From: Humibacillus sp. DSM 29435
GTDB lineage: Bacteria > Actinomycetota > Actinomycetes > Actinomycetales > Dermatophilaceae
NCBI RefSeq assembly: GCF_001758225.1
Contig: NZ_MAST01000003.1
Span: 62,001-126,000, forward strand
Length of the DNA stretch: 64,000 nt
Direction: 5' to 3'
A program made the translations under genes and the position numbers. Position 1 is the first letter of the stretch; every line of letters begins with the position of its first letter. Positions 1-64,000 of the stretch are shown piece after piece. The notes beneath the pieces were generated by a model. The model worked only from the letters and a program-made list of their open reading frames with translations. It was not told the DNA's origin and searched no databases.

Positions 1-533
1 TCGGTACCCAACCGCGACTGGTCGACGACGACCCGTTGGTGGGTGAGCGCTGGCACGAGCCGCAGAGCGCCTGTGGTCGCTGGTGCCGGCTCGGTCAGCG
101 CCTGCGCCAGCAGCCCCATGAGGGGCGCGTCGCCGCGCCGCCGCACCGACGCGCGCGAGGAGGGCACCGGCACGAGCAGCCACGGCCGGGCCCCCGGCGC
201 GGAGCCGGACGTCGGTCTGTCGCCTGACCCATCCGTCGCCCGGTGGATCGACTGAGCGAGCAGCGGCGCGAGCAGCCTGCTCAGGTCGCGCCTGCCGTCG
301 TCCTTCCAGGCGGTGACGACCGAGTCGAGGGGCGCCGCGTACGCACCCCACGCCCAGACCGGTAGCGTCCGCCACGTCGACACGCCGACCGGAACCTCGA
401 CCCGGGCAGGCCTGGCCAGCCGCCGCAGGGCCCGGTCGCACCGGGTGCACCACCGGGTGCCCGGGTGGCGGCAGGCGGCGCACTCGAGGGGCACGACGAG
501 GTCGAACAGGGCTCGGAGGTCGAAACGCGACAT
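1..533 (-). CDS. ComF family phosphoribosyltransferase-like protein (partial)
   Basis: The reading frame opens at ATG 533 and runs off the left edge of the window, giving 177 codons. The N-terminus has two CxxC pairs (CAAC and CTRC, about residues 18-32), the zinc-finger-like start seen in ComF/GntX proteins. It is followed by the family core VTAWKDDGRRDLSRLL and by PVPSSRASVRRRGDAPL, which lies before the phosphoribosyltransferase domain. The PRPP-binding loop would be beyond the edge, so catalysis cannot be judged. In naturally competent bacteria ComF acts in DNA uptake; in actinobacteria the role is unclear. It lies 30 bases downstream of the lpqB end in the same orientation, the usual place next to mtrAB-lpqB. 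Confidence 0.8.
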   Translation of the reverse strand, partial: MSRFDLRALFDLVVPLECAACRHPGTRWCTRCDRALRRLARPARVEVPVGVSTWRTLPVWAWGAYAAPLDSVVTAWKDDGRRDLSRLLAPLLAQSIHRATDGSGDRPTSGSAPGARPWLLVPVPSSRASVRRRGDAPLMGLLAQALTEPAPATTGALRLVPALTHQRVVVDQSRLGT

Positions 534-630
534 GAGCACCATCCCACCCGCTCGGCGCTCCTCCGAGGGCCGACCGGAGCACTGTGGTGCACGGACCGCC
601 GACGCGGGCAGGGGTGTGGACGAGCGGTCG

Positions 631-2502
631 TCAGCGACCGGGAACGAGCAGGTTGGTGCCCGACGCGACCCGACGCCACGAGGCACCGGCCCGCGCGAGT
701 ACCTCCCCACCGCTGGTCACGACGATCAGACCCCGGGGCCCGCCGACGGAGGTGATGACCCGCCCGTCTGCGACCGGCGCGAGACGGTTGGTGGCAGGGT
801 CGGGTGAACCACGACGGCGCACCCCCTCAAGCCCGGCTCCGACCGAACCCAGCCACGGACGGACCGGACCCGTCGGGTCGACCCGACCCAGCACCGCGTA
901 GTCGGTGGCATCGAGCCAGACCGCGTCACGCACCAGGGTGAGGGGCTGGCCTTCCCGAAGCGGTGCGTCCAGCTTGGTCGGTTGGCCGTTGGACGAGCGG
1001 GTGATCCCGCTGACCCCGAGCTGAGCCTTGCTCCCGTCGGGCAGCGCTGTCGCGACGAGCAGACGGGCCCCGTCCGGAGAGACGTTGAGGCTGACGACCC
1101 GCCGGCCCGCCAGCCACGCCGCCGGCACCGGCACCGGCTTCGGGGGCACCTCGCCGACGGCCGGAGGGAAGACGAAGATCTGCGGCGCGCCCAGCAGATC
1201 GAGCGCTCCGACCCAGAGGTAGCCCGACGGGTCGTAGGCCGGCCGGGTCAGCTCCGTACCGAAGGGTGCGACCTTCAGCGTCTTCGACTTCGCCTGCCAG
1301 AGCGAGAGGTCCTTGAGATCCCCGCCCACCGCCGCGATCTGTTTGCCGTCGGTCGACAGGGCCAGGGTCGTCCATCCCTTCGGGATGGAGGCGACGTCGA
1401 CGTCGAGGCGCTTGGTGTCGGGGCCGCGGGCACCGACGGTGCTGTCGGGAACATAGCGGGGGTCGATCCGTCGGATCTGGTCACCGGTGCGCAACAGTGC
1501 GGTGTCGAACGACAGCGTGGGCAGCTGGCTGAAGCCCAGCTGGTCGGCGGAGCTGGCCGTCAACCTGCCGTCAGGCGGCTCGAGGCCCGCGCCTTCGGCG
1601 GTCAGCGACACCTGAGTCACGCTCGCGACCTGCGACAAGGTGGCGGTCAGCTGTGCCCACATGGCGGTGCGGGCGTCGGGGTTGGCCTCGAGGGCGGCAG
1701 CGCTGAGGTCGACTACCGCTCGGCCTCCGTCGTCGACCGGCACCGCGTTGACGGCGAGCTTGGCCTTGGGCGGCACCCCGGTGAACACCGCACCCTGGAG
1801 GTAGGGCGGGACCGGCTCGAGCTGGGCTCGAGCCAGGGAGGTGGTGAGGCGTGGCCCCGCGGGGAACCAGCGGGGGTCGGGCACGAGGACCCGCCCCGTC
1901 AGCGTGACGTAGTAGACGTTCTGGTTGACGTAGAGCCGGTCGAAGGAGCTCGTGTCGAGCCAGAGCCCGAACCCCGTCGCCGGCAGCTGGATGCGCCACT
2001 CGCCACCCACCTTGCTCAGCCCGAAGTCGGCCTTGACGGTGGTACCGGGCGCCAGCTCCTCGTAGCGCCCTTCTGGCGTCACGCGCGCGATCGCCTGCAC
2101 CGAGACCTGCACGCGGTCGGCGCTCATCTTGCGCACCGTCAGGCCGTCGGCGAGGGAGTCGTAGACCACGATGTCGGCGGTCGACCACCGCCAGAGGTCG
2201 ACCGACTGCGGCGTGAGGAACTCCTTGCCGGTCTGCCTGGTCTCATCGGTGTCGGCGCCCGCACGCACGAAGCCACCCGCGATGCTCTCCTGCGTTGCGC
2301 CGGGGTTGGGCCCCTGCACGGAGACGCGCACGGGGTCCTGGACCGACTCGCCGAGCCGTCGACCATCGACCACCGGGCCGGATGCCGGCAGCCCGCCGCA
2401 TCCGGCCAGAGCCGCGGTGAGCAGCGCGGCCAGCGCCACGACGAGGGTTCGGGAGCGCCGGCCGGTCGGCCGCGCCGCCTGGCGAACCCGCAGGCGTCTC
2501 AC
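631..2502 (-). CDS. lpqB: Lipoprotein LpqB with GerMN domain and beta-propeller
   Basis: A 623-residue lipoprotein that works with the MtrAB two-component system in cell-wall homeostasis. The N-terminus has a basic stretch, a hydrophobic helix (LVVALAALLTAALAGC) and a lipobox Cys. A GerMN-like region follows, then a C-terminal part with WD/propeller-like repeats (GWTTLALSTDGKQIAAVGGD, VVSLNVSPDGARLLVA). I chose GTG 2502 because it overlaps the mtrB stop as GTGA, and the signal peptide starts about 20 residues later. An upstream ATG at 2616 would add 38 residues antisense-like in composition inside mtrB. The order mtrA-mtrB-lpqB is conserved across actinobacteria. In mycobacteria LpqB interacts with the MtrB sensor domain. 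Confidence 0.95.
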   Translation of the reverse strand: MRRLRVRQAARPTGRRSRTLVVALAALLTAALAGCGGLPASGPVVDGRRLGESVQDPVRVSVQGPNPGATQESIAGGFVRAGADTDETRQTGKEFLTPQSVDLWRWSTADIVVYDSLADGLTVRKMSADRVQVSVQAIARVTPEGRYEELAPGTTVKADFGLSKVGGEWRIQLPATGFGLWLDTSSFDRLYVNQNVYYVTLTGRVLVPDPRWFPAGPRLTTSLARAQLEPVPPYLQGAVFTGVPPKAKLAVNAVPVDDGGRAVVDLSAAALEANPDARTAMWAQLTATLSQVASVTQVSLTAEGAGLEPPDGRLTASSADQLGFSQLPTLSFDTALLRTGDQIRRIDPRYVPDSTVGARGPDTKRLDVDVASIPKGWTTLALSTDGKQIAAVGGDLKDLSLWQAKSKTLKVAPFGTELTRPAYDPSGYLWVGALDLLGAPQIFVFPPAVGEVPPKPVPVPAAWLAGRRVVSLNVSPDGARLLVATALPDGSKAQLGVSGITRSSNGQPTKLDAPLREGQPLTLVRDAVWLDATDYAVLGRVDPTGPVRPWLGSVGAGLEGVRRRGSPDPATNRLAPVADGRVITSVGGPRGLIVVTSGGEVLARAGASWRRVASGTNLLVPGR

Positions 2503-4310
2503 GGCAATGCCCCGTCGGAGCCGCCGGGCCGCGTCGGAGCCGTCGAGGCGACCGGGTCGCTGCTGCCGACGGATGCCGACCCACCCGTCGCGCCGCTGCT
2601 CGAGACACCGTTCCACCCGCCCGCCGCACCCGTCGAGCCCGCTGAGCCTGCCGATCCTGCCAGAGCGGCGACCGCCGCCCGGGAGGTCAGCGGGCTGAGC
2701 GGCAGCGGCGAGGTCGTGATCGTGGCGTCGGCCTGCCGGGGCAGGGTCAACCGGAAGCAGGAACCCTGGCCGAGCGAGCCCCAGGCCTCGAGACGCCCGG
2801 CATGCAGGCGGGCGTCCTCCAGGGCGATGGCGAGGCCGAGCCCGGTGCCACCCGTGGTGCGCGCCCGCGCCGGGTCGGCTCGCCAGAAGCGCGTGAAGAC
2901 CAGGGCGGCCTCACCCGGGCGCAGCCCCACCCCGTGGTCACGAACGGTGACGGCCACGGCCGAGTCGTTGGCGCCCAGAGTGATCTCGACCGGCCGACCC
3001 TCACCGTGCTCGATGGCGTTCGAGAGCAGGTTGCGCAGCACGCGCTCGATGCGCCGCGAGTCCATGTCGGCGATGACCGGGTCGGGCGCGTCGGACACCA
3101 GCAGGCGGGTGCCCTTGCGAGCGGCCAGCGTGCGGTGCGCGTCGACGGCCCGCTCGACGCAGGCCCGCAGGTCGGTGGCCTCGATCTCGAGCACGGCGGC
3201 GCCGGCGTCGAAGCGCGAGATCTCGAGCAGGTCGGTCAGCAGCGACTCGAACCGGTCGAGCTCGTGGTACATCAGCTCGGACGAACGCGCCACCGTGGGC
3301 TCGAAGTCGCGCCTCGAGTCGTAGATGAGGTCGGCCGCCATGCGGATGGTCGTCAGCGGCGTGCGCAGCTCGTGCGAGACGTCGGAGACGAAGCGCTGCT
3401 GCACCCTTGAGAGGTTCTCGAGCTGGGCGATCTGCTGCTGGATCGAGGCGGCCATCGCGTTGAAGGAGTTGCCGAGCCGGGCCAGGTCGTCCTCGCCCTT
3501 GGCGCGCATGCGCTCGTTGAGGTTTCCGTCGGCGAACCGCTCGGCGACGAGGGCCGCCCGCCGCACCGGGTCGGCCACCAACCGGGTCACCACGAACGCG
3601 ATGGCCCCCACCAGCAGGATGAGCGCGATACCGCCGAAGAGAAAGGTCTGGCCGATGGAGTTGATGATCTCGCGTTCGCGATACATCGGGTAGATGAAGT
3701 AGAGCCCGTAGTCACCAGCCACCGGCAGGGTGATCTTCTGCCCGACGACCACCGCCGAGATCTCGCTCGCCCCCTCGCCGATGGTGGTGACCTGCAGGTG
3801 CTGGCGGTCAGGTTCACGCGCCACCGCGGAGCGCAGCTCCTCGGGCACGTAGCGCAGCCCGACGCTGCCGCTCTCGATCGGCCCGATGACGAGCGGCAAG
3901 GAGTTCGTCTCGAGGCGCGACAGCACGACGTAGCGAATCTCGTTGCCGGTGTCGCGCCGGTAGTTGTTGACCAGGTCGGTGCCACCCTGGGTCAGCAGGG
4001 CCTGGGTCGCGACCTTGTCGTTGAAGTCGAAGTACTTCTGGGCGGCGTTGGCGTCGCGCAGGCTGTCGTCGGCCGCGATCCGCTGGCGGCCGTCGACCAG
4101 GCCCTGCGCGATCGAGCCGTACAGGTAGGTGCCCACCGCCGAGAGCACGAGCACTCCGAGCAGCATCGTGACGATCACCACCCGGAACCCCAGCGACGCC
4201 CGCCACTGGTGCACGAAGCGTCGCAACCCGTTGCGCGCGGTCGCAACCAGCGCTGACCCTACGCGCGAGGCGAGCTCGCGCACGGTGGCTGAGGTACCCG
4301 CGCCACTCAT
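2499..4310 (-). CDS. mtrB: Sensor histidine kinase MtrB
   Basis: A 603-residue membrane histidine kinase that phosphorylates MtrA and controls cell-wall and division functions. A first transmembrane helix lies near residues 42-64 (VVIVTMLLGVLVLSAVGTYLYG) and a second near 205-230 (LFGGIALILLVGAIAFVVTRLV), with an extracellular sensor region between. Then come a HAMP domain (ADPVRRAALVAERFADGNL), a HisKA box with the phospho-acceptor His (VSDVSHELRTPLTTIR), and an ATPase domain with N box (RNLLSNAIEHGEG), G1 (DHGVGLRPGE) and G2 (GTGLGLAIA). The C-terminal ~70 residues are low-complexity Ser/Ala/Gly. It starts one base after the mtrA stop and overlaps lpqB by four bases. Confidence 0.97.
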   Translation of the reverse strand: MSGAGTSATVRELASRVGSALVATARNGLRRFVHQWRASLGFRVVIVTMLLGVLVLSAVGTYLYGSIAQGLVDGRQRIAADDSLRDANAAQKYFDFNDKVATQALLTQGGTDLVNNYRRDTGNEIRYVVLSRLETNSLPLVIGPIESGSVGLRYVPEELRSAVAREPDRQHLQVTTIGEGASEISAVVVGQKITLPVAGDYGLYFIYPMYREREIINSIGQTFLFGGIALILLVGAIAFVVTRLVADPVRRAALVAERFADGNLNERMRAKGEDDLARLGNSFNAMAASIQQQIAQLENLSRVQQRFVSDVSHELRTPLTTIRMAADLIYDSRRDFEPTVARSSELMYHELDRFESLLTDLLEISRFDAGAAVLEIEATDLRACVERAVDAHRTLAARKGTRLLVSDAPDPVIADMDSRRIERVLRNLLSNAIEHGEGRPVEITLGANDSAVAVTVRDHGVGLRPGEAALVFTRFWRADPARARTTGGTGLGLAIALEDARLHAGRLEAWGSLGQGSCFRLTLPRQADATITTSPLPLSPLTSRAAVAALAGSAGSAGSTGAAGGWNGVSSSGATGGSASVGSSDPVASTAPTRPGGSDGALP

Positions 4311-4311
4311 C

Positions 4312-4989
4312 TCAGGACGGGCCGGCCTTGTAACCGACGCCGCGCACCGTCACGACGATGTCGGGGTGCTCTGGGTCGTGCTCGATCTTGCTGCGCAACC
4401 GCTGCACGTGCACGTTGACCAGCCGCGTGTCACCGGCGTGCCGGTAGCCCCAGACCTGCTCGAGCAGCACCTCTCGGCTGAAGACCTGCCACGGCTTGCG
4501 AGCAAGCGCCACGAGCAGGTCGAACTCGAGCGGCGTCAGAGACAGGGTGACGTTGCCGCGTCGCACGGAGTGCCCGGCCACGTCGATGTCGAGGTCACCG
4601 ATGGTGAGCTTCTCGGGCGCCGGCTCGTCGCCTCGACGTAGCCGCGCCCGAACCCGAGCGATGAGCTCTTGCGGCTTGAAGGGCTTGACCACGTAGTCGT
4701 CGGCCCCCGACTCGAGGCCGACCACCACATCCACCGTGTCGGTGCGAGCCGTCAGCATGACGATCGGCACGCCGCTCTCGGCTCGGATACGGCGGCATAC
4801 CTCCATGCCGTCGAGGCCCGGGAGCATGACGTCGAGCAGCACGAGATCGGGGCGGCTCTCGCGGAAGGCTGCGACCGCTTCCGACCCGTCGGCCACGTGG
4901 GTGACCTCCAGGCCCTCGTTGCGCAGCACGATGCCCAGCATCTCAGCCAGAGCGAGATCGTCATCGACGACCAGAACCCGACCCTTCAC
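4312..4989 (-). CDS. mtrA: Response regulator MtrA
   Basis: A 225-residue OmpR/PhoB-type response regulator. The receiver domain has the acidic pair D9-D10, phospho-acceptor D53 in LVLLDVMLPG, and the conserved Thr/Lys region (MLTART, VVKPFKPQEL). The C-terminal winged helix ends in LVNVHVQRLRSKIE and TVRGVGYKAGP. I chose GTG 4989: it has a GGAGGG ribosome site 8-9 bases upstream and gives the usual MtrA length, whereas the upstream ATG (5025) adds 12 residues with no family support. It is the first gene of the mtrA-mtrB-lpqB operon. MtrA is generally essential and regulates replication and cell-wall genes in actinobacteria. Confidence 0.96.
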   Translation of the reverse strand: MKGRVLVVDDDLALAEMLGIVLRNEGLEVTHVADGSEAVAAFRESRPDLVLLDVMLPGLDGMEVCRRIRAESGVPIVMLTARTDTVDVVVGLESGADDYVVKPFKPQELIARVRARLRRGDEPAPEKLTIGDLDIDVAGHSVRRGNVTLSLTPLEFDLLVALARKPWQVFSREVLLEQVWGYRHAGDTRLVNVHVQRLRSKIEHDPEHPDIVVTVRGVGYKAGPS

Positions 4990-5118
4990 CGAACGCTCCC
5001 TCCGCGAGGCACGCTCCTGCGCCACGCTCTGTCTTCCCGATCATCACACACGACGGCGGCCCACCCGAGCGACTCGGGAGGATTCACGATGCCTGCGGTG
5101 CGGAAGTGACGCGAGGGC

Positions 5119-5670
5119 TCATGGTGTCGTGACGTACCACTTCGAGCCGATCTTGACGGCCGCGAGGCTCTTGATCACCTGAGCGGCCAGCTCGGGCTTG
5201 GTGGTGGCCTTGTCGAAGGTGGCCTTGTCGCCGGTGATGGTGGCGCCCTTGATGGTCAACCCGTCGAAGAGCGAGCCGGCCGACTTCAGCGAGCCGGCGA
5301 GCGTGCCCAGGCTCTTGGTGCACTGCTCCTGCCCGCCCGAGACGTCGGAGACGAGCTTGCCACCGACCGCGGTCAGCGTGCAGATATCGGCGGTCTTGCC
5401 GTCGACCAGCGCGTTCAGCCAAGCGGTCATGACCCCCTCGGGGGTGCTCTGGTCGATGCTCCCTGCAGCGGCCGGTTCCTGCGATGTGGTCTCTGGCGCG
5501 CTGCTCGTCGGCGCGTCGGACGACTCGGTCACCCCGCTGGCCGAGGGCGCGGCGGGGGAGGCGCTGCTCGGGGGGGCGCTGGTGTTCGAGGCCGGCTCGG
5601 TGCTGCTCGAGCAGGCGGTGAGCGAGGCGGCGAGGCCGAGGGCGAGGGCGCCGGTCATGAGCTTGTTCAT
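5119..5670 (-). CDS. Secreted lipoprotein, NTF2/DUF4878-like, paralogue 1
   Basis: A 183-residue lipoprotein precursor. The signal peptide MNKLMTGALALGLAASLTAC ends in a lipobox Cys. About 60 residues of Ser/Pro/Thr-rich linker follow, then a ~105-residue domain starting STPEGVMTAWLNALVDGK and ending VKIGSKWYVTTP. This arrangement (start 'TPEGAMxAW', two Cys about 24 residues apart, final 'GSKWYV') resembles NTF2-like DUF4878 lipoproteins; the assignment is by eye. The next gene upstream (5807-6397) has the same architecture and clearly related sequence, so the pair is a tandem duplication. The function is unknown. Confidence 0.8.
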   Translation of the reverse strand: MNKLMTGALALGLAASLTACSSSTEPASNTSAPPSSASPAAPSASGVTESSDAPTSSAPETTSQEPAAAGSIDQSTPEGVMTAWLNALVDGKTADICTLTAVGGKLVSDVSGGQEQCTKSLGTLAGSLKSAGSLFDGLTIKGATITGDKATFDKATTKPELAAQVIKSLAAVKIGSKWYVTTP

Positions 5671-5806
5671 CGAGATTCCCTGTCAGTTGTCGTGCGGTGC
5701 GTGGTGCATTTCGTCGTGCAGTGGGTCACGTGCCTGCGACGGTGGGGGGCGGCGAAAGGATCCACCGGTTGTGTTGTTTCGGGCGAACAGCGGGCACCGG
5801 GCCGGA

Positions 5807-6397
5807 TCACGGCGTGACGTACCACTTGGAGCCGACCTTGACGGCCTTGAGCCCGCTGATCACCTTGGCGGCCAGCACCGGTTGCGTGCTCGCCTTCTCG
5901 AAGGTGGCTTGGTTGCCCTTCACGCTGGCGCCCGTGATGCGCAGGCCGGCGAAGGCGCCGCCGACCTTCTTCAGCTCGGTGACGGTGGGCGCGATCATCT
6001 TTGAACAGGTCGCTCCGGCACCCTCGATCTCGGTGATGGGCTTACCGCCACTGGCCATCAGGCCGCAGACCGCTGTGCTGTCACCCGACACCATCGAACC
6101 GAGCCAGGCGGCCATCGCCCCTTCGGGAGTGCTCTGGTCGATCGTCACCGGTGGCGCCGTGCTCGTACTGCTCTTTGTGCTCGACCCGCTCGAGGTGGAG
6201 GCCGTCGACGACGGGCCCGAGCTCGTGGCTCCCTCGGGGCCCGGGGTGGCGGGGGTGCTGGAGGTGCCGGCTGGGCTCGAGCTGGGCAGGCTGGCGGCCG
6301 CCGTGGTGGACGGGCTGACGGGGTCGCTCGCGCCACCACACGCGGCCAGGGCTGCGCAGAGCGCGAGCGCCGACGCGCCGGTCACGAGCTTGTTCAT
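5807..6397 (-). CDS. Secreted lipoprotein, NTF2/DUF4878-like, paralogue 2
   Basis: A 196-residue lipoprotein precursor paralogous to the gene at 5119-5670. It shares MNKLVTGASALALCAALAAC (lipobox), a Ser/Thr/Pro linker, STPEGAMAAWLGSMVSGD, a two-Cys core (AVCGLMASG and GATCSKM) and the ending VKVGSKWYVTP. The start at 6397 is preferred over the upstream ATG (6511) because the signal peptide begins exactly there, and the extra 38 residues would cross the ahcY terminator hairpin. The 136-base gap to paralogue 1 suggests the two may be separately transcribed. The function is unknown. Confidence 0.8.
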   Translation of the reverse strand: MNKLVTGASALALCAALAACGGASDPVSPSTTAAASLPSSSPAGTSSTPATPGPEGATSSGPSSTASTSSGSSTKSSTSTAPPVTIDQSTPEGAMAAWLGSMVSGDSTAVCGLMASGGKPITEIEGAGATCSKMIAPTVTELKKVGGAFAGLRITGASVKGNQATFEKASTQPVLAAKVISGLKAVKVGSKWYVTP

Positions 6398-6430
6398 GGG
6401 GTCCTGTCCTGGTCGGGGCCGTGAAGAACA

Positions 6431-6466
6431 GCGTATGCCGCCCTCCCGGGGGAGAGCGGCATACGC
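6431..6466 (-). terminator. Hairpin downstream of ahcY
   Basis: Eleven-base perfect arms, GCGTATGCCGC and GCGGCATACGC, enclose a 14-base GC-rich loop. The hairpin lies 60 bases past the ahcY stop and before the lipoprotein start at 6397. No clear T-tract follows, which is common for actinobacterial terminators. Confidence 0.6.
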
Positions 6467-6524
6467 GACACGACAGCGGGCTCGAGGCCGCGCCTGCAGG
6501 GCAGGTGTCATACGGCCACTGGGC

Positions 6525-7961
<1,437 letters not shown>

Positions 7962-8149
7962 GGCGAATCTCTTCCGTTGATATCGGTTTGCTGACCCGGC
8001 GCGCCCTTCTGGGCTGTCATAGGTGGGTCGTCTCCCACGCCGGCGACCTCCAGTCTACCGATGCGGGCCCGATCTCTCGAACTGATGGCCTCGGTGCCTC
8101 CCCCTGCAGCCGGCCGTGAACGGCATCCAGCCGGATGCCGTTCTGCCGC

Positions 8150-9082
<933 letters not shown>

Positions 9083-9124
9083 GCGCACATCGTAGGGGGC
9101 GGACGGCCGACGAACCGACTCCCT

Positions 9125-10552
9125 CTAGTCGTCCAGCTCGAGCCCGAGCAGCGCGTTCTCGACCACCTCGGCCAGTGCCGGGTGGATCCAGTACTGCCCC
9201 CGGGCAACGTCGTCGGCCCGCGTGCCGAACGCCATGGCCTGGATGAGGGGCTGGATCAGGCTCGAGCTCGACGGCCCGAGCAGGTGGGCGCCGAGGAGCA
9301 GACCGGTCGCCGGGTCGGCGATGACCTTGCAGATGCCGGTGGTGTCCTCCATGGCCCAGCCGTACGCGACGTCGCCGAAGTTCTGCACCTTGGTGGTGAA
9401 CCGCAGACCCTGCTCGAGGCACTCCTGCTCGGTGAGGCCGACCGAGGCGACCTGAGGGTGGCTGAAGATCGCCGACGGCACGTGCTCGTGCGGAAAGGCG
9501 CGCAGGTCGTTCGGGTGCACGAGATTGTGGGCGACCACCCGAGCCTCGGCGTTGGCGACGTGCTTGAGCTGGAACGGTGAGCTGACATCGCCGAGGGCCC
9601 AGACCCCGTCGGCGCTGGTGCGGCCGTGCTCGTCGACGACCACGCGCCCGTCGTCATGCAGGTCGACGCCTCCGGCGGCGAGGCCGAGATCGCCGGTGTT
9701 GGGGTTGCGACCGGTGGCAACGAGTACTGCGTCGGCATCGACGGTCGTGCCGTCGTCGAGTCGGGCCACGACCCGAGTGGTGCCGGCCGGCCCCTCGACC
9801 GTCTCGAGGCCTTCGACCTGGGTGTCGGTACGCACATCCCATCGGCCTCGCGCCACCTCGGTGAAGCGTTCCGACAGGTCGTCGTCGAGGTGGCGCACCA
9901 GCCGGGAACCGCGAGCCACGACCGTCACCTCGGTGCCGAGTGACCCGAACACGTGGGCCATCTCGACCGCGATGTAGCCGCCGCCGATGATGAGCAGCCG
10001 CCGTGGCAGGTCGTCGATGCGCATGATGGTGTCGGAGGTGTGGAAGGGCACCCCCGACGTGCTCACGACCTTGGGCACCATCGGGTGCCCGCCCGCGGCG
10101 ACGACGACCTGGTCGGCGGTGATGCGAGCCACCCCTCCGTCGTTGAGAGAGATCTCAAGCTCGCGGTCGCCGGTGAAACGGGCCCAACCGAGGTAGGCGG
10201 TGGTGTTCGGCCCGTCGACGCGCCACTGCTTCCCACCCTCGGAGATCGGGTCGATGCGGCCGAAGATGCGGTCGCGGATGTCGGCCCAGCGCACTCCGTC
10301 GAGGGTGGCGTCGACCCCGAAGCGGGCCGCGTCGGTCACGTGGTCGGCCACGTCCGAGGCGTAGACGAACATCTTCGTGGGAATGCACCCCACGTTGAGG
10401 CAGGTGCCGCCGAAGGTGCCCGCTTCGATGACCGCCACCTTCTTGCCGTCGAAGTCTGGTGTCACCAACGAGTTGCCGGAGCCGGTACCGATGATGGCCA
10501 GGTCATAGTGCTGCACGTCGGGGGTCACGTCGGAAGTCGCGTCAGAGCTCAC
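9125..10552 (-). CDS. mtr: Mycothione reductase
   Basis: A 475-residue FAD/NADPH disulfide reductase that reduces oxidised mycothiol, the main low-molecular-weight thiol of actinobacteria. The FAD-binding GTGSGNS motif near residue 22 has the form typical of mycothione reductase. The redox-active disulfide is C51-x4-C56 in GGTCLNVGCIPTKM. A NADPH-binding GGGYIAVEMAHVFGSLG, a second FAD motif with ALGDVSSPFQLKH and the dimer-interface catalytic IHPALAEVVENAL are all present. Together with RsrA/SigR farther on, this indicates a mycothiol-based redox system. Confidence 0.93.
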   Translation of the reverse strand: MSSDATSDVTPDVQHYDLAIIGTGSGNSLVTPDFDGKKVAVIEAGTFGGTCLNVGCIPTKMFVYASDVADHVTDAARFGVDATLDGVRWADIRDRIFGRIDPISEGGKQWRVDGPNTTAYLGWARFTGDRELEISLNDGGVARITADQVVVAAGGHPMVPKVVSTSGVPFHTSDTIMRIDDLPRRLLIIGGGYIAVEMAHVFGSLGTEVTVVARGSRLVRHLDDDLSERFTEVARGRWDVRTDTQVEGLETVEGPAGTTRVVARLDDGTTVDADAVLVATGRNPNTGDLGLAAGGVDLHDDGRVVVDEHGRTSADGVWALGDVSSPFQLKHVANAEARVVAHNLVHPNDLRAFPHEHVPSAIFSHPQVASVGLTEQECLEQGLRFTTKVQNFGDVAYGWAMEDTTGICKVIADPATGLLLGAHLLGPSSSSLIQPLIQAMAFGTRADDVARGQYWIHPALAEVVENALLGLELDD

Positions 10553-10580
10553 CCCGGAAGCGTACGGGCGAGCACGGGGC

Positions 10581-11768
10581 TCAGCGCAGGCTGCCCCTCG
10601 TGCCGCGCAGCAGCGTCACGTGGGGGGAGGTCGACGGGTCGAAACCGTGACCGATCGCGAGGTAGGTGGCGGCGAAGTCGGTCACGGCGACGTGCGCGGC
10701 CAGGCGCAGCAACGGGTCGGCTTGAGGGGCATCGACGAGCGAGACGCGCACCCCGGCATCCGCGGCGGCCGAGACAACCGTGTCGGTGAGCAGCCGCCCC
10801 GCTCGCGCCTCGTCGCTGGCGCGGCCCCCTTCGTCAGAGGAATCACGCAACATGACCAGACGCAGCGGAGCCCGGGCCGGGCCGTCGAGGTAGGGGTCGG
10901 CGAAGATGCCGTCGGCCTCCCCGGCCCCCGCTCCCCCGGCGGCCAGGGGGCCGTCGAAGCAGGCGACGATCTGGCTCGCCGAGTCGGGAAGCACTCCCGA
11001 GGCGATGGGGACCCGCCCGGTGCGTCCGAACATCTCGGCCGCGCGACGAGCCGCGACACCGCCGAACGACCCCGAGCCGAGCACGATCGGCACCGACTCG
11101 GCGACCTCGGCAGCGAGCAGCTTGGCCGGGTTGCTGAACGACTCCGAGCTCGGACCCGCCTGCTGGGCCCGTTCGTCGAGCACGTCGGCCAGGGCGGCGA
11201 TCGTGGCCATCGGCACCGACGCCAGGCCGAGCACGTCGGCGGCCATCAGGGCCGGGGTGGCCTGGGCCCACATCGAGGTGCGCGACGAGGCTCCCTCCAC
11301 CCGGATCGGAACGTGGATGCCGCGGGCCTGGGCGCAGACCTGGGCCAACGGAGAGTCGGCGGCTCCGACGGTGAGCAGAGACGCCCCTCGACGACCGGCC
11401 TCGGCCGCCAGGGCCAGGGCGCCGGAGCTGCGGCCCGACTGCGAGACCGCGATCACGAGATCGAGGGCGCCGACCCAGCCGGGCAGGGGCCCCGCAGCGC
11501 AGGCCTGCACGGGTACGGCGCTGCCCCCGCGGGTCAACGCGTCGAACAGGTCGGCCACGGCAGCGGATCCGCCCGCTGCCGCGACGACCACCCCCCGGGG
11601 CTCGAGCCCTGAGAGCCGACCGATGCCGGCCTCGTCGCTCACCCGGGCGGCGACCCGAACCTGCGCACCGGCACCGGCGAGCGCACGCAGCGTGCCGGCC
11701 CGGTCGAAGCGTTCGATCGACTGCTCGTCGTCGAGCAGCCGGTCGAACGCCTCGTCGAAGCCAGACAT
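10581..11768 (-). CDS. SIS-domain sugar-phosphate isomerase-like protein
   Basis: A 395-residue protein with a double SIS fold resembling bifunctional phosphoglucose/phosphomannose isomerases. Visible cues are VVVAAAGGSAAVADLFDAL, LDLVIAVSQSGRSSGALALA (sugar-phosphate binding Ser/Thr loop) and VPIVLGSGSFGGVAARRAAEMF. I chose ATG 11768 because it gives the conserved start MSGFDEAFDRLLDDE and follows the Trm112-like gene directly. Its place, downstream of manB, matches Mycobacterium Rv3256c, suggesting a role in mannose activation, but isomerase activity is not demonstrated by sequence. Confidence 0.75.
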   Translation of the reverse strand: MSGFDEAFDRLLDDEQSIERFDRAGTLRALAGAGAQVRVAARVSDEAGIGRLSGLEPRGVVVAAAGGSAAVADLFDALTRGGSAVPVQACAAGPLPGWVGALDLVIAVSQSGRSSGALALAAEAGRRGASLLTVGAADSPLAQVCAQARGIHVPIRVEGASSRTSMWAQATPALMAADVLGLASVPMATIAALADVLDERAQQAGPSSESFSNPAKLLAAEVAESVPIVLGSGSFGGVAARRAAEMFGRTGRVPIASGVLPDSASQIVACFDGPLAAGGAGAGEADGIFADPYLDGPARAPLRLVMLRDSSDEGGRASDEARAGRLLTDTVVSAAADAGVRVSLVDAPQADPLLRLAAHVAVTDFAATYLAIGHGFDPSTSPHVTLLRGTRGSLR

Positions 11769-11775
11769 CTGCCGG

Positions 11776-12009
11776 TCAGGCCCCGATCGGGTGGGCCAGC
11801 TCGATGAGCAGCACCGGCACGCCATTCTCGATCGGGTAGGCGAGCAAGCACGTCTCGCAGTGCAGCTCGGCGCCGGCAGCGTCGACAGCGCCGTCTGACC
11901 CCGCCGGTCCCCCGCCGGGACTGACGTCGCTCAGCTCACCCTTGCATTGCGGGCAGCGCAGGATCTCACGCAGCCAGGGGTCGATGCCGGGGCTGGTCGG
12001 GTGGTTCAC
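11776..12009 (-). CDS. Trm112 family protein
   Basis: A 77-residue zinc-binding protein. It has CPQCKGEL near residues 19-26 and a second Cys pair (CETC) followed by AYPIENGVPVLLIELA, the Trm112/YcaR fold. Trm112 proteins usually activate methyltransferases; in actinobacteria this small protein travels with manB. The GTG start overlaps the manB stop in a GTGA junction, so it is probably translationally coupled. Confidence 0.85.
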   Translation of the reverse strand: MNHPTSPGIDPWLREILRCPQCKGELSDVSPGGGPAGSDGAVDAAGAELHCETCLLAYPIENGVPVLLIELAHPIGA

Positions 12010-13460
12010 TGGGGGCCTCCTGCAGCAGGCGGAACGTCGTCGGCCCGGATGAGGGCCAGCAGCTCGTCACGAATCGCCACCATGGTCTCACGGTCGTCGG
12101 CCTCGACGTTGAGGCGCAGCAGTGGCTCGGTGTTGGAGGTGCGCACGTTGAACCACCAGGCGGGGCTGCTCCCCTCGGGGCAGTGCACCGTGAGCCCGTC
12201 GAGCTCGTCGATGCTGCTCCCACGGCCGGTGGCCCAGCCGCGAACGCGCTCCACGACCGCGGCCGGCTCGGCCACCGTGCTGTTGATCTCGCCGGAGGCG
12301 ACGTAGCGCTCGTACTCTCGGGCCAGCTGCCCCAGCGGAAGGGGCTGCTCACCGAGGGCCGCCAGCACGTGCAGGGCCGCGAGCATGCCGGTGTCGGCGA
12401 ACCAGAAGTCGCGGAAGTAGTAGTGCGCCGAGTGCTCTCCGCCGAAGACGGCTCCGACGCGGGCCATCTCAGCCTTGATGAAGGAGTGCCCGACGCGGGT
12501 GCGCACCGGCGTCGCGCCGTGCTCCCGGATCACCTCGGCGACGGCGGCGCTGCTGATGACGTTGTGCACGACGGCGATGTCGTGGTCTCCCCCGGCCCGG
12601 GCGCGGGCGATCTCTCGGGCCGCGACGAGCCCGGTGATCGCACTCGGCGAGACCGGTTCGCCGTCGGCGTCGACCACGAAGCACCGGTCGGCGTCGCCGT
12701 CGAAGGCGATGCCGAGGTCGGCGCCGTGCTCGCGAACGGCGGCCTGCAGGTCGACAAGGTTGGCGGGGTCGAGAGGGTTCGCCTCGTGGTTGGGAAAGGT
12801 GCCGTCGAGCTCGAAGTAGAGCGGAACCACCGTGAGGGGCAGCTCGGGAAGGCCTGCTCCCGTGCCGAGCACGGCCGGCACGGTGTAACCGCCCATGCCG
12901 TTGCCGGCGTCGACGACGACCGTGAGCGGTCGCGACCCGGAGACGTCGACCAGCCCGCGGAGGAAGCCCGCGTAGTCGGCGAGCAGGTCGCGTTCGTCGA
13001 CCCGGCCGGGGCCGCCCGCAGGGGCCGGAAGGGTCGAGCCGCTGTCGAGGAGCCACTGGGCGAGGTCGCGGATCTCGGTCAGGCCGGAGTCCTGCCCGAC
13101 CGGGCGCGCTGCCGATCGGCACAGCTTGATGCCGTTGTAGCGGGCCGGGTTGTGGCTGGCGGTGAACATGGCACCAGGCACGTCGAGGGCGCCACTGGCG
13201 TAGTAGAGACCGTCGGTCGAGCAGAGCCCGATCATCGTCACGTTGACGCCGCGGGAGGTCACCCCCTCGGCGAAGGCGGCCGACAGCTCGGGCGAGCTCG
13301 GGCGCATGTCGTAGCCGACCGCGATCCCGGTCTGTCCGTCGGGGATCGCGACCACCTCCGCGAACGCGGCCCCGATCGCGGTGGCCACCGCCGGCGAGAG
13401 CTGTTCGGGCACGAGCCCGCGCACGTCGTAGGCCTTGACGAAGTCGGCGAGAGTCGGCAT
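12006..13460 (-). CDS. manB: Phosphomannomutase/phosphoglucomutase
   Basis: A 484-residue alpha-D-phosphohexomutase, interconverting mannose-6-P and mannose-1-P for GDP-mannose supply. Active-site Ser102 lies in FTASHNPARYNG. The metal-binding loop is FDGDADRCF, the sugar-binding loop GGEHSAHYYF, and the phosphate loop near the C-terminus RTSNTEPLLRLNVE. Length and start (MPTLADFVKAYDVRGL) fit the actinobacterial ManB family. The order DUF3499-manB-Trm112-SIS is that of Mycobacterium Rv3258c-Rv3256c. Confidence 0.95.
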   Translation of the reverse strand: MPTLADFVKAYDVRGLVPEQLSPAVATAIGAAFAEVVAIPDGQTGIAVGYDMRPSSPELSAAFAEGVTSRGVNVTMIGLCSTDGLYYASGALDVPGAMFTASHNPARYNGIKLCRSAARPVGQDSGLTEIRDLAQWLLDSGSTLPAPAGGPGRVDERDLLADYAGFLRGLVDVSGSRPLTVVVDAGNGMGGYTVPAVLGTGAGLPELPLTVVPLYFELDGTFPNHEANPLDPANLVDLQAAVREHGADLGIAFDGDADRCFVVDADGEPVSPSAITGLVAAREIARARAGGDHDIAVVHNVISSAAVAEVIREHGATPVRTRVGHSFIKAEMARVGAVFGGEHSAHYYFRDFWFADTGMLAALHVLAALGEQPLPLGQLAREYERYVASGEINSTVAEPAAVVERVRGWATGRGSSIDELDGLTVHCPEGSSPAWWFNVRTSNTEPLLRLNVEADDRETMVAIRDELLALIRADDVPPAAGGPQ

Positions 13461-13476
13461 CCGACGACCCTAGTGC

Positions 13477-13887
13477 TCAGGTGTCGCGCAGGATGCGCAG
13501 GTGGCCACGGCGGCCGGACTCGACCGCGCCCGAACCGGCCTCCGCCGCCACCTCCGTGGCGGCTTCACGTCGCGCCCCGTCGGAGCGGACGGAACGCCCC
13601 GTGCTGTCGGAGCGTCGGCCCGGCCCGGCCTCACGCACCGCGTCGGCGAGCGCCAGCAGGTCGTCGGTGGCCTGGGCCGGCTCAGAGAACTCGCCCACCC
13701 GAACGACGTCCCAGCCCCGGGGGGCCGTCATGCGCTCGGCATGCACGAGGCAGAGGTCGTAGGTGTGCGGCTCGGCGTAGGTCGCGAGCGGTCCGAGCAC
13801 GACGGCCCGGTCGGCGTACGCATAGGTGAGCGTGGCCACAGCGGGGCGAGAACACCCCGTCTTGGAACAACCACGTCGCAGACCCAC
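13477..13887 (-). CDS. DUF3499 family protein
   Basis: A 136-residue actinobacterial protein. The conserved N-terminus reads VGLRRGCSKTGCSRPAVATL and TYAEPHTYDLCLVHAERM. The three Cys plus His pattern suggests a metal- or zinc-binding module of about 70 residues, followed by a variable Arg/Ser/Gly-rich tail. The GTG at 13887 begins exactly at the family start. Divergent from the zincin-like gene at 13964, with a 76-base shared promoter region. Function is unknown. Confidence 0.85.
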   Translation of the reverse strand: MGLRRGCSKTGCSRPAVATLTYAYADRAVVLGPLATYAEPHTYDLCLVHAERMTAPRGWDVVRVGEFSEPAQATDDLLALADAVREAGPGRRSDSTGRSVRSDGARREAATEVAAEAGSGAVESGRRGHLRILRDT

Positions 13888-13963
13888 GATCGTGGACTCT
13901 AGTCGTGCCGCTGTGGCGTGGTGGCGCACCACGCCGCGCAGCCCCCGACCTAGAGTGGATGCC

Positions 13964-14464
13964 GTGAGCCAGAGTTCCCCCTCGTCGCCTCCCCCCGGTG
14001 GCGATGACAGCAGCGGCCGCAGCCGCACGGTCCACGGCAGCCGACCCGCTCGTCCCGCCGGGAGCGTGCGGCGCGACCGGCACGGCCGAGGACACCGCGG
14101 CCCCCTCGCCTGGCCGCCGGTGCCGGTCATGACCTCGCGGCGGGATGCTTTCGACGGCTTCGTGCTCGACGCGGCGGCCCGGCTGGAGGCCACCTGTGGC
14201 CAGGCGTTCCCGCGCGTCGAGTTCGCCGTCGAGGACGTGCCCCGCGGGCCGGCGCCCTGGGACCACCTGGAGGTGGCGCTCGGTCGGCTCTACCCGGCCG
14301 TCGGATCGAGCGCGGCCCGCATCGTGGTCTACCGACGTCCGGTCGAGACCCGGGTCACCGACCGTCGCGACGTGGCCGCCCTGGTGGCCGACATCGTCAC
14401 CGAGCAGGTGGCGGGGCTGCTCGGGGTGCCGCCCGAAGAGCTCGACCCCGGCTTCGGCGACTGA
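13964..14464 (+). CDS. Zincin-fold metallopeptidase-family protein lacking HExxH
   Basis: A 166-residue protein of the actinobacterial branch of the Zincin_1 (DUF1025-like) family, corresponding in position to Mycobacterium Rv3259. After a ~45-residue Ser/Pro/Arg-rich lead come RRDAFDGFVLDAAARLE, VEFAVEDVPRGPAPWD, RIVVYRRPVETR and IVTEQVAGLLGVPPEELDP. In catalytic family members the last segment reads like HEIAHHFGI; here the aligned residues are EQVAGLLGV, so the zinc ligands and catalytic Glu are missing. GTG 13964 is the likely start. Its TGA abuts the stop of the opposing DUF5719 gene with no spacer. Confidence 0.75.
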   Translation: MSQSSPSSPPPGGDDSSGRSRTVHGSRPARPAGSVRRDRHGRGHRGPLAWPPVPVMTSRRDAFDGFVLDAAARLEATCGQAFPRVEFAVEDVPRGPAPWDHLEVALGRLYPAVGSSAARIVVYRRPVETRVTDRRDVAALVADIVTEQVAGLLGVPPEELDPGFGD

Positions 14465-15952
14465 TCAGTTCGCCACCTGCCGAACCGGGATCGACAGGGC
14501 CGTCAACGGGGCCGAGCTGAGGGCCGCGATGGACAGTCGGGGAACGCCCGAGGCGAGCCCCGACACGCTCACCGCCGCACGCACGTCGCCCCCGGGCTGG
14601 CTGACCCAGACCTGGTCGGCAGCACCGAGCCCGATCGAGACGACCGAGTCGGGCGCCACCACCGTGGGCAGGGCGCGGTCGTCGCCACCGGTCACGATGT
14701 GCACCACGACCTTGCCGCCGCGGCTGCCTCCCGCCAGGAGCAGCGAGCTCGCACTTCCCGAGGCGCTGAGGCCGGGAAGCGCCAAGCCCGCCAGCCCGTT
14801 CACCGGCCGGGTAGCCGGTGCCCAGCCGAAGTCACCCATGCGGTCGGCCCCGGTGGTCATCCGTCGCTCGACGTAGGCACCGGCGACGATCGGGTGGTCG
14901 GCGGTGAGGTGCAGCCCGGTCGGACCCGCCGGCAGGTCGAGGGCGACGTCGGTCGTCGAGCCCGCGGGAACGCGCACCGCACGCAGCTCAGCCGGTTGGG
15001 TCGGCCCCTGGGGCAGCAGCACCCGTACCTGCACGAGAGACTCGGTGTCGCCAGGGTTGACCAGCCGCACCATGGCGGCTCCTGACACGTCAAGACCGGC
15101 GATGACCTGGTCGGTCGAGGGCGCCGCCGATCTGGTCGCGTCGTCGACGCCTCGCGCGGTGGCGCCGTCGATCCACGCGTCGTCGAGCACCGCCGAGACG
15201 ACGCCGCCGGTGGCCACGACGTGCACGCTCGGGCCCGGCTCCTCGGGGGCCAGCGCGTCGAGGGAGACCACGGCCCTCGACCGGGGCGGAATCGAGATGG
15301 CGCGGTTCTGCGCCGAGGCGACCGGCCCTGCTGCGCCGAAGACCTCGAACGACACCGAGACGGCGTTGGCGCCCGGGTTGCCCACGATGACGCGCTCGGT
15401 GCGTGAGGGTCCGCCTCCGCCGCCGACCAGCCAGACGTCGGAGGACGCGAGCCCGCACGGGGTCACCGCCAGGCCACGGTCGTCGTCACCGCGGCGTTCC
15501 CACACCTGTGTCGCCGCGAGCCCGGGCGCCAGGCCCAAGGTGGCGCCCGCCGTCACCATCTCCGGCCTGGTGAGAGGCGTCTTCACCGGTTCGCCCCGCT
15601 CAGCGGCGGTGGCGGCGGGCCGAGACCCTCCCACGGAGAGCGTCACCACACCGCTCGCCGCATCGGCCGGACGGTTGACACCGGCATCCGTGAGCGCGTC
15701 GACCGGCGGGGCCGACGCGGCCGCGCTGGACGTGCCAGTGACGTCGCGCAGGCCCTGGGCCCCGACCCGCTGTGGGCCGGGGCAGACCAGGGTTGCTGAG
15801 CTGACGAGCACGGTCGAGGAGGTCGCCAGGCCCGCTCGCTCGTGGGTCGCCGCGACCTGCACCGAGCCCGAGGTGCGGGTGGCGCCGAAGGCGACAGCGC
15901 CGACGGCCAGGGCCACCGAGCCCACTCGGACCAGGCCTGCGACATTCTTCAC
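14465..15952 (-). CDS. DUF5719 family secreted/membrane-anchored protein
   Basis: A 495-residue protein with one N-terminal hydrophobic segment (VGSVALAVGAVAFGAT) followed by an extracytoplasmic region beginning near ATLVCPGPQRVG, typical of DUF5719. Several repeated beta-rich units contain NPGANAVSVSFEVFG, NPGDTESLVQVRVLLPQG and VPAGSTTDVALDLP. GTG 15952 overlaps the stop of the glycosyltransferase (GTGA), so the two are probably translationally coupled and functionally linked at the envelope. The frame stays open far upstream inside the glycosyltransferase gene, but that extension is an antiparallel-frame artefact of high GC. The molecular function is unknown. Confidence 0.75.
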   Translation of the reverse strand: MKNVAGLVRVGSVALAVGAVAFGATRTSGSVQVAATHERAGLATSSTVLVSSATLVCPGPQRVGAQGLRDVTGTSSAAASAPPVDALTDAGVNRPADAASGVVTLSVGGSRPAATAAERGEPVKTPLTRPEMVTAGATLGLAPGLAATQVWERRGDDDRGLAVTPCGLASSDVWLVGGGGGPSRTERVIVGNPGANAVSVSFEVFGAAGPVASAQNRAISIPPRSRAVVSLDALAPEEPGPSVHVVATGGVVSAVLDDAWIDGATARGVDDATRSAAPSTDQVIAGLDVSGAAMVRLVNPGDTESLVQVRVLLPQGPTQPAELRAVRVPAGSTTDVALDLPAGPTGLHLTADHPIVAGAYVERRMTTGADRMGDFGWAPATRPVNGLAGLALPGLSASGSASSLLLAGGSRGGKVVVHIVTGGDDRALPTVVAPDSVVSIGLGAADQVWVSQPGGDVRAAVSVSGLASGVPRLSIAALSSAPLTALSIPVRQVAN

Positions 15953-18900
15953 GAGCGCCTCCTCGAGCGGCGGTTGCCGAAGGGCAAGGCCATGAAGACG
16001 ACGAACCCGAGCAGCACGCCCTGGCCCAGGCGCCACCACGGCGCCGCAGCCGCCAGGTCGACGCGTAGCTCGCCCGCGGTCTGCGGCAACGCGTAGGTCG
16101 GCTGGTCGGCGCCCGGCACGGCGACGAGCGGCACCTCGTTCCAGGTGACCAGCGCCTGCTGGGCCCAGCCCTCGGGTTCGGCCACGACCAGTCGTCTCGC
16201 CACGGGCGAGGCGGTGAGGTTCCCGTCGACCGCGGCGTGTGGGCCGACTGTGGGCACCGCCGCGAGCAGGGCGCCCTTGGCGTCGACGATCCGCACGCGT
16301 GACGGGGCGGTGGCCGGGGTGACCCCCGGGGCCGCCGCGAGCGGTGACACCTTCCAGAGGATGCCGTGCTCGCTGGTGCCGAGACGGCTCAGGCCCTCGG
16401 CGGCGTCGAGACGCCGCGCCAGGGGCGTGTCGGCGTCGCCGCGCACCTGCACGAAGCCGATGGCGAGCCGGGCCAGGCCGGCCGAGTCGAGCGAGTCGGC
16501 GTTGCGGCCGCCGACCATCTCGGCCACGGCCTCGACGAGCGCTGCGTCGTCGGTCGCGGCGGGCCGGTCGAGGTCGCGCAGCAGCTCTCCCGGCTCCTGC
16601 CCGACGAGCACGAAGTCGGTCACCGAGTCGGAGGGGCGCAGCAGGAGCAGCCGGTTGCCGAGTGGGCCGCTGCCCTGCTCGACCGCCACGGCCGGGAGGG
16701 TGGCCTGGCCCACGGTGAGCCGCTGCCCCAGGCCTTCGGCGCCCCAGCTCGCCGCCTGGGCGAGCGTGGACATCGCGGCGACCCCGATCACCGAGACGGC
16801 GACCGCGACGCGGAGGCGGTGGCCAGGTGACCTCAGCCAGGCGAGCACCGGGCGGCTTCCGACGAGAACACCGACGAGGATGCCGGCCAGCCACAGGTCG
16901 AGGCCCACGCCCGACCACAGATGGGCCGGGGCGGACACGCCGGCGCCGGTCTCGGCCGAGCCGAGCACCACCCGGCTCGCGCCCAGTGCGAGCACGACCC
17001 CGGCCACCGCGATCACGGCTCCGGAGGCCAGCGCCACGTTCTCGGCCCGGCCGCGGCCACGGACGGCGTAGCCGATGACACCGAGAACCACGACGGGGGC
17101 GATCAGCCAGGACGCGTGGGTGGCAACGGAGTCGGGCTGCGCCAGCAGAGCGCTCAGAACCGAGGTCTGCGGCGATGTCGTCACCAGGCCGGGGCCGGAC
17201 AGCAGCAGCCGCCAGTCGTCGACGAACCGGGTGACCCACGGGCCGAGCAGGGCCACTGGCACGACGAGGAGCACGAGGCCGCGCCAGCGGCGGGTGCCCG
17301 GCCCGATCACGAGCAGCAGGAGGGCGGACACACTGGTCAACGCGAGCAGGGGTGGCGCGAAGCCGCCGAGCACCCCCGCGGCGAGCGCAGTTGCGAAGCT
17401 GGCGGTGTAGGTGCCGTCGCGGCGAGCCGCGAGCACGAAGCCCGCCAGCACGAACGGCAAGATGATGTGCGCGACGGCAAAAGTGACCCGACCCGAGGAG
17501 ACAGCAGCCGTGATCACACTGCTCGACCCCCAGACCAGCGCCACCACGGCCCGGGCCCATCGCGAGGAGGTGACCACCCGGGCCGCAAGGTAGGTCGCCC
17601 ACGCCGACAGCGGGGGCGCGAGGAACAGCAGCCAGGCGATCACGACGCCGGCGCTCGATCGACCGTCGGTGACGCCGGGGAGGCGCTCGGCCAACCAGGT
17701 CAGGCCCGAGAGCACGGCGAGGTGGGGGCCCGACTCGACTCCGGTGCCGAGGCCGGCCCCGTGCCAGGCATCCCGGAAGGCGTGCCACAGGCCGCTCGAC
17801 CCCGTGGTCACCGCCCGCAGCTCACCCCCGGCGAGACCGGTGTTCGTCGGCGACAGACCCCCGGCGCGGATGGTGGCGCGCCACGCCACCGACGTGGCCA
17901 CGGCGACAGCGACCACTGCGAGAAAGCCCGGATGCGTGGCGATGCGACGCGGCAGCGACGCCGGCAACGCAACCGGTGAGGCCGCGTCGTCGTCGACCGG
18001 ACCGGTCTCGGTGGCCGGGGCCGACTCACGGCGGGGACGTGACCGCTCGGGCGTGACGGCATCCTGGATGTGGTCGAGCGTCGTGCGGGCGGCTGCCCCC
18101 GGGGTGACGAACAGGGTGGCGAGGTCGTCACGTCGGAGCTTCTTGGAGGTGCGTCCGCGCCAACGGGCACCGAGCACCTTGACCGGGTGCACCAGGGCGG
18201 CGAGGTCGGAGAGCTCGCGCCAGGCCTGCCGCGGTCGTTTGGCCAAGAGCAGGGCCAGGGCCGAGACCACGGCCGACAGCGCCATCCAGATCGCGAGGAA
18301 GGGCATGGCGAACGGCGAACACCGGGCGAGCACGACCTGTCGCGCGGCGCGGCGGCTGCCGCTCGCAGCATCGCGCCGGGCCCGGGCGACCGAGGGCGGG
18401 GGCGGCTCACCGGGCGACTCGACGAACGACCCGTCGCGCACCACAGCACTGGGAACCACGATGACCCGGTGGTCGGCGAGCTGGGCGCGCCAGCCGAGGT
18501 CGAGCGCGGCGCCGTGGCCCAGGAAGCTCGGGTCGAACCCGCCGATGTCGTCGTGGGTGGAGCGTCGTAGCAGCATTCCCGCCGTGCCGACGGCCAGCAC
18601 GTCGGTGCGACCGTCGTGCTGCCCCTGGTCGGCCTCACCGGGCGCCGGTGAGGCGATGAGCCGCCCCGTTCGGGTGAGCGAGACTCCCATCTCGACCAGC
18701 TGTCGGGAGTCGACCGCGCTGACCACCTTCGGACCGGCCACCCCGACCGAGGGCGATCGCAGCACCGCCTCGAGCAGCCGGGCGAGCGTGGTGCGACGCG
18801 CGATGGTGTCGTGATGCAGCAGCCACACCCAGCCGGCCCGCGGGTCGCCCACCACGGGCAGCGCCTCGATGGCCCGGTCGATGGCCTCGCCGATGCCGAC

Positions 18901-19224
18901 CTCGGCATCGAGACGAAGCACGCTGACCTCGGTGACCACGCGGCGCACGCCCTGGTGGGCCGACGCGATCGCGATCGAGCTGTCGGTGCTCGCGAGGTCG
19001 ACGATGACGAGCCGCTCCGGTGGCAACGTCTGGGCCGCGATGGCGTCGAGGCAGCGCACCAGCACGTCGGCGCCGTCGCGCACGACGAGCACGGCGTCGA
19101 GGGTCACCCCGGCCACGGTGCCACGGGGCGGAGCCGGTGGGGTCATGGCTGCGCCGGCGTCGACCGGTGCCGCCCCCGTGGGAGCGGCGAGGGTTGCCAT
19201 CAGCTCGTCGGGCACAGCGACCAC
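15949..19224 (-). CDS. Large polytopic membrane glycosyltransferase, family 2
   Basis: A 1091-residue protein. Residues ~40-300 form a GT2 domain: DAVLVVRDGADVLVRCLDA, VIVDLASTDSS, a DxD-like HHDT in WVWLLHHDTIARR, and VGTAGMLLRRSTHDDIGGFDPSF. A transmembrane helix follows (FLAIWMALSAVVSALALLLA), and the C-terminal ~650 residues contain roughly a dozen hydrophobic segments. This points to an envelope glycan transferase or polymerising enzyme. It is coupled by a 4-base overlap to DUF5719 and lies 43 bases from whiB2. The start is uncertain: GTG 19224, or the internal ATG 19200 (MATLAAPTG), neither with a strong ribosome site. Confidence 0.82.
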   Translation of the reverse strand: MVAVPDELMATLAAPTGAAPVDAGAAMTPPAPPRGTVAGVTLDAVLVVRDGADVLVRCLDAIAAQTLPPERLVIVDLASTDSSIAIASAHQGVRRVVTEVSVLRLDAEVGIGEAIDRAIEALPVVGDPRAGWVWLLHHDTIARRTTLARLLEAVLRSPSVGVAGPKVVSAVDSRQLVEMGVSLTRTGRLIASPAPGEADQGQHDGRTDVLAVGTAGMLLRRSTHDDIGGFDPSFLGHGAALDLGWRAQLADHRVIVVPSAVVRDGSFVESPGEPPPPSVARARRDAASGSRRAARQVVLARCSPFAMPFLAIWMALSAVVSALALLLAKRPRQAWRELSDLAALVHPVKVLGARWRGRTSKKLRRDDLATLFVTPGAAARTTLDHIQDAVTPERSRPRRESAPATETGPVDDDAASPVALPASLPRRIATHPGFLAVVAVAVATSVAWRATIRAGGLSPTNTGLAGGELRAVTTGSSGLWHAFRDAWHGAGLGTGVESGPHLAVLSGLTWLAERLPGVTDGRSSAGVVIAWLLFLAPPLSAWATYLAARVVTSSRWARAVVALVWGSSSVITAAVSSGRVTFAVAHIILPFVLAGFVLAARRDGTYTASFATALAAGVLGGFAPPLLALTSVSALLLLVIGPGTRRWRGLVLLVVPVALLGPWVTRFVDDWRLLLSGPGLVTTSPQTSVLSALLAQPDSVATHASWLIAPVVVLGVIGYAVRGRGRAENVALASGAVIAVAGVVLALGASRVVLGSAETGAGVSAPAHLWSGVGLDLWLAGILVGVLVGSRPVLAWLRSPGHRLRVAVAVSVIGVAAMSTLAQAASWGAEGLGQRLTVGQATLPAVAVEQGSGPLGNRLLLLRPSDSVTDFVLVGQEPGELLRDLDRPAATDDAALVEAVAEMVGGRNADSLDSAGLARLAIGFVQVRGDADTPLARRLDAAEGLSRLGTSEHGILWKVSPLAAAPGVTPATAPSRVRIVDAKGALLAAVPTVGPHAAVDGNLTASPVARRLVVAEPEGWAQQALVTWNEVPLVAVPGADQPTYALPQTAGELRVDLAAAAPWWRLGQGVLLGFVVFMALPFGNRRSRRRS

Positions 19225-19267
19225 CTCTGCCCGGACACCGCGAGGCGCCGGGGCTCGTCGGGCACGC

Positions 19268-19531
19268 TCAGACCGCGCGCTTCTTCAGCTTGCGCCTCTC
19301 GCGTTCGGACAGGCCGCCCCAGATGCCGAAGCGCTCGTCGTGCGCCAGGGCATACTCCAGGCACTCGGAACGCACGTCGCAGCCGACGCACACCTTCTTG
19401 GCCTCCCGGGTCGATCCCCCCTTCTCGGGGAAGAACGCCTCAGGATCGGTCTGCGCGCAGAGCGAACGCTCCTGCCACGACACCTCTCCCTCTTCGTCGA
19501 TCTGATCCACCAACGCCACCAGTTCGTGCAT
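19268..19531 (-). CDS. whiB2: WhiB-family iron-sulfur transcription factor, WhiB2 type
   Basis: An 87-residue WhiB protein. The four [4Fe-4S] ligands are C25, C48, C51 and C57 (C-x22-C-x2-C-x5-C). The turn GIWGGLSERERR and the basic tail KLKKR form the DNA/sigma-contact region. ATG 19531 has GAGGAGGG 5-12 bases upstream. Its place beside fbiA and the manB cluster corresponds to Mycobacterium whiB2 (Rv3260c) and Streptomyces whiB, which control septation and sporulation genes. A sigma-70-like promoter is visible upstream (19635-19664). Confidence 0.93.
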   Translation of the reverse strand: MHELVALVDQIDEEGEVSWQERSLCAQTDPEAFFPEKGGSTREAKKVCVGCDVRSECLEYALAHDERFGIWGGLSERERRKLKKRAV

Positions 19532-19634
19532 GACCCCTCCTCGACCCTGACGTCCACACCTGTGTGTCAGCACTCGCTGTGTCCGACGCCGCCCTGACCC
19601 CGGATGGACCCACTGCGAAGAACACAACAATGGA

Positions 19635-19664
19635 ATTACAAGCGTGTCATACGCCTCACGTCAA
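19635..19664 (-). promoter_or_regulatory. Candidate promoter of whiB2
   Basis: On the minus strand a TTGACG hexamer (19659-19664) and TGTAAT (19635-19640) are separated by 18 bases, about 105 bases upstream of the whiB2 ATG. The surrounding 40 bases are unusually AT-rich for this genome. Confidence 0.5.
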
Positions 19665-19768
19665 GCCCTGCATGATATTTGCTTGCGATTCGACCCAACT
19701 GATAAGGCCCTTCCGGCGGAGCACGGACCAGCTGGAAGACGAGCGCACGAAGACCGCATGACGACTTC

Positions 19769-19823
19769 GGGCCGAGTGCGGGCCGAGTTCGGGCCGAGTC
19801 CGATCCGAGTCCGATCCGGTTCG
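19769..19823. repeat. Five tandem 11-bp repeats between whiB2 and fbiA
   Basis: Five consecutive 11-base units read GGGCCGAGTGC, GGGCCGAGTTC, GGGCCGAGTCC, GATCCGAGTCC and GATCCGGTTCG. They lie in the 426-base divergent gap between whiB2 and fbiA, about 105 bases upstream of whiB2's -35 and 135 bases upstream of the fbiA ATG. The 11-base period places each unit on the same helix face. They could be a multi-site operator, but this is inference. Apart from these repeats and the whiB2 promoter I see no gene in 19532-19957. Confidence 0.75.
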
Positions 19824-19957
19824 CCGCAGGCTCTCGGCCGGCGCCGCACGGTTCCCGCTGGTGGGCGGGGGCGGCAGGCGGGCTTGGGTCGGCTGGGGCG
19901 GGCTGTCGGTCAACCCTGGTTGGCCGGGGCGGTTCGAGTGCTGAGAGGATCGTCCTC

Positions 19958-20953
19958 ATGCGCATCACCGCTCTCGCGGGTGGCGTGGGCGGCGCCCGGT
20001 TCCTCCGTGGCCTGCGCCGACACCTCGCCCAGCACCCAACACCGGGCTCCTCCGACGAGCCGGTGTCCCTGACCGTCATCGGCAACACCGGTGATGACAT
20101 CACCCTGTTCGGGCTGCGCGTCTGTCCCGACATCGACACCCTGCTCTACACCCTCGGCGGGGGTGTTCACGAGGAGCAGGGTTGGGGGCGGGCCGATGAG
20201 ACCCACTCCCTGTCCGACGAGCTCGCCGCGCTCGGCGCCGAACCCCAGTGGTTCACCCTGGGCGACAAGGACTTCGCCACCCACGTCTACCGGTCACAGC
20301 TGCTGGCCCAGGGTGTGCCGCTCAGCCAGGTGGTCGCTCGCCTGAGCGAACGGTGGGGGCTCGGGCAGCAGGGGGTCACCCTCCTGCCGATGACCGACAC
20401 CCCCGTCGAGACGCACGTGGTGATCGACGACGGCGGCGACCAGCGGGCGATCCACTTCCAGGAGTGGTGGGTTCGCCATCGGGCAGCCGTGCCCGCGAAG
20501 CGTTTCGTCGTGGCCGGGCTCGACCGGGCCACGGCCGGCCCCGGAGTGCTCGAGGCGATCCGCGAGGCTGATGTCGTGCTGCTCCCACCGAGCAACCCCG
20601 TCGTCTCGATCGGGATCATCCTCGGGGTGCCGGGTGTCCGCGACGCCTTGCGTGGCACCCGTGCCCCCGTCGTCGGGGTGTCTCCGCTCATCGATGGTCG
20701 CCCCGTGCGCGGTCACGCCGACGTGTGCCTCCAGGCCATCGGGGTGGCGGCCACGAGTGAGGCCGTCGCCGGGCTCTACGCCGACTTCCTCGACGCCTGG
20801 CTGGTCTCCCCCGATGACCCCATGCAGTCGCGTCCCGGGCTGCACGTCGAGCACCGGCCACTGCTCATGGGCTCGCTCGACGCGGCCGCCGACCTCGCCG
20901 GGGCCGCCCTGGCTCGCGCCACCCGCCTCGGGCCGGGGCGGACCACGGCGTGA
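19958..20953 (+). CDS. fbiA: 2-phospho-L-lactate (phosphoenolpyruvate) transferase FbiA/CofD
   Basis: A 331-residue CofD-family transferase that joins the phospho-lactate or phosphoenolpyruvate moiety to Fo, forming dehydro-F420-0 in coenzyme F420 synthesis. Signature segments are MRITALAGGVGGARFLRGL (nucleotide/Fo-binding start), VIGNTGDDITLFGLRVCPDIDTLLYTL and LLPPSNPVVSIGIILGVPG. The downstream fbiB overlaps by four bases (GTGA), so the two are a coupled operon. Divergent from whiB2, as in Mycobacterium. Confidence 0.95.
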   Translation: MRITALAGGVGGARFLRGLRRHLAQHPTPGSSDEPVSLTVIGNTGDDITLFGLRVCPDIDTLLYTLGGGVHEEQGWGRADETHSLSDELAALGAEPQWFTLGDKDFATHVYRSQLLAQGVPLSQVVARLSERWGLGQQGVTLLPMTDTPVETHVVIDDGGDQRAIHFQEWWVRHRAAVPAKRFVVAGLDRATAGPGVLEAIREADVVLLPPSNPVVSIGIILGVPGVRDALRGTRAPVVGVSPLIDGRPVRGHADVCLQAIGVAATSEAVAGLYADFLDAWLVSPDDPMQSRPGLHVEHRPLLMGSLDAAADLAGAALARATRLGPGRTTA

Positions 20954-22035
20954 GTGCGTTCCCCGCCGGTGAGCCTGCCGGCACGGTCACGATCACCCCG
21001 CTGGGCGGCATCCCCGAGGTTCACGAGGGCGATGACCTCACCACGCTGATCGGGCTCGGGCTGTCGGCGAGCGGGGTGCAGCTGAGAGACGGTGACGTCG
21101 TCGTCGTCTCGAGCAAGATCGCGAGCAAGGCGCTGGGCCTGGTCACCGACGACCCCGACAAGGATCGCGTCGTGGCGGGCGAGACCGAGTACGTCGTGGC
21201 CGAGCGGTCGCTGCCGGGGCGGGTCACCCGGGTGGTTCGCTCCAAGGCGGGGCCCATCATGGCGGCGGCCGGGGTCGACGGCTCCAACACCGGTGACCGG
21301 GGTGGCTGGCTGCTGCTGCCCCATGACCCTGACGGCGTGTGCGAGCGGTTGCACGACGGCCTCACGAACCGGTACCGGGTGCGGCTCGGGGTCGTGCTCA
21401 GCGACACCTCGGCGCGGCCGTGGCGGCTGGGCCACTCCGACTTCGCGCTCGGGGCCCACGGGCTGCACGTCGTCGACGACCTGAGGGGCGCCGTCGATGC
21501 CGATGGCCGTGAGCTCAGCGTGACGACGCGGGCGGTCGCCGACGAGATCGCCGCCGCTGCCGACCTGGCCAAGGGCAAGACCGGCGCGGTTCCCGTCGCG
21601 GTCGTGCGTGGCCTCGCCACGCTGCTCGTCGACGGCGACCCGCGAAGCCACCCACGGGGGCGCGACCTGGTGCGCACCGGTCCGCACGACTGGTTCGGCC
21701 ACGGACGCGTCGAGGCGGTCAGGGCGGCTCTGGGTGTCGTGCCCGGCAGCGAGGAGTCGGTGGCGGTCGGCATCCCCCCGAGTGAACCGGGCCAGGACCA
21801 GCTCGAGGCGGTCGGGCGGGCGGTTCGGCTGGCACTGCACGGACTGGACTCGGGCACGGCCGACATCGGACAGCTCTCGGTGACCCTGGGCGCCGAAACA
21901 CCCTTCGAGCTCGGGTGGCTGTCGGCTCGGCTCCACGTTGCACTGTGGAGCGAATGGCTCGAGGGGTCAGCCGGGTCACCGAGCGCCGACGGCGCCTCCC
22001 TGGTCGTGGCGATCGCCGCACGCTCGACCCCCTGA
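20950..22035 (+). CDS. fbiB: F420 gamma-glutamyl ligase FbiB, short form without nitroreductase domain
   Basis: A 361-residue protein. Residues ~15-245 are a CofE-type coenzyme F420-0:L-glutamate ligase (GGIPEVHEGDDL, VVVVSSKIASKALG, SNTGDRGGWLLLP, LGVVLSDTSARPWRLGHSDFALG). In mycobacterial FbiB (about 448 residues) a C-terminal FMN-binding nitroreductase domain reduces dehydro-F420. Here only ~110 residues follow, rich in Ala/Gly/Leu, with no recognisable FMN-binding motif. The GTG start overlaps the fbiA stop. The 3' end lies 15 bases from a 51-bp repeat array. Confidence 0.88.
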   Translation: MSAFPAGEPAGTVTITPLGGIPEVHEGDDLTTLIGLGLSASGVQLRDGDVVVVSSKIASKALGLVTDDPDKDRVVAGETEYVVAERSLPGRVTRVVRSKAGPIMAAAGVDGSNTGDRGGWLLLPHDPDGVCERLHDGLTNRYRVRLGVVLSDTSARPWRLGHSDFALGAHGLHVVDDLRGAVDADGRELSVTTRAVADEIAAAADLAKGKTGAVPVAVVRGLATLLVDGDPRSHPRGRDLVRTGPHDWFGHGRVEAVRAALGVVPGSEESVAVGIPPSEPGQDQLEAVGRAVRLALHGLDSGTADIGQLSVTLGAETPFELGWLSARLHVALWSEWLEGSAGSPSADGASLVVAIAARSTP

Positions 22036-22050
22036 CCGCGCCACACTTCT

Positions 22051-22188
22051 TGCGCGACGCGCGGCGCGACGCGCCAAAAGTGCTGGATTCACGACACCAC
22101 CTGCGCGACGCGCGGCGCGACGCGCCAAAAGTGCTGGATTCACAACACCACCTGCGCGACGCGCGGCGCGACGCGCAGCAGGGGTCGG
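22051..22188. repeat. 51-bp tandem repeat array A (2.7 copies)
   Basis: Units start at 22051, 22102 and 22153. Each unit opens with the 11-mer GCGCGACGCGC, one G, the same 11-mer again, then a ~14-base spacer (CAAAAGTGCTGGATTC in two copies) and CACGACACCACC. The third copy is partial and its spacer turns into CAGCAGGGGTCGG, resembling the array at 60910-61198. The array fills the space between the convergent fbiB and oxidoreductase genes. I see no coding or CRISPR character. Confidence 0.95.
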
Positions 22189-22198
22189 CGCTGGAGCG

Positions 22199-23167
22199 TC
22201 AGCTCATGGTGAAGACGACTTTGCCGAAGACCTCGCCCTCGATCATCTTCGCGAAGCCGTCACGTGCGTCGGCGAGCGGCATGACCGAGTCGATCACGGG
22301 CTCGATCTTCGCCTGCACCAGGAACTTGGTCAGTCGCGAGAGCTCGTCGCGCGTACCCATCGTCGAGCCGATCACCCGAAGCGGCTTGAAGAAGATCTTC
22401 GTCAGCTCAGCCTTCGGGCCGTCGCCTGAGGTGGAGCCCGAGATGACGAGAGTGCCGCCGGGCCGCAGCGAGTTCACCGAGTGCGACCAGGTGGCCGCTC
22501 CGACCGTCTCCATGACGGCATCGACGCGTTCGGGCAGCCGTTCGCCCGATGCGAACGCCCGGTCGGCCCCGATCTGCACGGCCAGCGCCCCCCGCGCCTC
22601 GTCGCGCGAGGTGACCCACATCCGGTAGCCGGCCGCCGAGCCCAGCTGCACCAGCGCGGTGGCCACCCCTCCCCCTGCGCCCTGCACGAGCACCGTGTCG
22701 CCGGGCTGCGCACCCGAGTTCGTGAACAGCATCCGGTAGGCCGTGAGCCACGAGGTCGACAGGCACGCTGCGCTCTCCCACGACAGACCGGCAGGCTTCG
22801 CCACGAGGTTGTGGCTGGGCACGGCAACCTTCTCGGCGAGGGTGCCGTCATGCACCTCCGACAGCAGCGACCGGCGGGGGTCGAAGGTCTCGTCACCCCG
22901 CCAGCCATCGGAGGCGACGACGGCGTGCACGATGACCTCGTTGCCGTCGGCGTCGACCCCGGCGCCGTCGCAGCCGAGAATCATCGGCAGCCGGTCGGCC
23001 GGCAGCCCGGCGCCACGCAGCGACCAGACGTCGTGGTGGTTGAGCGCGGCCGCCCGGAGGCTGACGACGGTCCAGCCGTCGCGGGGCTGCGGGTCGGGGC
23101 GGTCGCCGACGACGAGACCCGATAGGGGGTCGGTGGGCGACTGGGTGGCGGCGTAGGCAGCGAGCAT
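22199..23167 (-). CDS. Zinc-binding-type medium-chain dehydrogenase / quinone oxidoreductase
   Basis: A 322-residue MDR-superfamily protein. The GroES-like half has LRAAALNHHDVWSLRGAG and LGCDGAGVDADGNEV. The Rossmann half has VLVQGAGGGVATALVQLGSAAGYRMWVTSR, the A-x-G-x-G-G-x-A pattern for NADP(H). The Cys/His/Glu cluster of structural-zinc alcohol dehydrogenases is not complete, so a quinone-reductase-like or crotonyl-CoA-reductase-like oxidoreductase is likelier than an alcohol dehydrogenase. Substrate is unknown. It ends beside repeat array A and is followed by the malic enzyme start region upstream. Confidence 0.8.
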   Translation of the reverse strand: MLAAYAATQSPTDPLSGLVVGDRPDPQPRDGWTVVSLRAAALNHHDVWSLRGAGLPADRLPMILGCDGAGVDADGNEVIVHAVVASDGWRGDETFDPRRSLLSEVHDGTLAEKVAVPSHNLVAKPAGLSWESAACLSTSWLTAYRMLFTNSGAQPGDTVLVQGAGGGVATALVQLGSAAGYRMWVTSRDEARGALAVQIGADRAFASGERLPERVDAVMETVGAATWSHSVNSLRPGGTLVISGSTSGDGPKAELTKIFFKPLRVIGSTMGTRDELSRLTKFLVQAKIEPVIDSVMPLADARDGFAKMIEGEVFGKVVFTMS

Positions 23168-23176
23168 CCGCTCAGC

Positions 23177-24391
23177 CTATGCCGACCGTCCTGGGTCCTG
23201 GGCCTCCCCGAGCGCTCGGGCCTGCCCCGCGACACCGACGCGGGCCGCCACCGCCATCGCCACGGCCGGTGCGACGCGACGGTCGAAGACGCTCGGAACG
23301 ATGTGGGATGCCGTAGGCGCCTCCACGAGGGAGGCGATGGCTTCTGCGGCTGCGAGCTTCATCGACTCGGTGATCGACCGGGCCCCCGAGTCCAGGGCGC
23401 CGCGGAAGATCCCCGGGAACGCCAGCACGTTGTTGATCTGGTTCGGGAAGTCTGACCTCCCCGTGGCGACCACCTCGGCGAAGCGCGCCGCAACACTGGG
23501 GTGCACCTCGGGGTCGGGGTTGGCCAGCGCGAAGATGATGGCCCGTGGCGCCATCGCCAGCAGGTCGCGTTCGGCGATGGTGCCGCCGGACACCCCGATC
23601 AGCACGTCGGCGCCCCGCAGCGCGGCACCGATACCGCCGGTCACCCGCCGCGGGTTCGTGATCTGCGCGATCTCCCGCTTGTGGGGGGCCAGACCTGCGC
23701 GCGACCCTTCGATGACGCCGGTGGAGTCGACCACGATGACCTCGCCTATCCCCGCGGTCAGGAGGATCTTGGCCACGGCCACTCCGGCGGCGCCCGCCCC
23801 CGAGACGACCACCGTGAGGTCGTTCAGCCGCTTCTCGACCACAAGGGCTGCGTTGCGTAGCGCCGCGAGTGCCACGATCGCGGTTCCGTGCTGGTCGTCG
23901 TGGAACACCGGGATGTCGAGGAGCTCTTTGAGGCGTCGCTCGATCTCGAAGCACCGCGGGGCAGAGATGTCCTCGAGGTTGATGCCGCCGTAGGTCGGCG
24001 CGATACGCGCCACCGCTTCGACGATCTGTTCCACCGTGCCGGTCTGCATGCACACCGGCACGGCGTCGACATCGGCGAAGTGCTTGAACAGCACGGCCTT
24101 TCCCTCCATCACGGGCAGCGCGGCGAGCGGCCCGATGGCACCGAGCCCGAGCACCGCGGTGCCGTCACTGACCACGGCGACCGTGTTCTGACGGGTCGTG
24201 TAGCGGTCGGCCAGCGACGGGTCGGACGCGATGGCGAGACACACCTGCGCGACACCGGGGGTGTAGAGCAGCGACAGGTCGGCGGCGTCGCGTAGCGGTG
24301 CGCTCGCCTGCACGGTCAGCTTGCCGCCTTCGTGGGCCCGGAACACCGGGTCGGCAGGGTTGAAGCCACGACGGACAGGTAGGGCACTCAT
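23177..24391 (-). CDS. NAD(P)-dependent malic enzyme
   Basis: A 404-residue malic enzyme, catalysing oxidative decarboxylation of malate to pyruvate. Visible signatures are LSLLYTPGVAQVCLAI (catalytic Tyr region), VSDGTAVLGLGAIGPLAALPVMEGKAVLFKHF, NLEDISAPRCFEIE (metal-binding Glu/Asp), FHDDQHGTAIVALAAL, and the NAD-binding VVVSGAGAAGVAVAKILLTAGIGEV. The length matches the short bacterial form without a phosphotransacetylase domain. It has its own 178-base upstream gap and is probably transcribed with the downstream oxidoreductase, nine bases away. Confidence 0.95.
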   Translation of the reverse strand: MSALPVRRGFNPADPVFRAHEGGKLTVQASAPLRDAADLSLLYTPGVAQVCLAIASDPSLADRYTTRQNTVAVVSDGTAVLGLGAIGPLAALPVMEGKAVLFKHFADVDAVPVCMQTGTVEQIVEAVARIAPTYGGINLEDISAPRCFEIERRLKELLDIPVFHDDQHGTAIVALAALRNAALVVEKRLNDLTVVVSGAGAAGVAVAKILLTAGIGEVIVVDSTGVIEGSRAGLAPHKREIAQITNPRRVTGGIGAALRGADVLIGVSGGTIAERDLLAMAPRAIIFALANPDPEVHPSVAARFAEVVATGRSDFPNQINNVLAFPGIFRGALDSGARSITESMKLAAAEAIASLVEAPTASHIVPSVFDRRVAPAVAMAVAARVGVAGQARALGEAQDPGRSA

Positions 24392-24569
24392 GAGAACACC
24401 TCGTTCACGACGGGAGAAAAGGGGGCCAAGGCCTGCACCGGGGTGGTCAGTGCTGGTTGCTGGCCTGGTCTGGCCGTCCGAGCTGGAACATCTCGCGTGG
24501 CGGGAGGTGGCCCGCGCCGCCAGTGTGACAGCGGATGCCGTCTCACCGGTGACGCGTGTGAGCGGCGTC

Positions 24570-25865
24570 TCAGCCGACCGGTCGAGTCTCGGCCAACGCC
24601 CGTTGCAGCGCGTCGACGACCCGCGGGTCGTACTCGTAGCCCAGGCCGAGATAGATGCGCTCGAGCGCCTGCTCGCGCGCCCGTCGACTGCGCGCCCCTG
24701 CGGTGAGATCCTCGTAGGCGTTGACGACCTTGACGATGCGGCTCGTCAGCGGGATCTGCTCGCCGAGCTCGCGCACCTGACGGTACGGGGTGGTCTGGTG
24801 TTCCAAGATGGTGGCCACATCATCGAGCACCCCGGTCTCGCGAACGATCGCAACGGTGTCGGCCTCGATGCGCCGCTGGTCGGCCGGAGCGGCGAGCACG
24901 GTCGCTCCCCCGGGGATGGGGTCGACGAGCGCCACCTGGCCGATGTCGTGCAGCAGGGCCGCGTACTCGAGGTCGAGCAGGGCACGCTCGGAGAGGCCGA
25001 GCTCGCGACCCACCGACACCGACAACGCCGCCACGCGCTCCGAGTGGCCCGAAGGGGTGTAGCCGGCAACATCCGTCAGGCGTGAGAGCGTTCGGATGCT
25101 CTGCAGGTAGGTCGCACGGATCGCGAGATATCGGCGGAAAGCGAACTGCGTCAGCACCAGAGGCGCGAGGAAGAACGGTAGCGAGGCTATCCCGAGTGGC
25201 TCGGAGGCGAGTGCGATCAGCACACCGGTGACGGCGACCGCCGTCGAGAGCGCCGCCGACGAGCGCACCTCGTCGACCACGAGCCGACGCAGGTTGTGCA
25301 TGGCCGGAGCCGTGTGCACGGTCGCCGTGAACAGCAGGTCGGCCAGCAGGGCCACGACGGCGATGCCGAGCAGCAGCACGGCGAGCTGCCACGGAGGCAG
25401 GCCGTCATCGGGGGCCGGCGACTGCCCCTCCTGTCGGAGGTACAGCGTGCGGTAGAGCAGCGCGGCCACGACGACAGCCACGAACCGTCCGGTCGACTCA
25501 ACGGCGCTCGCGGGGCGCCCGCTCGCCCGGCGCAGCGCCAGCCCGATGGCCATCGCCGTGCCCGAGACGGCGATGATGACCAGGGCGCCGTAGGGCAGTC
25601 GCTGCGTCTCGGGCAGGTCGACGACGAAGCACAGACCGAAGGCCGCAGCCATCGAGATGGGGGCTGAGCCGCGCAGTCCCGGAGCCGACAGCGCGAAGAC
25701 CTCACCGAGCACGATGACGACGGCGAAGGCCGCCAACACCCCGAGGACCGCCCAGCTCGACCACACCGCCGGGCCGGTCGCACTCACGGCGGCCACGTCG
25801 GCCGCGACCAGGCTGGCACCGCCCAGCACCATGGTGGGCCCCTGCCCACCCCGCTGCGTCGCCAT
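24570..25865 (-). CDS. Membrane HD-domain phosphohydrolase-like protein (HD half intact)
   Basis: A 431-residue protein. The N-terminal ~250 residues contain around seven hydrophobic segments (VLGVLAAFAVVIVLGEVFAL, AVLLLGIAVVALLADLLFTAT). The C-terminal ~170 residues are HD-GYP-like: GHSERVAALSVSVGRELGL, YAALLHDIGQVALVDP with the HD pair, then LEHQTTPYR in place of the HHExxDGxGYP loop, and VVNAYEDLTAG. It could be a degenerate cyclic-di-GMP phosphodiesterase or a sensor. Its ATG overlaps the stop of the preceding membrane HD protein, so the two are co-translated. Confidence 0.82.
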   Translation of the reverse strand: MATQRGGQGPTMVLGGASLVAADVAAVSATGPAVWSSWAVLGVLAAFAVVIVLGEVFALSAPGLRGSAPISMAAAFGLCFVVDLPETQRLPYGALVIIAVSGTAMAIGLALRRASGRPASAVESTGRFVAVVVAALLYRTLYLRQEGQSPAPDDGLPPWQLAVLLLGIAVVALLADLLFTATVHTAPAMHNLRRLVVDEVRSSAALSTAVAVTGVLIALASEPLGIASLPFFLAPLVLTQFAFRRYLAIRATYLQSIRTLSRLTDVAGYTPSGHSERVAALSVSVGRELGLSERALLDLEYAALLHDIGQVALVDPIPGGATVLAAPADQRRIEADTVAIVRETGVLDDVATILEHQTTPYRQVRELGEQIPLTSRIVKVVNAYEDLTAGARSRRAREQALERIYLGLGYEYDPRVVDALQRALAETRPVG

Positions 25866-27205
25866 CAGTCGGCGACCGTGGCCAGGGCGACCCAGCCATG
25901 GCGGTCGAGCACCACCCGGGCCGCATCGAGCACGGCGGGGTCGTAGCGGCCGACCTCCTCGCGGAGCAGCTGGAAGGCCTCGACCGAACCGAGGGTGGCG
26001 TGACCGCCGCGTTCCTCGGTCAGCTCGACGAACCGGCCGGCCACGGCCACGACCCGAGCGGCCACCGGAATGTCGGGGCCGGCCAGCCCGTCGGGTCTTC
26101 CGCTGCCGTCGTAGTGCTCGTTCTGGTGCTGGATGCCGGAACGGGCGTCCTCGAGGAAGTCGATGCCCTCGATCATCCGGGCCCCGATAGCGCAGTGCTG
26201 GTCGAGCACGTGCCGCTCGCTGTCAGTGAGCGACTCGGCAGGACGGCGCAACAGCCGCGTCGGTACGCCGAGGCGGCCGACCTCGTGCAGGATCGCGGCG
26301 TAGCGCACGGTGCCGATCTGCGACGGCGCCAGCGCGAGCTCCTCGGCGATCCACTCGGCGATCCGGGCCGAGCTGCGGCTGCGGGCAGCGGCCCCAGGGT
26401 CCTTGCGCGCCAAGGCGGTCACGAGGGTCTCGATCGTGCGCTCGTGAGAACGTAGCTCTTCGCCGTACTGGATGAACGCCCACCGGGCGGCGAGCAGGGG
26501 CACGATCACCAGCAGCGCGCTGAACGCGCTCAGCTTGGCGGGGAACCAGAGGATGACGAACAGGAAGCCGATCACGCCGTAGCCGATGTAGGCCACGCCC
26601 GACGTCGTCAGGATCCGCCTTACGAGCCCCCCGAACGGTGCCCCGCCGTAGAAGTGCATCACGCCCGAGAGGAGCACCGCGTTGACCAGGCACTGCACGA
26701 CGTCGGCCACCATGATGGGAATCCCCACCTGCACGACCAAGCCGGCGGGGCCAACCAGAACGGGGATTTTCGCCAACCCGCCTGCGTACACGTAAGCCCA
26801 GGCGCCAGCGGCCCCGATGATCGAGGTCATAGAGATGTTGAAGACCCAGCGAGACCAAGGAATTCGTTTTCGGACAACCGATACCGAGACCAACCCGACC
26901 ACCCACGCGCCGCCCGGCCCGAGAATCGACGCCGACGCCAGCAGGATGATGCTCAGGAACGAGAACTCGACCCGTGACCCGACGTTAGGCTCTCTGAGGT
27001 TGAAGCTGAGGATCCCCAAGGCGCAGAGGATGAGCAGGGACCCCAGTTCGGGCGGCCGGCCGCGAGTGAACGAGAAGCCCCCGAGAACCGCGGAAAAGAG
27101 CACCACCAGCGCGATGTAAGCCATACCAGCACGCGGAATGGAGATGGCCTTCTGGGTGCCCTCCTCATCGGCCGGCAGGGCCGCCAACACCGCTGGTTCA
27201 GACAC
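25865..27205 (-). CDS. Membrane HD-GYP-like protein (GYP-loop half retained)
   Basis: A 446-residue protein with about eight hydrophobic segments in the first ~260 residues (AYIALVVLFSAVLGGFSF, IGYGVIGFLFVILWFPAKL, AFSALLVIVPLLAARWAFI), then an HD-GYP-like domain: YAAILHEVGRLGVPTRLL (HD changed to HE), QHCAIGARMIEGIDFL, and QHQNEHYDGSGRPDGLAG (GYP changed to GRP). The final Asp motif is weak (AVAGRFVELTE). The start is GTG 27205. A 31-codon peptide gene lies 80 bases upstream in the same direction, suggesting a three-gene operon. Confidence 0.82.
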   Translation of the reverse strand: MSEPAVLAALPADEEGTQKAISIPRAGMAYIALVVLFSAVLGGFSFTRGRPPELGSLLILCALGILSFNLREPNVGSRVEFSFLSIILLASASILGPGGAWVVGLVSVSVVRKRIPWSRWVFNISMTSIIGAAGAWAYVYAGGLAKIPVLVGPAGLVVQVGIPIMVADVVQCLVNAVLLSGVMHFYGGAPFGGLVRRILTTSGVAYIGYGVIGFLFVILWFPAKLSAFSALLVIVPLLAARWAFIQYGEELRSHERTIETLVTALARKDPGAAARSRSSARIAEWIAEELALAPSQIGTVRYAAILHEVGRLGVPTRLLRRPAESLTDSERHVLDQHCAIGARMIEGIDFLEDARSGIQHQNEHYDGSGRPDGLAGPDIPVAARVVAVAGRFVELTEERGGHATLGSVEAFQLLREEVGRYDPAVLDAARVVLDRHGWVALATVAD

Positions 27206-27285
27206 TGTCGCTCACCAGGCGAGAATGCGTCCCGGATAGGGGTGAAAGCAAGAGTGACGCCCTGCCAACGTCAGGTGGACGAAGC

Positions 27286-27381
27286 TCAGCCGCCCCAGGT
27301 CCAGGTGTTGGCGATCACGGTGAGTACCTGAACGACCGCGTGCGGGGTCATCGCGAGGGACGAGAGGATGGCTGAGAACAT
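27286..27381 (-). CDS. 31-residue hydrophobic micropeptide upstream of HD proteins
   Basis: ATG 27381 to TGA 27286 encodes 31 residues, beginning MFSAILSSLA and ending TVIANTWTWGG. It has a good ribosome site (AAGGAG, seven bases upstream) and a near-consensus promoter about 75 bases upstream. The peptide is a hydrophobic or amphipathic helix with an aromatic Trp-Thr-Trp-Gly-Gly tail, no Cys and one His. I do not recognise a family. Its position before two membrane sensor-like HD proteins suggests a signal peptide or small membrane partner; this is inference. Confidence 0.6.
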   Translation of the reverse strand: MFSAILSSLAMTPHAVVQVLTVIANTWTWGG

Positions 27382-27455
27382 TGGGGACTCCTTCGAACGG
27401 CATGCAAGGGGACATACTTCGCTAAACGCCCATAACGAACATGGGGGGGAGGGTA

Positions 27456-27483
27456 ACCATAACCTTCCTGCCCGACGTGTCAA
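27456..27483 (-). promoter_or_regulatory. Near-consensus promoter for the micropeptide/HD operon
   Basis: On the minus strand a perfect TTGACA (27478-27483) and TATGGT (27456-27461) are separated by 16 bases. A consensus -35 is striking in this GC-rich sequence. It points towards the micropeptide start at 27381. Confidence 0.6.
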
Positions 27484-27652
27484 ACCTCGGGGAATCTTGA
27501 AGAGCAGTCATCCCCAAATCGGCGTCGCGCGGGCGAAACGTCGACCGGGCGACTGACCGTTTGGGACCGCCATACCGATTGTGACACACTGGCGTCTCGT
27601 GCCTTGCCGTCGAAGTGTCGGTCAAGGCCTTTTCCCGACGAAAGAGCCGACC

Positions 27653-27727
27653 ATGAGCAAGCGCGCCCGCAAGCGTCGCTCCCGCAAGGGCAAGGCCGCC
27701 AACCACGGCCACAAGCCCAACGCCTGA
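27653..27727 (+). CDS. Ribosomal protein bL37
   Basis: A 24-residue very basic peptide starting MSKRARKRRSRKGK and ending NHGHKPNA. It matches the tiny actinobacterial large-subunit protein bL37 described in mycobacterial ribosomes, with the typical Lys/Arg-rich body and terminal KPN-like end. The start has AAAGAG about eight bases upstream. It is a solitary gene followed immediately by a strong hairpin. Confidence 0.85.
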   Translation: MSKRARKRRSRKGKAANHGHKPNA

Positions 27728-27739
27728 GCCGCAGACGCG

Positions 27740-27775
27740 ATGAGGCCCGCCCCTCCAACGGGGGGCGGGCCTCAT
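27740..27775. terminator. Bidirectional terminator between bL37 and rsrA
   Basis: A perfect 14-base stem, ATGAGGCCCGCCCC paired with GGGGCGGGCCTCAT, with an eight-base loop. It sits 12 bases after the bL37 stop and 38 bases after the rsrA stop of the convergent operon, so it can serve both. Confidence 0.85.
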
Positions 27776-27812
27776 GACGTTCGTGGGCGGCGGCGTGCTG
27801 GGGAGCGGCGCC

Positions 27813-28097
27813 TCAGAACCGGCGATCGATGCGATCCACGCTGACGACCGTCATCGAGATCCGGCTCATGATCGTCATGCGCAGGGCGTCGGGGGCACTC
27901 TCGCACCCGCACGAGCGCTTGATCAGGGCCTTGAGTGTGGTGTCGAGGTCGTACTCCTTGAGACAGGGACCGCACTCGTCGAGGTGCGCCTGGATCTTGG
28001 CGACGTCATCAGGCCCGAGCTCGCCGTCGAGGAACTCGTAGACCCGCAGCAACGCCTCGGAGCACTCCGCGCTGGGGCTGAGAGCGTGGTCGCTCAT
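27813..28097 (-). CDS. rsrA: Mycothiol-system zinc anti-sigma factor RsrA
   Basis: A 94-residue ZAS-family anti-sigma factor that holds SigR inactive until disulfide stress releases zinc. The zinc motif is H38-x3-C42-x2-C45, preceded by C12; two further Cys (C62, C64) follow in RSCGCES. The ATG overlaps the sigR stop in an ATGA junction, the classic sigR-rsrA arrangement, ensuring stoichiometric synthesis. A terminator hairpin follows. Confidence 0.95.
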
Positions 28098-28876
28098 GAC
28101 GGGCTTCCTTCCTGGCTGGCGCGGGCCACCGCGGTCTTGCCCGCTCCGCCCTTGGCGGTCGCGGTGGCGAAACCACGCTCACCGGCATACTCGGCGAGCA
28201 GCTCGCGAAGCTGGCGGCGACCGCGGTGGAGCCGGCTCATGACCGTGCCGATCGGGGTGTCCATGATCTCAGCGATCTCCTTGTAGGCGTAGCCCTCGAC
28301 GTCGGCGAAGTACACCGCCAACCGGAACTCCTCGGGGATCGACTGGAGCGCACGCTTCACATCACTGTCGGGCAGGTGGTCGAGCGCCTCAGCCTCAGCC
28401 GACCGAAGACCGGACGAGGTGTGCGACTCGGCCCGAGCGAGCTGGTAGTCCTCCACCTGCGCGGTGTCGCTCTCCAGGGGCTGCCGCTGCTTCTTGCGGT
28501 AGCTGTTGATGTAGGTGTTGGTGAGGATGCGGTACAGCCACGCCTTGAGGTTGGTGCCGGGGCGGTACTGGTGGAAGGCGGCGTACGCCTTCGCGAACGT
28601 CTCCTGCACGAGGTCTTCAGCGTCACTGGGGTTTCGCGTCGTTCGCAGGGCCGCGCTGTAGAGCTGGTCGAGCAGCGGCATCGCCTCCCGCTCGAAGCGG
28701 CCGCGGCGCTCATCGGCGGTCTCGGAGGCGACGTCGGCACGGGCATCTGCGAGCGCGAGGTCCTCCGCCTCGTCGACGACGCGAACACCAGACTGCGCAC
28801 CGACGGCCCCCTGGGTGGCGGAGTCGAGAACAGCCGTGGCCGACGTGGGGTCGAGATTCTTGTCCTTGGTGGTCAT
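28094..28876 (-). CDS. sigR: ECF sigma factor SigR/SigH (thiol-oxidative stress)
   Basis: A 260-residue group 4 sigma factor. Region 2 is visible as [43 protein letters not shown], written here only by its ends (LVQETFAKA and [10 protein letters not shown]). Region 4 runs from [19 protein letters not shown] to [23 protein letters not shown] 28876 has GGAGG six bases upstream. About 65 residues precede region 2, an N-terminal extension recalling the longer SigR' isoform of Streptomyces, so a second internal start is possible. With rsrA it forms the regulator of mycothiol and thioredoxin genes. Confidence 0.95.
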
Positions 28877-28917
28877 CGCCTCCCAGCCTAGCCCGCGACC
28901 GCTGGGCTGCCGTCGCG

Positions 28918-29658
28918 TCATTGGGGCGGCCCCGGTCGGGGGGCGTGGAGGTGAGATGACCATGATGGGTGCAACGGCGCCCCACCGAGCAGCATTCCCG
29001 ACAGTGACCTCTCGACGGCCGTGAGGGTCTCGAGCAGGACCGTGCGGGAGCCGGCCGGGAAGCTGTGGGCGCCTGGCACCTCGAGCAGAGTGGCACCCGC
29101 CGGCAGGTGCGGCCTGACCTCGTCCGGCGTGCCGAACGGGTCTCGAGCGCCCTGCACCACCCAGGTCGGGTCGGGTGCGAGTGCGAGCTCATCGGCCCTG
29201 CTCTTCTCGGGCCGACCCGGCGGATGCAGCGGAAAGCTCAGCAGCAGAGCGGCATCCGCCCCGGTGGACTTTGCCGTGCGACAGGCGACGCGGGCCCCCG
29301 CACTGCGCCCACCGACGACCAGGGGGCGCGGCAGCCTGCCGCGGCCCCTGGTGAGGGCGTCCAGCATCGGCACCCAGGCGGCGTCGAGCGAGGCGGGACG
29401 CCCGGCGATCCTCCGGCCGGCGACCATCCACGGCTGCTCGACGAGCACGAAAGCCCAGCCGGCGGCCACGAGAACGTCGCGGGCGACAGTGAGGTCGAGC
29501 GGCCATGAGGCGCCGAGCGAGCCACCCGCCCCGTGAGAGAGAACCACCGTGCCGTGGGCGCGCGGGGGGCGCGAGACGTGGGCACGACCGGGGCCCTCAG
29601 GGGTCGCGATCTCCCGCACGGAGACAGCCGCCCGGCTCGCGCGCAGGGCCGGCGTCAC
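28918..29658 (-). CDS. Alpha/beta-hydrolase of the dienelactone/KANL3-Tex30 type
   Basis: A ~246-residue hydrolase-fold protein. The early strand and oxyanion loop are [16 protein letters not shown]; the nucleophile elbow is [16 protein letters not shown] (GRSAG, Ser); the Asp region is [16 protein letters not shown]; the His is in EVPGAHSFP. The catalytic triad is therefore complete. Substrate is unknown. The start is either GTG 29658, five bases past the SRAP stop, or ATG 29682 overlapping that gene by 20 bases. It ends 41 bases upstream of sigR and might be cotranscribed with it. Confidence 0.8.
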
Positions 29659-29662
29659 GGCG

Positions 29663-30499
29663 TCATTCGCCGATGACCTCACCGGTCATCGGGTCGATGA
29701 CCCCCACCAGCTCGCTGGGCGGGGGCGGGTCGAGCAGGCCCGGGCCGTTGTTGCGCGTCGCGCCCACGCCGCGGCCGACGGGGTGTGCCTCGAACCGTCC
29801 CGGCCGCGCGAACTCGAGAAAGGGGCGAACCGCCTCGGGGTCCACCTCGTCGGGGTCGAGCCAGGGCTCCCACTGCTCGCGTTCGAGCACCAGCGGCTGA
29901 CGGTCGTGGATACGGTCCATCCCCGGGTCAGCGGCCGTGGTGATGATGGTGAAGGTGGTCAGCCAGGCGTTGGGGTCGTCGCGGTCGACCTCCTGGTCGC
30001 GCCAGAACTCGTAGAGCCCGGCGAACGCCACCGCGTCGCCGTCAGCACGGTGGATGAAGAAGGGCTGCTTGCGCGGCTTGCCCTTGGCGTCGAGGGCCGT
30101 CGGCGAGACCTGCCACTCGTACCACCCCTGCGCCGGCACGAGACACCGCCGGGATCGCGCCGCCTGAGCGAACGCCCCTTTGCCCAGCACCGACTCGGCC
30201 CGGGCGTTCGTCATCCGCAGACCCATCTTGAGGTCCTTGGACCACGACGGCACGAGGCCCCAGGTCAGAAGGCGTAGCTGACGGCGCGTTTCCGCCTCCG
30301 CCTCCGCCCCCCGGGAGGAGCGGGTGAGCACCACGGGGGCCTGCTTGGACGGGGCCATGTTCCAGTCGGGCTCGCCGGGCGGTGGGCTCTGCGGGTTCTT
30401 CAGCACCGAGCGCGTCGCCTCGTCGGTGCGGTCGTCGTCGACGTCGAACGCCCCGATGAGCTCATCGGGGCGAGCGCTCGCGGCGTACCTCCCACACAT
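29663..30499 (-). CDS. SRAP/HMCES-family abasic-site DNA-protein crosslink protein
   Basis: A 278-residue YedK/HMCES protein that shields abasic sites in single-stranded DNA by covalent linkage through Cys2. The start MCGRYAASARPDEL leaves Cys2 exposed after Met removal. WNMAPSKQAPVV, LLTWGLVPSWSKD, TNARAESV, RRCLVPAQGWYEW and the His of IITTAADPGMDRIHDRQPL complete the SRAP domain. The neighbourhood, SRAP divergent from an aroA-rsgA group and near sigR, matches Mycobacterium Rv3226c. Confidence 0.93.
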   Translation of the reverse strand: MCGRYAASARPDELIGAFDVDDDRTDEATRSVLKNPQSPPPGEPDWNMAPSKQAPVVLTRSSRGAEAEAETRRQLRLLTWGLVPSWSKDLKMGLRMTNARAESVLGKGAFAQAARSRRCLVPAQGWYEWQVSPTALDAKGKPRKQPFFIHRADGDAVAFAGLYEFWRDQEVDRDDPNAWLTTFTIITTAADPGMDRIHDRQPLVLEREQWEPWLDPDEVDPEAVRPFLEFARPGRFEAHPVGRGVGATRNNGPGLLDPPPPSELVGVIDPMTGEVIGE

Positions 30500-30624
30500 G
30501 GGGGCCAGCCTAAGCGGCCGACTGACGGCCGGGAACGTTGCTGGGCGGGTATGTCGCTACCGTAGGTGCCCACGGAACACGATGGCCGCGCCCGAGGGGG
30601 CCCGCGCCCGAGGAGGAAGTCTCA

Positions 30625-31140
30625 ATGATCGTTCGTCGTCTGGCCCGCCCGCTCCTGGCCTCGGTGTTCATCGCGGGAGGCATCGACGCCCTGCGCCACC
30701 CCGGTGCCCGCACCGACCAGGCTGCCCACCTGCTCCAGAAGGTGCCCGGTGACTCGGTGCCGAACGACCCTGACCTCGTGGTGCGCGTCAACGGGGCGGC
30801 GCTGTTGGGCGGTGGGCTGCTGCTCGCCACCGGGCGGCTGCCGCGTCTCGCCTCGACCATCCTGGCCGCCTCGATCGTGCCGACCACGGCGATCGAGCAC
30901 GCCTTCTGGGAGGAGAGCGACCCGGCCAAGAAGGCCCAGAGCAAGAGCCTGTTCCTCAAGAACGTCGGCCTGCTCGGGGGGCTGTTGCTGGCCAGCGTCG
31001 ACACGGCCGGCAAGCCCGGCCTCGCCTGGCGGGCCCAGAACGCCGGCAAGACCACCCGCCGTGAGGCTCGCCACGCTAAGAAGGCGGCCTCCAGAGAGGC
31101 TCGCCTGCTGGCCCATCGAGCGCAGGACGTCGTGAGCTGA
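30625..31140 (+). CDS. DoxX family membrane protein
   Basis: A 171-residue protein. The N-terminus [23 protein letters not shown] is typical of DoxX. Three further hydrophobic segments follow ([50 protein letters not shown]), then a very basic Ala/Arg/Lys tail. ATG 30625 has AGGAGGAAG six bases upstream. DoxX proteins are linked to respiratory or thiol redox membrane complexes in some bacteria. The gene runs into aroA with a 31-base gap. Confidence 0.87.
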
Positions 31141-31171
31141 GTTGGCTTCCGCACACCATCCCAGGAGGGCC

Positions 31172-32551
31172 GTGGTCCCTCAGGACAGCCGCGACGAGAC
31201 CCCCGACGGCACCAGTGACGACTGGGCCGCTCCCACCGCCGACGGGCCCCTCGATGCGACGGTGCTGCTGCCCGGCAGCAAGTCGCTGACCAACCGCTAC
31301 CTCGTGCTGGCGTCGCTCGCGAGTGAGCGATCTCGGCTGAGGGCGCCGCTCCGTTCCCGTGACACTCTGCTCATGGCAGCGGCGTTGAGGTCGCTGGGCG
31401 TACGCATCGATGACGTTGCGGCAGAGGGAGACTCCGCGGCCAGCGTGACCGACTGGGTGATCACGCCACCGCAAACCCTGACCGGTGGGGTCGACATCGA
31501 CTGTGGCCTGGCCGGAACGGTGATGCGGTTCCTGCCGGCCGTCGCAGCGCTGGCCGATGGCCGGGTGCGGCTCGACGGCGACCCACAGGCGCGCCGCCGA
31601 CCCATGGCTCCGGTCGTCGACGCCCTGCGCACGCTCGGCGCCGAGATCACCGACGACGGCTCGGGCGGTCTTCCGATCGTGGTGGCAGGCACAGGGCGGA
31701 TGCCGGGCGGCTCCGTCACGATGGACGCGTCGGCCTCCTCCCAGTTCATCTCGTCACTACTGCTCGCCGGGGCCCGCTACGACAACGGCGTGACGGTGCA
31801 CCACGACGGCAAGCCGGTACCCAGCGAGCCGCACATCCTGATGACGGTCGAGACCCTGCGCGACGCCGGCGCCATCGTCGACGACTCCGAGCCGAACACG
31901 TGGCGGGTCGAGCCGTCGGAGATCAACGGGCTCGATGTGTCGGTCGAGCCCGACCTGAGCAACGCCGGCCCCTTCGTGGCCGCTGCCCTGGTCGCTGGAG
32001 GCACGGTGCGCGTGCCGGGCTGGCCGCAGTACACCACCCAGGCCGGCGATCTCATGCGCGAGATCCTCGACGCCATGGGGGCCGACGTGCGGCTCGACCG
32101 GGCGGGCCTCACGGTCAGCGGCACCGGGGAGCTGGTCGGCATCGACATCGACCTGCACGACGCGGCCGAGCTGACGCCCACGGTGGCCGCTCTCGCGGCC
32201 CTGGCCTCGACCACGTCGTGGATCCGCGGGGTGGCCCACATCCGCGGGCACGAGACCGACCGTCTGGCCGCCCTCACCCGCGAGCTGACGGCCCTGGGCG
32301 GGGTGGTGCAGGAGACCGAGGACGGCCTGCGCCTGACTCCCGCCCCTCTGCGCGCGCTGGGCGGTGGCCGCTTCCGCAGCTACCACGACCACCGAATGGC
32401 CACCGCCGGTGCCATTCTCGGTCTGCGCGTACCCGGCCTCAGGGTCGAGAACATCGACACCACGGCCAAGACGCTGCCCGACTTCACCGGCCTATGGAAC
32501 GGCATGCTCGCCAGCGCGTCGCGCGTGGCCGACGACGCCCCGTCGCGATGA
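31172..32551 (+). CDS. aroA: 3-phosphoshikimate 1-carboxyvinyltransferase (EPSP synthase)
   Basis: A ~459-residue enzyme of the shikimate pathway. Signatures: [19 protein letters not shown] near the N-terminus, [34 protein letters not shown], and [17 protein letters not shown] near the end. GTG 31172 follows an AGGAGG only a few bases upstream; an in-frame TTG at 31142, just past the DoxX stop, is an alternative start. The ATG of rsgA overlaps its stop, so the two are translationally coupled. Confidence 0.95.
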
Positions 32552-33585
32552 GCCGGCGCGAGCTCGACGAGAGTGATGTGCGAGTTCGCCCCAGCCGCAA
32601 AGGGTCTCGGCCCCGAACCAAGGAGCGACCCGCCCACGCCGACGCCGTGGTGTCAATGGTCATCGGGGTCGACCGAGGTCGCTACACCTGTCTCATCCCG
32701 AAGGGCGCCCTCGGCAAGAAGGAGCCGGAGCGGGTCGTCACGGCGATGAAAGCCCGTGACATCGGGCGCACCCGGGTGGTCGTCGGCGACGACGTCGCCC
32801 TCGTGGGTGACCTCGCAGGGGGGCCGGACGCGTTGGCCCGGATCGTGCGCATCGAGGATCGCCGTTCGGTGCTGCGCCGCACGGCCGACGACACCGACCC
32901 CTACGAGCGCATCATCGTCGCCAACGCCGACCAGCTCGTCATCGTGACCGCTCTCGCTGATCCCGAGCCCCGACCCAGGATGGTCGACCGCTGTCTCGTC
33001 GCCGCCTACGACGCCGACCTCGACCCGCTGCTTGCCCTCACCAAGGCCGACCTGGTCGACCCGGCCGACTTCCTCGCGCACTACACGCCGCTCGAGGTCG
33101 CGCACGTCGTCACCTCGAGCGCGGGCGGCGAGGTGGTAGGCGTGGATGCCCTGCGAGAGAGGCTCACGGGTCGGGTCTCGGTGTTCGTCGGGCACTCCGG
33201 GGTCGGCAAGAGCACCCTGGTCAACGCTCTGGTGCCGGGAGCGTTTCGCGCGACCGGAGTCGTCAACGACACCACCGGCCGGGGTCGGCACACCTCGACG
33301 AACGCGGTGGCCCTGAGGTTGCCCGACGACCCCGACGGCTGGGTCATCGACACCCCCGGCATCCGGTCGTTCGGGCTCGCCCACATCGACGTCGACCACA
33401 TCATCGACCACTTCCCCGACCTGGCCGCGGGCACCGGCGACTGCCCTCGGGGCTGCACCCATGACGAGCCGGAGTGCGGCCTCGACGCCTGGGTCGAGGG
33501 AGGGCATGCCGGCCCCGCGGGCGTCTCGCGCCTTGAGTCGCTTCGGCGACTGCTGCGCACCCGCAACCCCGCAGAGGACCATTAG
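32548..33585 (+). CDS. rsgA: Ribosome small subunit-dependent GTPase RsgA
   Basis: A 345-residue circularly permuted GTPase acting in 30S assembly. The N-terminal OB domain is followed by G4-like [12 protein letters not shown], then the P-loop [26 protein letters not shown] and DTPGIRSFG, the permuted order of the family. The C-terminal zinc knuckle is [17 protein letters not shown] 32548 overlaps the aroA stop by four bases. In related genomes hisN normally follows at once; here a methyltransferase gene intervenes. Confidence 0.96.
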
Positions 33586-33674
33586 CCGTCGGCTGGGGCT
33601 CAAATCCGTCGGCGGGGTGACAGCGCTCCCGGCAAAGGTCGAACAGCAGCGCCTTGTCGGGCGATGATGGGCTT

Positions 33675-34454
33675 ATGTCCGAGACGTTCGAGCTGATCCC
33701 CGAGACCTCTGCCGCGGAGCGCGAGGTTGCGGACCTCATGCCCATCCAAGCGGAACGGGGGCGCGCCGAGCGGGCCCGTGACTCGGTTCCACTCTGGTTC
33801 CACACCTTTGCCCTATCGCCCGGCGTCTACACGCCGGGGATTGCGCGCGATCACGTTTACCGTCTCCCCCTCCTCCACGCAGACCGCTTCGTAGGGCGCA
33901 GCGTGCTCGACATCGGAACGTTCGACGGTTTCTACAGCTTCCTGGCCGAGAGCCTCGGAGCGCGCCGCGTGGTGGCCGTCGACAACGAGCAGTACGTCAG
34001 CTGGGTGCGTGAGCGGTTCGACGTGACGTTGCCGGGCGGCGCCGGCTTTCGAGCGGTCGCCGACCTGCTGGGGTCGACGGTCGAGTACCGACAGATGGAC
34101 GCGCTCGACGTGCGCGCCCTTGATGAACGCTTCGACGAGGTGCTCTGTTTCGGCATCCTGCACCGGGTCACCAACCCCATCGCGTTGCTTCAGGCCCTCG
34201 CCGACGTTCTCAGCCCGACGGGCGAGATCGTGCTCGAGACATACGGCTCGCACCTGCCCGGTGACATCCGAGCGATTGACGTGCACGCGCCGGGGGAGGT
34301 CTACCCCCGCGACAGCTTCCTCTACTGGGGCTTCCCGGCCGAGGGCCTGCGCCAGCTGGGTCGCATCGTCGGCCTCGACGACGTCGCCGTCGTCAGCACG
34401 ACCGAGATCGACGGCCATCCTCGCATCATGGCCACGATGCGAGCCAGCCGCTGA
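33675..34454 (+). CDS. Class I SAM methyltransferase, CmoB/DUF1698-like
   Basis: A 259-residue protein. The segment WFHTFALSPGVYTPGIARDH resembles CmoB-type proteins that act on carboxy-SAM or tRNA uridine-34. The SAM-binding motif I is VLDIGTFDGFYSFLAESLGA, followed by RRVVAVDNEQY and EVLCFGILHRVTNPIALLQAL. True CmoB works with CmoA in proteobacteria and no CmoA is visible here, so the substrate is open. It has its own gaps on both sides (89 and 103 bases) and somewhat lower GC than its neighbours, suggesting later insertion between rsgA and hisN. Confidence 0.78.
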   Translation: MSETFELIPETSAAEREVADLMPIQAERGRAERARDSVPLWFHTFALSPGVYTPGIARDHVYRLPLLHADRFVGRSVLDIGTFDGFYSFLAESLGARRVVAVDNEQYVSWVRERFDVTLPGGAGFRAVADLLGSTVEYRQMDALDVRALDERFDEVLCFGILHRVTNPIALLQALADVLSPTGEIVLETYGSHLPGDIRAIDVHAPGEVYPRDSFLYWGFPAEGLRQLGRIVGLDDVAVVSTTEIDGHPRIMATMRASR

Positions 34455-34557
34455 ACAGAGTCGTCAGCACGGGTGGATGCAAGGCCCCGCTCGGCTGGCT
34501 GGGTGTTGAGCCCCGGCGGATCCACGATCGTCAGCGTCAGGCGGCTAGGTTGACCCG

Positions 34558-35358
34558 GTGACCTCATACGACGACGACCTCCGGCTCGCTCACGTTCTGG
34601 CCGATGCCGTCGAGCGGCTCACCATGTCGCGCTACCGCGCCGAAGACCTCGTCGTCGAGAGCAAACCCGACCTCACGCCCGTGACCGACGCCGACCGGGG
34701 CGCCGAAGAGCTGATTCGGATGCAGCTGAAGCGCACCCGGCCCCGCGACGCGGTCGAGGGCGAGGAGTTCGACACCACCGGGCGCGGTCAGCGCCGCTGG
34801 ATCATCGACCCCATCGACGGGACGAAGAACTTCGTGCGCGGCGTACCCGTGTGGGCGACCCTGATCGGGCTCGTCGACGACGGGCGTCCGGTGCTCGGTC
34901 TCGTGTCGGCCCCGGCCCTGCAACGACGGTGGTGGGCGGCATCCGGCTCTGGCGCCTGGACCGGTCGTTCGCTCACGTCGGCGCGGCGCATCTCCGTCTC
35001 GAAGGTCTCCGACCTGTCGGACGCCTCGCTCTCGTACTCCTCCCTCGGCGGGTGGCGTGAGCGCGGACGCGGAGCCGACTTTCTCAACCTCATGGACGAC
35101 TGCTGGCGGTCCCGGGCCTACGGCGACTTCTGGTCGTACATGCTGGTCGCCGAGGGCGCGGTCGACATCGCCGCCGAGCCCGAGCTGGAGGTCTACGACA
35201 TGGCCGCTCTGGTGACCATCGTCCAGGAGGCCGGCGGGCGCTTCACCGGCCTCGACGGCGCCGACGGCTGCTGGAGCGGCAGCGCCCTCGCCACCAACAG
35301 CCTGCTGCACGACGAGGTGCTGGCGCGCATCGGCGACGACCGGGGCGAGGATGAGTGA
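34558..35358 (+). CDS. hisN: Histidinol-phosphatase, inositol-monophosphatase family
   Basis: A 266-residue IMPase-fold phosphatase. Metal- and substrate-binding motifs: KPDLTPVTDADRGAEEL, EGEEFD (Glu), DPIDGTKNFVRGVPVWATLI and a late YDMAALVTIVQEAGG with the catalytic Asp. In actinobacteria this branch beside aroA/rsgA is the HisN-type histidinol-phosphatase of histidine synthesis. GTG 34558 is the likely start. The following GNAT gene overlaps by eight bases. Confidence 0.9.
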   Translation: MTSYDDDLRLAHVLADAVERLTMSRYRAEDLVVESKPDLTPVTDADRGAEELIRMQLKRTRPRDAVEGEEFDTTGRGQRRWIIDPIDGTKNFVRGVPVWATLIGLVDDGRPVLGLVSAPALQRRWWAASGSGAWTGRSLTSARRISVSKVSDLSDASLSYSSLGGWRERGRGADFLNLMDDCWRSRAYGDFWSYMLVAEGAVDIAAEPELEVYDMAALVTIVQEAGGRFTGLDGADGCWSGSALATNSLLHDEVLARIGDDRGEDE

Positions 35359-35926
35359 GCCCGGGCACCCCGGCCGCGCGGTCGACCCCGGCGCGGTTGA
35401 CGCGACGGTGCGCCCCGCGACGTCATCCGACGTCGACGTGCTCGCCACGGTCGCCGCGGCCACCTTCGCCCTGGCCTGCCCGCCGCACCTGACCATCGAC
35501 CGCATCGACGCCTTCATCGACGGCGTGCTCTCACGTAGCCGCTTCGAGGAGTATCTCGAAGACGCTACGAGGCGAGTGCTGCTCGCCGAGCGCAGCGGCC
35601 GCCCCCTCGGCTACGCCATGCTCGTCGATGCCGAACCGTCTGACCCCGACGTCGCCGCGGCGATCCGGCTCCGGCCGACGGTCGAGCTGAGCAAGATCTA
35701 TGTGGTTCCCGAGGCGCACGGAAGCGGCGGGGCACGGTCGCTGATGGATGCCGGTCTCGACTGGGCCCGTACGCGCGGCGCCCTCGGCGTGTGGCTCGGG
35801 GTCAACCAGCAGAACGAGCGAGCGCAGCGGTTCTACACCAAGAGCGGGTTCACGGTGGTCGGAACGAAGCGCTTTCTCGTCGGCGACCGCCACGAGGACG
35901 ACTTCGTCATGGAACGCCCGCTCTGA
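35351..35926 (+). CDS. GNAT family N-acetyltransferase
   Basis: A 191-residue acetyltransferase. ATVRPATSSDVDVLATVAAATF begins the fold. The acetyl-CoA pyrophosphate loop is LSKIYVVPEAHGSGGARSLMDAG, slightly divergent from Q/RxxGxG/A. VNQQNERAQRFYTKSGFTVVGTKRF is the terminal motif. The substrate is unknown. It overlaps the end of hisN by eight bases, and a perfect inverted repeat follows its stop. Confidence 0.88.
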   Translation: MSEPGHPGRAVDPGAVDATVRPATSSDVDVLATVAAATFALACPPHLTIDRIDAFIDGVLSRSRFEEYLEDATRRVLLAERSGRPLGYAMLVDAEPSDPDVAAAIRLRPTVELSKIYVVPEAHGSGGARSLMDAGLDWARTRGALGVWLGVNQQNERAQRFYTKSGFTVVGTKRFLVGDRHEDDFVMERPL

Positions 35927-35930
35927 CCCT

Positions 35931-35990
35931 GTACGAAAGTGGCCACTCGACCGGGTGGGGCTCGTTCCCGTCGAGTGGCCACTTTCGTAC
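35931..35990. repeat. Perfect 21-bp inverted repeat between convergent genes
   Basis: The arms 35931-35951 and 35970-35990 are exact reverse complements over 21 bases (outer GTACGAAAGTGG, inner CCACTCGAC), with an 18-base loop. It occupies almost all of the 79-base gap between the GNAT and M16 peptidase stops. There is no T-tract. It probably acts as a bidirectional terminator, but its length and the internal GTGGCCAC palindrome are unusual. Confidence 0.85.
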
Positions 35991-36005
35991 GTCGGTGAGA
36001 TGGGG

Positions 36006-37391
36006 TCAGTCGTCGGTGACGACCGTGACCTCACCGAGCCCGAGGGCTTCGAGCGGCTCGCGGTGCTGTGACGCATCACCGACGACGACGATCGTCCAGC
36101 CCGCCCCCCGCGCACCCGACCCCACGCCGGCGAGACGTGTGAAGCGCTCGTAGGCGTCGGTGACCCGGTCGCGGTCGACCGTCACCAGGTCGTGCAGGTT
36201 GGCCGTCGTGAAGGCGGTCGTCCGACCGTCCATCGCCATCCCGACCGCCTCGTCGGCGATCGCGTCGGCCGTGGCGAACCGGCCCGGTGCGGTCTTGGCG
36301 ATGTAGTCGACGCCGGCGCGAACCTCCTTCTCGGAGAAGCCGTCTCGACCCCCTTCGAGGATGTCGACGATGATGCCGATCGACTCCGCCGTGACGTCGG
36401 CCCGCACCGACCCGAACGTCAGGAAGCTGCCCCCTCCCCGTTTCGGGCGGAAGCTTGAGCGGGTGCCGTAGGTGTAGCCCTTCTCCTCGCGCAGCACGGC
36501 GTCGAGGCGGGCCGTGGGCGACCCGCCGAGCACATAAGCCAGCACGGGGTAGGGCGCCCATCCGCCCGGAGCCGACCGGTCAGGGCCGGGGGCACCAACG
36601 AGGAAGTCGCTCTGCACGGCCCCCGGGCGGTCGACGAGCACGACCCGAGAGCGGTGGTTCGCGTGCGTGGCCGACCGCTCGATGAAACGCGCGCGGGCGG
36701 GGCCGGACGGCCAGTCTGCGAGCGCAGCGTCGACGAGTGCCGGCACGTCGAGACCGCCGAGGTCTCCCGCCACCACGAGCGTCGAGCCGGATGCCGTGAC
36801 GTGCTGTCGGTAGTGGGCCGCCACGTCGTCGCGGGTGATGGTGGAGACGGTCTCCGGGGACCCTCCGGTCGGCCGTGACGACCGGTCGGTCGGGGCGTAG
36901 AAGGTTCGTACGAACTCGAGCATCGAACGGTTCGCGCCGATCGAGCGCTCCTGCTCGATCTCGGCCAGCCGACTGCGCACGTGGCGCGCCACCTCGGCCT
37001 CGCGGAACACCGGCTCGGTGAGGATCTGGCGCAACAGGTCAAGGGCCGGCTCGAGGTTGCCCTTCACGACGTCGAGATCGAGGGACAGCCCGGCATCCGA
37101 GACGCCGGCACCGTAGCCGACCCCCTTGCGCTCGAGCAGCCGGGCGAACTCCTCGGCCGTGCAGGTTTCCGTGCCCTCGTCGAGGGTGCGGGCCATGATC
37201 GTGCCGACCCCCTCACGAAGGGTCGGCTCGGAGTCGAGCGGCACCGGCACCGCGAGGCGCACCGACACGACGTACTGGCCCGGCACGTCGTAGGTGACCA
37301 GGTGCAGACCGTTGGGCAGGTCGTGGGTCGTGGCTGCGGGGAAGTGCCACGGGGCGGGGGGCGCCACGGTGGGGCGCGTGACCTGGCTCAT
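36006..37391 (-). CDS. M16 peptidase-like protein, non-catalytic partner
   Basis: A 461-residue M16-fold protein. It shares the family layout (LPNGLHLVTYDVPGQYVVSVRLAVPV at the start, HYRQHVTASGSTLVVAGDLGG mid-way, REEKGYTYGTRSSFRPKRGGG late). Where active enzymes have HxxEH this protein reads REGVGTIMARTLDEGTE, so it lacks the zinc site. The late R/Y motif (Y in GYTYGT) that helps form the substrate pocket is present. It pairs with the catalytic subunit encoded upstream, overlapping by four bases (ATGA), as in heterodimeric PqqF/MPP-like systems. Confidence 0.9.
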   Translation of the reverse strand: MSQVTRPTVAPPAPWHFPAATTHDLPNGLHLVTYDVPGQYVVSVRLAVPVPLDSEPTLREGVGTIMARTLDEGTETCTAEEFARLLERKGVGYGAGVSDAGLSLDLDVVKGNLEPALDLLRQILTEPVFREAEVARHVRSRLAEIEQERSIGANRSMLEFVRTFYAPTDRSSRPTGGSPETVSTITRDDVAAHYRQHVTASGSTLVVAGDLGGLDVPALVDAALADWPSGPARARFIERSATHANHRSRVVLVDRPGAVQSDFLVGAPGPDRSAPGGWAPYPVLAYVLGGSPTARLDAVLREEKGYTYGTRSSFRPKRGGGSFLTFGSVRADVTAESIGIIVDILEGGRDGFSEKEVRAGVDYIAKTAPGRFATADAIADEAVGMAMDGRTTAFTTANLHDLVTVDRDRVTDAYERFTRLAGVGSGARGAGWTIVVVGDASQHREPLEALGLGEVTVVTDD

Positions 37392-38677
37392 GCGGCGACC
37401 TCAGCCTCGTCGCGGGCCAGGTAGCGAACCACCGCCCGTGAGGAGGGGACCAGCCACACCGCGGCGGCCGCCCGCACCTCGTCGGCCGTGATCGCGCGGA
37501 GCCGGTCGACGAAGGTGTTGACGTAGGCAGGGTCGCCCGTCAGCAGCGCGTGGTGGCTGATGTGGTCGGCCCGTTCCTCGATGCTGGCCAGGGCGCTGAG
37601 CCACGAGCGTTCGGTGTCGGCGACCACCGACTCGAGCTCGGCCTCGTCGGGCCCCTCGTCGATGAAGCGGGTCAGCTCGTCGCAGATCGCCGCCTCGACC
37701 TCGTCGGGGTCGGCACCCTCGGCCACGTCGGCGGTGATGGCGCCGAGGCCCACCCCGTCGACCAGACCCATGGTCCAGCCCCCCACCGACGTGGCGGTCT
37801 CGTCGGTGCGCACCAGTCGGCGCATCAGGCGCGAGCTGGCCAGGCCGGCGACCACGTCGACGGCGATCGAGGCCGCCAGGTAGTCGGGCGTGGCGTCGAC
37901 CGGCATCCGGAACGCGACGTAGAGGCGGTCGTTCGGCACGTCTCCCGCGCGGTCGACCCGCACCGGGGTCGCGAGGGGCTCCAGCTGCGGGAGCCGCTCC
38001 CGCCGCTGCAGCTCGATGGCCGGCAACGGGCCGAAGTACGTCTTCGCCGCAGCGAACCCCTCCTCGGGGGTGAGATCGCCGACGAGGGTGAGCACCGTGT
38101 TGTTCGGGCCGTAGTGGGCCCGGAAGAAGGCGTGCACGTCATCCAGCGTGGCTGCGTCGAGGTCGTCCATCGAACCGATGGTGGGGTGATGGTAGGGGTG
38201 ACCCTCGGGGAACGCCGCGGCGTACACGTCGATGAGCGCCGAGCCGTACGGCATGTTGTCGTAGCGCTGGCGCTTCTCCTCCTTCACCACGTCGCGCTGG
38301 TTGTCGAGGTTCTCCTGGGTGAGCGCGTCGAGCAGGTGACCGTGCCGGTCGGCCTCGAGCCACAGGGCGAGGTGCAGAGCCCCGGTGGGCACCGTCTCGA
38401 AGTAGTTCGTGCGGTCGAACCACGTCGTGGCGTTGAGGCGCGCGCCCTGCTCCATCAGCGCCGAGAAGTGCTCACCCGAGGCGACATTGCGGCTGCCCTG
38501 GAACATCAGGTGCTCGAAGAGATGCGCGAAACCGGTGCGCCCGGGGCTCTCGTGACGGGAGCCGACATCGACCCAGAGGTTGACCGCGACGTTGGGCACG
38601 GTGTGGTCCTCCGAGACGACGACCCGCAGGCCGTTGGCGAGGGTGGTCTCCGCGAGCGGGTACGAGATCGCTGTCAC
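37388..38677 (-). CDS. M16 zinc metallopeptidase, catalytic subunit
   Basis: A 429-residue peptidase. The inverted zinc motif H52-L-F-E55-H56 (FAHLFEHLMFQGS) is intact, with the distal Glu in NQRDVVKEEKRQRYD about 77 residues later. YGPNNTVLTLVGDL closes the first half. There is no signal peptide, so it is probably cytoplasmic. The non-catalytic partner follows with a 4-base overlap, which suggests a heterodimer that degrades small peptides. Confidence 0.93.
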   Translation of the reverse strand: MTAISYPLAETTLANGLRVVVSEDHTVPNVAVNLWVDVGSRHESPGRTGFAHLFEHLMFQGSRNVASGEHFSALMEQGARLNATTWFDRTNYFETVPTGALHLALWLEADRHGHLLDALTQENLDNQRDVVKEEKRQRYDNMPYGSALIDVYAAAFPEGHPYHHPTIGSMDDLDAATLDDVHAFFRAHYGPNNTVLTLVGDLTPEEGFAAAKTYFGPLPAIELQRRERLPQLEPLATPVRVDRAGDVPNDRLYVAFRMPVDATPDYLAASIAVDVVAGLASSRLMRRLVRTDETATSVGGWTMGLVDGVGLGAITADVAEGADPDEVEAAICDELTRFIDEGPDEAELESVVADTERSWLSALASIEERADHISHHALLTGDPAYVNTFVDRLRAITADEVRAAAAVWLVPSSRAVVRYLARDEAEVAA

Positions 38678-38686
38678 GCATCGAGC

Positions 38687-39337
38687 CTATGCGACCGGGC
38701 CTCGGGGACCCGTCCAGGTGCCGGCCCAGACCTGCACGTGACCACCGCGCAGAGCCACGTGCGAGACGTCGACGCACTGCTGCGCCAGCGCCGTCCACGG
38801 ATGGGCGTCGATGTCGGAGCCGCCGACGTGGGTGGCGAGCAGGGCGAGGGGCGTGAGCAGACGGGCCGGGCCGACCGGCCGCGCCATGTCGACCACGACG
38901 ATGCGGGCGCCGGGACGGGCCAGCGACAGTGCGCCCGACCAGGCCGACCGCCACGGGACCATGACCGAGAGCGCGTAGGTGAAGAGAACCGCATCCGCTC
39001 GTCTCCGCTCGAAGGCCTGCCCAGGCGCACGCAACGCCTCGAGCGCGGTGGCGTCGTGCGCGACCAGCTCGACGTTGGGTCCCTCCTCGCCGAGCCGACG
39101 ACGGGCCATGGCCAGCATCTGCTCACTCGCGTCGATGCCGACGACCTCCCCCGTGTCGGTCACGGCCCGACGCAACAGGGGGAAGTTCAGCCCGGTGCCA
39201 CAGCCGACGTCGACGACCAGGTCGCCTGGCCCCAGTCGCAGCCTCGGGATGCCGGCGACGCGCCCTGCGCCGTAGACCGGCCCCTCCGCCGAGAGCAGGT
39301 CGTAGAGGGGAGCGACCGCGGTGTACTTCTGGGGCAC
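38687..39337 (-). CDS. Class I SAM-dependent methyltransferase
   Basis: A ~216-residue methyltransferase. VPQKYTAVAPLYDLLSAEGPVYGAG is a UbiE/phospholipid-methyltransferase-like start. SAM motif I is LVVDVGCGTGLNFPLL; later motifs are VVGIDASEQMLAMARRRL, VELVAHDATAL and ADAVLFTYALSVMVPW. GTG 39337 has GGGAGGT six bases upstream and is preferred over ATG 39463. It is divergent from the flavin disulfide reductase at 39475 and may belong to the same YnjBCDF-like cluster, a link consistent with lipid methylation but not shown. Confidence 0.82.
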   Translation of the reverse strand: MPQKYTAVAPLYDLLSAEGPVYGAGRVAGIPRLRLGPGDLVVDVGCGTGLNFPLLRRAVTDTGEVVGIDASEQMLAMARRRLGEEGPNVELVAHDATALEALRAPGQAFERRRADAVLFTYALSVMVPWRSAWSGALSLARPGARIVVVDMARPVGPARLLTPLALLATHVGGSDIDAHPWTALAQQCVDVSHVALRGGHVQVWAGTWTGPRGPVA

Positions 39338-39474
39338 GTGACCTCCCGGAGCGACGATGACGGTCAGACGGAGCCGGGTCGGCCCCGTCTCCCCGTGCCA
39401 CACTAAGCGCGGCCGAACAGCGGCGCGGCGCTTACCGCCCCTGCCGTCGGCCCCACCCGCCACCCAGGAGCACC

Positions 39475-40974
39475 ATGACCAGCAGCGTGGCCGAGACCGG
39501 CGCGACGACCACCCCCCAGCCCACGCTGGTCGAGCTCTCGAAGCAACCCCCCTGGGACCTCCTCGTGATCGGCGGTGGCACGGCCGGGATCGTGGGTGCG
39601 AAGACCGCCGCCCGGTTCGGGGCCCGTGTGCTGCTCGTCGACCGCGACCATCCGGGGGGCGACTGCCTGTTCACCGGATGCGTGCCGTCGAAGTCGCTGC
39701 TCGCGGCGGCCGCGGCTGCCGCAGCAGCCCGAACGGCGGGCCGGTTCGGGATCGACGTTCCGGTCGTCTCCGTCGACTTCGCCCGGGTCATGGCGCACGT
39801 GCACGGCGCCATCGAGCACATCGCCCCGACCGACTCGGCCGAGGCGCTCGAGCGGGCCGGCGTTCGCGTGGTGCGCGGACACGCCACCCTCGCCGGCCCC
39901 ACCAGCGCTGTCGTCGAGGGCGTCGAGATCCCGTTCCGACAGGCGCTGCTCGCCACCGGCGCCGCGCCGATGCTGCCGCCCATTCCCGGGCTGGAGGCGG
40001 CTGAGGCGCTGACGAGCGAGACGGTCTGGCAGCTGCGTGACCTCCCGGGCCGACTCGCCGTGCTCGGCGGGGGCAGCATCGGCTGCGAGCTGAGCCAGGC
40101 CTTTGCCCGGCTGGGGTCCGAGGTCGTCGTGGTCGAGGCGACACCGACCCTGATCTCGCGCGAGGACCCCGAGGCTGCCGCGGTCGTGACGGCCGCCCTC
40201 GAAACCGACGGGGTGCGGGTGTGCACCGGCGCCGGGGTGGTCGCCGTGAGCGGCCGGAGCGGGCAGGGTGGCTCGCTCACTCTCGAGGATGGTGCACGCA
40301 TCGACTACGACGTGCTGCTCGTGGCCGTGGGCCGCAGCCCGCGCACCGCCGGCCTCGGTCTCGAGGGCGCCGGGGTGGCGGTCGACGAGCGGGGCTACGT
40401 GGTCGTCGATGACCACCTGCGCACGACCAACCACCGGGTCTGGGCCGCCGGCGATCTGACCGGGCATCCGCAGTTCACCCACCTGGCCGGGGTGCACGCC
40501 TCGACGGCAGTCACCAACGCCGTTCTGGGACTGCGCCGGTCGGTCGCCGACGCCGTGGTGCCACGTGTGACGTTCACCCACCCCGAGGTGGCGGCGGTCG
40601 GAGCCCCCACCGGCTCTGCCGGCTCCGACCGCGAGGTCACGTCGTGGAGCAACGACGAGGTCGACCGCGCCGTCGCCGAGGGCGAGACGGCCGGCTTCAC
40701 CAAGATCGTGACCGACCGCCGTGGGCGCATCGTCGGGGCGACCGTGGTCGGCCCCCGCGCCGGCGAGGCCCTCGCCGAGCTGACGCTGGCCGTCACGCGC
40801 GGCCTGACGACCACCGCGCTCGCCGGGTCGACCCACCCCTACCCCACCTACGGAGACGGGCCCTGGAACGCCGCGATCGCCACCGTGCAGCAACGCCTGC
40901 GTCGCCCGCTGACCGCCCTTGCCGTCAGAACGCTCGCGGCCACCCGTCGTCGGGTGGTCAGCCGGCGGGGTTGA
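39475..40974 (+). CDS. FAD-dependent disulfide oxidoreductase, mercuric-reductase/dihydrolipoyl-dehydrogenase-like
   Basis: A 499-residue flavoprotein. The FAD motif is LLVIGGGTAGIVGAKTAARFG and the redox disulfide C64-x4-C69 is in GGDCLFTGCVPSKSL. NAD(P) binding is at AVLGGGSIGCELSQAFARLG; the second FAD motif is RVWAAGDLTGHPQFTHLAG; the C-terminal end has STHPYPTYGD instead of the HPxxxE of lipoamide dehydrogenases. MerA's N-terminal metal domain and C-terminal Cys pair are absent. It is a redox enzyme of unknown substrate. It has an AGGAG ribosome site. The C-terminus ends in a basic, possibly amphipathic helix. It is convergent with the CDP-alcohol transferase gene. Confidence 0.85.
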   Translation: MTSSVAETGATTTPQPTLVELSKQPPWDLLVIGGGTAGIVGAKTAARFGARVLLVDRDHPGGDCLFTGCVPSKSLLAAAAAAAAARTAGRFGIDVPVVSVDFARVMAHVHGAIEHIAPTDSAEALERAGVRVVRGHATLAGPTSAVVEGVEIPFRQALLATGAAPMLPPIPGLEAAEALTSETVWQLRDLPGRLAVLGGGSIGCELSQAFARLGSEVVVVEATPTLISREDPEAAAVVTAALETDGVRVCTGAGVVAVSGRSGQGGSLTLEDGARIDYDVLLVAVGRSPRTAGLGLEGAGVAVDERGYVVVDDHLRTTNHRVWAAGDLTGHPQFTHLAGVHASTAVTNAVLGLRRSVADAVVPRVTFTHPEVAAVGAPTGSAGSDREVTSWSNDEVDRAVAEGETAGFTKIVTDRRGRIVGATVVGPRAGEALAELTLAVTRGLTTTALAGSTHPYPTYGDGPWNAAIATVQQRLRRPLTALAVRTLAATRRRVVSRRG

Positions 40975-41007
40975 CCCGCTCCGAAAGCCCACGAGCCCGG
41001 ATGCCGC

Positions 41008-41643
41008 TCAGCGCAGTGCCGCCCGGCCCGTCACGATGCGGTGCGCCGCGGTGACCCCGACAACCCCCGCCCAGACCGTCGCGATGGCCCCCGCCGAACC
41101 GGGCCAGACCAGCCAGAGGCAGTGCACGACGATGGTCTCGGCGCCCTCGGCCAGCCCGCCGAGAAAGCTCAGCGACCGACCATCGTCGATCTGCCGGTCG
41201 GTGCGTTCGGCGATCGAGGAGAAGGCGAGCAGGGCCGTGCCGTTGACGTAGTAGGCGAAGAGCACGAGCAGAAAGGGCCACCATGAGGCCCCCTCGGCCT
41301 GGGTCGCCCCGATGGCGACGCCGACGACGGTGGCCCCGTAGACCACGAAGTCGGCAGTGATGTCGAAGAAGCCGCCGGCCAGCGAGATCGTCTCTCCTCG
41401 CGTGGCGGCGGCCCGCTCCCGGCGCCGCGCCAGCGGTCCGTCGAGGCCGTCACAGGCCCGAGACAGCAGCCACAGCGCCAGCGCCGGCAGCCACCAGGCC
41501 GCTGCGGCCGCTGCGGCGCTGCCCAGCCCGAGAACCAGACCGGCCGCGGTCAGCCGGTCGGGTGAGAGCCATCCCACGTCGATGCGCTGGGCGGCCCGGT
41601 CGAGCGGCCCCTCGAGGCGACGGCGCAGACGCGCATCGATCAT
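41008..41643 (-). CDS. CDP-alcohol phosphatidyltransferase family membrane protein, YnjF-like
   Basis: A 211-residue polytopic membrane protein. The phosphotransferase motif DGLDGPLAR (DxxDGxxAR) is followed, after a longer-than-usual spacer of about 16 residues, by GGFFDITADF (GxxxDxxxD), so all four Asp are present. Hydrophobic stretches include LVLGLGSAAAAAAAWWLPALALWLL and WPFLLVLFAYYVNGTALLAF. The family joins CDP-activated lipids to alcohols. The adjacent ABC genes resemble ynjBCD, and E. coli has ynjF, the same family, in that cluster. ATG 41643 is preferred over ATG 41730. Confidence 0.85.
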   Translation of the reverse strand: MIDARLRRRLEGPLDRAAQRIDVGWLSPDRLTAAGLVLGLGSAAAAAAAWWLPALALWLLSRACDGLDGPLARRRERAAATRGETISLAGGFFDITADFVVYGATVVGVAIGATQAEGASWWPFLLVLFAYYVNGTALLAFSSIAERTDRQIDDGRSLSFLGGLAEGAETIVVHCLWLVWPGSAGAIATVWAGVVGVTAAHRIVTGRAALR

Positions 41644-41740
41644 CAGCGTCGGGCCTGCGCTGTCGGCGGGTAGCGAGATGCCACGCAGACCGTGTTCCCT
41701 GACATGCGCGCTCCTCGAACCGGCCGGCAATCGTTACCCT

Positions 41741-41767
41741 GGCAACCGCCGAATCCGGGCAGTTGCC
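41741..41767. promoter_or_regulatory. Inverted repeat between YnjF-like and YnjB-like genes
   Basis: GGCAAC (41741-41746) and GTTGCC (41762-41767) are inverted copies 15 bases apart in the 226-base divergent gap. Their centre-to-centre distance is two helix turns, as for a dimeric repressor site. No family-specific operator or riboswitch is recognised. Confidence 0.3.
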
Positions 41768-41869
41768 CACTATCCTGACAAGTCGACGTGGCGCGCGCCA
41801 GGCAGACGCGGTGATGTCCCGAGGTGCACACCGTACCCACCCCCCCGCTACGACGGAGTTCCGATCCCT

Positions 41870-43180
41870 GTGCACACTCGAACACCCACCAGCCATCGGC
41901 GCGTCCTGGAGAGCGCTCCCCCGGCACGACGCCCACCTCGGGCGCGCTGGGTCGCTCTTCTCGTCGGTGCGTTCGCCCTCGCCGCCTGCGCCGCTCCCGA
42001 CTCCGGCCCCGCAAAGGCCGGCGCGGCGACCCCCGAAGCCTCACGGTCGTGGGCGCAGATCGGCGAAGCCGCGCGAGGGCAGACGGTGTCGTTGTGGATG
42101 TGGGGCGGTGACCCCCAGGGAAACGCCTACGTCGACACGGTGCTGGCCCCGGCGGTGGCCAAGCTGGGGGTCACCCTTCGCCGGGTGCCGCTGGCCGACA
42201 CCAAGGACGCCCTGACGCGGGTGCTGTCCGAGCGGCAGGCCGGCATCACCGACGGCGCCGTCGACCTCGTCTGGGTCAACGGCGACAACTTCGCCACCGG
42301 CCAGCAGGCCGGGGCGTGGCGCTGCGGGTGGAGCGCCACGCTACCCAACATGAAATTCACCGACCCTGCCGACCCGTTACTCGCAAGAGACTTCGGAACT
42401 CCCGTCAAGGGCTGCGAGTCCCCTTGGCACAAAGCGCAGTTCACGCTCGTCTACGACTCCGCCAAGGTCTCGAGCCCGCCCACCACGCTGGCCGGTCTGC
42501 TCGCCTGGGCCAAGGCCCACCCCGGCCGGTTCACCTACCCCGCCCCACCCGACTTCACCGGGTCGGTCTTCCTGCGACAGGTGCTCTACTCGACCGCCGG
42601 CGGCTACCGCAAGGTCCCCTCCAGCTATGACAAGGGCGCCTTCGACCGGCTCACCCCCGCCCTGTGGACGACCCTCAACGACGTCAGGCCCAGCCTGTGG
42701 CGCGGCGGCAAGACCTACCCCCGCGACTCCGTGGCGCTCGACAAGCTGTACGCCGACGGTGAGGTCGACCTCACGATGACCTACGGCCCGGCCACCCTGA
42801 CCGACCTCGTCGCCAAGGGCACCTTCCCCAAGACCACGAAGGTGCTGACGCTCGACGAGTGAACGGTCGGCAACGCCAGCTTCTTGGCGATCCCGGCCGG
42901 CTCGCCTCACGCGGATGCCGCGATGGTCGTCGCCGACGCAGCACTCAGCCCGGCGCAACAGGTCGCCAAGGCCGCCCCGTCGGCCTGGGGTCAGTTCACG
43001 GTTCTCGACACCTCGCGCCTCTCGGCCCCCGACGCCAAACGGTTCGCCGACCTTCCCGCCTCCCCCGTCGTACCGCCCTACGAGACGATCTCGAAGAACG
43101 CCAACCCCGAGCTCTCCGCCAGCTGGGTGGGGCCCATCGACGAGGGCTGGCGCCGACAGGTGCTCAGCACCTCCCCGTGA
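41870..43180 (+). pseudogene. YnjB-like ABC substrate-binding lipoprotein, interrupted by in-frame TGA
   Basis: GTG 41870 starts a lipoprotein (LLVGAFALAACAAP lipobox) with VSLWMWGGDPQGNAYVDTVL, DLVWVNGDNFATGQQAGAWRC and DFTGSVFLRQVLY, as in the COG4134 YnjB family. Frame continuity is broken only by one TGA at 42860-42862, after KVLTLDE. The same frame then continues with TVGNASFLAIPAGSPHADAAM and runs 105 more codons to TGA 43180. Family members have a Gly at this place (LD-x-G-T-x-GN), and GGA to TGA is one base change. The rest is undamaged. It could be a recent nonsense mutation, a sequencing error or readthrough; the truncated protein would be about 330 residues. Confidence 0.8.
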
Positions 43181-44034
43181 GGGGGCGCACCTCCACCCGG
43201 CCCTCGCACCGGGGTGCTCGATCGGCCCTGCCGGCCGTACTGCTCGTCGTGGTCGTGGTGGTGACGGCCCTGGTGGCCCTCGTGCTCACCGCCACCGGCC
43301 TCATGCCGCTGGTCGGGCGTCCGCACCTTCGCTCAGACGCCTTCGCCGCCGTGGCTCCTGACCTGCTCGTCCAGGCGCGAGAGAGTCTGCTTGTCGGGGT
43401 CGCTGCGACGGTGGTGGCCGTCGCTGTCGGCTTCGCCGTGGCTCTGCTGCTTCTCACCACCCGGTCCGGGAGCCGGGCTCTCTCCGTGGTTGTGACGGTG
43501 CCCATCCCGGTCGCCCACCTCGTCGGTGCCGCTTCCTTCGCCCTGCTGCTGACCGGTTCCGGGTTGGCCAACCGTCTGTTCGGCTCACCCCCCGACCAGT
43601 GGCCGAGCCTGGTCGGGGGCCCGTGGCCGGTCGCTGCCGTGCTGGCGTTCGCCTGGAAGGAGTCGGCCTTCGTGGCCCTGGTCGTCACGGCCACGCTCGC
43701 CGAGAACCTGACCGACTACTCCGAGGCGGCCGCGCTGCTGGGCGCCAGCCGGTTCGCTCGCGTGCGTCATGTCGTGCTGCCCCTGTCGGCGCCGGCGCTG
43801 ATCGGAGCGGGCACCATCGTATTGCTCTACACCCTCGGTAACTACGAGGTGATGTGGCTGCTCGGGCGGGCCTACCCCGAGACCCTCCCGGTCGCGGCCA
43901 ACCGCCTCTTCGGCTCCATCGACCTCACCTCTCGCCCCGGGGCGGCTGTGACCGCGCTCGCTACGACCGGCCTGGCGCTCGCCGCTGCTGCCGCTGCCGT
44001 TCCGCTCGTCCGACGAGCCGGGATGGCGCGGTGA
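43177..44034 (+). CDS. ABC transporter permease, N-terminal YnjC half
   Basis: A 285-residue permease with around six transmembrane segments (LPAVLLVVVVVVTALVALVLTA, LLVGVAATVVAVAVGFAVALLLL, VVVTVPIPVAHLVGAASFALLL). The cytoplasmic EAA-like loop is YSEAAALLGASRFARVRHVVLPLSAP, the ATPase contact. E. coli YnjC is one long chain with two permease halves; here the two halves are separate genes. The GTG start overlaps the YnjB-like stop (GTGA), and the next permease overlaps this one in the same way. Confidence 0.85.
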   Translation: MRGRTSTRPSHRGARSALPAVLLVVVVVVTALVALVLTATGLMPLVGRPHLRSDAFAAVAPDLLVQARESLLVGVAATVVAVAVGFAVALLLLTTRSGSRALSVVVTVPIPVAHLVGAASFALLLTGSGLANRLFGSPPDQWPSLVGGPWPVAAVLAFAWKESAFVALVVTATLAENLTDYSEAAALLGASRFARVRHVVLPLSAPALIGAGTIVLLYTLGNYEVMWLLGRAYPETLPVAANRLFGSIDLTSRPGAAVTALATTGLALAAAAAAVPLVRRAGMAR

Positions 44035-44960
44035 GCCGGGTGGGGGTTCGAACCCGGCCCACCGTCGACGCGCTGGGTGCGTCGCGTTCGAGGTCGCAAC
44101 CATCCGGCCGGGTCGGCCACGTCGGTCGTGGTCTGACGGCCCTGGTTGCACTCTGGTTCGTGCTGCCGCTGGTACCGATCCTGTTGTGGGCACTGGCCGA
44201 CCAGTGGAACTACCCGGGGGTGCTGCCACAGCGGTTCGGCATACGCGGATGGGGCGCCGTCGCGAACACCGACACGCTCCTGGCTCTGGGCCGGTCGGCC
44301 GCCCTGGGAACGGGCGTCGCGATCGTCGCGACCGTCGCCGGGGCGGCCGCGGGGCGTGCGATCGGCTGGCGGCTGGTGCGCCGGCGAGGTCTGCTCGGGG
44401 TGGTACTGCTCGCGCCCGTCGCCCTGCCCCCGTTCGCCGTGGCGATGGGGCTGACCCCGGTGCTGCTCCGGGCGCGCGTTCCCGAGACGCTGGGGGTGGC
44501 GGTGGTGCTCAGCGTGTTCGCCCTGCCCTATACCTGCTACGTGTTCGCGGCGGCCTACGCCGGTATCGACCCAGCGTTGGAAGATCAGGCCCGCCTGCTC
44601 GGAGCCACCCCGCGTCAGGCTCTATTGCGCGTCACCCTGCCTACCTTGCGGCCGGCCATCGCCGCCGCGGCCTTTCTGGCGTTCCTCGTCGGCTGGAGCG
44701 ACTACATCGTCACGCTCGTCATCGGCGGCGGGCAGCTGGTGACCCTGCCCCTGCTCATCGCCGCGGCCGCCTCCGGCAGTGGCAACGAACCGGTCCTCGC
44801 TGCTCTGTCGGTCGTCTCGGTGCTGCCGCCCGTGCTGGCCCTGCTCATCGGGCGCCGGCTCGTCGGGCGGCGTGCGCGCGGGTCCCTTCGCGCGAGTGGT
44901 GACGGCGACGGCGACGGCGACGGCGACGGTTACCAGCTGCGGTCGCAGGCCCTGTCGTGA
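44031..44960 (+). CDS. ABC transporter permease, C-terminal YnjC half
   Basis: A 309-residue permease. Hydrophobic segments include LTALVALWFVLPLVPILLWALA, LGVVLLAPVALPPFAVAMGL and PLLIAAAASGSG. The EAA loop is LEDQARLLGATPRQALLRVTLPTLRPA. The GTG start overlaps the first permease. Near its C-terminus the gene carries a GACGGC hexanucleotide run (about 44902-44930) encoding alternating Asp-Gly, a possible slippage site. The ATPase gene starts with a four-base overlap. Confidence 0.85.
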   Translation: MSRVGVRTRPTVDALGASRSRSQPSGRVGHVGRGLTALVALWFVLPLVPILLWALADQWNYPGVLPQRFGIRGWGAVANTDTLLALGRSAALGTGVAIVATVAGAAAGRAIGWRLVRRRGLLGVVLLAPVALPPFAVAMGLTPVLLRARVPETLGVAVVLSVFALPYTCYVFAAAYAGIDPALEDQARLLGATPRQALLRVTLPTLRPAIAAAAFLAFLVGWSDYIVTLVIGGGQLVTLPLLIAAAASGSGNEPVLAALSVVSVLPPVLALLIGRRLVGRRARGSLRASGDGDGDGDGDGYQLRSQALS

Positions 44961-46113
44961 CCACGCCCCTGCGTCGAGCAGCCGCGCCGACCGGCTCCGT
45001 ACGCGAGGGTGCCGACGACGCGGGCCTCGAGCTGCGCAGGATCACCTTCACCCACCCCGGCACCATCGAGCCGAGCCTGGCCGAGGTCGACCTCGCCGTC
45101 GCCTACGGAGAGATGCTTGCCGTGGTGGGGCCGTCAGGATCGGGAAAGACCAGCACCCTGCGGGTCACCGCGGGGCTCGCGCTGCCGGAGCGGGGTGAGG
45201 TGTTCGTCGGGGGCCAGAACCTGACCTCGTGCGCTCCAGAACGGCGAGGGATGTCGAGGCTCTTCCAGCGGCCGCTGCTCTTTGCCCACCTCAACGTGCT
45301 CGACAACGTGGGGTTCGCCGACCGGGTCGCGGGTCACTCCCGTCGCCGGTCGCGGGCCCGGGCGGCAGACTACCTCGGTCTCGTTCACCTCTCTCACCTG
45401 GCGGGTCGACGAACCCGAACCCTCTCCGGCGGTCAGGAACAGCGGGTGGCGCTCGCTCGTGCACTCGCCGCCGAACCTCGGGTGCTGCTGCTCGACGAGC
45501 CGTTCAGCTCGCTCGACGCCGGGGTGCGCGCCGACATGCACGAGCTGCTCGGTGAGGTGCGCGCCGTGCTGGCACCCACCACCGTGATCGTCACGCACGA
45601 CCTCGACGAAGCTGCCCTCGCCGATCGGGTCGCGGTGCTGGTCGCCGGCCGCGTGCACCAGGTCGACTCGGTGACCGAGCTCTTCCGACGGCCCGCATCG
45701 CGTGAGGTGGCCCGCGTGCTGGGCGGATTCGTGGAGGTCGAAGGCACCTCGACGAGCAGGGGCACCACTCCCCGTTCGGGGTGCTCCCCTGGCCGCCGGC
45801 CGGTGGGGCCGTGGCCGACGACGGACCCCCGCCCGGTGCGGTCACCGCTCTCCTGCGGAGGGAGTCGCTGCGAACGACGAGCGCCGACGACACTGCCGCA
45901 GTGTTCGTCGGCGTCGTCGTCGCCGTGCGCCAGCGCGGTCTACGCCACTCCGTGGTCGTGGAGCCCGATGCCGGGCAGGGCTCCGGCCGCCCGCCACGGG
46001 TCGAGGTCGAACATCAGGCCGGCTCGGTGCCGACGCCCGGAGACCGCGTCGGAGCCGCCCTGACGGGCCTGCCCTACAGCCTTCTGCCGGCGACCACCGG
46101 TCAGAGGTGGTGA
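44957..46113 (+). pseudogene. YnjD-like ABC transporter ATPase, frameshifted near 45750
   Basis: The ATPase core is complete: Walker A GPSGSGKTST, Q-loop FQRPLLFAHLNVLDNV, signature LSGGQEQRVALARAL, Walker B VLLLDEPFSSLD and H-loop VIVTHDLDEA. After GGFVEVEGTSTS the frame degenerates into a composition unlike coding sequence. From about 45754 the neighbouring frame instead reads EQGHHSPFGVLPWPPAGG and GVVVAVRQRGLRHSVVVE to TGA 46113, a TOBE-like C-terminus. A one-base loss or gain at about 45745-45760 explains this. The unshifted frame would end at 46063. Confidence 0.75.
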
Positions 46114-46157
46114 CCTGAGGTCTCCCCCGTCGAGGTGACGCGAGAGCGTGCGCGGGG

Positions 46158-47576
46158 TCAGACCGCGACCGGTGTCTGGTCGAGCACGGTCAACGGCAGG
46201 AGGCGGCGCAGCTCGACGTTCTCGACCGGGTCGAGCACCCCGTGCTGGGCACAGGCCGGCACCAGCTCGCCCGTCTCGGGGTGGCTCATCGAGTACGTGC
46301 AGGCCTGCAGCCGTTCCTGCGTGGCCCGGACGCGTTCGTCGTCGGCCACGACACCGGACTTGAGCATCTCCCACGCGGGCGCGACGTCACCTGCATCCAT
46401 GAACTGGTGCACCACGAAGGTCATCGGCGTCACCTCGCCCTTGCGGGCTGCCCGCACAAGGGTGGCGAGACCCCCGACTCGACCGATCACCGAGCCGGTC
46501 CAGCCCGCGATGACCACGATGTCGCGCGGATGCCGTGCCAGCACCCGACCGACCTTCGCCACGAGCAGGGCGGGTGGGGTGCCCCCGAAGCTCATACCGC
46601 CGAAGTGGTTCAGAAACACGTCGCGCGCGGCCGTCTCGGCGGGAATGTCGGCCTCACAGAGCGTGTGCCACGCCTGGCCGACCTTGAAGCCGAAGGCGGT
46701 TCGGTTGCACCGCCGGTCGCCGAACTGGAGCGCTCGCCACGACACCTTCTGGCCGAGGCCCTGCTCGAGCTCTTCCCAGACGGCGTCGATGTCGACGTCG
46801 TCGTAGCCGTCGTCCCAGCGCCGGTCGTCGCCGACGAACGCAGCCGGCTGGAACGAGAGCATCTGGTAGCCCATCCGCGAGACCGACGCCACGACGGACG
46901 CCACCTGTCGCAGGTTCGCCGGTGTGACCGTCATGTTGTGAGCCAGGTAGGAGCGCACCCCGGTCTCGCGCCGCAGCCGCGCGAACATCTCGACGAACGT
47001 CGCCCGGTAGCCGTCGAGCTCGGCCTCGTTGTACGGGCGCGGGATGCCGCGCCGGCCACGCATGAGGGAGTCGAAGTGGGCGGCGAACGACACCCGCGGC
47101 AGCCGCACCCGTCGATCGCCGTCGAGCACGACCTTCTCGAGATAGTCGTAGTCGAAGTCGCCGTGGGTCATCGACATGGGCTCACGCCCGTGGGCCCGCA
47201 TCGCGAGCAGAGCGGCGGCGTGGTCGTCGGGCGCCAGGAGCGACACCTCCCCGCCGATGAGCTGCGCGTGGGCTCGGGGGCCCCGACGCTTCGCCAGGTA
47301 GGCCATCTGCTCGTCGATCTGGGTCACCGTGTGCGATCCGTCGATGCGCACCTTGTTGGCGTCGCGAGAGTGGTAGCACGGCGAGCAGGTCAGGTTGCAC
47401 TTCGGGAACACCCCGTGCGTGCCCTCGCACCCGACGGCGTGCCGGCCGAGCAGCTGCTCCGGGGTGCGAACGGCCTCCGGCAGGGCGGCCCACCGGTCGC
47501 GAAGCACCTGCTCGGTGCGCTCGTCGACGGGGCGGGTTCGCTCGACCCACGCTTGTACGTTCTGCCTGAAGGTCAT
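46158..47576 (-). CDS. Radical SAM protein with C-terminal Cys-rich region
   Basis: A 472-residue radical SAM enzyme. The [4Fe-4S] motif is C60-x3-C64-x2-C67 in FPKCNLTCSPCYHS. LIGGEVSLLAPDDHAAALLAMRAHG is the GGE-like SAM-binding strand. A late ACTYSMSHPETGELVPACAQHGVLDP supplies two to three further Cys, reminiscent of SPASM-like auxiliary cluster sites. Between them is NMTVTPANLRQVASVV. The substrate is unknown. It is convergent with the YnjD-like gene (44-base gap) and may belong to that cluster. Confidence 0.88.
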   Translation of the reverse strand: MTFRQNVQAWVERTRPVDERTEQVLRDRWAALPEAVRTPEQLLGRHAVGCEGTHGVFPKCNLTCSPCYHSRDANKVRIDGSHTVTQIDEQMAYLAKRRGPRAHAQLIGGEVSLLAPDDHAAALLAMRAHGREPMSMTHGDFDYDYLEKVVLDGDRRVRLPRVSFAAHFDSLMRGRRGIPRPYNEAELDGYRATFVEMFARLRRETGVRSYLAHNMTVTPANLRQVASVVASVSRMGYQMLSFQPAAFVGDDRRWDDGYDDVDIDAVWEELEQGLGQKVSWRALQFGDRRCNRTAFGFKVGQAWHTLCEADIPAETAARDVFLNHFGGMSFGGTPPALLVAKVGRVLARHPRDIVVIAGWTGSVIGRVGGLATLVRAARKGEVTPMTFVVHQFMDAGDVAPAWEMLKSGVVADDERVRATQERLQACTYSMSHPETGELVPACAQHGVLDPVENVELRRLLPLTVLDQTPVAV

Positions 47577-47764
47577 GTGGCTCCTGTTGGTTGCCGCGCG
47601 TTGCGATGCTCGGGTTCGCTGCGCTGACCCGGCACGACGTCTGGAGCAGCCGAGTGACCGGTTTGCCCCACCCTAGTCGCCGGACGGTTTCGCGGTGCGT
47701 GTCGGCTCCGGGCAGAATGTCCCCCGGCGCACAGCCGACTCACATCGATCAGGGGAGCCCACTC

Positions 47765-48424
47765 ATGTCCGACCAGCCCACCGGAGCCCGTCCTCCCGCT
47801 GACGACTACCCCGTCGACCCTCTCGCCGGGTCGACCCTCTCGAGCGACGCCCTCTCGAGCGAGCCGTACTCGAGCGGGCCCACCGCGTCCGGGCCGGACG
47901 AGACCCAGCACGACGAGGCCCGGCACGAGGGCGCTCCGACCTCCATGACCGAGCCGATGCCATCCGAACCGGCCAACCCCTCGGTGCCTCCTGTGCCATC
48001 CATGGCTCCGGCGCCGCCTGTCCCTGCTGTACCCAGTGGCTTCGATGCCGGCCCGGCCGATGGGCCTCCGACCGACGCCGCCAAGGCCGGCAAGGCCGGC
48101 AAGAAGCTCTCCCCCGTGCTCAAGCGCGTCGGCATCGCGCTCATCGGCATCGTGGTCGTCGTCGTGGGGCGCACGGCCTTCGACCGAGGTTCTGCAGACG
48201 TGCTAGAGGTGGGCCAGTGCGTCTCGCGAGACGGCAACGAGATTTCGCAGGTCGACTGCGCCGACGACAAGGCCAAGTACAAGGTGCTGCTCATCCAGAA
48301 GGACACGACAGAGTCGTCGATCGAGTCGGTGTGCAGCGGGGCCCCGACGACGACGACCTCCTACTTCGAGTCGAAGGAGGGCGAGAAGCAGGGCAACGTC
48401 ATCTGCCTGTCCGACCTGTCCTGA
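47765..48424 (+). CDS. Proline/serine-rich single-span membrane protein, LppU/SCO3897-like
   Basis: A 219-residue protein. Residues 1-115 are a low-complexity, Pro/Ser/Asp-rich cytoplasmic tail. One transmembrane helix follows (VGIALIGIVVVVVGRTAF), then a ~75-residue extracytoplasmic domain with DVLEVGQCVSRDGNEISQVDC and GNVICLSDL; its four Cys can form two disulfides. Such domains occur in actinobacterial LppU-like proteins of unknown function. ATG 47765 has GGGGAG eight bases upstream. Two bases past its stop an ISL3-like transposase remnant begins. Confidence 0.75.
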   Translation: MSDQPTGARPPADDYPVDPLAGSTLSSDALSSEPYSSGPTASGPDETQHDEARHEGAPTSMTEPMPSEPANPSVPPVPSMAPAPPVPAVPSGFDAGPADGPPTDAAKAGKAGKKLSPVLKRVGIALIGIVVVVVGRTAFDRGSADVLEVGQCVSRDGNEISQVDCADDKAKYKVLLIQKDTTESSIESVCSGAPTTTTSYFESKEGEKQGNVICLSDLS

Positions 48425-48425
48425 G

Positions 48426-48621
48426 AAGACCGCCTTCACACGCCTGGACGAGCTCGGCCCTGTCGTGGAGGGGCAGCGGCTCGGCCCGCGCCGGGCGGTC
48501 CTGGCGCGGGCTGCGGTGGGCGCTGGACGCGATCGTGGGTCAGCACCTGACCGTGGCCCGGGTCGCCAGACTCTTGCGGCGACAGCGCATTCGGCGCCGA
48601 TTCACCTGCGAGCGAGGGTGA
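48426..48621 (+). pseudogene. ISL3-family transposase remnant
   Basis: Two pieces resembling ISL3-family transposases lie in adjacent frames. The first reads KTAFTRLDELGPVVEGQRLG then PRRAVLA, the N-terminal start of these proteins. After a large internal deletion and frame change it continues as WRGLRWALDAIVGQHLTVAR and VARLL, a segment from the helix-turn-helix region before the DDE domain. No terminal repeats were found. It marks the left edge of the pyruvate oxidase island. Confidence 0.6.
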
Positions 48622-48649
48622 TGGCGGGTCCGCCTCAGACGTAGCTGCA

Positions 48650-50407
48650 TCAGCTGATCACAACGCCGTGGTCTGCGAGGGTCTCGGCGAACGGGCGGAG
48701 GGCCGATGCCTCGTATCGGGCGACGAACTCGTCGAAGTCCGGCCGATCTCCACGACGCAGCGGGTAAATCTCAGTCGGTAGCAGCCGGTCGTCGGTGACC
48801 TTCACGTCGATCAGGATCGGCTCGGTGGCGTCGAGCGCCTCCGCTAGCGCAGACCGCAGCTCCGGTATCGTTCTCGCGGTGATTCCGCGCACACCGAAGC
48901 CTTCGGCCACCCTGGCAAAGTCGATGTCCATCAGTTCGACCCCGGAATGCGGCTGTCCCTGGTCATCCTGCTCCCCCTCGATGAAGCCGAGCGACCGGTT
49001 GGTCAAGACGATGTTGATGATGCGTAGGTGGTAGAGGGCCTGTGTTGCCAGGTCCTGGGCCACCATCGCGAAACCGCCGTCGCCAGAAAGCGACCAGACC
49101 TGGCGCTCCGGGTACACCAAAGCGGCCGCGATGCTGGCGGGCAGACCGTAACCCATGGTCGCGTAAAGCGCGGAGGTGGTCATGGTGCGCTGTTCGGTCA
49201 TGTGCAGAAATCGCGCCGTCTCGATGTTGATATTGCCCACGTCGACACCGAAGACAGCGTCGACGGCCGCGATCCGGTTGATCTCGGCGAAGACCGGTGG
49301 GATGCGAACCGGCACTCGAGTGTCGACCGATTGCGCGGCAATCCAGCTGTCCCAGTCTCGTTTGTCTTCCAGGGCCGACAGATACCAGCCGGCGTGGTTC
49401 TCGCGCGCGCACTCGCGGGCCCGGGCCGCCGCGAGTAGCTGACGCAGAAACTCTGGGCCATCCGCGCGGATCCCGAGAACCGTTGCGTGCCGGGCTCCGA
49501 TGGCGGTCGCGTCTAAATTGACGTCGATGAAGCTTGCCTCGGGATCGAACATCGCGGTTCCGAATTCGTAGTTGGTGCCGATGAAGAGAATCAGATCAGC
49601 GGACTTGCCGACATCCGTACCCGGCTTTGTCGACACGCGGCCAGTGGAGATCATGTAGCCGGGATAGTCGTCAGGAAGTATCCCCTTAGCCAGATACGTC
49701 GACATCAGCGGCAACTGCATCAGCTCCGACAGCTCCCGGAGCTCGGCGGCCGCACCATCTGCCCCGCGGCCGAAGTAGATGATCGGTCGCGCAGCAGCCG
49801 AGATCAAGTCAAGGGTCTTCTCGACATCAGCGATCCGTGCGCCGAGCGTCCACTCCGGTTGAGCGTACGAGTTCGCGGATGAGATGTAGCCGTCGGTGAT
49901 CTTGGTCCAGCCCAGGTCCCGCGGGATGACGACGACCGCAACGCCCCGCCGCTCGTACGCGTGCCGAATTGCGGTGTCGATAACGTCGGGTAGCTGCTCG
50001 GCGGTCGTCACCGTACGGTTGTAGACGGCTACGTCGGCGAAGATCGGATTCTCGGGCAGTTCCTGGAAGTAGTCCATGTTCATCAGCGGGGTGGCCACTT
50101 GACCGATCAGCGCGAGTACAGGCGCATGGTCGTGGCGTGCGTCATACAGACCATTGAGCAGGTGCACGGCGCCAGGACCGGCCGAACCGAAAGTCACACC
50201 GATCTTTCCGGTGAGTTTGGCCTCCGCGGCCGCGGCGAGAGCGCCCACCTCTTCGTGACGGACTCCGATATACCGGATGGTTTCCCTGAAGTCATGGAGA
50301 GCATTCATCGTCGAGTCGAACGAACCGCCGGGTAGACCGTAGACGTTTTTGACGCCCCAGTCCTGTAACACCTTCATCATCGCGTTGGACGCATTGACCA
50401 GCGTCAT
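48650..50407 (-). CDS. Pyruvate oxidase (Lactobacillus POX/SpxB type)
   Basis: A 585-residue thiamine-diphosphate flavoenzyme. By memory it closely follows Lactobacillus plantarum pyruvate oxidase: VLQDWGVKNVYGLPGGS, IGVRHEEVGALAAAAEAKLTG (catalytic Glu), VTFGSAGPGAVHLLNGLYDA, MNMDYFQELPENPIFADVA, and TPP/metal motif SGDGGFAMVAQDL to NIVLTNRSLGFI. Such enzymes convert pyruvate, phosphate and O2 to acetyl-phosphate, CO2 and H2O2. A TPP decarboxylase or quinone-linked PoxB is a less likely alternative. It lies 70 bases after gap. GC is lower than the flanks and transposase remnants bound it, suggesting acquisition. The start has AGAGGAA upstream. Confidence 0.85.
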   Translation of the reverse strand: MTLVNASNAMMKVLQDWGVKNVYGLPGGSFDSTMNALHDFRETIRYIGVRHEEVGALAAAAEAKLTGKIGVTFGSAGPGAVHLLNGLYDARHDHAPVLALIGQVATPLMNMDYFQELPENPIFADVAVYNRTVTTAEQLPDVIDTAIRHAYERRGVAVVVIPRDLGWTKITDGYISSANSYAQPEWTLGARIADVEKTLDLISAAARPIIYFGRGADGAAAELRELSELMQLPLMSTYLAKGILPDDYPGYMISTGRVSTKPGTDVGKSADLILFIGTNYEFGTAMFDPEASFIDVNLDATAIGARHATVLGIRADGPEFLRQLLAAARARECARENHAGWYLSALEDKRDWDSWIAAQSVDTRVPVRIPPVFAEINRIAAVDAVFGVDVGNINIETARFLHMTEQRTMTTSALYATMGYGLPASIAAALVYPERQVWSLSGDGGFAMVAQDLATQALYHLRIINIVLTNRSLGFIEGEQDDQGQPHSGVELMDIDFARVAEGFGVRGITARTIPELRSALAEALDATEPILIDVKVTDDRLLPTEIYPLRRGDRPDFDEFVARYEASALRPFAETLADHGVVIS

Positions 50408-50476
50408 TTCTGTTCCTCTCGATCTATAGCAGCCGGTTTTACTGACCGTGCGCAGGCGCCGTGTCTCACCGTCAGG

Positions 50477-51481
50477 TCACAGACGCTCTGCGACATAGTT
50501 CGTGAGGTCGACCATCCGGTTAGAGAACCCCCACTCGTTGTCGTACCAGCTGGACAACTTCACCTGATCGCCAATCACACGAGTGAGGCCGGCATCAAAG
50601 ATCGACGAGGCCGAGTTTCCGACGATGTCACGCGAGACGATCTCGTCCTCCACGTATTCCAGTAAACCTTTCATCGCTCCTCCCGCAGCTGTCCTATAGG
50701 CAGCCTGGACTTCCTCTACCGTCACGGGACGCGACGCCGTGACGGTCAGATCAGTGATCGAGCCGACGGGCACCGGAACACGAAGGGCGAAGCCATCCAA
50801 TTTGCCGTTGAGCTCCGGCAGGATCAGTCCGATGGTTTTGGCAGCACCGCTGCTGGTCGGGATGATGGAGAGCGCGGCGGCACGGGCACGACGCAGGTCC
50901 TTGTGTGGACCATCGTGCAGGTTCTGGTCAGCCGTGTAGGCGTGCACAGTCGTCATCAGGCCATGTTCGATTCCAAAAGCGTCGTGAAAGACCTTCGCTA
51001 GCAACGCCAGGCAGTTCGTCGTGCACGATGCGTTGGAGATCACGTGATGATCTGCGGGTTCGTACGTCGCCTCGTTCGCCCCCAGAACGACAGTGACATC
51101 GGCCCGAGCAGCCGGGGCGGAAACGATGACCTTTCGAGCACCTGTGGACAGATGCGTGCGCGCGTCATCACCGCTCGTAAAACGGCCCGTCGATTCGATC
51201 ACGATGTCGACACCGAGATCACCCCACGGGATTTTTGCCGGGTCACGTTCGCCCAGTACCTGGATCGGTGCACCGTCGACGATCATGCTCCGACCCTTGA
51301 CATCGACCACCTTTCCGAGACGACCGCTCAACGAGTCGTATTTCAATAGATGTGCCAGCGTTGCTGTGTCTGAGAGATCGTTTACCGCCACGACGTCGAA
51401 CTGACTTTCTTGGGCCAGCGCCGCGCGCAGATAGTTACGGCCGATCCTGCCGAATCCGTTTATGCCGATTCTCATTGCCAT
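50477..51481 (-). CDS. gap: Type I glyceraldehyde-3-phosphate dehydrogenase
   Basis: A 334-residue GAPDH. NAD-binding MRIGINGFGRIGRNYLRAA with VNDLSD (Asp favouring NAD), active-site C153 in SNASCTTNC, catalytic His in TTVHAYTADQNL, phosphate sites at RRARAAALSIIPTSSGAAK, and WYDNEWGFSNRMVDL near the end. It is not beside pgk/tpi. It precedes a pyruvate oxidase in a two-gene operon within the lower-GC island, so it is probably an additional copy. ATG 51481 has GAGGGG eight bases upstream; ATG 51475 is possible. Confidence 0.93.
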   Translation of the reverse strand: MAMRIGINGFGRIGRNYLRAALAQESQFDVVAVNDLSDTATLAHLLKYDSLSGRLGKVVDVKGRSMIVDGAPIQVLGERDPAKIPWGDLGVDIVIESTGRFTSGDDARTHLSTGARKVIVSAPAARADVTVVLGANEATYEPADHHVISNASCTTNCLALLAKVFHDAFGIEHGLMTTVHAYTADQNLHDGPHKDLRRARAAALSIIPTSSGAAKTIGLILPELNGKLDGFALRVPVPVGSITDLTVTASRPVTVEEVQAAYRTAAGGAMKGLLEYVEDEIVSRDIVGNSASSIFDAGLTRVIGDQVKLSSWYDNEWGFSNRMVDLTNYVAERL

Positions 51482-51510
51482 TTCTTGCCCCTCGCCAGTC
51501 GTCGTTGCCA

Positions 51511-51556
51511 GTTATCGAAGAAGATGCTCTCAGCGGCAAGACGGATTCTTCGAATC
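51511..51556 (-). promoter_or_regulatory. Candidate promoter and operator of the gap-pyruvate oxidase operon
   Basis: On the minus strand TTGCCG (51534-51539) and GATAAC (51511-51516) lie 17 bases apart, about 30 bases upstream of the gap ATG. Directly upstream of the -35 is an inverted repeat GATTC-TTC-GAATC (51544-51556), a possible regulator site. No known operator is matched. Confidence 0.35.
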
Positions 51557-51849
51557 TTCACATCTTGCGGGTTCGTCCGGCGCGTCTCGGTCCACGTGGG
51601 TGACCCGACCACGTGAGTTCATTTCGACCCGAGTCTCGAAACAGGTGAGTGACCATAGACTACCGACGTGTCCGGCCGCTGTCAGCGGCCGGGAGTGAAT
51701 TTCAGTCATGTGACTGAGGGCGAGCTGCGAATCGACGGCAATCACGCCGACGACTCGCTCATCTGCCACGCGGCAGAGCACTCGGTGGGGCGATTGACCA
51801 ATTGCAGTCGATCGACTGTGGCCTCATCATCCCGACCCTCCTATTGTGG

Positions 51850-51990
51850 CTCTTCGCAAAGCAGGGTTACGGCGACCACCAGCTCGACCGCGCCCTGCAC
51901 ACGATCGCCGTGTCCCGCATCCGCTATGACCAACCCACCCGCGACTACCTCGCCCGACTGCTCGAACAGCGGCGGCCAACCGCCTCTTGA
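51850..51990 (+). pseudogene. IS110-family transposase C-terminal remnant
   Basis: Within the 610-base gap between gap and the aminotransferase, this frame reads KQGYGDHQLDRALHTIAVSR then IRYDQPTRDYLARLL, like the segment ahead of the C-terminal end of IS110 transposases (xRQLxxALHxxAxxRxRxDxxTRxYxxR). The domain is cut before the usual KRY tail. A 9-base hairpin (CCGGCCGCT/AGCGGCCGG, 51672-51692) lies further left. It marks the right edge of the pyruvate oxidase island. Confidence 0.6.
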
Positions 51991-52091
51991 CGACCCACGG
52001 GAGTGTCCGGATTCGGCAGGGTCCCCACTCTGACCCAAACGTCACGTTATGGTTTGAGCGAACAGCATCACCTGCGCTACGGTTCGGTGGC

Positions 52092-53798
52092 ATGACCGAC
52101 GACCGCCCGCGCTCTGCCCTTGTCGACACCATCCGCAAGGCCGTACTCGGTGACGACCACGTGATGCCAGGCCCGTACGGGCCGAGGCGGGTCACCTACG
52201 CCGACTACACGGCATCCGGTCGGGCGTTGTCGTTCATCGAGGACTTCATCCGCGACGAGGTGCTGCCCCGCTACGCCAACACGCACACCGAGAGCTCGGG
52301 CACCGGTCTGCAGACCACCCGGCTGCGCGAGGACGCGAGGCGGATCATCCGCGAGGCGGTGGGCGGCGACGACGCGACGGCCGTGATCTTCGCCGGCTCG
52401 GGGTGCACGGGCGCCATCGACCGGCTCGTCGGCATCCTGGGCCTGCGGATTCCCTCCAACTTCGAGGACCGCTGGGGAGCCAGCGCGCTCGTGCCTGCCG
52501 ACGAACGACCGGTGATCTTCATCGGGCCCTACGAGCACCACTCCAACGAGGTCATGTGGCGCGAGTGCGTGGCCGACGTCGTCGTCATCCCGCAAGACCT
52601 CGACGGTCACGTCGACCTGCAGGCGTTGCGCGAGCAGCTGGTCGCGCACGCCGACCGCCCGCTGCGCATCGGCTCGTTCTCGGCCGCCAGCAACGTCACC
52701 GGCATCGTCACCGACTCCGACACCATCTCGAGCCTGCTGCACGAGCACGGCGCGCTCGCCTTCTGGGACTTCGCGGCCGCGGGGCCCTACGTCGACATCT
52801 CGATGTACGGCGCGCTCGGCCACGCCGACCCGGCCAACACTGCGTACAAGGATGCCGTCTTCCTCAGCCCCCACAAGTTCATCGGTGGCCCGAGCACGCC
52901 CGGGGTTCTCGTCGTTCGTCGCGAGCTGCTGACCAACCGAGTGCCCGACGTGCCCGGCGGCGGCACCGTCAGCTACGTCGGCCCCAGCCGACACGACTTC
53001 CTGCGCGACGCCGAGCACCGCGAGGAGGGCGGCACGCCGGCCATCATCGAGTCGATCCGCGCCGGCCTGGTCTTCGCCCTCAAGGAGGCGGTCGGGGTCG
53101 ACACGATCCGCGCCAACGAGGAGCGCTTCCTCCGGCGTGCAGTTGAGGCCTGGCGGCACGAACCGGCCATCGAGATCCTGGGCAACCTCGAGGCCGAACG
53201 ACTCTCGATCGTCTCCTTCGTCGTGCGAGCTCCCAGCGGCAGCTACCTGCACCACAACTTCGTCGTCGCAGTGCTGAGCGACCTGTTCGGCATCCAGAGC
53301 CGCGGGGGCTGCTCGTGCGCCGGCCCCTACGGCCACCACCTGCTCGGCATCGACCTCGAGCGGTCGCAGGAGTTCGGGCGTGAGGTCGACCGCGGATGCG
53401 AGGGCATCAAGCCCGGTTGGGTGCGCATCAACTTCAACTACTTCATCTCGGATGCCGTCTTCGACTACATCGTGCAGGCCGTGCTGCTCGTGGCGCGTGA
53501 CGGGTGGCGGCTGCTCGCTGACTACGACTTCGACGCCGCCAGCGGGCGATGGCGACACCAGCACGGGCCCGTCGAACCGCCCCTGCGGTTGTCGCAGGTC
53601 AGCTACGTCGACGGCGTGCTCACCTACCCGCGGCAGGTCGATCTGGCGACCGAGGACGACCTGACGGGCTATCTCGAGCAAGCCCGCACCGTGCTGGCCG
53701 AGGCCACCTGCGCCGGCGCCGAGCCCGGGCACGTCAACGCCGACTTCGACCAGCTGCGGTGGTTCGACCTACCGGCCGAGAGCCTCGCCGAGCGGTAG
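52092..53798 (+). CDS. Class V aminotransferase / cysteine desulfurase-like PLP protein
   Basis: A 568-residue fold-type I PLP enzyme. VTYADYTASGRALSFIEDFI and ANTHTESSG form the N-terminal arm. The pyridine-N Asp is D226 in FWDFAAAGPYVDISM and the Schiff-base Lys is K262 in FLSPHKFIGGPSTPG. RGGCSCAGPYGHHLLG holds Cys residues at the mobile active-site loop, as in SufS-type desulfurases, but with an unusual double Cys. The C-terminal ~100 residues are an extension beyond normal length (about 400-420). Substrate is unknown; it is a stand-alone gene downstream of the island. Confidence 0.87.
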   Translation: MTDDRPRSALVDTIRKAVLGDDHVMPGPYGPRRVTYADYTASGRALSFIEDFIRDEVLPRYANTHTESSGTGLQTTRLREDARRIIREAVGGDDATAVIFAGSGCTGAIDRLVGILGLRIPSNFEDRWGASALVPADERPVIFIGPYEHHSNEVMWRECVADVVVIPQDLDGHVDLQALREQLVAHADRPLRIGSFSAASNVTGIVTDSDTISSLLHEHGALAFWDFAAAGPYVDISMYGALGHADPANTAYKDAVFLSPHKFIGGPSTPGVLVVRRELLTNRVPDVPGGGTVSYVGPSRHDFLRDAEHREEGGTPAIIESIRAGLVFALKEAVGVDTIRANEERFLRRAVEAWRHEPAIEILGNLEAERLSIVSFVVRAPSGSYLHHNFVVAVLSDLFGIQSRGGCSCAGPYGHHLLGIDLERSQEFGREVDRGCEGIKPGWVRINFNYFISDAVFDYIVQAVLLVARDGWRLLADYDFDAASGRWRHQHGPVEPPLRLSQVSYVDGVLTYPRQVDLATEDDLTGYLEQARTVLAEATCAGAEPGHVNADFDQLRWFDLPAESLAER

Positions 53799-53962
53799 AG
53801 CATCTCGTCGACCGGGCCGGCCACGACGGTGGCCGCAGGGCCCAGCTGTCTCCGACCTGTCGCTCTCGTGCTCGACCGAGACCAGGGTCCAGCCCTGGGC
53901 GACTAGCCTTCGAGATCGAAGGATTCGAGAGACAACCTCATTCAGCCGGCAGGGAGGCCGCG

Positions 53963-55303
53963 ATGGCAGCCGAGGTCGATGTGCTCACAGATCTGTTGCG
54001 CGAGAACGACATCGACGCGCTCAAGGCCCGGATGTCGCACACCCCCGACCGTTCGCTGGCCCGGCTCCTGCGACAGCTGGGCCGCCACGACGTCCGCACG
54101 ATCTTCCAGCTCCTGCCGGCCGAACGGGCCGATGGGCTCTTTCAGATCCTTGACGGCGAGGTGCGGGTCGACCTGCTGACCGAGCTTTCCCAGGCGCCGG
54201 CCGCCCGGCTGTTCGCGCTGCTCGACCCCGACGACCGGGCATGGCTCTGCCAGCGGCTGCCCAAAGACGTCTGGCTCCCTCTGCTCGACCGGCTCACCCC
54301 CGACTCCCGCGAGGCCACCGAGCGGCTGATGGCCTATCCGCAGGACTCGACCGGGAGGGCGATGAGCCCGCACGTCATCGGCGTCGATGTCGACCAGCTG
54401 GCCGGCGCCGCCCTGGAGCGGGTGCGACAGGCCAGCCCGAGAACCGAGACGATCTACATGCTCCCCGTCATCGACGGGCACGACGTCGTGGTCGGTGTGG
54501 TCAGCCTCCGACGCCTCGTCACCAGTGACCCCCAGGCTGCCGTCGCCGACCTGATGAAGACCCCCGCCGTCGTCATGCGGGCCGATCAGCACCAGGAGGA
54601 GGCGGCTCGGGCCGTGCGTGAGGCCCAGCTCATCGCGGCGCCGGTCGTCGACGAGTCCGGCCGGCTCGTCGGAGTGCTGACGGTCGATGACGCCATGCGC
54701 ATCCTCTCCGACGTCGACGACGAGGATGCCGCCCGCAGCACGGGAAGCTCACCGCTGCGGCGGTCGTACCTGGCCACGTCGGTGTTCGACCTGATGCGTT
54801 CACGCATCGGGTGGCTGCTGATCCTCATCATCGCCGCCACCTTGACCGTCAACGTGCTCGACTACTTCGAGGACACCCTGGCCGAGGTCGTGACGCTGGC
54901 TCTCTTCGTGCCCCTGCTGATCGGCACCGGGGGCAACGCCGGATCGCAGTCGGCGACCATGGTCGTACGCGCCATGGCGGTGGGCGACATCCAGACCCGC
55001 GACCTGCGCCGGGTCGTGCGCCGAGAGGTCTCGACCGGCTTGATGCTCGGCTTGACGCTCGCCGCGTTCGGACTGTTACCGGCCGCCTGGTTCGCCGGCT
55101 GGTCGATCGCCTTGGTGGTCGCAGTGTCGTTGGTCACCATCTGCGTGCTGGCCACCGGCGTCGGCTCGACCATCCCCCTGCTGGCGCGCCGGTTCGGCTT
55201 CGACCCGGCCGTGGTGAGCGCTCCGTTCATCAGCACCGTCGTCGACGCCACGGGCCTGATCGTGTACTTCGTCACCGCCCGCATCGTGCTCGGGATCGGC
55301 TGA
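53963..55303 (+). CDS. mgtE: Magnesium transporter MgtE
   Basis: A 446-residue MgtE channel. The N domain (LLRENDIDALKARMSHTPDRS) is followed by two CBS domains (IYMLPVIDGHDVVVGVVSLRRL and LIAAPVVDESGRLVGVLTVDDA) that sense Mg2+, then five transmembrane helices. The pore signature is PLLIGTGGNAGSQSATMVVRAMAVGDI. ATG 53963 has GGGAGG six bases upstream. It stands alone, 164 bases downstream of the aminotransferase. Confidence 0.95.
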   Translation: MAAEVDVLTDLLRENDIDALKARMSHTPDRSLARLLRQLGRHDVRTIFQLLPAERADGLFQILDGEVRVDLLTELSQAPAARLFALLDPDDRAWLCQRLPKDVWLPLLDRLTPDSREATERLMAYPQDSTGRAMSPHVIGVDVDQLAGAALERVRQASPRTETIYMLPVIDGHDVVVGVVSLRRLVTSDPQAAVADLMKTPAVVMRADQHQEEAARAVREAQLIAAPVVDESGRLVGVLTVDDAMRILSDVDDEDAARSTGSSPLRRSYLATSVFDLMRSRIGWLLILIIAATLTVNVLDYFEDTLAEVVTLALFVPLLIGTGGNAGSQSATMVVRAMAVGDIQTRDLRRVVRREVSTGLMLGLTLAAFGLLPAAWFAGWSIALVVAVSLVTICVLATGVGSTIPLLARRFGFDPAVVSAPFISTVVDATGLIVYFVTARIVLGIG

Positions 55304-55475
55304 GCGCGGGGTCGAGCCAAGAGGCGGGAGTTGCGCCGCGACGGCAACCGGACACCGCGTCCCCCACCCGACCCAATGTTCACGTTTCTGTCACGACAGC
55401 ATGGAAGCGGTGCTAATTTCGCAGAGCCGTGATCGGGACCGGTGCGGTTCAGGGGGCCACGGCCGTCCGAAAGGC

Positions 55476-56732
55476 ATGCGCATGAAAGCAGGTCACGTGC
55501 ACCCATCCATGGCAACACGAAGCATCGGCGCCGCAGCAGGAGTCATCACCTGTCTCGGTGTGGTGGTAGCCCCGGCAGTGGCGATGCCGACCGAAGCAGC
55601 AACCGGTGCGGTCACGGCCAGCAGCGCTCCGGCGCCGACCTACCCCGTGATCGCCTCGGGCCTGGACAACCCCCGTCAGCTCGCGTTCGCCGCCAACGGA
55701 GACCTCTACGTCGCTGAGTCCGGTCACGGCGGCAACGGCCCCTGCATCCCCGGCGGCGACGACCCCACGGTCAGCACGTGCTTCGGCACATCTGGTGCCA
55801 TCACCCTGATCCACGGCAAGCGCGCCCGACAGGTCATCACCGGGCTGCCATCGCTCGCGGCGCAGGTTGCGACGTCTGGCGGGCAGCTCCCGCCCGGCGC
55901 CCAGGCGGCCGGCCCGTCGGATGTCACCATGGCCGGTCGCTCCACCATTGCGTTCACGGTCGGCTTCGGCTCCGACCCCGTCAACCGGTTCGCCTTCTCC
56001 GCCGCGTCCTCAGCCGGGCACCTCCTCGGGACCGTCGGAACGAGCAGGGTGTCACCTGGGTGGGCGCCGTTCCGTCGCAGCGGGATCGACGGCGTGCAGC
56101 AACGCGCCGACATCGCCGCCTTCGAAGCGGTCAACAACCCTGCCCCGCCCGTTGACGCACCGGACTCCAACCCCAACGCGCTCATCCCGGACGGAGACGG
56201 GTTCGTGGTCGCCGACGCCGGCGGCAACGACCTGCTTCGGGTCTCTGCCAGTGGACAGGTCAGCCTCATTGCGACCTTCCCGCCCGCGAAGGCCTGCCCA
56301 CCGCTGCCCATCGAGCCCCAGGCCGTTCCCACCTCGGTCGTGCGCGGTCCCGACCACGCCTACTACGTCAGCGAGCTGACGGGGTTCCCGTTCTGCGAGG
56401 GCAGCGCGAGGATCTGGAAGGTCAAGGACGGTCAGACCAGCGTCTACGCTTCCGGCCTGACCAACGTCACCGACCTGGCCTTCGGCCCCCGCGGTGAGCT
56501 GTACGCGGTCGAGATTGCCCAGAACGGGCTGCAGAGCGGCCCGGTCGGGGCGGTCGTGAAGATCCCCCGGGGTGGCGGTGACCAGCACGAGGTCGTCGCG
56601 GCCGGGCTGTTCGCGCCCTACGGCATCGCCCTGCGAGGCAGTTCCGCCTATGTCACCACGGGCTCCATCCTGCCCACGACGGCCGGGGGTGGACAGGTCG
56701 TCCGCATCCCGCTGAAGCACAGCACGCACTGA
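55476..56732 (+). CDS. ScyD/ScyE family secreted beta-propeller protein
   Basis: A 418-residue exported protein. The Sec signal peptide covers about residues 1-42 (SIGAAAGVITCLGVVVAPAVAM). The mature part has NHL/propeller-like repeats: GLDNPRQLAFAANGDLYVAESG, DGFVVADAGGNDLLRVSASG, GLTNVTDLAFGPRGELYAVEI and APYGIALRGSSAYVTTGSI. This is the ScyD/ScyE family, named after scytonemin clusters but widespread in actinobacteria with unknown function. Start is ATG 55476, or ATG 55482 two codons later, with a GAAAGG site. Confidence 0.87.
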   Translation: MRMKAGHVHPSMATRSIGAAAGVITCLGVVVAPAVAMPTEAATGAVTASSAPAPTYPVIASGLDNPRQLAFAANGDLYVAESGHGGNGPCIPGGDDPTVSTCFGTSGAITLIHGKRARQVITGLPSLAAQVATSGGQLPPGAQAAGPSDVTMAGRSTIAFTVGFGSDPVNRFAFSAASSAGHLLGTVGTSRVSPGWAPFRRSGIDGVQQRADIAAFEAVNNPAPPVDAPDSNPNALIPDGDGFVVADAGGNDLLRVSASGQVSLIATFPPAKACPPLPIEPQAVPTSVVRGPDHAYYVSELTGFPFCEGSARIWKVKDGQTSVYASGLTNVTDLAFGPRGELYAVEIAQNGLQSGPVGAVVKIPRGGGDQHEVVAAGLFAPYGIALRGSSAYVTTGSILPTTAGGGQVVRIPLKHSTH

Positions 56733-56775
56733 CCGCGGCCCGGCCACGATCACCTGCTACCGCTCCGGAAAGAAC

Positions 56776-56811
56776 TTCAGGCTCGGATCCCTGTTGGGAT
56801 CCGAGCCTGAA
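56776..56811. terminator. Terminator hairpin between ScyD-like gene and tRNA
   Basis: A perfect 15-base stem, TTCAGGCTCGGATCC with GGATCCGAGCCTGAA, has a six-base loop. On the minus strand it is followed by GTTCTTTCC, a T-rich tail, so it terminates the tRNA transcript; it can also stop the convergent ScyD-like transcript. Confidence 0.85.
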
Positions 56812-56816
56812 CTTTG

Positions 56817-56890
56817 TAGCGGGGGCAGGATTTGAACCTGCGACCTCCGGGTTATGAGCCCGGCGAGCTACCGAGCTGCTCCACCCCGCG
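56817..56890 (-). tRNA. Initiator tRNA-Met (CAT)
   Basis: The minus strand folds as a 74-base cloverleaf starting CGCGGGGTGGAGCAGC, with anticodon loop CTCATAA, variable loop, T arm AGGTTCAAATCCT and end CCCCGCTA. The mispaired first acceptor position (C1-T72) and the three G-C pairs above the anticodon loop (GGG/CCC) are initiator hallmarks. CCA is not encoded. Confidence 0.95.
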
Positions 56891-56967
56891 TCGGTAGTCC
56901 CAAGATTACGGGACCCTCCGCGAAAGACCAAATCGCCTCTGCGGCCGGGCGGCAGGCGGACTGCCGG

Positions 56968-59900
56968 TCAGGGCTTCGTCGTGGTGACGCCCTGCGGCGA
57001 GGCCTGGACGGCACGCTTGAGCGCATCCCTCAGCTGGGTCTGCGCCGCACCGTAAGCCGCGAAGTCACCCTTCTTCAGAGCTGCCTCCCCAGCGGCGTAG
57101 GCCGCCTCGGCGTCCTTGAGCGCCGCAGCGAGCGCGGCCTCGTTCGGAGTGCCCGAGACCGACGGCTTCGGCGTCGACGGGGAGGTCGTGGCCCCGCCGG
57201 TCGGCGTTGCCGGGCTCGTCGGAGTCGTCGGAGTCGTCGGCGTGGCCGTTCCGTTGTCACCCGCCTGCGCACCGGACGAGCCGCCGAAGAGGTCGTCCAG
57301 GGCGCCGTCGAGCGACCCGGCCCAGGCGATCTTGGCCCCGAACGCCACGGCGATGGCCGACAGCCGCGGGTAGGACCCGCCGGCCTTGGCCTGCACGTAG
57401 ATCGGCTGGACGTAGAGCAGCCCGCCACCCACGGGTAGTGTCAGCTGGTTGCCGAACGTCACCGTGGAGGCGCCTTGGCTCCCGGTGGTGGTGATGAACT
57501 GGGCCAGCGTCAGCCCGCCGAGGCTGGCGTCCTTCGACGTCTGCGCCGACGTGCGCATGTCGTTGAACACCTGACCAGGACCGTTGACCGTGCCGCCGGT
57601 CGTCTCCAGCAGCCGCAGGCTGCCGTACTCCGGTGACCGCTGACCGTTCACCGAACCGGCATCCCCGTCGGCCGCGAGGAACCCGGTGAGCACGTTGCGG
57701 TCACCGGCCGGCATGAACGTCGAGGTGAGCGAGAAGGACGGCTTCTTCGTACCGGGCATCGCCAGCGAGAGGTAGTACGGCGGCTGTGTGAGCCCGCCGG
57801 TCGTCGCCTGGGACTGGGTGGGGTCGTCGGGGACCTGCCAGAAGGTCTGCCCGGTGAAGAAGGAGGCAGCATCGGTCTCGTGGTACTTCGAGAGCAGGGT
57901 GCGCTGGACCTTGAAGAGGTCTTCGGGGTAGCGCAGGTGCTGCATCAGCGAGCCCTTGATGGCCGACAGCGGCTTGACGCTGTCGGGGAAGATCGACATC
58001 CACGCCTTGAGCACCGGGTCGGTCGGGTCCCATTCGTAGAGGTTCACCGTGCCGTCGTAGGCGTCGACGGTGGCCTTGACCGAGTTGCGCACGTAGTTGA
58101 CCTTGCCGCCCTGCACGGCACGGACGGCCGTGCGCGTGCGGGTGACGGCATCTTCCGTCGCCTGGTCGAGCGTGGTCGTCTCGGAGTACGGGTACCCGTC
58201 GGAGGTGGTGTACCCGTCGAGGATCCACTGCACGCGACCGTCGATGACCGCCGGGTAGGCGTTGCCGTCGAGCGTCAGCCAGGGGGCGACTCGTTGCACC
58301 CGCTCGCGCGGAGTGCGGTGGTCGAGGATGCGCGAGTCGCTTGTGACGGCATCCGAGAGCAGGAAGTTGATCTCGCGGTACTTCACGGCATAGGCCAGGC
58401 GCTTCAGGCCGTCGAGCGGCACCCCACCGGAACCCGCGTAGGTGTAGGTGATCTGCTGCCCGCCGCTGGGGTCGGGGTAGTCGAACTCCTTCTTGTTCCC
58501 ACCGACGACGGAGTACTCGGGTGAGCTCTCGCCGAAGTAGATGCGCGGCTGGTACTTGCCCAGGGCCCCGGTGGTGCCGATCGTCGACTCGAAGAAGGTC
58601 GGGCGACCGTCGGCCTCGCGGGTGTTGCCCTTGGCGGCCACGACGCCGTAGCCGTGCGTGTAGACGGTGTGGTCGTTGAGCCAGTTGCTCTGACCGTCAG
58701 GAATGCCATCGAGGTCGAGCTCTCGGGCGGCGATGACGGTGTCCTGCGTCTCGCCGTTGAGCTTGTAGCGGTCGACGTCGAGCACGTCGGCGAACTTGTA
58801 GTAGCCCTTGCTCGCCTCGAGCTGCTTGAAGGTGGGGCTGACGATGTTGGGGTCGATGATGCGGATGCCGGGAACGGTCGCGGCATCGCTCGCCAGCTGG
58901 CCCGGCGCCGCGACCGTCTTCGTGTCGTAGTTCTGCACCTGGATCTTGTCGAAGCCGTAGGCCGCGCGCGTGGCGTCGATATTTCGTTTGATGTAGGGAG
59001 TCTCGAGCGACTTCTCCGACGGGATGACCTTGAGCGACTGCACCAGGGCCGGGTAGATGCCACCGACCGCGACGACGATCACGGTCAGCGCGGCGAGGCC
59101 GACGACCGGCAGCCGCCAGGAACGGGTCCAGATGACGGTGAGGAACAAGATCGCGCACATCACGGCCGCGATGGCGAGGATGCCCTTGGTCGGGATGACC
59201 GCGTGGGCCTCCTTGTACTGGATGCCGGTCAGTCGCGTCGACTGGCTCGTGGCCAGGTTGTAGCGGTCGACCCAGAAGCCGACGGCCCGCACGAGCACGA
59301 GGGCCGCGGCGATGACCGAGAGGTGCACGCGGGCAGCCTGGGTGGAGCGGGTCTTCTGGCCGGCGACGATGCCGCCGTAGAGGTAGTGGGTGAAGGCCGC
59401 CGTGATCAGGCCGAGCACGAGGATCATCGTGAGAAAGCCCACGACGAAGTTGATCCAGGGCAGCGTGAACACGAAGAAGCCGATGTCGATACCGAACTCG
59501 GGGTCGACCGTGCCGAACGACCCCCCGTTGCGCCAGAGCAGGAACGTGTCCCACTGCGTGGCGGCCGAGAGCCCGGCGAAGAAGCCGACGGCGAGCGGCG
59601 CCGCGATGGTGGCGGTGCGGCGCATCGGCTCGACGAGCTGGCGATAGTGCTCCATCGCCTGGGTGTCGGGCGACGGCGCATAGATCGGCCGGTTCGCGAA
59701 GGCCACGTGGATGCTCGACCACACGACGGCAGCAGTGAGCAGGCCCCCGACGACCCCGAGAGAGACCTTCGCGATGATCTGGGTCGTGAAGACGCCGGTG
59801 AAGTTCACCGACTGGTACCAGAGCACCTCGGTCCAGAACTGGGCCGCGATCGCCAGCACGATGAGGATGACGGCAGCCACCACCAAGGCGGTGACGAGTG

Positions 59901-60015
59901 GGCGCCGCGCCGGCTTGAGAGCCGCCTGTTGAGGTCGGGCCGGGGGGCCGTCGCCGTCGCCCCCGCCATTACCGCCGGGGTTGGCCCGCGGGGGTCCGAA
60001 GTTGCTGTCGCTCAC
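56968..60015 (-). CDS. UPF0182 family large membrane protein
   Basis: A 1015-residue protein of the UPF0182 (COG1615) family. After a Gly/Pro-rich N-terminus there are about seven transmembrane helices in residues ~38-330 (LVTALVVAAVILIVLAIAAQF, IAAPLAVGFFAGLSAATQW, FVVGFLTMILVLGLITAAF). A large external domain of ~560 residues follows, including YVRNSVKATVDAYDGTVNLYEWD, then an Ala/Thr/Pro linker and a coiled-coil-like tail (DAEAAYAAGEAALKKGDFAAYG). Function is unknown, though it is conserved in actinobacteria. It is divergent from a PPA1309-family gene. Confidence 0.93.
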   Translation of the reverse strand: MSDSNFGPPRANPGGNGGGDGDGPPARPQQAALKPARRPLVTALVVAAVILIVLAIAAQFWTEVLWYQSVNFTGVFTTQIIAKVSLGVVGGLLTAAVVWSSIHVAFANRPIYAPSPDTQAMEHYRQLVEPMRRTATIAAPLAVGFFAGLSAATQWDTFLLWRNGGSFGTVDPEFGIDIGFFVFTLPWINFVVGFLTMILVLGLITAAFTHYLYGGIVAGQKTRSTQAARVHLSVIAAALVLVRAVGFWVDRYNLATSQSTRLTGIQYKEAHAVIPTKGILAIAAVMCAILFLTVIWTRSWRLPVVGLAALTVIVVAVGGIYPALVQSLKVIPSEKSLETPYIKRNIDATRAAYGFDKIQVQNYDTKTVAAPGQLASDAATVPGIRIIDPNIVSPTFKQLEASKGYYKFADVLDVDRYKLNGETQDTVIAARELDLDGIPDGQSNWLNDHTVYTHGYGVVAAKGNTREADGRPTFFESTIGTTGALGKYQPRIYFGESSPEYSVVGGNKKEFDYPDPSGGQQITYTYAGSGGVPLDGLKRLAYAVKYREINFLLSDAVTSDSRILDHRTPRERVQRVAPWLTLDGNAYPAVIDGRVQWILDGYTTSDGYPYSETTTLDQATEDAVTRTRTAVRAVQGGKVNYVRNSVKATVDAYDGTVNLYEWDPTDPVLKAWMSIFPDSVKPLSAIKGSLMQHLRYPEDLFKVQRTLLSKYHETDAASFFTGQTFWQVPDDPTQSQATTGGLTQPPYYLSLAMPGTKKPSFSLTSTFMPAGDRNVLTGFLAADGDAGSVNGQRSPEYGSLRLLETTGGTVNGPGQVFNDMRTSAQTSKDASLGGLTLAQFITTTGSQGASTVTFGNQLTLPVGGGLLYVQPIYVQAKAGGSYPRLSAIAVAFGAKIAWAGSLDGALDDLFGGSSGAQAGDNGTATPTTPTTPTSPATPTGGATTSPSTPKPSVSGTPNEAALAAALKDAEAAYAAGEAALKKGDFAAYGAAQTQLRDALKRAVQASPQGVTTTKP

Positions 60016-60346
60016 GTGGTGTCTCGCCTCGATGTGCTGGGGCTTGGCTGGTTCGGCCCCAGGGGCTGGCCGTCGCCGACCGGGCCCCGCGAGGCTTTCG
60101 TCACTGTCTTGCCGGGATCAGCCCGCCCGAAAGGCGCGGTCGATCCCTGCGCAAACCATAACCCGGGGGGCCGTGACGCCCAGCACGGCCAGGTCACGAG
60201 GGCTTCACACCTTGGTGACGGTTCGAGACGGCGCGTGGGCAGCGGTGGTCGGTGGCGGCTTGGTGGCGGCTCGGTGGCGGGTCTGCGGGAGTCGGATGGG
60301 AGCCGGCGGTTCCCGGCATCGGCCTCGGGTGCGGCACGATGGTCGC
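60016..60346. other. Divergent intergenic region, UPF0182/PPA1309
   Basis: A 331-base gap with no gene visible. It holds three tandem 11-base units (GGTGGCGGCTT, GGTGGCGGCTC, GGTGGCGGGTC) at 60251-60283, 64 bases before the PPA1309-family start. Nothing else could be recognised; promoters for both flanking genes must lie here. Confidence 0.6.
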
Positions 60347-60877
60347 GTGAACTCGCAGCCGGTCATCGACCCCCTCGCCATCGCCGCCCTCGACACCGAA
60401 CGGCACGTGGCCGCGGGCGGGTGGGACCAGCCGGCCCGCCTGTTCGCGTTGGTACGCACCGAGAGTCTGCTGGCTCGAGAGCCGCACCTGCGAGCGCAGA
60501 TGGGGCCGAGCGACCTCGCGGGCGGGGCGCTCACCGCGGTCGAGCAGGAGGGCCTGCCCACCACGACCTCCCTCGAGACCCTCCTCGGCCGCCTGGCCTG
60601 GCCCGACGAGGTCGACGGCTGCGCCTTCGCGATCGAACGGATGGTGGTTCCCCCCGAGGCGGAGCGCGACCTCCCGACCCGATCTCAGGATGCCGTGGAC
60701 GCGCTGGCCGCCCACCCTGACCGCAAGGACGTTCGGCTGCTCGTGGCCGTGCTGCGCGAGGGCCCGTCGATCTGTTTGCTGCGCCAACGTGAGCACGACT
60801 CCGACGACGCCGTCGCCACCGGCCCCGACATCGCCCCGGGGATCGTCGAGGCGCTGCGGGCCAGCTTCGCCCCCTGA
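60347..60877 (+). CDS. PPA1309 family protein
   Basis: A 176-residue actinobacterial protein of unknown function. The conserved segments are AALDTERHVAAGGWDQPARLFALV near the start, LTAVEQEGLPTTTSLETLLGRLAWPDEVDGCAFAIER (shown by its ends LTAVEQEGLP and GCAFAIER), and DVRLLVAVLREGPSICLLR. GTG 60347 is the likely start, since the family begins just there. In actinobacteria it is commonly near UPF0182 and the PDZ/Lon-like protease gene, as here. Its end is 32 bases from 51-bp repeat array B. Confidence 0.85.
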   Translation: MNSQPVIDPLAIAALDTERHVAAGGWDQPARLFALVRTESLLAREPHLRAQMGPSDLAGGALTAVEQEGLPTTTSLETLLGRLAWPDEVDGCAFAIERMVVPPEAERDLPTRSQDAVDALAAHPDRKDVRLLVAVLREGPSICLLRQREHDSDDAVATGPDIAPGIVEALRASFAP

Positions 60878-60909
60878 CCGTTGCCGGCATCCGCCGCGCG
60901 CGCCCTTTC

Positions 60910-61198
60910 TGCGCGACGCGCCGCGCGACGCGCAACCAGGGTCGAAACCACGACACCAACCGCGCGACGCGCCGCGCGACGCGCAACCAGGGTCGAAACC
61001 ACGACACCAACCGCGCGACGCGCCGCGCGACGCGCAACCAGGGTCGAAACCACGACACCAACCGCGCGACGCGCCGCGCGACGCGCAACCAGGGTCGAAA
61101 CCACGACACCAACCGCGCGACGCGCCGCGCGACGCGCAACGAGGGTCGAAACCACGACACCAACCGCGCGACGCGCCGCGCGACGCGCAAGAGGGGTA
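60910..61198. repeat. 51-bp tandem repeat array B (5.7 copies)
   Basis: Units start at 60910, 60961, 61012, 61063, 61114 and 61165 with nearly no change between copies. Each holds two GCGCGACGCGC 11-mers separated by one C, then AACCAGGGTCGAAAC and CACGACACCAAC. The core, period and the CACGACACCAMC element match array A at 22051. The last two copies carry spacer variants (AACGAGG, AAGAGGGG). It lies between the convergent PPA1309 and YlbL-like genes. Tandem, not spacer-separated, so not a CRISPR. Confidence 0.97.
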
Positions 61199-61235
61199 GG
61201 GGTCGCGCGGTCGGGCGGCTACCGCCTGACGGCGG

Positions 61236-62435
61236 TCAGGTACAGCGGGGCAAGGTCTGCGTCTGGCCCTTGGCGATGCCCTCGACGGCCACCTTGGCCT
61301 CGTCGAAGGTGGCGACCTTGAACACCTGCAGGCCGTCGGGCACGTTGCCCACCACCTCGTTGCAGTTGTCGGCCGGGGCCAGGAAGTAGTCGGCTCCACC
61401 GTCGCGGGCGCCGGCCATCTTCTGCCGGATGCCGCCGATGGGCCCCACGCTCGCCTGGTCGTCGATGGTGCCGGTGCCGGCGATCTGGTGGTCGCCCGTC
61501 AACGGGCCGGGCGTGAGCTTGTCGTAGATACCGAGCGAGAACATCAGGCCCGCCGAGGGCCCACCCACGGCGCCGGCGTTGATGGTGATCTTGGCGGGGA
61601 AGTCGTGGTCGACGCCCAGCAGCACCCCGAGCGCAGCGCCTCCGTTCTGCCCCTCGATGGTCGGCACACTCACCGGCACCTGCTTGCCACCCCGCGCCAC
61701 GACCAGCTTCACGGCCTCGCCCGGCTTGACCCCGGCCAGCGCAGACCGCACGCTCTCGACCCCGGTCACCTTCGTTCCGCTGACCGACTCGAGGCGGTCC
61801 CTGGCCTTGAGCACGTCCTTGCCCTTGGACGACGGGGTGAAGCCCGCGATCACGATGTACGTCGGAACCTGCTTGCCGATCGCGCGCAACGCGACCGCGG
61901 TCGCCTCCTGCTGCGAACCCTGCATCTGTACAGCGTTCTCCTCGGCGACCTGCTCCTTGCTCGCGTCGGGGTCGAACACGTCGTCGACCGGCGAGACGTC
62001 GCGGGCCGGGTCGAGCCAGGCCCCCAGCACCTCCCACAGGTCGACGGGGTAGCCCGGGCCACCCTGGATGCGCACGGTGGTGAACTTCAGACTGCCCTGC
62101 GTCGGGTAGGTCTTCAGGTCGGACACCACGATGAGTGGCGTCGCCTTGCCGTTCTCGTCCTGCTCCCCGAGGGTGTTGATCGTCGGACCCGGGCTCTCGA
62201 TGGCGTAGGGAAGATGAACGAGCGAGCCCACGACGAGCACGATGAGCATCCCGAAGAAAACGCCGAGCACCGTCTTGTTGCCGCGGGTCAGCCGCCCCGA
62301 CCCGTCTCCGTTCGATTGCGGGCCCGAACCGGTGCGCCCAGCGTCTGCCCCGCCACCGCCTGCTGCCCCGGCGTCACCGGCCGGGCCGAGGGTTCCCTTC
62401 GCGGCCGCTCGGGGTGCCCACTTGATCGTTCTCAC
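61236..62435 (-). CDS. YlbL-like PDZ and Lon-catalytic-domain membrane protease
   Basis: A 399-residue protease. After a disordered Gly/Ala-rich N-terminus there is one transmembrane helix (VLGVFFGMLIVLVVGSLVHL), a PDZ region (VESVRSALAGVKPGEAVKLVVARGG) and a Lon-type Ser/Lys domain: nucleophile Ser in GAVGGPSAGLMFSLGIYD and Lys in IGGIRQKMAGARDGGAD. Such YlbL proteins are thought to process secreted or cell-surface substrates. The GTG start overlaps the moaE stop (GTGA), so it follows moaE in one transcript. Confidence 0.9.
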   Translation of the reverse strand: MRTIKWAPRAAAKGTLGPAGDAGAAGGGGADAGRTGSGPQSNGDGSGRLTRGNKTVLGVFFGMLIVLVVGSLVHLPYAIESPGPTINTLGEQDENGKATPLIVVSDLKTYPTQGSLKFTTVRIQGGPGYPVDLWEVLGAWLDPARDVSPVDDVFDPDASKEQVAEENAVQMQGSQQEATAVALRAIGKQVPTYIVIAGFTPSSKGKDVLKARDRLESVSGTKVTGVESVRSALAGVKPGEAVKLVVARGGKQVPVSVPTIEGQNGGAALGVLLGVDHDFPAKITINAGAVGGPSAGLMFSLGIYDKLTPGPLTGDHQIAGTGTIDDQASVGPIGGIRQKMAGARDGGADYFLAPADNCNEVVGNVPDGLQVFKVATFDEAKVAVEGIAKGQTQTLPRCT

Positions 62436-62851
62436 GGCAGGCCCACCCACTCGTCGGCCCCGTCGGCGAACCGCTGATGTTTCCAGATCGGCACCGTGGC
62501 CTTGAACTCGTCGATCAGCTCGCGACACACCTCGAAGGCCTCACCGCGGTGCTGGGCGCTGACACCCACGACGACGGCGATGTCACCGATCTCGAGTCGG
62601 CCCACTCGGTGCACGACGCCGATACGGACGCTTCGTCCGTCAGACGCGAGCCGTTCGGCCAACGCCCGTGCGACATCGGCGGCCTGGGGGTGGGCGGAGT
62701 AGTCGAGATGGGCGACATCGTTGGCGTGGTCGTGGTTGCGCACCACCCCGACGAAGAGGCAGATGCCGCCTGCCGTGGGGTCGGAGACACAGGCCATCAC
62801 CTCGTCGACCGACAGAGGAGTGTCGCGGATCTCGGCAAGGGCCACTGTCAC
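62432..62851 (-). CDS. moaE: Molybdopterin synthase large subunit MoaE
   Basis: A 139-residue MoaE, which with MoaD converts cyclic pyranopterin monophosphate to molybdopterin. GGICLFVGVVRNHDHANDVAHLDYSAHP is the conserved front (shown as ends GGICLFVGVVRN and LDYSAHP). RIGVVHRVGRLEIGDIAVVV and the catalytic FKATVPIWKHQRFADGADEW with the MoaD-contact Lys residues follow. No moaD or moaC is in the window. It is coupled by four bases to the YlbL-like protease gene, a common actinobacterial pair. Confidence 0.95.
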   Translation of the reverse strand: MTVALAEIRDTPLSVDEVMACVSDPTAGGICLFVGVVRNHDHANDVAHLDYSAHPQAADVARALAERLASDGRSVRIGVVHRVGRLEIGDIAVVVGVSAQHRGEAFEVCRELIDEFKATVPIWKHQRFADGADEWVGLP

Positions 62852-63056
62852 GACGTCATCGTAGGCGGTGCTCTGCCCGCGCGAACGTCGCCGGCTACCT
62901 CGACCGTGATCGGCGCCCGGTTCGAGGGAACCAATCGCGCGGGTTCGTGGTTGTCTTGACTAACCAAGCAGGGGCGGTGTGGGCCGGGGCTCGACCCAGA
63001 CCGCAATTCATCTCGATCAGACGTCGACCACACCTCGACTCACGCCAGGAGCAGCC

Positions 63057-64000
63057 ATGTCCGACCCCCGCGACCCCTTCGACGGCCGAGACGACGATCG
63101 TGACGAGCTGAGCGGTCGCGACGACGACTTCGACCTCTCCGACCTGCCTGACCTGCCGGACCCGCAGGGGATGAACCCGGGTGATCTCGGCGCGATGCTC
63201 GAGCAGGTGCTCGGTGAGGCGGTGTCCAACCCCGAGCTGGCCGAGGCCATGCGCAGCATGGGGGTCGACCCCACCGACCCCTCCACCCAAGCCGCGATGC
63301 GAGCCCAGCTCAGCACCTTCATGGCGGCGCAGCAGTCGCCGACCGGCTCGCGTGACCTGGCCACCGAGGTGGCGCGCAAGCACGTGGCCGCCACCGAGGG
63401 CAACGACGTGCACGACGCAGCTGCCGCGCGGTCGATCGAGGATGCCGTGTCGGTCGCCACGCTGTGGCTCAACGAGCAGACGACGCTCGACGCCCCCTCC
63501 TGGCGGGCCACCGGGTTCAGCCGGGCCGAGTGGGTCGACGCGACGATGCCGCGGTGGTTCGAGCTCATCGAGCCCGTCTCCGACGGCGTGACCACCGCCA
63601 CCACCGAGGCCCTGCGCAAGCAGGTGCGCGACCTCGGCCCCGAGGCCTTCGGCGATGCGCTCCCCCCGGGCGTCCCTGCTGGGTTCGACCCCAGCGCCAT
63701 GGTGGAGCAGTGGGCGCCGATGCTCGGAAACCTCAGTCGCCAGATGTTCTCTGCCCAGCTCGGGCAGGCCGTCGGCACCCTTGCGACCGAGGTCGTCGGT
63801 GCGACCGAGGTGGGTCTGCCGCTGACCGAGCCGGGGCTCGTGGCCCTGCTGCCGGGCAACGTGGCTGCGATGGCACAGGCCCTCGAGATCGACATCGCCC
63901 AGGTGCGGCTCTACCTGGCCGTGCGTGAGGCCGCCCGCGTGCGCCTGTTCTCTCAGGTGCCGTGGCTCGGGCCGCAGCTGTTGTCGGCCGTCAGCGACTA
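63057..64000 (+). CDS. Zinc-dependent metalloprotease, DUF2342 family (partial)
   Basis: ATG 63057 starts a frame open to the right window edge (314 codons visible). An acidic, Asp-rich N-terminus is followed by MNPGDLGAMLEQVLGEAV, ATLWLNEQTTLDAPSWRATG, FSRAEWVDATMPRWFELIEPV, LSRQMFSAQLGQAVGTLATEV and PLLPGNVAA-like VALLPGNVAAMAQALEID, typical of the actinobacterial DUF2342 family. The HExxH zinc motif would lie beyond the edge. It is divergent from moaE with CAGGAG upstream of the ATG. Confidence 0.88.
   Translation, partial: MSDPRDPFDGRDDDRDELSGRDDDFDLSDLPDLPDPQGMNPGDLGAMLEQVLGEAVSNPELAEAMRSMGVDPTDPSTQAAMRAQLSTFMAAQQSPTGSRDLATEVARKHVAATEGNDVHDAAAARSIEDAVSVATLWLNEQTTLDAPSWRATGFSRAEWVDATMPRWFELIEPVSDGVTTATTEALRKQVRDLGPEAFGDALPPGVPAGFDPSAMVEQWAPMLGNLSRQMFSAQLGQAVGTLATEVVGATEVGLPLTEPGLVALLPGNVAAMAQALEIDIAQVRLYLAVREAARVRLFSQVPWLGPQLLSAVSD

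Follow-up and report, generated by a model that had tools for sequence, protein, structure and literature searches.

The window, a 64,000-nucleotide stretch of the Humibacillus sp. DSM 29435 genome (G000), carries a rare co-inherited gene set, present in many Actinobacteria, that combines an importer resembling that of Escherichia coli with likely membrane-lipid and radical enzymes. A CDP-alcohol phosphotransferase, a MerA-like reductase, a radical SAM (rSAM) protein with the modelled fold of tetraether lipid synthase (Tes), a methyltransferase and, mostly, a TVP38/VTT protein recur together, with or without YnjBCD. Tentatively, and with somewhat less than even confidence, we read the set as a module for membrane-lipid modification that is inherited together, whose importer is optional and whose lipid chemistry is presumptive.

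Gene content of the locus

All eight genes named in the original prediction were found between positions 38687 and 47576. A class I SAM-dependent methyltransferase is encoded on the minus strand at 38687–39463 (Pfam Methyltransf_25, E = 9.7e-16, above the Pfam cut-off), followed on the plus strand at 39475–40974 by a MerA-like FAD disulfide reductase, in which the predicted C-x4-C motif was present together with Pyr_redox_2 and Pyr_redox_dim domains above the Pfam cut-offs. The CDP-alcohol phosphotransferase gene occupies 41008–41643 on the minus strand (CDP-OH_P_transf above the Pfam cut-off), with its start placed by homology at the ATG at 41643 within an open reading frame that itself extends to 41730; its product is homologous to E. 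coli YnjF (E = 6.8e-27), as had been proposed. The importer genes lie on the plus strand and comprise a YnjB-type solute-binding lipoprotein gene with an in-frame TGA (41870–43180, NF008633), two ABC permease genes, counterparts of the N-terminal (43177–44034) and C-terminal (44031–44960) halves of YnjC and both with BPD_transp_1 above the cut-off, and a frameshifted ABC ATPase gene, the YnjD counterpart (44957–46063, ABC_tran above the cut-off). Their overlapping order was borne out, as a 4-bp overlap is possible at all three junctions, where GTG 43177, GTG 44031 and GTG 44957 lie over the stops at 43180, 44034 and 44960, respectively. The rSAM gene, on the minus strand at 46158–47576, was assigned from a Radical_SAM match below the Pfam cut-off and from a modelled fold resembling that of tetraether lipid synthase.

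The original description of the importer was right about which genes are present, but it omitted both lesions. The TGA at 42860–42862 interrupts the binding-protein gene, with homology resuming in the same frame to 43177; the part upstream of this stop scores 349 bits against NF008633 (PRK11622; cut-off 203), and the binding protein of relative L027 scores 462 bits. In the ATPase gene the frame changes near 45740 and the C-terminal homology sits in another frame, with z values of 12.7, 10.6, 5.7, 3.0 and 2.6 against five relatives; for one of these, L028, another frame scores about equally (z 3.1). In the relatives' loci (the best 80 of 114), 79 of 80 have an open binding-protein gene, namely 76 plus three with the sole stop at the gene end, the exception being L099; of 75 loci, 74 have an ATPase frame of 300 codons or more. 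Alignment A3 covers 18 of the 80 loci, picked as open frames. Complete reading frames for all YnjBCD subunits were thus not found in this genome, and the importer is apparently broken by two seemingly disabling lesions, unless these reflect sequencing error. Programmed read-through of the TGA was considered and no sign of it was seen; because the gene is open in nearly all relatives, a lesion or sequencing error is the simpler account.

Co-inheritance and the place of the importer

Among 296 genomes of the class, the own genome included, the binding protein and the transferase were found in the identical six, and the rSAM protein in five of these and in none other. The hypergeometric values, which are uncorrected for shared descent, were 1e-12 for the binding protein with the transferase and 3e-10 for the binding protein with the rSAM protein, and 6e-11 and 2e-8, respectively, without the own genome. 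The co-occurrence beyond chance on which the original prediction had staked itself was therefore found, and the flavin reductase, CDP-alcohol transferase, rSAM protein and methyltransferase accompany ynjBCD homologues repeatedly, far more often than chance would give. Within the family (186 genomes), a close orthologue of the reductase was present in 11 genomes, the transferase in ten of those 11, and the rSAM protein (six genomes) and the binding protein (seven) entirely within the 11, the cut-offs for close orthologues having been placed visually in wide gaps once the hits were seen. At E ≤ 0.001 the same search, which scores the best few candidates per genome, returned the binding protein in 21, the transferase in 13 and the rSAM protein in seven of the 186 genomes, and the reductase family as a whole matches all 186 at 1e-40; the weaker of these matches were not counted as close orthologues. 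For the neighbourhoods of the 11 reductase genomes, G055 and G119 contributed short loci only and G129 was left out. The compared stretches of G000 (contig C3) and G288 (contig C1) are unrelated in sequence, and therefore the G288 module was not copied from the window.

Gene neighbourhoods were compared in 80 named actinobacterial loci, the best 80 of 114 encoding a relative, a sample that holds the binding protein by construction and is rich in Rhodococcus and Arthrobacter-like genomes. In the 53 of these best 80 of 114 loci with full flanks (at least 20.4 kb), the binding protein is accompanied by the transferase in 52, the flavin reductase in 48, the TVP38/VTT protein in 45, the methyltransferase in 33 and the rSAM protein in 32; at any flank length, the rSAM protein is present in 46 of the 80 and the TVP38/VTT protein, with its VTT domain, in 71. 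Eight other window genes, taken as a control, scored zero near the relatives' binding protein. The TVP38/VTT protein, a frequent neighbour that the original gene list had missed, has no match in the window and is also missing from the sister species G001; one paralogue (44%) is encoded elsewhere in G000.

G001 and G085 hold the enzyme core with no adjoining importer, and no close YnjB orthologue lies elsewhere in either genome. In G001 the order of the four enzyme genes is retained with no importer beside them, so YnjBCD is an optional accessory of the enzyme core. These four genes are under purifying selection between G000 and G001 (dN/dS 0.15–0.31), with values of 0.22 for the reductase and 0.31 for the methyltransferase, which is kept in the sister species. 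The importer and the rSAM protein have in common only two family genomes, of seven and six respectively, a weak link (p = 0.017). The co-occurrence and the YnjF homology of the original interpretation hold up, but its proposal that the module imports a substrate that is then processed is not supported in that form, given this small overlap, the importer-less cores and the seemingly broken importer of the window.

Enzymes and the membrane-lipid reading

The window rSAM protein scores 24.9 bits against Pfam Radical_SAM, below the cut-off of 29.5. In alignment A1 (the window sequence and 17 others), all 18 members matched this model at E ≤ 0.1, the best at 2e-07, and all 37 of the 37 homologues long enough to be judged carry CxxxCxxC; judging from these sequences, the family assignment is sound despite the sub-cut-off match. 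A sequence search of solved structures gave no match at E ≤ 0.1 (GDGT-MAS, the tetraether lipid synthase, appeared at 0.66), so a fold search was needed. The model, of low confidence at residues 56–77, shares its whole-length fold with GDGT-MAS (Z 23.7 over 344 aligned residues at 4.0 Å and 14% identity), the next-best fold family reaching Z 15.1, and Foldseek ranked the tetraether lipid synthase fold first (E = 9e-10). By sequence the protein falls far below both the Tes model NF045702 (12.4 bits, cut-off 450) and the model of the radical SAM (seleno)protein TrsS, NF045646 (17.4 bits, cut-off 490), the latter among its best sub-threshold models. The modelled protein is thus of the Tes fold but, by sequence, not Tes itself, and a lipid-coupling enzyme as its closest solved fold would agree with the lipid idea.

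The motif D-x2-DG-x2-AR...G-x3-D-x3-D, which characterizes the CDP-alcohol phosphotransferase superfamily, was invariant in all 13 transferases of alignment A2 (the window sequence and 12 others) and was found in 45 of 47 in a larger set. Of the named models, archaetidylinositol phosphate synthase comes closest to the transferase and, for relative L027, phosphatidylinositol phosphate synthase does, both below cut-off. Together with the GDGT-MAS-like rSAM fold and the VTT protein, these matches are hints of a lipid function. In the scheme we propose, the phosphotransferase would couple a small alcohol to a CDP-activated lipid (or the reverse), the rSAM enzyme and the methyltransferase would modify the lipid or its headgroup by C–H chemistry and methylation, the TVP38/VTT protein would shift the product between leaflets, and the flavin reductase may maintain a thiol partner in the reduced state. 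YnjBCD, where present, would import a headgroup precursor; because this precursor could also be made inside the cell, loss of YnjBCD would be explained. A more specific version, which we consider unlikely, is that aerobic Actinobacteria make an undescribed methylated, C–H-modified phospholipid through the Tes-fold rSAM protein, the methyltransferase and the YnjF-type transferase, that the VTT protein flips it, and that the orphan YnjBCD of several phyla feeds the same headgroup pathway.

Several observations weigh against the lipid reading. A shared fold proves no function, and the rSAM score lies far below the Tes model; roughly 20 of the 53 full-flank loci (of the best 80 of 114) lack the methyltransferase, and about as many lack the rSAM protein; the importer–rSAM link is weak in the family; and the TVP38 gene is absent from both the window and the sister species. 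The methyltransferase, moreover, matches corrinoid-, selenoprotein- and arsenic-linked families among its best models, besides UbiE types and a phospholipid methyltransferase, all below cut-off; named among the nearest NCBIfam models are CpaM, UXPK-star, DVU_1556 (40.4 bits for the window, 59.1 for L052, cut-off 155) and arsenite methyltransferase. In a PADLOC search with five proteins, the sole match was that of the methyltransferase domain to mad2, which was judged generic.

These methyltransferase matches, and the rSAM match to TrsS, also fit the handling of an organometal(loid) or other heavy element, in which a methylated or thiol-bound element would enter by the importer or by diffusion, the MerA-like flavoenzyme would reduce it, and the methyltransferase and rSAM protein would form or break element–carbon bonds; a scheme along such lines has been proposed for the Sao system. 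The nearest PDB chains of the reductase are mercuric reductases. The likeness to MerA covers the core flavoprotein and C-x4-C, but the best NCBIfam model is of the PRK06370 type (below cut-off), the MerA model TIGR02053 is matched at 357 bits against a cut-off of 454, and the C-terminus lacks the Cys pair that is a feature of mercuric reductase MerA and was found in three of 50 reductase homologues of the loci, a set that includes paralogues. The CDP-alcohol transferase would have no obvious role in such a pathway, except perhaps in arsenolipids, and a non-systematic look at neighbouring genes recognised no mer or ars gene among those examined. We regard this explanation as improbable.

Related systems and competing explanations

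The importer, the transferase and the TVP38 protein of the actinobacterial set correspond to ydjX/Z, ynjBCD and ynjF of E. coli K-12 (ydjXYZ-ynjABCDE/ynjF). YnjB is 39% identical to its counterpart (E = 8e-62), YnjD is matched by the window ATPase (8.6e-29), YnjC is matched weakly by both window permeases (3e-4 and 4e-7), YdjX and YdjZ match the relatives' TVP38 at about 1e-23 to 1e-22, and ynjF matches 76 of the relatives' 80 loci (best 80 of 114). The two clusters differ in that the E. coli one holds TVP38 genes (ydjX and ydjZ), which the window cluster does not, and in that the actinobacterial one adds the flavin reductase, the methyltransferase, the rSAM protein and sometimes an ECF sigma factor with its anti-sigma factor; none of the nine E. 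coli genes examined matched the rSAM, methyltransferase or reductase profile, which also counts against the lipid reading. On the Metabacillus plasmid pBY2G20 (Bacillota), genes for TVP38, an FAD reductase, the solute-binding protein, two permeases, the ATPase and the CDP-alcohol transferase stand in a row, and the 19 kb around them gave no rSAM or methyltransferase match. Of 210 plasmid records, six were examined, picked by eye, and the rSAM search of plasmid records gave no match. Individual Bacillota and Pseudomonadota records also have module parts side by side, and the answer to what they do could therefore be general. YnjBCD is still termed uncharacterised in a 2022 paper, a literature search for YnjF found no function, and the excerpts consulted on ynjB/C/D, on ydjX with ynjE/F and on COG4134 held no tested function. 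Co-inheritance with a partner of the modelled Tes fold would link this orphan transporter to a pathway with testable chemistry, and naturally occurring loci that have or lack the importer allow import to be told apart from enzymology.

Slightly less probable than element handling is an envelope thiol or sulfur redox system, in which a thiol or sulfur compound would be repaired or supplied by the core and only anchored by the lipid enzyme. In its favour are neighbours of the AhpD-like, Rv2466c-like and Crp kinds, and an ECF sigma factor with a zf-HC2 anti-sigma factor whose gene cluster has HxxxCxxC in 11 of 11 members, but each of these neighbours occurs in just 8–16 of the 53 full-flank loci (of the best 80 of 114). 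The msrA and msrB genes near the Metabacillus cluster point the same way, as do three E. coli sources: a genetic-interaction study that places ynjABCDEFI with suf components, an FNR regulon table that has ydjXYZ-ynjABCD beside activated operons, and a report that BaeR raises ynjA 1.6-fold and ynjB 1.4-fold. However, counterparts of E. coli ydjY, ynjA and ynjE were each found in none of the relatives' 80 loci (best 80 of 114) at E ≤ 1e-5.

By sequence, the binding protein matched no PDB chain at E ≤ 1; the closest folds to its model were of thiamin-, dinucleotide- and spermidine-binding kinds, among many solute-binding proteins matched and with no single ligand singled out. These folds, and a review table that places YnjB under polyamine transport, would suit an ordinary nutrient importer (polyamine, thiamine or aminophosphonate type) lying by chance beside unrelated enzymes, which is nevertheless highly improbable given the strict co-inheritance over several families, the complete lack of conservation of the flanking window genes and the fact that in other phyla, too, a CDP-alcohol transferase or TVP38 accompanies it.

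Gene content and neighbourhood of the cluster

Profile scans recovered in the window every gene named in the original prediction. The minus strand encodes a class I methyltransferase (38687-39463), a CDP-alcohol phosphotransferase (41008-41643) and a radical SAM protein (rSAM; 46158-47576), the last scoring 24.9 bits against the Pfam radical SAM model, under its 29.5 cut-off. The plus strand encodes a MerA-like flavin disulfide reductase (39475-40974), followed beyond the phosphotransferase gene by a YnjB-type binding lipoprotein (41870-43180), permease 1 (43177-44034), permease 2 (44031-44960) and an ATPase (44957-46063). The predicted overlapping order of the transporter genes was also borne out, a 4-base overlap being possible at each junction. 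Two tandem M16 peptidase genes (36006-38677) adjoin the methyltransferase gene; they are kept in the sister species and occur in 0/80 relatives' loci (best 80 of 114). At 48001-52000 the G+C content falls locally to 0.65 and 0.60 versus about 0.70, and of the two ORFs under this dip, one was named by eye as a thiamine-pyrophosphate enzyme, the other as a glyceraldehyde-3-phosphate dehydrogenase.

The neighbourhood was surveyed in one scan of 80 named actinobacterial loci (best 80 of 114; one record titled Planococcus), whose binding proteins are 62-77% identical to that of the window, and 53 of these loci had full flanks. Near the binding protein in these 53, the transferase was found in 52, the reductase in 48, a TVP38/VTT membrane protein in 45, the methyltransferase in 33 and the rSAM in 32, and all five together in 17, while eight other window genes taken as control were found in 0/53 full-flank and 0/80 loci (best 80 of 114). 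Less frequent neighbours were an ECF sigma factor and its anti-sigma (16/53 each), an Rv2466c-like protein (15), DUF427 (11), an AhpD-like protein (10) and Crp (8). The anti-sigma is a small zf-HC2 protein with HxxxCxxC in 11/11 sequences (L025-L104), which suggests redox- or metal-sensed control in this minority of loci. TVP38 itself was absent from the window and from the module contig of the sister species; the window's own genome encodes one paralogue elsewhere, with an ATPase paralogue as its sole module-type neighbour.

E. coli K-12 carries ydjX, ydjY, ydjZ, ynjA, ynjB, ynjC, ynjD and ynjE in order, then ynjF on the opposite strand. The window binding protein matches YnjB (39%, 8e-62), both permeases match YnjC weakly, the ATPase matches YnjD (9e-29), the transferase matches YnjF (7e-27) and the relatives' TVP38 matches YdjX and YdjZ, whereas counterparts of ydjY, ynjA and ynjE were found in 0/80 relatives' loci each (best 80 of 114, E <= 1e-5). 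Among plasmids, 6 records were examined of 210 with a binding-protein match. A Metabacillus plasmid carries TVP38, FAD reductase, binding protein, two permeases, ATPase and CDP-alcohol transferase in one row, and two alphaproteobacterial plasmids carry transferase, binding protein, permease and ATPase. Two Deinococcus plasmids carry the importer, one of them with FAD-reductase, AhpD-like and Crp-type genes close by, and a CDP-alcohol transferase annotation was absent from the stretch examined in both. On a Salmonella IncC plasmid (NZ_MH760469.1, 99407-118495), a fused TVP38/FAD-oxidoreductase gene is followed two genes later by a YnjB-type gene. Therefore, YnjBCD is associated with the flavin reductase and TVP38 beyond Actinobacteria as well, but outside that group the association rests on single records. 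The same Salmonella plasmid has DUF2282, DUF692 and DoxX genes upstream of this pair, and IS26 and resistance genes from about 1 kb past the YnjB-type gene.

Co-occurrence across genomes

The grouping exceeds chance. In an evenly sampled set of 296 class genomes, own genome counted, the binding protein (E <= 1e-60) and the transferase (E <= 1e-25) occur in the identical 6, and the rSAM (E <= 1e-40) in 5 of these and 0 of the remaining 290, with hypergeometric values, which ignore shared descent, of 1e-12 and 3e-10 (6e-11 and 2e-8 with the own genome left out). Using close-orthologue cut-offs placed by eye at wide E-value gaps, the reductase was found in 11/186 family genomes, and all orthologues of the transferase (10), binding protein (7) and rSAM (6) lie inside these 11; weaker matches were set aside (at E <= 0.001, binding protein 21, transferase 13 and rSAM 7 of 186). 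Importer and rSAM are together in only 2 family genomes, the window's own and G051 (p 0.017, ignoring shared descent), so each may have been added independently to a core of reductase and transferase. In G051 the rSAM lies away from the importer cluster, and in G005 and G168 it is close to the reductase. G288 holds two module copies (L137 and L138) differing in rSAM position; its contig C1 and contig C3 of the window's genome both measure 184493 bases, the compared stretches are unrelated and the equal size is probably coincidence.

Importer lesions and the sister species

Within the binding-protein gene, an in-frame TGA lies at 42860-42862, with same-frame homology extending past it, and the ATPase frame is lost near 45740, its C-terminal homology being found in a different frame (z-scores against five relatives 12.7, 10.6, 5.7, 3.0 and 2.6, of which the 3.0, against L028, is ambiguous because a second frame scores 3.1). 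Both lesions may stem from sequencing error; the binding-protein gene is open in 79/80 relatives (best 80 of 114) and the ATPase frame has at least 300 codons in 74/75. The one exception, L099 (Arthrobacter sp. H14), likewise has a stop inside its YnjB-type gene.

The sister species G001 (assembly 94% complete, 360 contigs) has the window's order of two M16 peptidases, methyltransferase, reductase, transferase and rSAM with the importer absent (G001:C291:1-7796), and no YnjB match was found in its whole assembly. DNA homology breaks off at 41642 and restarts at 46158, with 191 intervening bases in G001 versus 4515 in the window. Between the two genomes, dN/dS shows purifying selection on all four enzymes (methyltransferase 0.31, reductase 0.22, transferase 0.18, rSAM 0.15; neighbouring peptidase 0.09). 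Therefore, from the lesions, the importer-free sister and the purifying selection, the enzyme core is retained while this genus is apparently losing the importer. The sister locus (L112) is thus a natural importer-free variant holding the enzyme core; in G085 the importer is likewise absent, and the set there consists of rSAM, transferase, TVP38, reductase and methyltransferase.

The radical SAM protein and possible functions

In an alignment of the window rSAM with 17 others, Radical_SAM was matched by 18/18 members at E <= 0.1 (best 2e-07), and seven cysteines are invariant, three of them forming the radical SAM motif; judged from the alignment, the remaining C50, C290, C426 and C442 could form one further metal site. 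Named sequence models all scored far below cut-off, the best being TrsS and, by number of members, the tetraether lipid synthase Tes (GDGT-MAS). The protein was modelled with AlphaFold at a mean pLDDT of 82, with low values at residues 56-77 around the motif, and for this model GDGT-MAS was the first match in both Foldseek (E 9e-10) and VIA-align (Z 23.7, 344 residues, 4.0 A; next family MoaA, 15.1). Therefore, the modelled rSAM appears to have a Tes-like fold, yet it is no Tes by sequence. For bacterial Tes homologues, membrane-spanning lipid synthesis is without experimental confirmation, according to a 2025 paper.

Our tentative preference is for a module that modifies membrane lipids and in which the importer is optional. 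This reading falls somewhat short of an even chance and draws on the co-occurrence and order of the genes, the predicted fold, the purifying selection, the lesions and the absence of the importer. The transferase would act on a CDP-lipid, the rSAM and methyltransferase would alter that lipid or its headgroup, TVP38 might carry it across the membrane and YnjBCD might bring in a precursor. Importer and transferase belong to known, uncharacterised families, and the literature searched gave no report of the two together with a Tes-fold radical enzyme. The strongest counter-evidence to lipid modification is the weak resemblance of the methyltransferase and rSAM to selenium-, arsenic- and corrinoid-linked families, which favours an organometal role, in our judgement an unlikely one. 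A redox or Fe-S role, to which E. coli genetics and regulation point, is rated slightly more doubtful still.
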